DNA of 33,837 nucleotides from assembly GCA_944383515.1 (NCBI GenBank), contig CALWPV010000068.1:1-33837 (forward strand). Direction: 5' to 3'. Within the stretch, counting starts at the first letter, position 1. Each line of letters opens with the position of its first letter. Below, piece after piece: positions 1 through 33,837 of this stretch. The stretch comes from an uncultured Clostridia bacterium. Its GTDB lineage: Bacteria; Bacillota; Clostridia; Lachnospirales; Bianqueaceae. The notes under the pieces were generated by a model that searched no databases, had not been told where the DNA came from, and worked only from the letters and a program-made list of their open reading frames with translations. The position numbers and the translations under genes were made by a program.

Positions 1-1
1 G

Positions 2-109
2 GAGCGTTCCTGGGACTGTCCTTGCCATGGCTCACGATTTAGCGCTGAGGGAGCCGTATTGGACTCACCGGCAAGCCGGCCCCTTGACAGGAGCAAGGTC
101 AGCGATTAA
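2..109 (+). CDS. C-terminal end of a Rieske [2Fe-2S] protein (partial)
   Basis: The window opens inside a gene. Reading from base 2 gives 35 residues ending at TAA 107-109. They contain the second Rieske cluster motif CPCHGSRF, followed by a Gly-containing turn and PASRPL, which is the usual Rieske C-terminal pattern. In Firmicutes such tails commonly end FAD-dependent oxidoreductases (DadA-like with a C-terminal Rieske domain), but the flavin part lies outside the window, so that assignment is inference. The first Cys-x-His motif is also outside. The next gene starts 45 bases later behind its own ribosome binding site. Confidence 0.75.
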
Positions 110-154
110 GATAAATGCATAGTAACAAGAAAATATACCGGAGGACCTTGTGCT

Positions 155-1063
155 ATGCATACTACATATTTTACCGAAACCATACAAAACTGGCAGGACT
201 GGGCCGCGGTTTTTCAGTCTATTTCCGCGTTTGAACCGCTCATTAGGGCCATTTTACAAAAAGAAAAGCTACCGCTTGGCAAGGTAACGCAGTTAACGCC
301 GGGCACCAACGCGGTGTTTCGCGTAGAGCAGCTTGTCATTAAAATTTACGCGCCTAAGGAATCGGGCATGGATCAGACCAGTGATCAAAAGACCGAGCTG
401 TTTGCCGCGCGGTACGCGAAAGAGAAGGGCGTGCGCGCGCCTCAAGTGGTGGCGCATGGCAGCTTGTCCGATCGTTATGACTTTGCATATATGCTCATGC
501 CCTATATGGAAGGGCAAGATTTAGAGAGCGTACTGCGCAGTAGCAGTAAGGCGCAGCAGGAGGCGCTGGGGCGCGCGCTGCGTGAGGCGACAGACCGCTT
601 AAATCAGCCCATTCCAGCCTTTAATACCATTGACGTTTTGAAGGATCCTGAGCGCGAGAGCCGGTGGCGCCCCTATACAGCCGCCTTTCGAACGGCGCGG
701 CGCGCCTATCTGGAAAGCCTGCCTGCTAGCGAACGTGTCTTTACGCATGGCGACCTGTGCGCCGATAACGTGCTCGTTACCCCGCAGGGCCTTTGCCTAC
801 TCGATTTTGCCGATGCCGTGCTCGCGCCGCGCTGCTATGAAGGCGCCCTGATCGCCTTTGAATATCGCTCGTATCCGCGGTTTTTACGGGGGTATTTTGC
901 GCAGGACCCCGCGTCAGAGCTTACGGAGCGCCTGTTACAGGGCATTTTAATGCATGATTTTGGCGGCGATATTGTTAAAAGCGTTATGCCCACAGCACTT
1001 CAAATGGAAACCATAGAGCCACTGCGCCGCGCCATACAAACCATATTAGGAGGAAAAGCATGA
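155..1063 (+). CDS. APH/choline-kinase-family phosphotransferase
   Basis: This 302-residue protein has the aminoglycoside/choline kinase fold. The catalytic loop HGDLCADN lies near residues 197-204 and the metal-binding LLDFAD motif near residue 216. An N-terminal lobe has the GTNAVFRV strand (around residues 49-56) and the VIKIYA strand (about 61-66) expected for nucleotide binding. GGAGG at 140-144 lies 10 bases before ATG 155. The gene overlaps the following metallo-hydrolase fragment by ATGA, so they were probably cotranscribed. Family members phosphorylate antibiotics, sugars, choline or amino-sugar metabolites. Nothing here fixes the substrate, and resistance should not be assumed. Confidence 0.85.
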   Translation: MHTTYFTETIQNWQDWAAVFQSISAFEPLIRAILQKEKLPLGKVTQLTPGTNAVFRVEQLVIKIYAPKESGMDQTSDQKTELFAARYAKEKGVRAPQVVAHGSLSDRYDFAYMLMPYMEGQDLESVLRSSSKAQQEALGRALREATDRLNQPIPAFNTIDVLKDPERESRWRPYTAAFRTARRAYLESLPASERVFTHGDLCADNVLVTPQGLCLLDFADAVLAPRCYEGALIAFEYRSYPRFLRGYFAQDPASELTERLLQGILMHDFGGDIVKSVMPTALQMETIEPLRRAIQTILGGKA

Positions 1064-1537
1064 TTGAAATAAAAAAACTGAACGACCACACCTATGAATT
1101 ATCAGACGCTGACAAAGATTCATTTTATTTAGTTATAGGAAGCCGCAAAGCGGCCGTGATTGACACCGGCATCAGCAAAGGCGAGCGGATTTTGCCACAG
1201 CTTAAGGCGTTAACCACACTGCCCATGGTGCTCGTGCTTACGCACGCGCACATCGACCATTTTTACCACATGGACGAATTTGAAACCGTGTACATGAGCC
1301 ATAAGGAGCTCTCTATGCCGCGCGGCTTGCCACCAGAGCGCTCCTTCTATAATGCATCCGCAAGGCAATCCGCTGAGTTTAGGGCTGTTATGCGATATGA
1401 TCGATCTGGTAGAGCAGGTTCGCAGTGGCTATGTTGCCGGAAAACCTTGCCATGGCCTGGCTCTGACTCAGGAGCCGTCGCTGCTTGCGGCCTATGGCCG
1501 CGCGGATCTGGTGTACAGGCAGGGCATTGTAGATTAA
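1060..1537 (+). pseudogene. Decayed metallo-beta-lactamase-fold hydrolase
   Basis: ATG 1060 overlaps the stop of the phosphotransferase gene and follows AGGAGG. The first ~97 residues are a normal MBL-fold N-terminus with the metal-binding motif THAHIDH (residues 61-67). Near base 1345 the frame is lost. A segment that looks like the family C-terminus continues in the +1-shifted frame from about 1352 to TAA 1537, including DLVEQV and AAYGRADLVY. Together the pieces span only about 159 codons against roughly 220-300 for the family, so a central portion holding the other metal ligands appears deleted. The original frame stays open to 1911, but that tail is antisense to the acetyltransferase gene and is not a real domain. 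Confidence 0.7.
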
Positions 1538-2382
1538 GGGCGGTCGTACTCGATGCTGTCTTCCAGAATTTGAAAGCCTACTTTTTTGTAGGTATGGTTG
1601 GAAATGGGGTTGGCCTTGTCAACGAAAAGGCTAAGGTACTTGTCGCCGGCGGCCAGGCGCAGTTTGCACATTTCTTGAATGAGCGAGCGGCAGTAGCCGT
1701 TTCCGCGCTTTTCCGGACTGGTGTATACGCCGGCCATGGAGGTGCCATGGGTAAGGAAGCGAGTGAAAATGGCCATGCAGACGGGCTGGCGTTTTGTATC
1801 TTCATATATATAGGTATGGGGAAGTTTTTCTTTTGCTTTGGTAAGAGCCTTTTCCGGCGCAAGCTCGCTGCCTACGGCTTCCTGATTAAAAGCGCGCAGC
1901 CAGCTGGTTAGCAGTGCAATGTCGGCGGGCTCTGCCTGGCGCATCTGGCCGGGGGCCAGGGGGCTTTCTTTGACACGGCGCAGCTCCATAATATCCATGC
2001 CATGGCCGCGGCGATACGTATGCTCGCGGTCGCAGGAAAGGAAGGCGCTGGCTAAAGGCTCACTGGCGAGCACGCCGGCTATATCGATTTGGTTTTCGAG
2101 TATGTACTGACAAAGGAGCGCGGCGGCCTGTTTCACGAGCGCCGCATCGGCCGTGAAACTGTGGAGCAGCAGGCGGAAGGGGGCCATGTGGCCAAAGAGA
2201 AGCAGGGGGGACTGCGCGTTTTCGGCATGGACGGCGCCGAAAAAGCAAGAAGGACAGGCCGTGGTCTGCAAATTGGCGCGGGCATTGCCTAAAATCAGTG
2301 TATATAGGGGTTCATGCGGTAGCAATAGACTTTCGTAGCGGTCTAAGAATGCCTGACCGTTTTGACAAAGAAGTAATTTCAT
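1534..2382 (-). CDS. GNAT family N-acetyltransferase
   Basis: This 282-residue protein starts at ATG 2382-2380, behind GGAGG (complement of 2391-2395), on the minus strand. A longer upstream reading exists but would begin inside the divergent ATPase gene. The C-terminal half has the GNAT acetyl-CoA site: the strand AGVYTSPEKRGNGYCRSLI (around residues 215-233) with the R-G-N-G-Y pyrophosphate loop, then LFVDKANP and the Y-K-K-V-G-F segment that closes the fold. The N-terminal half is a less conserved domain common in two-domain Firmicute acetyltransferases. It converges on the MBL pseudogene with the two stop codons overlapping. The acyl acceptor cannot be predicted. Confidence 0.85.
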   Translation of the reverse strand: MKLLLCQNGQAFLDRYESLLLPHEPLYTLILGNARANLQTTACPSCFFGAVHAENAQSPLLLFGHMAPFRLLLHSFTADAALVKQAAALLCQYILENQIDIAGVLASEPLASAFLSCDREHTYRRGHGMDIMELRRVKESPLAPGQMRQAEPADIALLTSWLRAFNQEAVGSELAPEKALTKAKEKLPHTYIYEDTKRQPVCMAIFTRFLTHGTSMAGVYTSPEKRGNGYCRSLIQEMCKLRLAAGDKYLSLFVDKANPISNHTYKKVGFQILEDSIEYDRP

Positions 2383-2397
2383 GGTAAGAAACCTCCG

Positions 2398-2442
2398 ATC
2401 GTTTAAAAATTTCTTGCAATGATTTTTAAACGATAGTATAGT
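2398..2442 (+). promoter_or_regulatory. Promoter containing a 13-bp-arm palindrome
   Basis: Arms ATCGTTTAAAAAT (2398-2410) and ATTTTTAAACGAT (2422-2434) are perfect inverted repeats with an 11-base centre. A rightward sigma-A-like promoter overlaps them: TTGCAA 2414-2419, 17-bp spacer, TATAGT 2437-2442. The palindrome sits just upstream of the leftward acetyltransferase gene, so it could be an operator acting on both directions. Before the ATPase insertion this promoter probably drove the HAD gene that now starts at 3953. Confidence 0.45.
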
Positions 2443-2490
2443 ATGGACCAAGAAAAGATGCAAGAAGAAAAATGGTGGAAGGAGAACGTA
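2431..2490 (+). repeat. 60-bp direct repeat, left copy
   Basis: This segment matches 3890-3949 at 58 of 60 positions (differences at 2448/3907 and 2488/3947). It carries the -10 box and ribosome-binding region that precede the HAD gene in the right copy. The left copy has no gene directly behind it. The pair brackets the DUF4143 ATPase unit with a period of 1,459 bp. Confidence 0.9.
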
Positions 2491-2517
2491 AGAATTTTTG
2501 TACTTAAATGCAAAAAC

Positions 2518-2546
2518 TTGATTTCCTATAAAGTTTATGCTATGAT
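2518..2546 (+). promoter_or_regulatory. Promoter of the DUF4143 ATPase gene
   Basis: TTGATT at 2518-2523 and TATGAT at 2541-2546 are separated by exactly 17 bp. Transcription should begin near 2553, giving a short leader that contains the AAGGAGG site at 2555-2561. Confidence 0.6.
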
Positions 2547-2572
2547 TTGGGCGCAAGGAGGTGTGCACGCCT

Positions 2573-3895
2573 ATGATAGACACGCATGAACTGAAAAAGA
2601 GAGATTTATATCTCAATAGGCTCATTGCATTTCGAGATACCGAACCCGTGAAGGTGATTACCGGTATCCGTCGTTGCGGAAAGTCCAGTCTGTTAAAGCT
2701 TATGGCAGAACATTTGAAGGAAATTGGTGTCGAAGAGGAACAGATCATAGAAATGAACTTTGAATCCTATGAGTTTAAGAAGATGTCTGCTGACGAGTTC
2801 TACCATTATGTCAAAGATCGAGTGATTCCCGACAAGCGGATGTATCTCTTCTTTGACGAATTGCAGCGCATTACAGATTGGGAAGATACAGTTAATTCGT
2901 TCCGGGTAGACTTCAACTGCGATATCTATATTACCGGATCTAATGCATATCTTTTGTCTTCTGAGTATTCAACCTATCTTTCTGGCCGCTGTGTAGAGAT
3001 TAAGATGCTGCCGCTGTCCTTCAGTGAGTTTCTGTATTTCTATGATTTTGAAGTGAAAGAAAGCAGGAGCGCCTTCGGCGGAACGAGAACACATGTGTAT
3101 GACAAGAACGGTGAGCGTTATGAACTGCGTGAGGTTTTTGACGCATACATGCGTTTCGGTGGTATGCCCGGTATTACGGATGTAGGCCTTGACCAGGAAA
3201 AGGCCATGGTGCTGCTGGACGGTATCTATTCTACCGTAGTCGTCCGTGATATTCTGGAGCGCGAAAAACGCAGAGGCCAGAAGCGGATCACTGATCCGGT
3301 ACTGCTTCGTAAGATCATTCTGTTTTTGGCAGACAATATCGGAAGCAGTATCTCGGTATCTTCTATTGGCAATACGCTGGTCAATGAGGGGCTTTTGGAA
3401 GATAGAAAGCGAAAGGGTTCGCCCAGTGCTCATACGGTGCAAGCCTATGTAAATGCATTGCTTGAGTCGTACTTCTATTATGACATCAAGCGCTTTGACA
3501 TTAAGGCCAAGGAATACCTGAGAACGCTTGGAAAGTATTATATCGTAGATATCGGCCTGAGAAACTATCTCCTAGGCTTCCGGAACAGAGATAGCGGTCA
3601 CGCCATTGAAAATGTGGTGTACTTTGAACTGCTTCGCAGAGGGTATGATGTAGCTATCGGCAAGGTAGATAATGCAGAAGTGGACTTCATTGCTACTAAA
3701 ACGGACGAGAAACTGTATGTGCAGGTCACGGAGTCTATGGTAAGCGAGGAAGTTCGTCGCAGAGAGTTGGCACCTCTGCAGAAGATCAATGACAACTATG
3801 AGAAGATTGTTTTGTCTCTGGATACCGGTCTAGATGCTTCCTACAATGGAATTAAATCGCTGAATCTGATCAACTGGCTGATAGAAAAGCGATAG
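2573..3895 (+). CDS. AAA-type ATP-binding protein with DUF4143 domain
   Basis: A 440-residue protein from ATG 2573, 11 bases after AAGGAGG (2555-2561). GTG 2561 overlaps the ribosome site and is less likely. The N-terminal AAA_14 ATPase domain has Walker A GIRRCGKSS (residues 31-39), the Walker B-like segment MYLFFDELQ, and ITGSNAYLL after it. The C-terminal DUF4143 region resembles a PD-(D/E)xK nuclease fold, with ENVVYFELLRRGYDV, AEVDFI near residue 369 and a following YVQVTES strand. Family members are abundant, often mobile or solitary, and of unknown function. The gene has its own promoter and lies between the two copies of a 60-bp repeat; its stop codon TAG is the start of the right copy. 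Its composition differs from the flanking genes, which supports recent acquisition. Confidence 0.9.
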   Translation: MIDTHELKKRDLYLNRLIAFRDTEPVKVITGIRRCGKSSLLKLMAEHLKEIGVEEEQIIEMNFESYEFKKMSADEFYHYVKDRVIPDKRMYLFFDELQRITDWEDTVNSFRVDFNCDIYITGSNAYLLSSEYSTYLSGRCVEIKMLPLSFSEFLYFYDFEVKESRSAFGGTRTHVYDKNGERYELREVFDAYMRFGGMPGITDVGLDQEKAMVLLDGIYSTVVVRDILEREKRRGQKRITDPVLLRKIILFLADNIGSSISVSSIGNTLVNEGLLEDRKRKGSPSAHTVQAYVNALLESYFYYDIKRFDIKAKEYLRTLGKYYIVDIGLRNYLLGFRNRDSGHAIENVVYFELLRRGYDVAIGKVDNAEVDFIATKTDEKLYVQVTESMVSEEVRRRELAPLQKINDNYEKIVLSLDTGLDASYNGIKSLNLINWLIEKR

Positions 3896-3949
3896 TATAG
3901 TATGGATCAAGAAAAGATGCAAGAAGAAAAATGGTGGAAGGAGAACATA
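3890..3949 (+). repeat. 60-bp direct repeat, right copy
   Basis: This is the partner of 2431-2490 (58/60 identical). Its first bases, CGATAG, complete the last codon and stop of the ATPase gene, and its last part provides the GGAAGGAGA ribosome binding site of the HAD gene. The -35 box present upstream of the left copy is missing here. Confidence 0.9.
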
Positions 3950-3952
3950 GCT

Positions 3953-4717
3953 ATGCCAGTTCAAATGATTGTAACGGATTTAGACAGCACCTTGCTACCG
4001 AAAGATAAGAAACTAACGGCGTATACCAAACAGATCATTACTAGAGCCCGAGAAAAAGGAATTCTGTTTGTTGTGGCAACGGCCAGGTCGGTACGGACCG
4101 CGGTCCGGCTTGTGCCACGCGACATGTATGACGCAGGGATTTATCACAATGGAGCCGTCATTTGGGACGAGACGCATAGAATCGGCGGCGTAGGCATTGA
4201 AAAGCCGGTAGCGGTCATTCATAAGCTATTAGAGCAAGTTCCAGACGCTAAAATAGCGGCCGAGTGTAATAATACTTTGTATTGTAATTTTGATTCCAGT
4301 GAAGATTGGCCCGATTCAGAATATGTATTTACCCATGAGTTTCAGGAGCTTAGCGGCTGGGTGGCCGACAAATTGATTGTGGTAACCAGCGATCCAGAGG
4401 TAATCGAAACCTGTGCTTTGTGCCTGCCGCCGGAGCTTTATATTCAATCTGGCGAGGGAACCATTGGCATGATAATGAATCGCGGCGCAACTAAGCTGGA
4501 AGGAATTCGGATTTTGGCGGACATTTACCGAGTTCCTATGGAAAGTATTGCAGCGTTTGGCGACGATTATAACGATATAGAAATGCTGCGCGCCTGCGGC
4601 ACCGGTGTTGCGGTGGGCAATGCGCTGCCGGAAGTGAAGCAAGCGGCCGACGAAATGACAGCAGACTGCGAGCATAATGGCGTGGCGACATGGATTGAGA
4701 AACATATATTGTCTTAA
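3953..4717 (+). CDS. Cof-type HAD-IIB hydrolase
   Basis: The 254-residue protein starts at ATG 3953, ten bases after GGAAGGAG. The upstream in-frame ATG at 3902 is only part of the 60-bp repeat. HAD motif I is DLDSTLL (residues 9-15, nucleophile D9 and acid D11). Motif IV is GDDYNDIEML near residue 203, followed by the G-V-A-V-G-N-A segment that is diagnostic for Cof-type phosphatases. The cap lies between motifs II and III. Such enzymes dephosphorylate sugar phosphates, flavin or pyridoxal phosphates, and the substrate cannot be told here. Its original promoter seems to have been separated from it by the ATPase insertion, so it may now depend on readthrough from the ATPase gene. Confidence 0.88.
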   Translation: MPVQMIVTDLDSTLLPKDKKLTAYTKQIITRAREKGILFVVATARSVRTAVRLVPRDMYDAGIYHNGAVIWDETHRIGGVGIEKPVAVIHKLLEQVPDAKIAAECNNTLYCNFDSSEDWPDSEYVFTHEFQELSGWVADKLIVVTSDPEVIETCALCLPPELYIQSGEGTIGMIMNRGATKLEGIRILADIYRVPMESIAAFGDDYNDIEMLRACGTGVAVGNALPEVKQAADEMTADCEHNGVATWIEKHILS

Positions 4718-4779
4718 TCTGTCATTAGAAGGTGCGTTTGGAAAAGAATTTCAGTTAATGAAAGTTGGGAAGGAATAGT

Positions 4780-5106
4780 ATGGCTAAATATGAGGTAACG
4801 CTAAACCGGGACTTTTGGCAGGTTTTACGTGCGATTGAAACGGGTATTGTGAGTGGCAGCGCTTCGGCTTCCTTAGAAGAAGCCAGCGATTTTGAAAATG
4901 GCGGGGCGCGCTGTAGCGTCAGGGTGTTTGAGCGCTATAGCTGGTCGGGCGGGAATCGGCTGAGTCTGAGCGTAACCCTGTTTCAGAGCGGAGAGGGGCC
5001 TGTATATCTTTCTGCCATTAGCACAGGAGGCAGTCAGGCCATGTTTTTTAAGGTGAATACGTGGGGAGAAGAAGCATTTCTGAATAAATTGAAAGAGTTA
5101 TTATGA
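4780..5106 (+). CDS. DUF6054-like small protein
   Basis: A 108-residue protein from ATG 4780, behind GGGAAGGA (4768-4775). Recognisable features are the start MAKYEVTLNRDFWQVL, the SGSASASLEEASDF segment, CSVRVFERYSW, and the C-terminal NTWGEEAFLNKL. This pattern matches what I recall of DUF6054, a family of small cytoplasmic proteins common in Clostridia with unknown function. There is no signal peptide or membrane helix. The stop overlaps the next ORF by ATGA-type coupling at 5103-5106. Confidence 0.7.
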   Translation: MAKYEVTLNRDFWQVLRAIETGIVSGSASASLEEASDFENGGARCSVRVFERYSWSGGNRLSLSVTLFQSGEGPVYLSAISTGGSQAMFFKVNTWGEEAFLNKLKELL

Positions 5107-5348
5107 TTTTAAGGGAAAAGTTTGGCATTGAGGCCGATGCCAAGCTGAAAGGGGGAATGGAAATCATGTGTAATTTAAGTCAGGGAATTCTGGAAAAAGG
5201 GATTCGGGAGGGCCTTTCCCAGGGCCGGCAAGAAAAAACCAAGGAACTGGCCTACAAAATGTATAGTCAAAAACGGAGCCTGCATGAAATTGCCGAATTT
5301 TTGGAAGTAGAAGAATCACAGCTCAAAGAGTGGCTGGAAGAAAAGTAA
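5103..5348 (+). pseudogene. C-terminal remnant of an Rpn/PD-(D/E)xK transposase-like nuclease
   Basis: The 81-residue reading begins at ATG 5103 inside the end of the previous gene. Its core, MEIMCNLSQGILEKGIREGL followed by a charged stretch and the helical RSLHEIAEFLEVEESQLKEW, is the characteristic C-terminus of Rpn-family (transposase_31-like) nucleases of Lachnospiraceae. The ~200-residue N-terminal nuclease domain is absent. It is therefore most likely a remnant that happens to retain an open frame. It could be a short regulator made from this helical tail, but nothing supports that. Confidence 0.6.
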
Positions 5349-5448
5349 GTTTCATAATTCATTGAAACATTTTGAGAAAGAGGAAATAGAAGAGCCATAG
5401 CGAATGATAAATAAAGAAAGCTTATTTTTTGAAATCTATGGATAAAGG

Positions 5449-5476
5449 GGAAAGGAAGGAAACATCCTTCCTTTCC
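5449..5476 (+). terminator. Rho-independent terminator-like hairpin
   Basis: Arms GGAAAGGAAGGA (5449-5460) and TCCTTCCTTTCC (5465-5476) form a perfect 12-bp stem with loop AACA, followed by a T-rich tail (GATTATTTTA). It separates the Rpn remnant from the lipoprotein gene at 5518. Confidence 0.75.
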
Positions 5477-5517
5477 GATTATTTTACTCATTGTTGCTTT
5501 AAAAATTAGAAGAAAGC

Positions 5518-7134
5518 ATGATGCATATGAAAAAATATATTCTAATTTCCTTTATTCTTTTGTTTGCTTTAATTTCTTGCCAAGTGCCTCATACCGATAA
5601 CACAACCAGTTGGGCAGAAGAAAAGCCGGAAAAACTGATCGTTTATTTAACAGGAAATGCCATGCAATCGGCCGAAAACGATACCTCTCAAAGCATTTCG
5701 TATTATTTTAGTACATATACATTAGGGCCGGCTAATCCGCTTTTTATTCAGTATGGGCAAGAAGGATTCCTGCTAAGCGACGCATTGCAAGCATTTGAAA
5801 GTGAAAGCGGCATTACGCTTGACCTTCGTTTTTTCATGACCAAGGGAGATATGGAAAAACAGATGCAAATCGATATAGAGCAAGGAGAAGCGCCCGACCT
5901 TATTTTGTTGGATCATATGACTTATGCAGGAGAAAAGGGGAGCGACAGCCTATATAGGCTCATGGCGGAGGATTGGTTTTACGATGTAACAGATTTTATG
6001 CAAGCGGAAGGCCTGTATAGCAATGGAAACTACTATACCCCCGTGCTGCGGGCTGGAATTTTCAAAGAGCGTCAGCTGCTATTACCCATTTTATTTAATG
6101 TAAGCACGCTCATGGCCGGGCAGGAGACTATGGCACAGACCGGATTCTATTTGCAGCCTGATATGGCAACGGAGGAATGGATACAAGGGCTGGAAAGCGT
6201 AATGCATGCTACGCCAGAAGGAATAGAAGGCCTTGATTTTTTGGGAGCGCATTTAGATTTATTTCAGATTATACCCGCACTTTTTCAGGCAGCCGGAGTG
6301 AAGCCTGTTGAAGAGGAAACAGGACGAATTACCTTAGAAAAAGACATATTTGAACGAATCGCTGGGTTTTACGCAGATTATCTTCGCATGCAGTATCGAG
6401 GAGAAAGCGAGATAGATTTCTCTTTTTCTGCCAAGCAGCAGTTAGATGAAAGAAAGCAAGAGTACATGCGCAGCAGGCGCATGGATATTTTACAGCAGTA
6501 TAGGCCAATTGCTAGCGCACGCAACGACATAATAGATGTGTCAGAATTTGAACCGTGGAGCAAGCAAGGGTATTATTATTTAGAAGGAGGAAATACATAC
6601 CAGCTGCATTTTCATTCCTTTATTACGCAGGCTATGTTTATGGATTCGCTTTTCCAGACCAGGCAGGAAGAGCTGAAGGTGGTAGGTGTTTCGAACACAG
6701 AAGGGTCCTATACGGCGCTGATTTCGCTTTGCGGCGGCGTATATAAAGAGTCGCAGCATCCGGAATATGCATATCAACTGCTATGCTACTTAATGGATCA
6801 GACTTATTTTCCTTGCTGCGGTGTTTCAGTTAACAGAGAGGTAACGGAAGATATGTTAGATACATTAGCAACTTGGGAGTTTCAGCTAGATCCTTATTAT
6901 GCGGTTTTTGAAGGATATGAAAAACAAGAGGAACATACATTCACCATTGCTCCTTTGCGACCAGAGATTCGGGATCAGCTGGAAGCAGTATTAGAGCATG
7001 TTGGCACAGCGCTTTTGCCCTGCTATGCGGAATATGAACCCATTATGCATGCAATAGAATCATACGCATGGGGGATTTTGACTTTGGAAGACGCTTACCG
7101 GCAGGCGCTGCAAGAGTTAGAGGGCTTAGCTTAA
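5518..7134 (+). CDS. Substrate-binding-like lipoprotein
   Basis: The 538-residue protein begins with a typical lipoprotein signal: basic MMHMKKY, a hydrophobic stretch and the lipobox LISC, so it should be anchored on the outer face of the membrane. ATG codons at 5518, 5521 and 5527 are all possible starts; 5518 is closest to AGAAGAAAG. The body looks like a large extracellular solute-binding protein (family 1-like), with SESGITLDLRFF as the usual first strand and a PDLILLD segment. No permease or ATPase genes are nearby. A similar-sized lipoprotein follows, so the two may form a pair. The ligand is unknown. Confidence 0.65.
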   Translation: MMHMKKYILISFILLFALISCQVPHTDNTTSWAEEKPEKLIVYLTGNAMQSAENDTSQSISYYFSTYTLGPANPLFIQYGQEGFLLSDALQAFESESGITLDLRFFMTKGDMEKQMQIDIEQGEAPDLILLDHMTYAGEKGSDSLYRLMAEDWFYDVTDFMQAEGLYSNGNYYTPVLRAGIFKERQLLLPILFNVSTLMAGQETMAQTGFYLQPDMATEEWIQGLESVMHATPEGIEGLDFLGAHLDLFQIIPALFQAAGVKPVEEETGRITLEKDIFERIAGFYADYLRMQYRGESEIDFSFSAKQQLDERKQEYMRSRRMDILQQYRPIASARNDIIDVSEFEPWSKQGYYYLEGGNTYQLHFHSFITQAMFMDSLFQTRQEELKVVGVSNTEGSYTALISLCGGVYKESQHPEYAYQLLCYLMDQTYFPCCGVSVNREVTEDMLDTLATWEFQLDPYYAVFEGYEKQEEHTFTIAPLRPEIRDQLEAVLEHVGTALLPCYAEYEPIMHAIESYAWGILTLEDAYRQALQELEGLA

Positions 7135-7200
7135 AAAGTAGATTCAATTAAGAATAGTACCGCGTTCTCCGCGCTAAAGCGCTTTGGAATGGAGGTTAGT

Positions 7201-8601
7201 ATGAAAATAAAAGTATGGTTAGTATGTGCGCTGCTGCTATGTTTGCTGGCAGCTTGTCAAAGCGGAACAGAATCGACCGAGAAAGAACCAGAGGCTCCTC
7301 AAGAAACCGTGACGCTTCGTTGGGGCGTGGTAGATCCTACAGGCGAAAAAACCATGGAAGCGCTTCGCATCAATCAGGTGAATGCGCTGCTGCGTGAAAA
7401 AGGATATGCCTTTCAGGTAGATATCGAGTACATGACAGAAGCGTCAGCTGATGTAGATATTATTACCTTTCCTGTTATGGGGGTAGGAGCGCAGTGGATG
7501 GAAGAAACACTGCTTCCTTTGGAGCCTTATTTAGAAGAAGGGCAGCCCTTATACAAAGCGGCCTCCTTGTTGCCCGAACAGTTTTGGCAGTTTGACCAGA
7601 TAGAAGGGCATAATTATAACTTTGGGCAGCTGGTCGACGCGCAGTTTATCGCTTTTCTTATCTCCTATATGGGCGAAGAGACACCTCAGGAATACAACTG
7701 GCAAGCACTGCGTCAAAATGGCACGGCGCAGGTGCCGGATTTAGTTCAAACCTTGGAAGCGCCTATTAAAGTTGCTATGCCCTATGTATCGGCTTGGGGA
7801 GACGAGCTGGGCTTGCAGTGCGCGTTTCATATGGTGGCTCCCGGCGTGGGCCTGCAGATAGATGGAGGCGTGGCATTTGAGAATGTATGGGAAAGTCAAT
7901 GGGTAGAAGAAGCGCTAAGCAGAGAAGAACATTGGCTTTTCAGTGGTCAAGGAGCTACCTATACGACAGAAGCCATGCAGCGGGACTGGCCGTTTTTTAT
8001 TATGCGTGGTAGCACCCGTTTAGAAGAGATAAAGCAATCGGAAAGCGGCGCAGGCGTTACGGTTCCTTCTATTTACGAAGGAAATATTGTACCGTCGTTA
8101 GAAAGACGGTATACTTCGGTGCTTCGGGCTTCGGACCGCTCACAAGAAGCACTGGAATTACTTGGCGCTCTAGGGAGCGACGCGGAATTAGCGAATGCTT
8201 TGTGCGAGCCAATACAGAACCGGTATCAAAACCGCTTAACCGAGTTCTTTCCTGAACTCTGTACCATCTGGCTGCTGCGGGAAAGGGATACACAGGAATC
8301 GATGCAGACCAGATTGCAGCTGCAAGAAGAAGGGCGCATTTCTCCTATTTTAGGGTTTAGTTTTGACGCCAGTCCGGTGGCCAAAGAAATGCAAGCGGTA
8401 CAGGCTGCAATGCAAGAAGGAACCCCAATGGCTGTAGGCGACGCAGTGATTAGCGCGGAAGAAAGCGGATCCGACATGACGGGCGTAGTGAGTACATGGC
8501 GGGAAGAAATAGAACAAATGAAAGCGGCCTTACAAAAAGCCGGTATAGATACAATAGTGGAAGAAGCTAACCGCCAGTTACAGGCATGGAGAGGGGAATA
8601 A
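7201..8601 (+). CDS. Second substrate-binding-like lipoprotein
   Basis: A 466-residue protein from ATG 7201, five bases after GGAGG (7191-7195). The signal peptide ends in the lipobox LAAC at residues 15-18. The mature part starts with a Glu-rich linker, then TVTLRWGVVDPTG, a strand typical of extracellular solute-binding proteins. A periplasmic-binding-protein-like fold is likely, but no diagnostic motif is visible. It lies 66 bases after the first lipoprotein on the same strand and has no transport partners in the window. Cotranscription is plausible because I see no terminator between them. Confidence 0.6.
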   Translation: MKIKVWLVCALLLCLLAACQSGTESTEKEPEAPQETVTLRWGVVDPTGEKTMEALRINQVNALLREKGYAFQVDIEYMTEASADVDIITFPVMGVGAQWMEETLLPLEPYLEEGQPLYKAASLLPEQFWQFDQIEGHNYNFGQLVDAQFIAFLISYMGEETPQEYNWQALRQNGTAQVPDLVQTLEAPIKVAMPYVSAWGDELGLQCAFHMVAPGVGLQIDGGVAFENVWESQWVEEALSREEHWLFSGQGATYTTEAMQRDWPFFIMRGSTRLEEIKQSESGAGVTVPSIYEGNIVPSLERRYTSVLRASDRSQEALELLGALGSDAELANALCEPIQNRYQNRLTEFFPELCTIWLLRERDTQESMQTRLQLQEEGRISPILGFSFDASPVAKEMQAVQAAMQEGTPMAVGDAVISAEESGSDMTGVVSTWREEIEQMKAALQKAGIDTIVEEANRQLQAWRGE

Positions 8602-8654
8602 CCAGCGATTATAAGAAACCGGCCGCGGCGGCAACGAATTACAAAAATTGGGGG

Positions 8655-8683
8655 TTGACATTCAGACTATAATTGAGTACAAT
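8655..8683 (+). promoter_or_regulatory. Promoter of the leu/ilv operon
   Basis: A consensus TTGACA (8655-8660), a 17-bp spacer and TACAAT (8678-8683) form a strong sigma-A promoter. Transcription should start near 8690, immediately before the T-box leader. Confidence 0.85.
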
Positions 8684-8689
8684 AGTCCG

Positions 8690-9016
8690 TAAAGGTTGCG
8701 ATGGATTAATAAGACCGCTAAGGCATGGCAGAGAGCCGTTGGGTGGTGTAAAACGGTATGCAAGGCGGGGATAGCTCTTTTCCTGAACTTCTGCCTGAAC
8801 ACGCTCTGGCGTCAGTAGGAGCAGACGGGTCTCTCCCGTTATTGAGATGCCGTGTTGTTAGACGCGGACTGAGTGGGTATTGCATTTTCCGCTACCATAG
8901 TGAATGTTGGCGTGAAATGTGACCAAGAAGAGTGGTACCACGGAGAATCTTCATAGTGAAATACTTCGTCTCTTTCAAACAAAACAGGTGGCTGCTTTGT
9001 TTGAAAGAGATTTTTT
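8690..9016 (+). promoter_or_regulatory. T-box riboswitch, probably leucine-specific
   Basis: The leader shows the conserved T-box parts in order. The Stem I apical region with GAGAGC and the GGGTGGTGTAA loop is at 8731-8752. A candidate specifier codon CTT (Leu) follows GAA at 8788-8790. An AGTAGG linker is at 8814-8819. Stem III, ACGGG/CCCGTT, is around 8825-8840. The T-box core GTGGTACCACGG is at 8932-8943. In the T-box, TGGT fits a tRNA ending in ACCA, as tRNA-Leu does. Uncharged tRNA would stabilise the antiterminator and let transcription enter leuA. The specifier position is my reading of the fold and should be treated as likely, not proven. Confidence 0.88.
8969..9016 (+). terminator. 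T-box-controlled terminator
   Basis: TCTCTTTCAAACAAA (8969-8983) and its perfect complement (8996-9010) form a 15-bp stem with a 12-base loop, followed directly by six T residues (9011-9016). This is the conditional terminator of the T-box leader. Confidence 0.9.
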
Positions 9017-9070
9017 ATTATATAAAATGTCTTTCCAAATCGAGCAGACTCAATTAAAAAAGGAAGGTAA

Positions 9071-10771
9071 ATGGCAATGAAAGGTTTTGAAAAGTATACC
9101 AGACAGTTTTACGAGGCAAAGCCCGTCAGCATGCGCTGGGCTCAGAAATCGTATATTGATCACGCGCCCACCTGGTGCAGCGTGGATTTGCGCGACGGCA
9201 ATCAGGCGCTCATTACCCCCATGAGCCTGGAGGAAAAGCTGGAGTTTTTTAAACTGCTGATTAAAGTAGGGTTTAAAGAAATTGAAATTGGCTTTCCGGC
9301 CGCTTCCGAAACGGAATATGAATTTTGCCGCACACTCATTGAAAACAATATGATTCCGGACGATGTGTGCATTCAGGTGCTGACCCAGTCTCGTGAGCAC
9401 ATTATTGCGAAAACCTTTGAAGCGCTGCAGGGTGCCAAAAATGCGATTGTACACCTATATAATTCCACTTCTGTGGCGCAGCGAGAGCAGGTTTTCAGAA
9501 AAAGCAAAGAAGAGATTATTGAAATTGCCACATCGGGCGCTCAGCTTTGCCTGGCATACCGTGAGAAGACGCCGGGCAACTTCCGGTTTGAATATTCTCC
9601 CGAAAGCTTTACCGGCACCGAACCCGAATTTGCTGCCGAAATTTGCAACGCGGTCATTGATATCTGGAAGCCGACGGCGCAAAATCCGGTCATTATCAAT
9701 TTGCCGGTTACGGTATCGCATTCCATGCCGCATATTTACGCCAACCAAGTAGAGTATATGTGTGATCATTTGCATAGCCGCGAGCATATTATCGTCTCCC
9801 TGCATCCGCATAACGACCGCGGCTGCGCCGTGGCCGACAGCGAAATGGGCCTGCTGGCCGGCGGCGACCGTATTGAAGGAACGCTGTTCGGTAATGGCGA
9901 GCGTACCGGTAATGTAGATATCATTACCTTAGCTATGAATCTGTATTCACAGGGCGTGGATCCGCAGCTGGATTTCTCCAATCTGCCGGAAATTACGGAA
10001 GTGTATGAAAAAGTTACCCGCATGCACGTATACGAGCGCCAGCCCTATAGCGGCCGCTTAGTCTTCGCCGCGTTCAGCGGTTCTCACCAAGACGCCATTG
10101 CCAAAGGCATGAAGTGGCGCCAGGAAAAACAGCCGCAGTACTGGACCGTGCCGTACCTGCCGCTAGACCCGCACGATGTAGGCCGTGAATACGAAACCGA
10201 TGTCATTCGGATTAACTCGCAGTCTGGCAAGGGCGGTATTGGTTATATTATGGAAACGCGCTTTAACTTCAGCATGCCGAAGAAAATGAGCGAAGAATTC
10301 GGATACCGCGTAAAAGGCGTATCGGATCATGCGCATAAAGAGCTGATGCCAGAAGAAGTACGGGACATTTTCTACGACTCCTATGTCAATATTTTGATAC
10401 CGGTGCAGATTCCGGAAACGCATTATAAACAGATTCCGGAGGGCATTGAAGCCACCGTTACCATTGAAGCGGCAGGAGAAACAGCCACCTTCAGCGCTAC
10501 CGGCAACGGACGTCTGGATGCGGTAAGCAGCGCGCTGAGCCGCGCGATTGGCGTAGAGTATCAGCTGGAAACGTATACCGAGCATGCCATGGAAGAAAAA
10601 ACAAACTCCCGCGCCGCCTCTTACGTTAGCGTAATCGACGGAGAGGGGAGGCGCTACTGGGGCGTCGGCATCGACAGCGATATTATTGTATCCTCTGTTA
10701 AAGCGCTTCTTTCGGCGGTGAACAACATGATTAACGCTCAAGGCAAGGCCATTGAGCACCTGAACGCATAA
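9071..10771 (+). CDS. leuA: 2-isopropylmalate synthase
   Basis: LeuA condenses 2-oxoisovalerate with acetyl-CoA, the first committed step of leucine synthesis. At 566 residues it is the long form. The TIM-barrel domain carries DLRDGNQ (residues 39-45), IEIGFPAAS, the metal-binding HPHNDRG and the GNGERTGN loop. The last ~130 residues form the LeuA dimer/regulatory domain that usually gives leucine feedback inhibition. AGGAAGG (9060-9066) precedes ATG 9071; a second in-frame ATG is at 9077. It is the first gene after the T-box, so it should be induced when charged tRNA-Leu is scarce. Confidence 0.96.
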
Positions 10772-10794
10772 AGGCAAAACAAGGAGAGGCACAC

Positions 10795-12474
10795 ATGAAA
10801 ATATCAGGCGCACAAATTGTCATTGAAACCTTGATCGAGCAAGGGGTAACCGATGTATTTGGCTACCCCGGCGGTCAGGTGCTGAATATATACGACGAAT
10901 TATACAAAGCCTCGGATCGCATTCACCACGTACTGTCCGCGCACGAGCAAGGCGCGGCCCACGCGGCCGACGGCTATTCCAGGGCTACCGGAAAGGTTGG
11001 CGTGGTAATCGCCACTTCCGGCCCTGGCGCGACCAACCTGGTTACCGGCATTGCCACCGCCATGCTGGACTCCATTCCCATGGTCGCCATTACCGGTAAC
11101 GTTCCCTGTTCACTCATTGGTAAAGACAGCTTTCAAGAGATCGACATTACCGGCATTACCCTTCCCATTACCAAGCACAATTATTTTGTGAACAATGTAG
11201 AAAAACTGGCCGATACCATTCGAGAGGCCTTTCAGATTGCTAAATCTGGCCGCCCGGGCCCGGTGCTGGTCGATATTCCTAAAGACGTGCAAACGGCCGA
11301 GTGCGAATATATCCGCAAATCGGTTATGCCCATGCTGCCGCAGCGAATTGCCAAACAGGCCGATATTGACGAGGCCGTGCGGCTCATTAACGAGGCGGAG
11401 CGCCCCTATATTTATATCGGCGGCGGCGCGGCCGGCCGGGGCATGGGAAAACAAATTTTAGCCATGGCCGAAAAAATTGACGGCTACATTGGCTGCACCT
11501 TCATGGGCCTGTCGGCCATTTCCAATTCCTGCGACCGCTTCTTAGGCATGGAAGGCATGCACGGGCGCTACCCCTCTTCCATGGCCAATAAAGAAGCCGA
11601 TCTCATTCTCGCGGTAGGCGTTCGCTTTAGCGACCGCGCCACCGGCAACGTGGAGAAATACGCCAAAGGCGCCAAAATCATTCAGCTCGATCCCGATTTT
11701 GCCGAGATCAATAAAAACGTCCATGTGGAGTTAGGCATCATTTGCGACATTGTTGACGCCTTCGAGCGCATTTTAGTGAGCGCGGCGCCGGCCAGCCACC
11801 CCGCGTGGCGGGAAATGGTTGAAGGCTTCAAGCAGGAAGAGCAGCGCATAGAGGCCGAGCAGGAAGCGGCGTCTACGGTGCCCATGACACCGAAGAAGAT
11901 GTTTGATATCATTAACGAAATTAAAACGCCAGAAACCATTATTGCGACCGATGTGGGGCAGCACCAGATGTGGACGGCGCAGTATGTAGACTTTTTACAG
12001 ACAAGGCGCTTCGTATCCAGCGGCGGGCTGGGTACCATGGGCTTTGGCCTTGGCGCCGCCATTGGCGCTGCGGTAGCCACGGGCGACCGTACGGTGCTCA
12101 TTACCGGCGACGGTAGCTTTGGCATGAATCTGAACGAACTGGCTACCGCCGTTTCGTACCACCTGCCGATTGTGATTGTGATTGCCAATAACGGCGTGCT
12201 CGGCATGGTACGGCAGTGGCAGACGCTGTTTTATGGACAGCGTTACTCCAATACCGTGCTGAACCGGCAAACCGACTTTGTCAAACTAGCCGAGGCCTTT
12301 GGCGCGGAGGGCGTTAGAGTGTCTACCCCGGAAGAATTCCGCGAGGCGTTTGCGCGCGGTATGCAGGCCGAAGGTCCTTTTGTGATCGATACGCTTATCG
12401 ATAAAGACGAGTTTGTGCTTCCTATGCTGCCGCCCGGCGGTTCTATTGACGATATCATTGTAAAAAAGGCGTGA
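10795..12474 (+). CDS. ilvB: Acetolactate synthase, large catalytic subunit
   Basis: This 559-residue TPP-dependent enzyme makes 2-acetolactate from pyruvate, or 2-aceto-2-hydroxybutyrate from pyruvate and 2-oxobutyrate. The N-terminal pyrimidine-binding domain has [14 protein letters not shown] with the catalytic Glu, then [12 protein letters not shown]. The middle FAD/NAD-like domain is present. The C-terminal diphosphate-binding domain has [15 protein letters not shown] followed by IVIANN. AAGGAGAGG lies before ATG 10795, 23 bases after leuA. The stop is followed closely by ilvN, as expected for a two-subunit enzyme. Confidence 0.96.
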
Positions 12475-12484
12475 GGTGAAAAGC

Positions 12485-12991
12485 ATGAAAAAAAACCAAT
12501 TTGTCCTGGCCGTTTATGTGGATAACCAATTTGGCGTACTCACCCGCGTGACCAGCATGTTTACCCGGCGCGGTTTTAATATTGACGCGCTCACGGTTGG
12601 CGAAACCGAGCGCCCAGAGTATTCCCGTATTACCATTTCGCTAAGCGGCGACGGCTATGCCAGAGAGCAGATGCTCAACCAGCTGCGCAAGCTTGTGAAT
12701 GTGAAAAAAGTGGAAATTATTCCCGAAGACAACGCGGTGAAACGAGAGCTTTCTCTCATTAAGCTGCGCAACACCTCGGAGCATCGCTCCGAAATTATGG
12801 TGGCGGTAGAAGTGTACCGCGCCAAAATTATCGATTACGGCCCGGAGAGTCTCTGCATTGAAATTACCGGGGAACCTTCCAAAATCGATGCCTTTATCCG
12901 CACGGTTATGCCCTATGGCATTATTGAAATGTGCCGCACCGGCGAGGTAGCCCTAGAACGCGGCAGCGCCAGTATTCTGGAGCATGATTGA
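12485..12991 (+). CDS. ilvN: Acetolactate synthase, small regulatory subunit
   Basis: The 168-residue protein starts at ATG 12485 with GAGGTGAA (12473-12480) as ribosome site; GTG 12476 lies within that site. An N-terminal ACT domain (FVLAVYVDNQFGVLTRVTSM, then RGFNIDALTVGETE) binds the feedback amino acid, normally valine. The C-terminal ACT-like domain follows. The length is normal for IlvN/IlvH. It activates the IlvB subunit encoded just upstream. Confidence 0.95.
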   Translation: MKKNQFVLAVYVDNQFGVLTRVTSMFTRRGFNIDALTVGETERPEYSRITISLSGDGYAREQMLNQLRKLVNVKKVEIIPEDNAVKRELSLIKLRNTSEHRSEIMVAVEVYRAKIIDYGPESLCIEITGEPSKIDAFIRTVMPYGIIEMCRTGEVALERGSASILEHD

Positions 12992-13002
12992 TCGTAGAGT
13001 CA

Positions 13003-13034
13003 CTTCCATCTGTTACAGATGTAGAAGCAATAGA
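13003..13034 (+). terminator. Hairpin with T-run between ilvN and ilvC
   Basis: CTTC-CATCTG (13003-13012) pairs with CAGATG-(TA)-GAAG (13016-13027). A T-run begins at 13036, about eight bases later. The gap makes it a weak terminator. It could attenuate expression of the downstream part of the operon or protect a processed end of the upstream mRNA. Confidence 0.35.
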
Positions 13035-13044
13035 TTTTTTCTAA

Positions 13045-14082
<1,038 letters not shown>

Positions 14083-14096
14083 TCGGGAGAATGAGT

Positions 14097-15767
14097 ATGG
14101 TTAAAGATACAATTGTAGACGGTTTTCAAAACGCGCCGCACCGCTCGCTGTATCACGCGCTGGGGTTAACCCGCGAAGAGCTTGACCGCCCGCTGATTGG
14201 CGTGGTTTGCTCGTACAACGAGATTGTGCCCGGCCACATGAATCTGGATAAAATTGCCCAGGCCGTTAAAATGGGGGTCGCCATGAATGGCGGCACCCCC
14301 ATCTTGTTTCCGGCCATTGCGGTGTGCGACGGCATTGCCATGGGACACACCGGCATGAAATATTCGCTGATTACACGCGATATCATTGCCGATTCCACCG
14401 AGGCCATGGTGCTGGCGCACGGCTTTGACGGCCTGGTCATGATTCCCAACTGCGATAAAAACGTGCCCGGCCTTCTTATGGCAGCGGCGCGTCTGAATAT
14501 TCCCACCATTTTCGTAAGCGGCGGTCCCATGCTGGCAGGCCGCGTGGGCGGCAAAAAGACGAGTCTCTCGAGCATGTTCGAGGCTGTGGGAGCCTATACC
14601 GCCGGTAAAATTGACGAAGCTAAGCTGGAAGAATATGCTGAAAAAACCTGTGCGTCCTGCGGTTCATGCTCAGGCATGTATACCGCTAACTCCATGAACT
14701 GCCTCACGGAAGTGCTGGGTATGGGACTACAGGGCAACGGCACCATTCCCGCGGTGTATTCGTCGCGTTTGGAGCTGGCTAAGCACGCCGGTATGCAGAT
14801 TATGGAGCTGGTACGGCACAATATCCGTCCGCGTGATATTATGACGCCGGCGGCCATTCGCAATGCGCTCACCGCCGACATGGCGCTGGGCTGTTCTACC
14901 AATAGCATGCTGCATCTGCCGGCTATTGCGAACGAATGCGGTATTACCGTGAATTTGGACATGGTGAATGAGATTAGCGAAAAAACGCCTAACCTCTGTC
15001 ACTTGGCGCCGGCCGGCCCCACGTATATGGAAGATCTAAACGAAGCGGGCGGCGTGTACGCCGTGCTGAAAGAGCTGACCAAGGTAGGGCTGCTGGATAC
15101 CAGCGTTATGACCTGCACGGGTAAAACGCTGGGCGAAAATTTGGAGGGCGTGGTCAACTATGACGAAACCGTGATCCGTACGCCGGATCACCCCTATAGC
15201 CAAACCGGCGGCATTGCTGTGCTGCGCGGTAATATCGCGCCCGACGGCTGCGTGGTGAAGCGCAGCGCGGTAGCTTCCGAAATGCTAAAGCATGAGGGCC
15301 CGGCTAAGGTGTTTAACAGTGAAGAAGAAGCCATTGCCGCCATTTACGCCGGTAAAATTGTGAAGGGCGACGTGGTGGTGATTCGTTACGAAGGGCCGTC
15401 GGGCGGCCCGGGCATGCGCGAGATGCTTTCGCCTACTTCGGCCATTGCCGGTATGGGGCTGGATAAAGACGTAGCGCTCATTACCGACGGACGCTTTTCC
15501 GGCGCTACGCGCGGCGCGGCGATTGGTCATGTGTCGCCCGAGGCGGCGCGCGGCGGTCTGATTGCCTACGTGAAAGACGGCGACCGGATTTCCATTGACA
15601 TTCCTTCGTATCAGATTCACCTACATGTTTCAGACGAAGAAATAGAGCGCAGAAAACGCGCAATGCCCATTTTGCAAAAAGAAGGCATTAAAGGGGCTCT
15701 GGCGCGCTACGCAGCCAGCGTAAGCTCGGCCGATAAGGGCGCAATTATTAATGAATTTCGCGGTTAA
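14097..15767 (+). CDS. ilvD: Dihydroxy-acid dehydratase
   Basis: IlvD dehydrates dihydroxy acids to 2-oxoisovalerate and 2-oxo-3-methylvalerate. The 556-residue protein shows the iron-sulfur ligand regions [12 protein letters not shown] and [16 protein letters not shown], and the C-terminal RFSGATRG and GPSGGPGM motifs of the IlvD/Edd family. ATG 14097 lies seven bases after GGGAG; ATG 14091 would leave almost no spacing. The gene follows ilvC by 14 bases. Confidence 0.96.
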
Positions 15768-15787
15768 AGGAGAAAGGAAATAACGCT

Positions 15788-17062
15788 ATGTCTATGACAA
15801 TGACGCAAAAAATCCTGGCAGCCCACGCCGGCCTAGATCAGGTGCAGGCGGGCCAGCTGATTTTAGCCGATCTCGATCGGGTGCTGGGTAACGACATTAC
15901 CTCGCCCGTGGCCATTAAAGAGTTTGAGAAAATGGGCGCAGGCGGCGTATATGACAAGGACAAGGTGACCATGGTTATGGACCACTTTGCTCCGAATAAA
16001 GATATTAAGGCGGCCGAGCAGTGCAAACTGTGCCGCGAGTTTTGTAATGAATATGAAGTAACGCATTTTTACGACGTAGGACAAATGGGTATCGAACATG
16101 CGCTGCTGCCCGAAAAAGGTCTGGTAGCGGCGGGCGACGTGGTGATTGGAGCCGATTCGCATACCTGTACCTATGGCGCGCTGGGCGCTTTTTCCACCGG
16201 TGTCGGTTCTACCGATATGGCCTGCGGCATGGCCACGGGCAAAGCCTGGTTTAAAGTGCCGAGCGCACTGCGGTTCCGTTTGCACGGGAAGCTGAGACCG
16301 TATGTGTCCGGTAAAGACGTTATTTTGCATATTATTGGTATGATCGGCGTAGACGGCGCGCTGTATAAGTCTATGGAATTTACCGGCGAAGGCCTGGCCA
16401 GCCTTACGATTTATGACCGGTTGACCATTGCCAACATGGCCATTGAAGCAGGCGCGAAGAATGGCATTTTCGAGGTTGACGAGCAAACGCTGGCCTACCT
16501 GAAAGAGCGCTGCGATCGCGAGCCGGTTATTTATAAAGCCGACGAAGACGCGCCTTACGAGAAAACCTATGACATTGATCTATCGGAAATCCACTCTACC
16601 GTGTCCTTCCCGCATCTGCCGGAAAATACCCGGGTGATTGAAGAAGTGGGCGACGTGCCGATTGATCAGGTGGTGATTGGCTCTTGTACCAACGGTCAGT
16701 ACAAGGATATGGCCGAAGCCGCTGCTATTTTGAAAGGACGGAAAGTGGCGAAGGGCGTTCGCGCCATCGTGATTCCTGCCACGCAGGATGTGTATTTGAA
16801 GGTAGTAGAAAACGGCTTGGCTAAGATTTTTGTGGAGGCGGGCTGTGTGGTGTCTACGCCAACCTGTGGCCCTTGTCTGGGCGGTTATATGGGCATTTTG
16901 GCGGCAGGCGAGCGCGCGGTATCAACGACAAACCGTAATTTTGTGGGCCGTATGGGGCATGTGAGCTCCGAAGTGTATTTGGCGAGTCCCGCGGTTGCGG
17001 CAGCCAGCGCGGTGGCCGGAAAAATCGCGGATCCGGCCGAGATCATGAAGGAGGAGATCTAA
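15788..17062 (+). CDS. leuC: 3-isopropylmalate dehydratase, large subunit
   Basis: LeuC, with LeuD, isomerises 2- to 3-isopropylmalate. The 424-residue protein belongs to the shorter HacA/LeuC type of the aconitase family. Visible are [32 protein letters not shown], and the three cluster cysteines in IGSCTNGQ and [22 protein letters not shown] precedes the cluster of ATG codons; 15788 is taken as start, though 15794 or 15800 are possible. leuD begins two bases after the stop, as usual for the two subunits. Confidence 0.95.
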
Positions 17063-17063
17063 G

Positions 17064-17558
17064 GTGAAATATACAGGAACCGTAATTAAATATGGCGATA
17101 ATGTAGATACCGACGTGATTATTCCGGCGCGGTATCTGAACACCAGCGATCCTGCGGAGCTGGCAGCGCACTGCATGGAAGATATTGACAAGGAATTTGC
17201 TTCTAAAATTAAGCCTGGCGATATTATGGTAGCCGGTTATAATTTTGGCTGTGGTTCTTCGCGTGAGCACGCGCCTATTGCGATTAAAGAGAGCGGTATT
17301 GCGCTGGTCATTGCCAAAAGCTTTGCTCGTATTTTTTATCGCAATGCGATTAACATTGGCCTGGCCATTGTGGAATGCCCCGAGGCGGCGGAACGCATTG
17401 AAAACGGGCATGAGGTAGAGGCCGATCTGGATGCCGGCGTGCTGCGTGATTTGACAACGGGCGAGAGCTTTCAGGCGGAACCGTTTCCGCCGTTTATTCA
17501 GAAGATCATTGAAAATGGCGGGCTGGTAGCGTCTATTCGTAAAGGTGATTTTCGCTGA
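17064..17558 (+). CDS. leuD: 3-isopropylmalate dehydratase, small subunit
   Basis: A 164-residue swivel-domain subunit with GTG start 17064, seven bases after AAGGAGGAG. Diagnostic segments are [13 protein letters not shown] near the N-terminus ([14 protein letters not shown]) and [17 protein letters not shown] with the substrate-recognition loop. It pairs with the LeuC upstream. The downstream ATPase gene starts two bases after its stop. Confidence 0.95.
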
Positions 17559-17559
17559 T

Positions 17560-18744
17560 ATGACAGAAACAGACCGTTTGACGCTCTCGTGCCGCCTGGC
17601 GGCCCTGAGCGTATTTAGAAATCTTTTACAAGACGCGGCGGTGAAGAGTTTATGGCATTTTTTGCAAGAGCCAGAGCCTTTAACGCAGCGTATGGCTTGG
17701 TACGGCGCTTTTGTAAACGCGCTTTCTGAGAGCGGTGAAGGCCTTTCGGAGCATCTTTTGCGCCTAATCTGTGAAGACGAAAATGCCTATGTACGGACGG
17801 TAGCCAAGGGAGAAAAGGTGCCCGAAGGCTGGGCGCAGAATGCCGAGCAGGAGCTGGCGCTTCTTAGCGCCCTAACGGAGCTTAGCGCCCAAGAGTTAAC
17901 CGAAGGGCTGCCGGCCGGCCTCTATGTTCCGGTTTTTGAGAACGCGCCGTTAGACCTTGCAGCTCTGTACCGAGAGAGGCTGGCGCATATTGATCGGTAT
18001 GGATATGGCATTTTTGCGGGAACGGGCATGTTCCGCGTGCAGGAGGGCGAGATTATACCGGTTTCGGCAGCGGATACCGTAACGCTAGAGAGTTTGGTAG
18101 GTTACCTGCAGGAGCGGGAGCAGGTCATTCAAAATACCCGCATGCTGCTGAGCGGCCTTCCGGCGGCTAACGTGCTGTTATGCGGCGATGCCGGCACCGG
18201 AAAATCGTCTACCGTAAAAGCGGTGGCCAATGCCTTTTTCGATCAGGGGCTGCGCCTCATTGAGCTGCGCAAGGATCAGCTCAGGGAGCTGCCCGCGGTC
18301 ATGGACCGCATTGCGGACAATCCGTTAAAGTTTATTATTTTTATAGACGATCTTTCGTTTAACAAAAATGACGATCAGTTCAGCATGCTGAAAGCGGCGC
18401 TGGAGGGATCGGCATCGGCCAAGGTGGGCAATGCGGTAATTTACGCGACCAGCAACCGCAGGCATATTGTGAAAGAATCGTTTTCCGATCGGGCCGGCGA
18501 CGACGTGCACCGCATGGACACTATGCAGGAGCTCATTTCGCTTTCAGATCGCTTTGGACTGGTGGTTTACTTCTCAAGGCCCGCCAAGGCGCTATATTTA
18601 GAAATTGTGCATGAACTGGCGCGCCGCGCCGGCGTGCAGCTTGATCCAGACGTGCTCGATCGCAAAGCTGAGGCGTTTGCGCTGGCCAAGGGCAACCGCT
18701 CGGGCCGCGCAGCGGAGCAGTTTGTTCAAAGTTTACTTGTATAA
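17560..18744 (+). CDS. DUF815-family AAA+ ATPase
   Basis: The 394-residue protein starts at ATG 17560 with AAAGGTGA about ten bases upstream; GTG 17545 overlaps leuD and is less likely. The N-terminal ~190 residues are helical and not recognisable. The AAA+ domain has Walker A CGDAGTGKSST (about residues 208-218), Walker B IIFIDDLS (about 258-265) and sensor-1-like YATSNRRHI. The segment ESFSDRAGDDVH is characteristic of DUF815. The family's role is unknown, though some relatives are thought to be chaperone-like. Its tight position between leuD and ilvA shows cotranscription with amino acid synthesis, with no obvious metabolic reason. Confidence 0.88.
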   Translation: MTETDRLTLSCRLAALSVFRNLLQDAAVKSLWHFLQEPEPLTQRMAWYGAFVNALSESGEGLSEHLLRLICEDENAYVRTVAKGEKVPEGWAQNAEQELALLSALTELSAQELTEGLPAGLYVPVFENAPLDLAALYRERLAHIDRYGYGIFAGTGMFRVQEGEIIPVSAADTVTLESLVGYLQEREQVIQNTRMLLSGLPAANVLLCGDAGTGKSSTVKAVANAFFDQGLRLIELRKDQLRELPAVMDRIADNPLKFIIFIDDLSFNKNDDQFSMLKAALEGSASAKVGNAVIYATSNRRHIVKESFSDRAGDDVHRMDTMQELISLSDRFGLVVYFSRPAKALYLEIVHELARRAGVQLDPDVLDRKAEAFALAKGNRSGRAAEQFVQSLLV

Positions 18745-18761
18745 TGGGAGAGAAACTAGCC

Positions 18762-19961
18762 ATGTCTACACTGACTCTAGATCAGGTGTACCGGGCCAGC
18801 TATGTGCTGAAAAATGTGGTGCGCAGAACCGATGTCATTTACGCGCCTCATTTAAAGCCGGGTACGCAGCTCTATTTAAAAACAGAAAACCTGCAGCTGA
18901 CGGGATCGTTTAAGCTGCGGGGGGCCTATTACAAAATCTCGCAGCTTTCGGAAGAAGAAAAAGCGCGCGGCGTTATTGCCTGCTCGGCAGGCAATCATGC
19001 GCAGGGCGTTGCCTTAGCGGCGCAGCGCAGCGGCATTGAGGCGCTCATTTGCCTTCCCGATAACGCGCCTATTTCCAAGGTGGAGGCTACCAAGAGCTAT
19101 GGCGCTAAGGTGCGTCTGGTGGAGGGCGTTTACGACGACGCCTACCGCAAAGCGCTGGAGCTGCGCGACGAGTGCGGCTATACCTTTATTCACCCGTTTA
19201 ACGATCCGGAAGTGATTGCCGGGCAGGGAACGATCGCGCTGGAGCTGGCCGAGCAGGTGCAGCAGATGGACGCGGTACTCGTACCGGTAGGGGGCGGCGG
19301 ACTGATTTCTGGCATTGCCTATACGCTGAAATCGCTGAATCCGGATATTAAGGTGTATGGCGTGCAGGCAACGGGCGCTCCCAGTATGCTTACGTCTATA
19401 CAAGGCGGTCATATTCATACGCTGGACAGCGTTTCGACCATTGCCGACGGCATTGCGGTTAAGGAACCCGGCGATTTGACGTACGCGATTTGTTCTCAAT
19501 ATGTAGACGATATTGTTACCGTTAATGACGACGAGATTTCGGCGGCCATTTTGGCACTTATGGAGCAGCATAAGCTGGTAACCGAGGGCGCGGGCGCCGT
19601 GGCGGTGGCGGCGGCTATGTTTGGAAAAGTGGATCTGGAAGGGAAAACAGCGGTTTGCCTGCTTTCTGGCGGTAATATTGACGTAACCATTTTGTCGCGA
19701 GTGATTACCCGCGGACTACTCATGTCGGGCCGCAGCTGTCAGTTTAAAATTGAACTGGTGGATAAACCCGGACAGCTGCGCGATGTTTCGCGTATTATTG
19801 CCGATTTGGGCGGTAACGTAACGTCGATACACCATGAGCGCGCCAGCGAAGGGTCCGACATTAACGGCTGCTATTTGCAGATTGTCATGGAAACAAGAAA
19901 CTGGGAACATATTAAAGAAATTCGCGACGCCTTGACAAATCAGGGATTTCGTTTATTATGA
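18762..19961 (+). CDS. ilvA: Threonine ammonia-lyase with C-terminal ACT domain
   Basis: This PLP enzyme deaminates threonine to 2-oxobutyrate, feeding isoleucine synthesis. The 399-residue protein has the PLP lysine in GSFKLRGAYYK (K51), the substrate loop SAGNHAQGVA, and the phosphate-binding VPVGGGGLISG. A C-terminal ACT domain begins near IELVDKPGQLRDVSRI. ATG 18762 lies nine bases after GGGAGAG; an upstream ATG at 18744 overlaps the previous stop. The length and single ACT domain match the shorter IlvA/TdcB-like class. The operon context argues for the biosynthetic role. Confidence 0.92.
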   Translation: MSTLTLDQVYRASYVLKNVVRRTDVIYAPHLKPGTQLYLKTENLQLTGSFKLRGAYYKISQLSEEEKARGVIACSAGNHAQGVALAAQRSGIEALICLPDNAPISKVEATKSYGAKVRLVEGVYDDAYRKALELRDECGYTFIHPFNDPEVIAGQGTIALELAEQVQQMDAVLVPVGGGGLISGIAYTLKSLNPDIKVYGVQATGAPSMLTSIQGGHIHTLDSVSTIADGIAVKEPGDLTYAICSQYVDDIVTVNDDEISAAILALMEQHKLVTEGAGAVAVAAAMFGKVDLEGKTAVCLLSGGNIDVTILSRVITRGLLMSGRSCQFKIELVDKPGQLRDVSRIIADLGGNVTSIHHERASEGSDINGCYLQIVMETRNWEHIKEIRDALTNQGFRLL

Positions 19962-19970
19962 TAATACAAG

Positions 19971-20016
19971 GGTCAAAAGCGAAAAGCCGTTATAACGGAT
20001 CACTTGGCTTTTGACC
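19971..20016 (+). promoter_or_regulatory. Branched inverted repeat between ilvA and ridA
   Basis: GGTCAAAAGC (19971-19980) is the exact complement of GCTTTTGACC (20007-20016). Inside lies the palindrome CCGTTATAACGG (19987-19998). AAAAGCC (19982-19988) can also pair with GGCTTTT (20006-20012), so two structures exclude each other. There is no T-run after it, so it is not a standard terminator. It may be a processing or stabilising element, or an operator. Confidence 0.4.
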
Positions 20017-20080
20017 TGTCTCTTCCATGCGAGCAGCGCTTTCTAGGGAGAGTAATACTCAGTAAAAGGAGAATATTACC

Positions 20081-20458
20081 ATGACAGAAAAAATTGCAAC
20101 GTCTAAAGCGCCGGCGGCTATTGGGCCGTATTCGCAGGCAATTAAGATTGGAAACTTACTGTATACGTCCGGACAGATTCCGCTTTGCCCGGAAAGCGGC
20201 GAGGTGGTAGGCAGCGACATTACTACGCAGGCCGAGCAGGTTATGAAAAATTTGGCAGCCGTATTAGAGGCAGCCGGCACTTCGTTTGAACATGCGGTAA
20301 AAACCACGTGCTTTTTACAGGATATGGCTGATTTTGCCGCTTTTAATGAAGTATATGGCCGGTATTTTACTTCTAATCCGGCGCGCAGCTGCGTAGCAGT
20401 TAAAACGCTGCCGAAAAATGTACTGGTTGAAGTAGAAGTTATCGCGGAAATCGCCTGA
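20081..20458 (+). CDS. ridA: RidA family reactive-intermediate deaminase
   Basis: RidA hydrolyses 2-aminocrotonate and 2-aminoacrylate, the reactive enamines released by PLP dehydratases such as IlvA. The 125-residue protein has the family pattern [21 protein letters not shown], the substrate-binding Arg in NPARSCVAV and the C-terminal [18 protein letters not shown] lies before ATG 20081. It sits directly downstream of ilvA, matching its biochemical partner. Confidence 0.93.
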
Positions 20459-21414
20459 TGCGCATTACGGTGGTAGGCCCCGGACGCTGGGGGTCGTTTA
20501 TTGCGTGGTATCTCGATAGAGCCGGGCACGACGTAACGCTTTATGGCAGAGAAGGCTCTCGCTCGCTGGCGCAGTTTGAAAAAGACAGAACGAATGGTCT
20601 TATTACGCTGCCGGATCGCATTTGCCTGAGCAGCCGGTTAGACGCTTTCGCTAAGCAAGATATTATTGTTATTTCCATTGCTTCGCAGTCGCTGCGTGCT
20701 TTTTTGCAGACGCTGCCGCTAGATTCCCTACGGGACAAACCTTTTGTGCTCTGCATGAAAGGGTTAGAAATGGGAAGCGGCAAACGGCTTTCCCAGGTGG
20801 CACGCGAAGAGCTGCCGGAAAGCGCGCATATTGCCGTATGGCTGGGGCCCGGCCATGTACAGGAGTTTTATGCCGGCGTACCCAATTGTATGGTGATCGA
20901 TAGTGAAGAAGACGCGTTTAAGCGGTATCTGGTAGAAGAATTTTCTTCCGATTTAATCCGTTTTTATTATGGCACCGATTTAATTGGCAATGAAATTGGG
21001 GCGGCCTCGAAAAACGTGATTGGCATTGCGGCCGGCATGTTAGACGGCTTTCACTTGTCTACCCTGAAGGGGGCGCTCATGTCGCGGGGAACGCGTGAAA
21101 TTGCCAGGCTCATTAAGGCTATGGGCGGAAGCGAACTTTCGGCGTATGGCCTGTGTCATTTGGGAGATTATGAAGCCACGGTATTTTCAGCGTATAGCCA
21201 TAACCGCCTCTTTGGCGAACGGTATGTGCAGGACAAGCCCTATGACCAGCTGGCAGAGGGGTACTATACGGTAAAAGCGCTTATGGATTTAGAAGCGCGG
21301 TATCACGTGGAGCTTCCTATCTGCCGTGTTATTTATGAAATTTTGCACGAGGGAGCCGATCCTCACGAAAAATTAGAAGAGCTTTTTGCCCGCAGCTTGA
21401 AAGACGAGTTTTAA
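20458..21414 (+). CDS. gpsA: NAD(P)H-dependent glycerol-3-phosphate dehydrogenase-like protein
   Basis: The 318-residue protein begins with an overlap (TGATG) with ridA. The N-terminal Rossmann motif is VVGPGRWGSFIAWYL, the mid-region has WLGPGHVQE, and the catalytic Lys segment is AASKNVIGIAAGMLDG. These fit the GpsA family, which reduces dihydroxyacetone phosphate for phospholipid synthesis. The usual GHA(K)E motif is altered to GPGHVQEF, so it may be a divergent paralogue with a different substrate. It ends just before a strong hairpin. Confidence 0.75.
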   Translation: MRITVVGPGRWGSFIAWYLDRAGHDVTLYGREGSRSLAQFEKDRTNGLITLPDRICLSSRLDAFAKQDIIVISIASQSLRAFLQTLPLDSLRDKPFVLCMKGLEMGSGKRLSQVAREELPESAHIAVWLGPGHVQEFYAGVPNCMVIDSEEDAFKRYLVEEFSSDLIRFYYGTDLIGNEIGAASKNVIGIAAGMLDGFHLSTLKGALMSRGTREIARLIKAMGGSELSAYGLCHLGDYEATVFSAYSHNRLFGERYVQDKPYDQLAEGYYTVKALMDLEARYHVELPICRVIYEILHEGADPHEKLEELFARSLKDEF

Positions 21415-21420
21415 TGAGTA

Positions 21421-21459
21421 CGAGGTTCTTATCCCGGAAGACACGGGGTAAGAACCTCG
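21421..21459 (+). terminator. Terminator-like hairpin after gpsA
   Basis: CGAGGTTCTTA (21421-21431) pairs with TAAGAACCTCG (21449-21459), with an inner CCC/GGG. The following GAGTTTAT is only weakly T-rich. It also lies just beyond the 3' end of the leftward antitoxin gene, so it may serve as a bidirectional terminator. Confidence 0.6.
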
Positions 21460-21493
21460 GAGTTTATATGGGTACAGGAACCAATCCGTGATT

Positions 21494-21709
21494 TTATACC
21501 TGATTCAACCTTTCTTCGCGTGTTTGCTCTAATGTTATGTTAGAGGGGATAGCACCAAATAGAGATTTAGCCACATCTACTCGGTCTTGATAGGGATTGG
21601 ACAGCTTGGCGACTACTTTGCCATTGCGTGTAATATAAATGTCTTCAGTTTCTGCTAGCAATAGGTATTTGCTGAGATTCATTTTCAGTTCTGTTGCCGT
21701 AATTGTCAT
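21494..21709 (-). CDS. Phd/YefM-type antitoxin without a toxin partner
   Basis: The 71-residue protein starting at ATG 21709-21707 begins MTITATELKMNLSKYL and continues with EDIYITRNGKVVAKLSNP, the usual Phd/YefM antitoxin N-terminal domain. It binds DNA and normally a cognate toxin through its C-terminus. An upstream ATG (21745) lies at or before the predicted transcription start, so 21709 is preferred. No toxin gene (RelE, Doc or PIN type) follows on the minus strand. It is therefore an orphan or a remnant. Confidence 0.75.
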   Translation of the reverse strand: MTITATELKMNLSKYLLLAETEDIYITRNGKVVAKLSNPYQDRVDVAKSLFGAIPSNITLEQTREERLNQV

Positions 21710-21749
21710 GAAGAAGCACCACTTTCTATTGAATAGATTTTGCATTTTT

Positions 21750-21779
21750 ATTATGCCTGAATCTATTTCATTGTGTCAA
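21750..21779 (-). promoter_or_regulatory. Promoter of the antitoxin gene
   Basis: On the minus strand, TTGACA (complement of 21774-21779) and CATAAT (complement of 21750-21755) are separated by 18 bp. The predicted start near 21743 supports translation from 21709. Confidence 0.6.
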
Positions 21780-21837
21780 TATGATTGAACGAAATAGAAG
21801 TTTAAAAATAGAAACTAAAGTAAGGAGTTATTTGATC

Positions 21838-22728
21838 ATGAAAAAACATAAAGTGTCCGTCATTATTCCTGTTTATAATAGCGCGCTGTATCTTCCAAGA
21901 TTGTTAGACAGCATAGAGAAGCAAACGTATGCAAACTGCGAGTAGATATTCGTTAATGACGGATCTACCGATAATTCGGGTATGATTCTTAAAGCGTATT
22001 TAAAGAATCGCGAAAATATGTATTACATAGAACAAGAAAACGGAGGAGCCGCGGCTGCGCGCAACCGGGGAATTGAGGCGGCCTCAGGCGATTATCTTTC
22101 TTTTGTTGACAGTGACGACTATATTCTGCTCCATTTTATAGAAGCCATGGTGGCCGAGGCAGAAAGAACGAATGCCGATATTGTGCTAACAGGGGTTGCG
22201 GTAGAAAAGAACGGAGAAATTACAGAAAGAGAGCATGAACAGCACGACATAGTCAAAGATCGATTGGCATTTATGAGAGATATTTTTCTTAAGATCAACG
22301 CGTCGTATATTGTCTGTAATAAACTTTTCAAAAGAGCGGTTTTTGAACAGTTTCGTTTTTTAGAGGGGTATATATTTGAAGACATGTTTGCGTCGTATAT
22401 GACAGCGCTTTCTGTTTCGAAGGTTGCGTACCTTACAGAGGATTTGTATATTTACTGTGTAAGAGAGCAATCGGTATTTACAACGGGGTCGAATAGGCAG
22501 TTTAGCGATTTTGCGCATTTAGCCGGCCTTATTTTTAAAGCGTACCTGAAGGAAGGGCTAGGAGAGCCTTTGGCGAAAGAAATGACCAGCTATATAGACA
22601 ATGGCATAGTCAGAATGCAGCGAGTATACGAGCGTAGCGATCCAGAAAAGGTTTCCCAAGAGGCATTGGAAGCTGCCATTCGAGATATGGAAGCTTTGCG
22701 TAGGGACGTGGAAAAGTCGGTCATATAA
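21838..22728 (+). pseudogene. Family 2 glycosyltransferase interrupted by an amber codon
   Basis: ATG 21838 follows AAGGAG by about 11 bases and starts HKVSVIIPVYNSALYLPRLL, the standard GT-A nucleotide-binding start. Codon 36 is TAG (21943-21945), exactly where IFVNDGSTDNS should continue. The frame is then open to TAA 22728 with GGAAAARNRGIEAASGDYL and the metal-binding VDSDDY. The full reading would be about 296 residues, normal for a short GT2. A single base change could explain the stop. It could also be a sequencing error or be read through, but no suppressor signal is visible. Confidence 0.8.
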
Positions 22729-22775
22729 AGTTTTTAAGTTTGTGCATTCAAGAGAAAATAAAAATATTTGCTTCC

Positions 22776-22843
22776 GCCATTTGAACAAGAAAAATGACCG
22801 TTTATGCAAATAAGAAGAAAAGAGAGGAGAAATATATTATAAT
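22776..22843 (+). promoter_or_regulatory. LytTR-type direct-repeat promoter of agrBD
   Basis: GCCATTTGA (22776-22784) and ACCGTTTAT (22797-22805) are direct repeats with 21-bp spacing, two helical turns, as in AgrA-type sites. TATAAT lies at 22838-22843, 41 bp after the start of the second repeat. The -35 position (AAGAAA, 22815-22820) is poor, as expected for an activator-dependent promoter. The same layout occurs at 25828-25895. Transcription would begin near 22850, which excludes the upstream in-frame start codons for agrB. Confidence 0.7.
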
Positions 22844-22874
22844 TTATACATTAAAACAGAAAGGAGGGTTGGAC

Positions 22875-23477
22875 ATGCTCCATACTTTAGCCAAACGAAT
22901 GGCTAGTATTACATTACAGAAAAGCTTGGGTGAGCAAGAGAAGCAAAATGTTTTAACATATGGCTATGAGCTTCTTTTTTCACAGACTTTTACCTGTTTT
23001 TGTATTTTAGTAATAGCTTTTGGGCTAGGGTGTTTTTTAGACGCTATTTTCTTTTTAGGTTCTTTTATTGCCATACGCATTTGGAGCGGCGGATATCATG
23101 CTAGGACATTTGCCAGATGCTTTATAAGTTCAGTGGGCATTTCTTTGTTGGCAATAGGGGCCGAAAAGGCGGTATGCCTAGCACCTAGTGTATGGCTTAT
23201 TGTACTGCTTTTATTGTTGGCCAATGGTGTGTTTTTCTTTAAAGGACCTTTCTTGAGCACTCGGCACCTATTACCAGCTAGAAAAGTACAAGAAAATCGA
23301 AAAAAACTTTGGGCAACTGTGTGTGTAGAAAATGTTGTGTGCGTTTTGTTCTCTATATTAGAGCAATGGAATATTGCCTATATTATTTCGTTTGGCGAAG
23401 TGGCAGCAGCTATTTTATTAGTACTGGCAGGGTATATGAAATCATACTCGTTAAAGGGAAAGGAGGAAACTCTATAA
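22875..23477 (+). CDS. agrB: AgrB-like autoinducer-processing membrane protease
   Basis: AgrB cleaves the AgrD precursor and closes the (thio)lactone ring at the membrane. The 200-residue protein starts at ATG 22875 behind AAGGAGGG. It has the catalytic pair His75 (GGYHARTF) and Cys82 (ARCFISS), the same seven-residue separation as in staphylococcal AgrB. Four to six hydrophobic segments follow (about 43-70, 86-105, 111-131, 150-165, 172-190). The start codon of agrD overlaps its stop. Confidence 0.9.
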   Translation: MLHTLAKRMASITLQKSLGEQEKQNVLTYGYELLFSQTFTCFCILVIAFGLGCFLDAIFFLGSFIAIRIWSGGYHARTFARCFISSVGISLLAIGAEKAVCLAPSVWLIVLLLLLANGVFFFKGPFLSTRHLLPARKVQENRKKLWATVCVENVVCVLFSILEQWNIAYIISFGEVAAAILLVLAGYMKSYSLKGKEETL

Positions 23478-23593
23478 TGTGGAATTGGTTAGCACAAATG
23501 ATTGAGTCAATTGCGCACATGGGAGCAGGGTTGCTTTCATGGGGGCTTAATTATGAACCGGAACTTCCGGAGGAGTTAAAAAACAAGAAATAA
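23477..23593 (+). CDS. agrD: AgrD-like cyclic peptide precursor with serine in the ring position
   Basis: A 38-residue peptide whose ATG 23477 overlaps the agrB stop; AAAGGAGG lies at 23458-23465. It has the three expected parts: an amphipathic N-terminal helix (MWNWLAQMIESIAHMG), a short core, and the acidic C-terminal tail YEPELPEELKNKK that AgrB recognises. There is no cysteine at all. Ser21 in LLSWGLNYEPE takes the usual Cys place, which would give a lactone rather than a thiolactone, as known in a few staphylococci. The ring is probably S-W-G-L-N or S-W-G-L-N-Y; the cleavage point cannot be fixed by sequence. Confidence 0.85.
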   Translation: MWNWLAQMIESIAHMGAGLLSWGLNYEPELPEELKNKK

Positions 23594-23595
23594 GG

Positions 23596-23630
23596 GTACA
23601 AGGGCAGAAGAACTGCCCTTGTGCTCATTT
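23596..23630 (+). terminator. Hairpin between agrD and the agrA-like gene
   Basis: GTACAAGGGCAG (23596-23607) pairs with CTGCCCTTGTGC (23613-23624, one G-T pair) around loop AAGAA, followed by TCATTTTAC. It resembles an attenuating terminator that would make agrBD transcripts more abundant than the regulator's. Confidence 0.65.
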
Positions 23631-23653
23631 TACAATTGTGAGGAGAATTAATT

Positions 23654-24397
23654 ATGCCAGCACTTGTGATTTGTGACGATGTAAAAAAAGACGTAGAACA
23701 GTTAACTTTATTGGTACAGCAGTACCAGAATAGTAAAGCAATATATAATTTATCGGTATACACTTTTGAAAATGGGGAAAGCCTCTTAGCTAAAATAACA
23801 GAAGGGTTTAAAGGAGATATTTATTTACTGGATATTGACATGCCGGAACTTAATGGATTAGAGCTGGCAAGACGAATTCGAGAGAAAAAAGAAAATGCTA
23901 TTATTATTTTTGTGACTCGGTATTTAGATTACTGTCAACAAGGCTATGAATATGGATTCCGATATGTGAATAAGGAAAATCTTGAGCCTGAATTAACAAA
24001 AGCCTTAGACGCGGCGTTTCTGAAACTGAAAAGGGAAAGAGAGTACAGAAAGATTGAACTGGTTACTCTATCCAAAAGAATATATATTCCAATATCAGAT
24101 ATTCAATTAATTGAAAGGGTTCAGCGGAAGGTCCACGCTTATATACAAAATCATGGAAAGCTGGTTTTGCAGGAGACGGGAATTCAAAAGTTATATCAAC
24201 AATTAGGTGAGGATCAATTTATTATGTGTGATCGCGGGTGTATTGTTAATATAGACTATATACAAGAGATTGAAAATGACAAATTGCGTCTAACAGTATG
24301 CTATGCTGGAAAAGCCTTGGAGACCTACATTAGCAGAAGGCGCAAAAAGGCAGTAATTCAGGCGCTGAATCAGTGTATTAAAAAGAATCTTACATAG
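23654..24397 (+). CDS. agrA: AgrA-like LytTR response regulator
   Basis: This 247-residue protein has an N-terminal receiver domain with acidic pocket DD (residues 8-9), phospho-acceptor Asp60 in LLDIDMPELNG, the conserved Thr in IIFVTRYLDY and Lys in RYVNKEN. The C-terminal ~105 residues (from about 145) form a LytTR DNA-binding domain, with IPISDIQLIE, VHAYIQNHGKL and FIMCDRGCIVNIDYI. GTGAGGAGAA lies before ATG 23654. It is the likely reader of the 21-bp-spaced direct repeats upstream of agrB and at 25828. Its 3' end overlaps that of the kinase gene by eight bases. Confidence 0.9.
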   Translation: MPALVICDDVKKDVEQLTLLVQQYQNSKAIYNLSVYTFENGESLLAKITEGFKGDIYLLDIDMPELNGLELARRIREKKENAIIIFVTRYLDYCQQGYEYGFRYVNKENLEPELTKALDAAFLKLKREREYRKIELVTLSKRIYIPISDIQLIERVQRKVHAYIQNHGKLVLQETGIQKLYQQLGEDQFIMCDRGCIVNIDYIQEIENDKLRLTVCYAGKALETYISRRRKKAVIQALNQCIKKNLT

Positions 24398-25715
24398 GGC
24401 GGTTCATGAGAGTGAACTCTACATGAAAACAGTTTTCGCTATAAGAAACTTGAATATTGCCGTCATATTTTTTTACTATATCGCGAATAATTTGCGTTCC
24501 AAAGCCATGGCCTGGAGAGCTTTTTTTACGAATTAGTTTTTTACCTGTAATGATTGGTGAAGTTTCGCAATAATTGTTGACTTCGCAGTAGAGAATATTG
24601 TGTTTTTGGCGAATATACATATTCACAAAACGCTTTTCCTTTTCAACACTTCGTAAGCAGGCTTCTATGGCGTTATCTAGTAGATTGCTTAGAATTGAAC
24701 ATAGATCTAGGGAGGCAATTTGAAGTGGCGTAGTTAAAATGACATCAGCTTCGAAGCAGATCCCTTGGATATCTGCTTCTTGGTGTTTTAAACTAAGAAT
24801 CGCATCAAGAATTTCATTGCCCGTATGATAATCGTGCATTGTTTTTTTATTAGAACTATTTTGTAATAACTCATGAATATATTCGGACGCTTCAGAGCCA
24901 ACAGGCAGCTGTGACAGGGCCTCCAGGTGTTTGGTAAAATCGTGCGCTTTTTTAGCCAATTCTTTTTCATTGGCTACAGTAGCTTTATATTCTTTCGAGA
25001 GAAGTAAGTTATGAGCCAGTTGCTTTTGTAATGCTTGTTGATTGCGAGAATACGATTGATATAACACTACAATAAAAATAAAGGCAATCATGCAAGTAGC
25101 TAGTAGTATCCAAGCGAGAATGACAAAAGAAGAATGGAAATTATCAGGAGAAGATATAATTATGTTTACACAAATTGACATAAGGCTATAGGCAAAAATA
25201 AAGCTAATGAAAAGGATTATTTGCATTTTTAAACTTAATGTTCGTATATTTTTTATATACCGAAATAGAATAAGCGAAAGTATAGTTTGGATACTCTTGT
25301 TAACCAATGTATATAGTAAACGAAAAGAGCCAGGGGTTGCTAAAGCTTGAAAGCTTTCATATAGACTGTCGGATTTTTGTAATAAAAAGGCAAGAGAAAA
25401 TCCAATGATATAATCTAACATATGTAAAAAAAATATTATTAAAGTACATGAAAGCGCACGAAGTAAAATGGATCCCTTAGAAAAAATGGGACTTAAAAGA
25501 AGACATGTTAAAAATGCAATGACAATAGTTAAAAAGGAGAAATAAACTAAATTATTAGCAAAAGCAACAAAAAGGGACAGCAGTATGACACAACTAGTCA
25601 TCGCCATAGCTTGTTTATATCCAGTAAATCGAAAACCAGCCCCACAGGCAATAGCTGAGACAATTAAAGTATTTTCAAGAAGGGTAGCAATCAGATCACT
25701 AATTGTATAGAGCAT
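24390..25715 (-). CDS. agrC: AgrC-like GHKL sensor histidine kinase
   Basis: The 441-residue membrane kinase starts at ATG 25715-25713 after GAGGAG on the minus strand. The first ~215 residues carry six or seven hydrophobic segments, the peptide-sensing domain of AgrC-type receptors. The phospho-acceptor is His258 in HDFTKHLEAL. The ATP-binding domain has the N box NLLDNAIEAC and G box GHGFGTQIIRDIV, typical of the GHKL (HATPase_c_5) type without a classical H-box. Its convergent orientation to the regulator is unusual, since agrBDCA genes usually run in one operon. Confidence 0.9.
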   Translation of the reverse strand: MLYTISDLIATLLENTLIVSAIACGAGFRFTGYKQAMAMTSCVILLSLFVAFANNLVYFSFLTIVIAFLTCLLLSPIFSKGSILLRALSCTLIIFFLHMLDYIIGFSLAFLLQKSDSLYESFQALATPGSFRLLYTLVNKSIQTILSLILFRYIKNIRTLSLKMQIILFISFIFAYSLMSICVNIIISSPDNFHSSFVILAWILLATCMIAFIFIVVLYQSYSRNQQALQKQLAHNLLLSKEYKATVANEKELAKKAHDFTKHLEALSQLPVGSEASEYIHELLQNSSNKKTMHDYHTGNEILDAILSLKHQEADIQGICFEADVILTTPLQIASLDLCSILSNLLDNAIEACLRSVEKEKRFVNMYIRQKHNILYCEVNNYCETSPIITGKKLIRKKSSPGHGFGTQIIRDIVKKYDGNIQVSYSENCFHVEFTLMNRPM

Positions 25716-25827
25716 AGGAAATCTCCTCTCTTGTGTTTGGAATCCGATTAATATTGTAACATATAAAAGGAAATGGTTCTAGTGTAAAGTGGAGATAAAA
25801 TATATGTGTTAATCATGTTACATATTG

Positions 25828-25895
25828 ACCATTTGAGCGGAAAAATAAACCATTCGAATCAAATGCCTTGCGAAAGGCAAATAAATATCTATAAT
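25828..25895 (+). promoter_or_regulatory. Second LytTR-type direct-repeat promoter (P3-like)
   Basis: ACCATTTGA (25828-25836) and ACCATTCGA (25849-25857) are nearly identical direct repeats at 21-bp spacing. TATAAT is at 25890-25895, again exactly 41 bp after the start of the second repeat, as in the agrB promoter. A weak -35 (TTGCGA, 25868-25873) lies in between. The promoter points rightward, away from the kinase gene, into a region with no ORF. Confidence 0.72.
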
Positions 25896-25901
25896 GAAAA
25901 T

Positions 25902-26175
25902 AGGTTGTTTGCTATTATGTAAATTTAATTGCAGTAGCAAACGCTAGAATTACAAACTTGTTGCAAGAACAATCGCTGAGGGATTCACGTTGGGAAGGCA
26001 ATAAGGGCCGACGTTCTGAGTAATATAGGTGTTTTTAGACGCGGGCTTTAACATATGGGTGGTTTAAGATTAGATCCACGTGAACTTGTTCAGGTCGGAG
26101 GGCGAAGCATAGCCTGAAACTTCTCAATGCAAAGTCTAACTATTAAAAGGTAGCCTAAAATTTAGATTTATTTTA
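25902..26175 (+). ncRNA. Candidate Agr-controlled structured RNA
   Basis: This stretch follows the P3-like promoter and has no convincing ORF or ribosome site with start codon on either strand. Several helices can be drawn: GTTTGCTA/TAGCAAAC (25907-25914/25935-25942), ACGTTGG/CCGACGT (25987-25993/26008-26014), TTAGAC/GTCTAA (26035-26040/26134-26139), GTGG/CCAC (26059-26062/26076-26079) and GCAT/ATGC (26107-26110/26127-26130). GTCTAA can instead pair with TTAGAT (26162-26167) ahead of ATTTT, a possible 3' end near 26175. By position it resembles staphylococcal RNAIII. Parts of the central segment recall my memory of the raiA RNA family, but I cannot verify this. Confidence 0.5.
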
Positions 26176-26412
26176 TGAATAAATTACAATTTCAGAAATG
26201 CATTTCAGATATCATTGTTTTTTGAAAATTGCATGATGAATATAGCATTATATATGGATACCCGAAAGAAGTGTTATAATATAATTTATAATCTATAATC
26301 TGCAAATTAGACTAGGGATGAGAAAAAAGTTGGACTTCCTAAGGGCTCTGAAAGGAGCTGAATTAGAGTGTATTCGCAAGACAAAATACAGTTTGATGTT
26401 GTATCATAATAC
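26176..26412. other. AT-rich spacer without gene
   Basis: I see no gene or recognisable RNA between the putative RNA and the promoter of the IS remnant. The stretch is rich in TATAAT-like words (for example 26275-26280) and probably includes the unrecognised left end of the insertion sequence. Confidence 0.5.
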
Positions 26413-26441
26413 TTGACATTTTTACTTCACAGATTTATAAA
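26413..26441 (+). promoter_or_regulatory. Promoter of the IS3-type remnant
   Basis: TTGACA (26413-26418), a 17-bp spacer and TATAAA (26436-26441) form a good sigma-A promoter 27 bases before the OrfA start. Confidence 0.6.
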
Positions 26442-26467
26442 AAAAGAAATGAATGGGAGGTTGCAAA

Positions 26468-27099
26468 ATGACACAGAAAAAAATTTACGATAAGGAGTTT
26501 AGAATTCAGGCAGTAAAGCTGGAAAGAGAAATTGGTTTTAGTGCAGCCGCAAAGGAATTAGGCGTCAACGTAGATACATTGTATGGGTGGAACAAGCACG
26601 CCAAAGACGTCAGACGGGATTTAGGACCAGGCACCCAGACGCCGGATACGGCTATGCGCAGCTGAAAAGCCGTTGAAGAAATGCGTGGCGGATATTACGG
26701 AAATTCCTGCACGAGATGGAAAGCTTTATGTCTCTGCTATTTTTGACTGTTATGATCTTGGTGTTCTCGGACTGGCAATGTCGGATAACAGGAAGGCTGC
26801 CCTGTGTGTATCCACCGTAAGGAATGCCGATATTTCCTACCCGTCTTCCGGAGCATGAACGGTGATGGTGGCAGATGCCATGATAATGCCCGCTGTGAGG
26901 CGATGTGGGCAAGAATGAAGGAGTAACTACCGTATAACAGATATGATACAAAGCAAATGATGATGGAAGAAGTGAAAACTCTAACCTAGAGATACTATAT
27001 GATTTACTGGAACACTCGTCGGATATGCTCTGCCAATGGAGGGGGCCACCTATGATCAAACGCAAACAATACTATGAGTCATTAGAACCGGTAGCTTAA
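26468..27099 (+). mobile_element. Degraded IS3-family insertion sequence
   Basis: OrfA begins at ATG 26468 behind GGGAGG and reads KKIYDKEFRIQAVKLERE, the helix-turn-helix start of IS3-type transposases, but is cut after about 48 residues. From about 26672 an OrfB piece follows, with ADITEIPARDGKLYVSAIFD (part of the DDE core) up to about 26820. A further frame near 26858-27099 encodes the C-terminal part, with NGDGGRCHDNARCEAMWARM containing the last catalytic region, an in-frame stop, then ICSANGGLPP and the terminal TAA. Several internal deletions and frameshifts make it inactive. Terminal inverted repeats were not identified. Confidence 0.85.
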
Positions 27100-27308
27100 A
27101 GAATTTCGTGAAGAAAAAGTGTAAAGGTGTATTGACAATATCATATAATGACATAGTAGAAGACATTATATTATTACTAACATGTCGGCTTTTCAGCGAT
27201 AAGAATCAAAGTATTCTGAAAAAATGATGTGTGGAATTCGGCTTAGCAAATACGAACGAATAACAATTTGACCTGAAATTAGCTCATAAAGAGGTGAAAG
27301 ACAAGTTA

Positions 27309-28211
27309 ATGGTGTTAGATAAGAATATTTATTTTAGTTTTTTGAAAATAAAGTATAAATATGACTATCAGTATATCATTTCAATTCTTAATAATGAAGC
27401 TGATTTTCCATATGTATTTTTTAAAGGGGAATCTTTGTCATATTATGCATATGGAGAACCTTGGAAAAGGCACTTTGGAGATATAGATATGTTAATTAAT
27501 CGGAAAGATGTAAGTAAGATGGAATCATTACTAGCGAGACATGGGTTTGTCTCGAAGCATCTTACAAGAGAAGAGAAAATTTTTATTAATGCTTTTTCTC
27601 ATCAAACACCACCTTTACGAAAGAAAACGAAGAGAGGAATGATAGAGATCGATTTAAACTTTGATATATTGTGGGGGGATTGGCGAGGAATGAGACCTAA
27701 TTTAGAATCCTTTTTTGAAAGAAGAGAAAGAATTCGGATGTTTGATGTAACAGTTCCAACATTAAATCCACAGGATTATTTTCTAGCACTTTGTTTACAT
27801 CACTATAAAGATATGAATAATATATATCATCTTTCTGATCATAATACCATTATTACAGAGAAGTTTTTAGATATTTCAAATTTTTGGATTAGACAAAAAA
27901 ACAGAATCGATATTGATGAAACAAGAAAATGGATGGATAAATATGAGTTAACACCTTTCTTTTTTTATATATTTACTTTAACATGTGAAATTTTTGATTT
28001 GCCAGATTTAAAGAGTTGGGCTGAAGAACTAAAGACAGAAGGAGGGAAGACATTATTATCTAAATATGGATTAAATGCCTCGGAAAGGAAAGTCTGGTCA
28101 ATCGGTTTTTTAGAAAGATTAGATAATCCTGATCTACCGTCAATCGTAAATGCAGATTTAACAGAACGAGATAAAAAAATGCTGGAAGTTAATAGGAAAA
28201 TTTTTGGATAA
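27309..28211 (+). CDS. Nucleotidyltransferase-fold protein (NTP_transf_5-like)
   Basis: The 300-residue protein starts at ATG 27309, 12 bases after GAGGTG; GTG 27294 overlaps that ribosome site. It shows the pattern of the uncharacterised nucleotidyltransferase family: FFKGESLSYYAYG, then HFGDIDMLI with the metal-binding Asp58 and Asp60, followed by EIDLNFDILW with a likely third acidic residue, and HHYKDM. Members often occur in RiPP loci, including lasso peptide clusters with HPr-kinase-like enzymes. The gene is AT-rich like the rest of the cluster. It is the first gene of the putative RiPP region, but separated from it by about 1 kb of decayed sequence. Confidence 0.75.
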   Translation: MVLDKNIYFSFLKIKYKYDYQYIISILNNEADFPYVFFKGESLSYYAYGEPWKRHFGDIDMLINRKDVSKMESLLARHGFVSKHLTREEKIFINAFSHQTPPLRKKTKRGMIEIDLNFDILWGDWRGMRPNLESFFERRERIRMFDVTVPTLNPQDYFLALCLHHYKDMNNIYHLSDHNTIITEKFLDISNFWIRQKNRIDIDETRKWMDKYELTPFFFYIFTLTCEIFDLPDLKSWAEELKTEGGKTLLSKYGLNASERKVWSIGFLERLDNPDLPSIVNADLTERDKKMLEVNRKIFG

Positions 28212-28275
28212 TTCCTATGAATTTTAATAAAGGTACTATAAAGTATTTTTAAGAGATGAAAAATAGGGAGATTTT

Positions 28276-28314
28276 ATGAAGCCAGATTGGAAATCATGTA
28301 TAGATTCTAGATAA
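28276..28314 (+). other. 12-codon micro-ORF with ribosome binding site
   Basis: AGGGAG (28264-28269) precedes ATG 28276, and the frame MKPDWKSCIDSR ends at TAA 28314. It could be the rest of a lost gene, for example a truncated precursor, or a chance reading. No function is proposed. Confidence 0.2.
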
Positions 28315-28404
28315 ATTTAACAGTATCTTGTGTAATTAAATAAATTGAAAGTTACATTATGAATTTTGATAGTCTTTTTATAAGATTTTAGATGAGGTGG
28401 TATT

Positions 28405-28671
28405 TTGAATAAAGAGGATATGTGTTACAGATTTTTTGAATAATTTAGAAATACAAGTTATGGAGATGTATTGCAACTAACAAGTGGTAATAATGAAATT
28501 TATTTGTATGTTAGAAAAGTTCTTGCAAAAGGAAAGGACTACTATGATTTGTCTATATCAAATATCTTTTGCGAGTCATGTCAACAATTTGTAAAAGACA
28601 TAAAACTAATTACAAAAATATGGGAAATTGCTAAAAAAACCAAACCAAGACAATTAGTTTTCTATATTTAA
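28405..28671 (+). pseudogene. Small gene with early in-frame stop
   Basis: A TTG start at 28405 behind GAGGTGG gives NKEDMCYRFFE, then TAA (28441-28443). The same frame continues without interruption to TAA 28671 with FRNTSYGDVLQLTSGNNEIYL and later SNIFCESCQQFVKDIKLITK. The full reading would be about 88 residues. I do not recognise the family; the C-E-S-C motif and size are compatible with a small RiPP-associated protein. The lone early stop suggests a recent loss. Confidence 0.4.
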
Positions 28672-29206
28672 GTAGAGATAGTCAACTTGATGATAATTTA
28701 AAAAAAAGGAGGGATATATTATAATTTCGGTGATGATTCTACTAAAATACAGGCAGCTGTTGATGATAAAAGGGAGTACATAATCATTTTTTAGGCAAGT
28801 CATTGTAAGTATCTTTGAAGATCTTAATTTAACTAGGATTAAGATTCTGTTAAAGGGAACAGCGGGAGTATCTAAGAAGTAGAACGAGATTGTCTGTAAC
28901 AAATAGAGGTGCCCCGATGAACACATAAAAAAATGGAAGGCTAGAATGGGAAAAGCCTTTTATCAACCGAGTAGAAGTGTCACGCGGGTTGGTAGCAAAA
29001 GCCGGATTGGAATAAAGATACAAATCATAGGCTTAACCGAGCTGGTTGAGCAGATATTTATTAAGTTACCAAGATGCATGTATGCATCTAGATGATATTA
29101 TACAAGGAGAAATACCCATCTCCTTGGCTCATTCATCTGAGATAGTAACCTGAAAAAGCCTTTATTTTAAAGGGAAAATCACTTGACAATATAGGAGGGT
29201 ATTATT
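28672..29206. other. Decayed intergenic region before the radical SAM genes
   Basis: There is no intact gene. A ribosome-site-like AAAGGAGGG at 28705-28713 has no usable ORF behind it. Short open stretches near 28935-29092 look like gene debris. Two structured elements are listed separately: the palindrome at 29072-29089 and a hairpin at 29103-29126. No clear promoter for the cluster was found here. Confidence 0.5.
29072..29126 (+). promoter_or_regulatory. Palindrome and hairpin upstream of the pqqD-like gene
   Basis: AGATGCAT-GT-ATGCATCT (29072-29089) is an 18-bp near-perfect palindrome and a candidate operator. CAAGGAGA (29103-29110) and TCTCCTTG (29119-29126) form an 8-bp hairpin that would lie in the 5' leader of the cluster, or end a transcript from upstream. 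There is no T-run after it. Confidence 0.35.
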
Positions 29207-29461
29207 ATGTTTAAGAAGTCGCAATTTATTGCACAAGAAAAAGTAGGAGATATTTTAGTTATTTTTGAAGAGAAAAATGAAGAGTTTTATTATTTGGATA
29301 AATTGGAACAATTGATATGGGATAACATAGAAACACGAACGGTGGATGAAATGGTATCTTTTATATATGAGCAATATGATGAGAAAAAAGATAAGATTAA
29401 AAATGATTTATTAAGGTTTTATTCGGAACTTCTGGAAAAGGAGCTAATATATGAAAAATAA
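29207..29461 (+). CDS. PqqD-like peptide-binding protein (RRE)
   Basis: An 84-residue protein from ATG 29207 after TAGGAGGG. Its layout matches PqqD-type RiPP recognition elements: beta-strands at the N-terminus (GDILVIFEEKNEEFYYLDKL), the segment LEQLIWDNIETRTVDEMVSF where PqqD proteins have A..iW..ldG..t..ei, and a C-terminal helix pair. It probably binds the leader of the precursor and presents it to the radical SAM enzymes. It overlaps the following peptidase gene by 11 bases. Confidence 0.8.
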   Translation: MFKKSQFIAQEKVGDILVIFEEKNEEFYYLDKLEQLIWDNIETRTVDEMVSFIYEQYDEKKDKIKNDLLRFYSELLEKELIYEK

Positions 29462-29804
29462 GAGAAATTTTTTAAAAAAACAAATTTTTATCCTTGAGAA
29501 TTTACATAAAAAAAATAAAGAGTTTTATATTACTATTCATGGCGAAAGTATGATGCCTTCGTTATCAGATGGACAAAAAATTAGGATTATACCAATTAAA
29601 TGTTATGATAAAGAAATTGAAGAAGGGGATGTTATTTTGTTTTCGAAATTTCCATCCCATATGACAGTACATAGGGTATATGAGGTGAAGAAAATGTGTT
29701 CAGAAACCTTCTATTGGACCAAGGGGGATAATAATACTTGTCCGGATAACTATTATGTAAAGAAAAAAGATATAGTAGGAATTTTACCAAATCTTAAGAA
29801 ATGA
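29451..29804 (+). CDS. Short S24/S26-type peptidase without membrane anchor
   Basis: The 117-residue protein has the signal-peptidase serine motif GESMMPSL (Ser33) and the GDVILFS strand. In place of the bacterial catalytic lysine there is VHRV (His74), as in SipW/ER-type signal peptidases. Box E reads TKGDNNTCPDN. The usual N-terminal transmembrane helix is missing, so the enzyme is probably cytoplasmic. In this setting it may remove the leader from the modified peptide. It starts within the pqqD-like gene (ATG 29451) and ends nine bases before the first radical SAM gene, indicating one operon. Confidence 0.82.
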   Translation: MKNKRNFLKKQIFILENLHKKNKEFYITIHGESMMPSLSDGQKIRIIPIKCYDKEIEEGDVILFSKFPSHMTVHRVYEVKKMCSETFYWTKGDNNTCPDNYYVKKKDIVGILPNLKK

Positions 29805-29813
29805 GGGAATTTT

Positions 29814-31178
29814 ATGAAATCGCTACATTGGGATATCACAAATAGGTGTAATTTAAGATGTAAGCATTGCTATAATGCTGACCGATATTTTAATGCTAAC
29901 TCTAAGGATTATTCAAACAAGGAACTGTCGCTTGATGATAGTCTTAAGATAGTGGATAAAATAATGCAGGATGGATTTGATCACATTCATTTGCTGGGAG
30001 GGGAACCGTTAGCGAGTCCTAATCTTATGCCAATTATTAAACGTGCAAAAGAATATGGATTGAAGGTAACGATTAATTCTAATGCAACATTATTAGATTC
30101 TAAAATGCAGGATAAATTAATCGAATTAGAGATTGATCATTTTGCTGCAAGTATAGATGGTGTATCAACTAAAACAAATGATTGGATTAGGGGCAATGGG
30201 ACTTTTGAGGTAGTATGCTCTAATATGAAGGAATTTAACAAAAAAATATTATTATCTGGCTCATTAATTCAAACATGTATAGTTTCTACTATTACACGTG
30301 CGAATTACAATGAAATTATTAAGTTACCCAGGCTTGCAAGAGAAATTGGTTGTCACCATATAACAATTGCCACTTTCATTGAATCTGGAAATGGACGTGA
30401 AAGCAAAGAGGCTTTTGAAGCACCGGTTGATCTTTTGTTTGATGCTATTTTTGAAATGATAAAAAAAGAATTGGATAATACAAACGATTTGTATTTTCAA
30501 CTAGATTCACGACCGTATGTTGTAGAGTATTTACATAGTAAATTTAATGCACCGATTCTATTTAATCCTAAGAATGCTCTTTGCTGTGCGGGAGAAGATA
30601 TTTGGTACATGGAAGCCGATGGGGATATTCATCCCTGTTTAGTCTATAGATTAAACGCTGGTATCGAAGCTCAACAGCATGGGATTTTTAAAACAGAAAA
30701 ACTTAATTTGAGTACTAATGAGATATCTTGCATTAGAGAATCAAAATACTGGAGGGATTTTTTAAAATACAAAAATGATTTTGATGTTTCGAAGATTATC
30801 CCATGCGATCAGTGTAAATATACTAATATATGCATGCCATGTCCACTTGAATATTTTGGAGGTAAAAAGAATAATGAAGAGTGCATGTGGGTTATAAAGA
30901 AATTAAATGAAGATATCTGCAACCTAAAAAAAATAAAGGTGGAGATAAAAGAAGATATTCTTATAAAAAATAATGAAATTGTTAAGGCGGGAAAAAGGGT
31001 GTTGGAATGCGATGATTTCTCTTTACGTATTTTGCAAAGTATCGTAAATGGAAAGGATTTTGCTACTATCGTCAATTCTATTGTAAAGACATGTGCAGTA
31101 ACGGAAGAACGGGTACAGTTGGACGTTGCACATTTGATGAATTATTTCATTAGTAGAGATATTCTATCATATAAGTAA
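29814..31178 (+). CDS. Radical SAM/SPASM maturase with C-terminal PqqD-like extension
   Basis: This 454-residue enzyme has the radical SAM cluster motif at Cys12, Cys16 and Cys19 (RCNLRCKHC), then the LLGGEPL glycine motif and NSNATLL. The SPASM region from about residue 260 holds CCAGEDIWYMEADGDIHPC and, later, PCDQCKYTNICMPC for auxiliary iron-sulfur clusters. The final ~95 residues (from about KVEIKEDILIK) look like a PqqD-type domain, so leader recognition may be built in. Such enzymes introduce thioether or carbon-carbon links in peptides. GAGGGAA precedes ATG 29814. Confidence 0.88.
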   Translation: MKSLHWDITNRCNLRCKHCYNADRYFNANSKDYSNKELSLDDSLKIVDKIMQDGFDHIHLLGGEPLASPNLMPIIKRAKEYGLKVTINSNATLLDSKMQDKLIELEIDHFAASIDGVSTKTNDWIRGNGTFEVVCSNMKEFNKKILLSGSLIQTCIVSTITRANYNEIIKLPRLAREIGCHHITIATFIESGNGRESKEAFEAPVDLLFDAIFEMIKKELDNTNDLYFQLDSRPYVVEYLHSKFNAPILFNPKNALCCAGEDIWYMEADGDIHPCLVYRLNAGIEAQQHGIFKTEKLNLSTNEISCIRESKYWRDFLKYKNDFDVSKIIPCDQCKYTNICMPCPLEYFGGKKNNEECMWVIKKLNEDICNLKKIKVEIKEDILIKNNEIVKAGKRVLECDDFSLRILQSIVNGKDFATIVNSIVKTCAVTEERVQLDVAHLMNYFISRDILSYK

Positions 31179-31200
31179 AGTTTATTTAAGGAGTAAAATG

Positions 31201-32253
31201 ATGCGAACATTATTGTGGGACTATACAGAGGAATGTAACTTACGTTGTATACATTGTTATAATTCAGAAAATAACAGAAAAAGAAGGAAAACGATATATA
31301 CGGAAGAATGTAAGGAGTTTTTTTTAGGACAATTAGAAAAATTAAAGATAAATCATGTTCATTTACTAGGAGGAGAGCCTTTATGTTCTGAAAATATTTT
31401 TGATTTTATTAGGCAAGCTAAATGCAGAAACATAAAAATATCAATAAATACAAATGGAACATTATTATCAAGAAAGGTGATTGATACGCTGATTGAGTTG
31501 AACGTTGATCAATTGACTATTAGTTTAGATGGAGCAGACTCAGAATCAAATGATGAAATAAGAGGAAAAGGGACATTTGATATAGTAATGTACCATTTGA
31601 AGTTATTAAGTCAAGAACTTAAAAAAACACATACACAGCTGTTTGTTCAATTGGCAACAGTTATCACTCGAATAAACAAAGAGACAATACATAGATTACC
31701 TTTATTAGCAAATCAATTTGATATCAAAGTAATTGATGTTATGCCAGTAGCGATTAGAGGGGAAGCCAAGAAAAATATTGACAGGTTGGGAATAACTTGT
31801 GAAGAATACTTTAATGTTTTATCTAAAATGATTCCATTAGCATATTTTTGCAAAGTGAAACTTCAAATTGATTGTAAGTCAAAAGTTCTAGAGGCTTTCG
31901 CTCGTAAAAATAATTGCAATATGAAATTTGAAACAGAATTTGATTCATGTCAGGCTGGCGATAGGATTATTTATATGGATGCAGAGGGAAATTTATTTCC
32001 ATGTAGTCCCTTATCCATGACCAAATTAGGACAAGAGATGAGGGAATCAATTTTTGATGATTTATGTGTTTTGAAAGTTAGAAATTTTAAGGAGAGGATA
32101 GAGCAATATTTTTCTAATATCCAGTTGCCAAAGACTTGTAAAAAATGCGAAAAAAATAATTCGTGTGACTTTGGAAAGTGTGGATGTTCAATAAGCTATG
32201 AATTGTGTGAGTTGGCTATGGAGCATTTGGAAGAAAACCACAATTCGATTTAA
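31201..32253 (+). CDS. Second radical SAM/SPASM maturase
   Basis: The 350-residue enzyme is a paralogue of the preceding one. With ATG 31201 as start (seven bases after AAGGAG) the cluster cysteines fall at 12, 16 and 19 (ECNLRCIHC), the same positions as in the first enzyme; ATG 31198 is the alternative. LLGGEPL and SINTNGTLL follow. Its SPASM region has SCQAGDRIIYMDAEGNLFPC and a cysteine-rich end (CKKCEKNNSCDFGKCGC). It lacks the PqqD-like extension, so it may rely on the separate PqqD protein. It ends just before the precursor gene. Confidence 0.88.
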   Translation: MRTLLWDYTEECNLRCIHCYNSENNRKRRKTIYTEECKEFFLGQLEKLKINHVHLLGGEPLCSENIFDFIRQAKCRNIKISINTNGTLLSRKVIDTLIELNVDQLTISLDGADSESNDEIRGKGTFDIVMYHLKLLSQELKKTHTQLFVQLATVITRINKETIHRLPLLANQFDIKVIDVMPVAIRGEAKKNIDRLGITCEEYFNVLSKMIPLAYFCKVKLQIDCKSKVLEAFARKNNCNMKFETEFDSCQAGDRIIYMDAEGNLFPCSPLSMTKLGQEMRESIFDDLCVLKVRNFKERIEQYFSNIQLPKTCKKCEKNNSCDFGKCGCSISYELCELAMEHLEENHNSI

Positions 32254-32289
32254 TATATATTGTGGAATCTAATGAAAGGGAGGAAAACC

Positions 32290-32451
32290 ATGGAAGAACG
32301 TAGCAAAAAGTTAAGTGCTGAAGAAAAATTAGGTGCTGAAGAAAAGCAAAAGTATACAAGTCCTATGGTAAAAGCATTGGATATTTCACAAGCACTTATG
32401 GTTGCCGCATCAAAGAGCGGAATGGGTAATTGTAAAATTACATTTATCTAA
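32290..32451 (+). CDS. Candidate RiPP precursor peptide
   Basis: A 53-residue peptide from ATG 32290 behind GGGAGG (32279-32284). The leader is highly charged, with a six-residue tandem repeat built on A-E-E-K. It then has KYTSPMVKALDISQALMVAA, whose YxxP element resembles leader motifs read by RRE domains. The end SKSGMGNCKITFI has one Cys, two Ser and several hydrophobic residues, fitting a small modified core. It lies between the second radical SAM gene and the HPr-kinase-like gene. It is not one of the precursor families I recognise. Confidence 0.75.
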   Translation: MEERSKKLSAEEKLGAEEKQKYTSPMVKALDISQALMVAASKSGMGNCKITFI

Positions 32452-32460
32452 TGTAATCAG

Positions 32461-32497
32461 GAATTTTATCCCGTAGATTGTCTGCGGGATAAAATTC
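32461..32497 (+). terminator. Strong hairpin between precursor and kinase genes
   Basis: GAATTTTATCCCG (32461-32473) and CGGGATAAAATTC (32485-32497) are perfect complements with an 11-base loop. There is no clear T-run, so it probably protects the precursor mRNA 3' end or partially attenuates the downstream gene, giving more peptide than enzyme. Confidence 0.6.
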
Positions 32498-32548
32498 ATC
32501 CTGAATATCAGCAACTAAATGAAAAAGGCTTATTAGAAGGATAAGAGT

Positions 32549-33481
32549 ATGAAATGTATAGAGATTGCAAATAAACTTATTGCAATTTATGGCGATGAGT
32601 GGTTAATCAAGGATTTTTCTAGGAGGGTTCAGTTTAGAAATGTTTTAGATATTCAAAAGACTGACCTTAAAGTTATGTTGAAAGTTGTAAAAGTACTTAA
32701 CAGGACTATACCAATTTCCTCCGGAATATACGAGCCAGTTTTTGATGAAACCGGTTTTTCTAGAAATATCCTAGGTATATGCGAATTATACTTTGTTGCT
32801 AGAGAGAATACAATATTTGTTAATTATATTAATTGCCATAGTAAAGATAATAGAGAGATTATAGTGGACGCAACTTTACAATTTGTTTCACTAAGCATGT
32901 TATATTTGGATATACTGCCCTTTCATGGAGCACTTGTAATTTCTAATGGTTGTGGAATAATATTGGCAGGTCAATCGGGAGCTGGAAAATCAACCTTGGA
33001 ATTTTCATTAGTTAATGCAGGAATGAAATTTTTTTCAGATGATATCTTTTTTCTTGGGAATGATGGATGGATCTATAATAATGGGGAGTATATTATGGGA
33101 CTTAGAGAAGATGCAATAAATAAGTTAAGAATATCATCGGATTTTTTTAGGGAGAGGGTTAGTGGTGGTAAAAGAATAATTGACATGAGAATGAAAGCGT
33201 ATAATGACCATAGGGTGAAAGTAAAGTATATTTTTTTTCCACTGGGAGGAAATCAAAAAAAGGGGCATTCTATTATTCAGTTATCAAGGGAGGAAACCAT
33301 AATAAAATTATTAGAACTTACTATTTCAGAAAAACTCCCATCAGAATTTAAGCATAAATATTTTAAAAGTTTAAGCAGGTTGGTTAAAACGTTAAAGTCA
33401 TATGAGATCAAAAGATCACTTTCGTGTGATGACTTTGAAACAGAGCAGATTTGTAAAGATATACTTAGAATAGTTAAATGA
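32549..33481 (+). CDS. HPr-kinase-like peptide-modifying enzyme
   Basis: The 310-residue protein has the HPr kinase P-loop AGQSGAGKST (Walker A around residues 140-149), preceded by LPFHGALVI with the family His, and followed by FFSDDIFFL, the S-D-D segment of the HprK fold. It lacks the N-terminal domain of true HPr kinase. Related proteins occur in lasso peptide clusters, where they phosphorylate a precursor serine, and in the SynChlorMet cassette (ScmC). Here Ser40 or Ser42 of the candidate precursor would be a possible target, which is inference. GAAGGATAAGA precedes ATG 32549. Confidence 0.78.
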   Translation: MKCIEIANKLIAIYGDEWLIKDFSRRVQFRNVLDIQKTDLKVMLKVVKVLNRTIPISSGIYEPVFDETGFSRNILGICELYFVARENTIFVNYINCHSKDNREIIVDATLQFVSLSMLYLDILPFHGALVISNGCGIILAGQSGAGKSTLEFSLVNAGMKFFSDDIFFLGNDGWIYNNGEYIMGLREDAINKLRISSDFFRERVSGGKRIIDMRMKAYNDHRVKVKYIFFPLGGNQKKGHSIIQLSREETIIKLLELTISEKLPSEFKHKYFKSLSRLVKTLKSYEIKRSLSCDDFETEQICKDILRIVK

Positions 33482-33565
33482 GTTTTGAATGAAGTGCTAT
33501 AATAAAGTTGTAACGATAGTGGCTAATAATCTATAATAAAAACCATAAGAAAAGAGGTAATCATT

Positions 33566-33837
33566 ATGTTACAAAATTATACTCCTGAATTCAAAAAGAA
33601 GATGGTTCGCCTCCATGAGGAAAGGGGCCGAACCTACCAAAGTATCACCGCTGAGTATAGCGTATCTAAAGCCAGTATCTCTCAAGTAATGCTTAGAATT
33701 CCGCAATGAACGCCAAACAGATCCTCAAGCCCAAGAAGAGTATGACTCCATGAAAGAGAATATCCGTTTAAAAAGGGAAAATGAAGAATTACGCAAGGAG
33801 ATTGCATTCTTAAAAAAGCGGCGGCATTCTTTGCAAA
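33566..33837 (+). mobile_element. IS3-family OrfA, frameshifted and cut by the window end
   Basis: ATG 33566 begins MLQNYTPEFKKKMVRLHEE, a transposase helix-turn-helix. The frame stops at TGA 33707-33709. Around 33687 the coding sense moves to another frame, which continues FRNERQTDPQAQEEYDSM and a coiled-coil-like KRENEELRKEIAFLKKAA to the window end. The element is thus a frameshifted remnant, or its OrfA carries a recent one-base change. It is a different IS3 subgroup member from the one at 26468. Confidence 0.8.

Follow-up and report, generated by a model that had tools for sequence, protein, structure and literature searches.

Twin radical SAM enzymes beside a conserved peptide core: a probable RiPP cluster with lasso-like recognition and tailoring genes

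What might be made by seven intact genes that lie together on the + strand (27294-33481) and encode, in order, an NTP_transf_5 nucleotidyltransferase-like protein, a PqqD protein, an S26 peptidase, two radical SAM enzymes (rSAM1 and rSAM2), a precursor peptide and an HprK-like kinase? The genes form an island of ~31% G+C, against 50-55% over much of the rest of the window, by which we mean the whole stretch of DNA analysed, the entire contig C68 (33,837 bp), ending inside an IS3-like ORF. Gene content, precursor conservation, a kernel conserved between genomes, fold and catalytic motifs can all be observed directly, and they point to a real and rare cluster whose product is probably a small, chemically modified peptide. 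We put at roughly 0.7 the probability that this is a RiPP cluster of a radical SAM-dependent precursor family, of which we found no description, with the core SGMG[N/S]CK[I/V]T[F/Y] and the pathway proposed below. Its features are:

26453..27065, + strand, IS3-like transposase remnants, left bound of the island (HTH_Tnp_1 2.5e-6, rve 4.6e-4)
27294..28211, + strand, NTP_transf_5 nucleotidyltransferase-like protein, 305 aa, DxD D63/D65 (Pfam PF14907 E=1e-28)
29207..29461, + strand, discrete PqqD/RRE protein, predicted to bind the leader, 84 aa (Pfam PF05402 E=1.7e-8)
29451..29804, + strand, soluble S26-type signal-peptidase-like protease, candidate leader peptidase, 117 aa (TIGR02228 E=6e-19, above cut-off)
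29814..31178, + strand, rSAM1, radical SAM/SPASM with a putative C-terminal PqqD/RRE-like domain at residues ~376-454 (Pfam Radical_SAM 8e-23)
31198..32253, + strand, rSAM2, radical SAM/SPASM (Pfam Radical_SAM 4e-24)
32290..32451, + strand, precursor peptide, 53 aa, core conserved with both relatives (L015 and L010), good ribosome-binding site
32453..32508, + strand, strong RNA stem-loop directly 3' of the precursor gene (z -7.2)
32549..33481, + strand, HprK-like kinase with P-loop, 310 aa (Hpr_kinase_C 1.7e-7, HprK_rel_A 3.7e-9)
33566..33837, + strand, IS3-like transposase ORF at the contig end, right bound of the island (HTH_Tnp_1 E=0.0025)

The enzyme set that a sequence-only reading had listed here, twin radical SAM enzymes with PqqD, soluble S26, HprK-like and NTP_transf_5 proteins, is present in full by profile matches, intact and on the + strand, and from PqqD to rSAM2 the genes overlap or lie no more than 19 bp apart. 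The ORF proposed as precursor is likewise real, its core recurring beside homologous radical SAM pairs on two unrelated contigs, L015 (from a Lachnospiraceae MAG) and L010. The window precursor has a leader motif, Y22-x-x-P25-x-V27, whose YxxPxV pattern is found in 3/3 precursors, and a far more conserved core, S41-K-S-G-M-G-N-C-K-I-T-F-I53. It matches the L015 precursor at 61% over 36 aa (E=3e-11), with MVAAS[K/R]SGMGNCKITFI in common, while the L010 precursor ends in SGMGSCKVTYK and, for an HMM built without it, ranked first of the non-members in a set of 32,733 ORFs (E=1.6e-4). The same peptide core (SGMG-N/S-CK-I/V-T) adjoins the same radical SAM pair in three very different genomes, and a short leader-plus-core precursor that adjoins radical SAM maturases and is conserved across loci is in keeping with RiPP membership. 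A literature search for the core motif returned nothing relevant. The RiPP interpretation of the sequence-only reading is supported and gains strength from the L015 and L010 neighbourhoods; no homologous locus was found in a characterised class, and both relatives have the precursor.

Comparison of the three contigs defines a conserved kernel of rSAM1, PqqD, rSAM2 and precursor. L015 is a diverged cluster that also has an HprK, an S26-NTP_transf_5 fusion, two ABC exporters and a third radical SAM enzyme; L010 has the twin radical SAM enzymes, PqqD, an ABC exporter and the precursor. Since L010 is without kinase, nucleotidyltransferase and peptidase, these do not belong to the kernel; the tailoring set, previously taken as part of the cluster, is present in the window and consists of optional genes of the lasso-peptide kind. 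A two-enzyme alignment scan of genome contigs gave 80 loci, with the precursor only in L015 and L010, and an rSAM2 single-protein scan of genome contigs gave no match. Among ~2,000 sampled genomes (whole genomes from the class, 391; own order, 383; own family, 19; L015's family, 397; L010's family, 79; phylum, 329) there was no further member, and the window, L015 and L010 are the only three known. One order-level match (L114) has a related radical SAM enzyme beside different, glycine-rich candidate precursors and was rejected, and core-motif matches in two viral contigs (L117, L118) lie in frames without a precursor-like ORF and were taken as chance. In tblastn searches of plasmids and phages neither precursor nor kinase matched; the radical SAM matches were generic, the top plasmid match being remote (a Paraclostridium sordellii plasmid, 27% identity).

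Both radical SAM enzymes carry CxxxCxxC, a C-terminal CxxCx5C and further conserved cysteines, a SPASM-type set. rSAM2 is 32% identical to rSAM1 and 40% to the L015 rSAM2, and the window and L015 pairs are one-to-one orthologues (40-44% identical). The C-terminal domain of rSAM1 appears RRE-like, judging from sub-threshold PqqD profile matches (E=0.022, and 0.0039 in the L015 homologue) and a three-sequence AlphaFold model (beta4-alpha3 at pLDDT 79-90). The sequence-only reading did not list this domain. The closest solved folds to the rSAM1 model include the RiPP maturases SuiB (streptide), SkfB and PqqE, which share the SPASM architecture and a leader-binding RRE, though these matches hardly cover the C-terminal domain. 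Unlike them, at ~16-23% identity in structural alignments, rSAM1 has its RRE-like domain at the C-terminus, and the locus has a stand-alone PqqD and two enzymes. Given PqqD, the radical SAM/SPASM enzymes, a mycofactocin maturase profile and the PqqE fold among the enzymes' relatives, and a core far better conserved than the leader, one might suppose a PQQ- or mycofactocin-like pathway to a peptide-derived redox cofactor rather than a secreted bioactive peptide; we consider this highly improbable, however, as both relatives have ABC exporters, the tailoring genes are lasso-type, the distribution is patchy and the three loci show no client enzyme such as a dehydrogenase.

Twin radical SAM/SPASM enzymes with PqqD-like and HprK-like proteins are also shared with the SynChlorMet cassette (ScmC HprK-like, ScmD PqqD-like, ScmE/ScmF radical SAM pair), of which the island could be a diverged form. 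Indeed, rSAM1 scores 83 bits with ScmF and 57 with ScmE, rSAM2 86 with ScmE and 66 with ScmF, ScmD is the top NCBIfam match of the L015 PqqD (41.7 bits) and the kinase matches ScmC at 1.8e-4. Against this, every window protein lies far below the equivalog cut-offs (ScmC 21 of 125 bits, ScmD 25 of 100, ScmE 86 of 400, ScmF 83 of 400), heme b synthase and tungsten-oxidoreductase maturase families score equally or higher, and L010 is without HprK. To our knowledge, S26, NTP_transf_5 and a YxxP/SGMGxCK precursor are not part of that cassette. The comparison is one of profile scores for the ScmC-, ScmD-, ScmE- and ScmF-like proteins; judged by the NCBIfam cut-offs, the window cluster is not a SynChlorMet member, and we give little credence to a diverged cassette. 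The best NCBIfam matches of the window PqqD are lasso_PqqD_Bac and ScmD, both under cut-off.

Lasso tailoring clusters (paeninodin PadeA/B1/B2/C/K; pseudomycoidin PsmK/PsmN; bsf) share with the window a YxxPx[L/V] leader, a discrete PqqD-like B1, an HprK-like kinase with His-Lys-Asp-Asp and an NTP_transf_5-like protein, and with its relatives an ABC exporter. Lasso leaders have YxxPxL as their motif (PMC10368454), PqqD-type B1 proteins bind lasso leaders (PMC5067487), and HprK and nucleotidyltransferase proteins have roles in lasso tailoring (PMC9266682, PMC7533575). Unlike these clusters, the window has two radical SAM/SPASM enzymes and a soluble S26 protein, and its peptide core contains a single Cys and lacks an acceptor Asp/Glu. 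Pfam profiles run on every cluster gene of the window, and on most of those in L015 and L010, found no asparagine-synthetase-like cyclase (C) in the cluster visible up to the contig end at 33837, nor a B2 transglutaminase-like leader protease, with an S26-type peptidase instead. YxxPxV and PqqD are a recognition logic common with lasso peptides, not lasso membership. The previously noted mixture of a SynChlorMet-like radical SAM pair and PqqD with lasso-type HprK and NTP_transf_5 holds up well, and the two neighbourhoods strengthen it. It is possible, if on the doubtful side, that the locus typifies a hybrid RiPP class, a lasso chassis (YxxP leader, B1/PqqD, HprK, NTP_transf_5, exporter) in which paired radical SAM enzymes and a signal peptidase acting inside the cell have replaced cyclase and B2, with a product that is radically crosslinked, phosphorylated and in addition nucleotidylated or glycosylated. 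Most likely, this is a new radical SAM-RiPP precursor family that combines lasso-like recognition with phospho-tailoring, and it suggests that the leader motif, PqqD, HprK and NTP_transf_5 modules move between RiPP classes with unrelated core chemistry.

The pathway that we infer for this family, from each reaction and the order of steps to cleavage site and product, would begin with the discrete PqqD (RRE) binding YxxPxV of the leader and handing the precursor to rSAM1 and rSAM2, the former of which also has a putative RRE-like domain. The two SPASM enzymes would modify the invariant motif at the C-terminus by radical chemistry, with Cys48, Lys49 and the aromatic position 52 as candidate sites of a thioether and/or C-C crosslink; here would belong the cross-linking by two radical SAM enzymes suggested in the sequence-only reading. 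None of the sactipeptide/ranthipeptide models listed was above cut-off, and the single conserved Cys48 would be compatible with the thioether chemistry of those classes. The precursor family is defined by its strongly conserved 10-residue motif and dedicated radical SAM pair, and its chemistry is therefore directly testable by co-expression. The soluble Ser-His S26 peptidase (Ser33, His74 and no hydrophobic segment, as read from the translation) would cut off the leader; the simplest site would be behind ...MVAA|SKSGMGNCKITFI, where the small residues that signal peptidases require at -3 and -1 are in place. A cytoplasmic signal-peptidase-type enzyme could act as a RiPP leader peptidase, a protease type that a 2023 review on RiPP leader proteases does not mention (PMC10885120).

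The HprK-like kinase would add a phosphate and NTP_transf_5 a nucleotidyl or sugar group, as PadeK/PsmK and PsmN do in lasso peptides, and export of the product would fall to an ABC exporter, which both relatives have and this contig does not. The functions of S26 and NTP_transf_5 appear linked, since the two are fused in L015. The kinase, with an Hpr_kinase_C score just under the gathering score and a predicted structure too poor for use (pLDDT 46), is 30% identical to its L015 homologue with H126, K147, D164 and D165 invariant. The His-Lys-Asp-Asp assignment follows the catalytic residues of lasso-type HprK kinases (PMC9266682) and was checked against the L015 homologue. The L015 precursor ends in Ser, and the window has a stop at the position of that Ser codon. 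Lasso kinases of the HprK-like type modify a C-terminal Ser, and the phosphorylation proposed in the sequence-only reading is doubtful for the window peptide because it ends in Ile, unlike the L015 peptide.

That stop, the IS3-like remnants on both sides, the AT-rich composition, ~1 kb in which no ORF is convincing (28212-29206) and the lack of an exporter on the contig would also suit a remnant, decaying and no longer functional, of an L015-like cluster that was once complete and has been shaped by IS elements. We regard this as unlikely, with 7/7 ORFs intact and carrying catalytic motifs, tight gene spacing, and core codon differences to L015 that are mainly synonymous (6 synonymous, 1 non-synonymous; n=7); furthermore, the missing part may lie past the contig end. 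Partial decay is to be allowed for, given the ORF-poor stretch, the IS remnants and the incomplete NTP_transf_5 match, which spans profile positions 68-248 of 249, its N-terminal quarter unmatched (start at GTG 27294 or, as chosen earlier, ATG 27309), against positions 2-248 in the L015 homologue. The earlier remark that no transporter is visible is true for the window and does not extend to the genome, the window being a whole contig that ends in an IS element; since ABC exporters occur in both relatives, the contig end probably accounts for the absence, and among 34 ABC matches in the genome none stands out as the cluster exporter.

The stem-loop 3' of the precursor gene had no match in an RNA family search. 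Stem-loops also lie directly 3' of the L015 (z -7.0) and L010 (z -3.9) precursor genes, and that of the window probably acts as a partial terminator or stabilises the mRNA, raising the precursor over the downstream kinase.

Three loci, namely the candidate RiPP cluster in the window, a diverged cluster in a Lachnospiraceae MAG (L015) and a third in a MAG labelled Ignavibacteriales (L010), have in common two radical SAM/SPASM enzymes (rSAM1 and rSAM2), a discrete PqqD protein of the RRE type and a small precursor peptide. The three precursors share the invariant motif SGMGxCKxT[F/Y], for which we found no published description in the searchable literature. In the window, the cluster forms an island of seven intact genes with IS3-like remnants at its borders:

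26453-27065: IS3-like remnant, one border of the island
27294-33481, + strand: NTP_transf_5 nucleotidyltransferase, PqqD, S26-type peptidase, rSAM1, rSAM2, 53-aa precursor, HprK-like kinase
33566-33837: IS3-like remnant, right-hand border of the island; contig C68 ends inside its ORF

The genes from PqqD to rSAM2 overlap or are separated by gaps of at most 19 bp, and the island has a G+C content of ~31%, as against 50-55% in much of the remaining contig. The window is contig C68 in full, and its cluster may be incomplete. Between the NTP_transf_5 and PqqD genes lies ~1 kb (28212-29206) with no convincing ORF; a frame at 28471-28671 is a possible gene remnant, to which no L015 or L010 cluster protein has a match. 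Just upstream of the island, an agr-like quorum-sensing locus (22794-25715) encodes an AgrB-like protein and a LytTR response regulator, together with a GHKL histidine kinase on the opposite strand.

Scanning an alignment of the two window radical SAM enzymes against about 85,000 genomes returned at least 80 radical SAM loci, beyond which more members may exist. Among these is L015, from a MAG of buffalo reticulum, whose enzymes are 44% and 40% identical to those of the window. The radical SAM enzymes of the window, L015 and L010 fall into one clade with clostridial-type enzymes of two other loci (L011 and L114), which adjoin different candidate precursors; within this clade the orthology of the window and L015 pairs is clear, and the L010 enzymes can be placed no more precisely than inside it. 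In L011 (7673-10450, Clostridium hydrogenum), the twin radical SAM genes accompany a 40-aa candidate precursor ending GRSTVNIFC. About 2,000 sampled genomes yielded no further members, leaving the known loci at three, a small number.

Around this common set, gene content varies. L015 additionally encodes an HprK homologue, a single ORF that fuses S26 to NTP_transf_5, two ABC exporters, a YydG-like third radical SAM enzyme and a protein of unknown function 5' of rSAM1, while the L010 gene row reads rSAM1, PqqD, rSAM2, ABC exporter and precursor. Because L010 carries an exporter as its sole addition to the kernel, the kinase, nucleotidyltransferase and peptidase are, judging from gene content, optional tailoring functions; the L015 fusion ORF links the S26 and NTP_transf_5 functions. 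The YydG-like enzyme (10252-11070 in L015), which belongs to a peptide epimerase family and has no counterpart in the window, suggests that the L015 product contains D-residues.

The window precursor is a small ORF 3' of rSAM2 with the sequence MEERSKKLSAEEKLGAEEKQKYTSPMVKALDISQALMVAASKSGMGNCKITFI, and it had no match in any profile library tried. Its L015 counterpart, MQKKTYAKPSVKLVKVEKAVMVAASRSGMGNCKITFIS, lies between rSAM2 and the HprK homologue. Across the 17-residue stretch MVAAS[K/R]SGMGNCKITFI the two peptides differ at 1 residue, and 6 of the 7 codon differences are synonymous, so that selection appears to act on the peptide sequence itself. When a profile was built solely from these two peptides, with L010 left out, the L010 precursor, MEKREYVSPEVVNQPMITFEDLADAKSGMGSCKVTYK, was the top non-member among 32,733 ORFs (E=1.6e-4). 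Directly 3' of the precursor, a strong stem-loop is present in all three loci (z of -7.2 in the window, -7.0 in L015 and -3.9 in L010), as expected for an arrangement in which precursor output must exceed that of downstream genes.

Features of the precursors and enzymes allow a maturation route to be proposed. Lasso peptide leaders carry a YxxPxL motif (PMC10368454) and are bound with nanomolar affinity by PqqD-type B1 proteins (PMC5067487); the leaders of the window, L015 and L010 precursors all contain the close variant YxxPxV. The catalytic part of rSAM1 resembles SuiB, SkfB and PqqE, and in its C-terminal domain strands and helices follow one another as in PqqD, with weak PqqD profile matches (E=0.0039 for the L015 homologue and 0.022 for the window enzyme). 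Modification would be expected at the invariant SGMGxCKxT[F/Y], where a thioether at Cys and a C-C bond between Lys and the aromatic residue would be chemically reasonable, though unproven. Like SipW-type enzymes, the S26 protein has a Ser and a His (Ser33 and His74); it contains no membrane segment. Since the MVAA/S sequence preceding the core is compatible with signal-peptidase specificity, this protein is a candidate leader peptidase.

A precedent for the remaining genes comes from lasso peptides, in which HprK-like kinases phosphorylate a C-terminal Ser and decoration of that phosphate requires the nucleotidyltransferase homologue PsmN (PMC9266682); genes for both protein types occur frequently in lasso clusters from the rumen (PMC7533575). 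The L015 peptide likewise ends in Ser. The window peptide stops one residue before that point, owing to a TAA codon in place of TCA in L015, and therefore its kinase may act on Thr51 or Ser41/43 instead, or may be idle.

Assignment to two known classes was considered and rejected. A search of the cluster genes turned up neither a lasso cyclase nor a B2 protease, and the NCBIfam equivalog cut-offs for SynChlorMet, a cassette with HprK-like ScmC, PqqD-like ScmD and the radical SAM pair ScmE/ScmF, were missed by a wide margin. The NCBIfam score pattern, with rSAM1 nearer ScmF and rSAM2 nearer ScmE, nonetheless hints at a remote kinship with that cassette.

Two further loci were observed in the window's genome. 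On contig C96, positions 1361-7500 encode an NTP_transf_5 protein, PqqD, a single radical SAM enzyme, an HprK-like protein with a P-loop and an ABC exporter, accompanied by unrelated small ORFs; by its predicted proteins, this locus pairs the tailoring kit of the window with a different precursor. Contig C97 (5972-7600 and 571-1868) encodes what appears to be a Cys-rich peptide of the SCIFF type together with its maturase, a radical SAM enzyme fused to PqqD, and also a separate PqqD and radical SAM pair.
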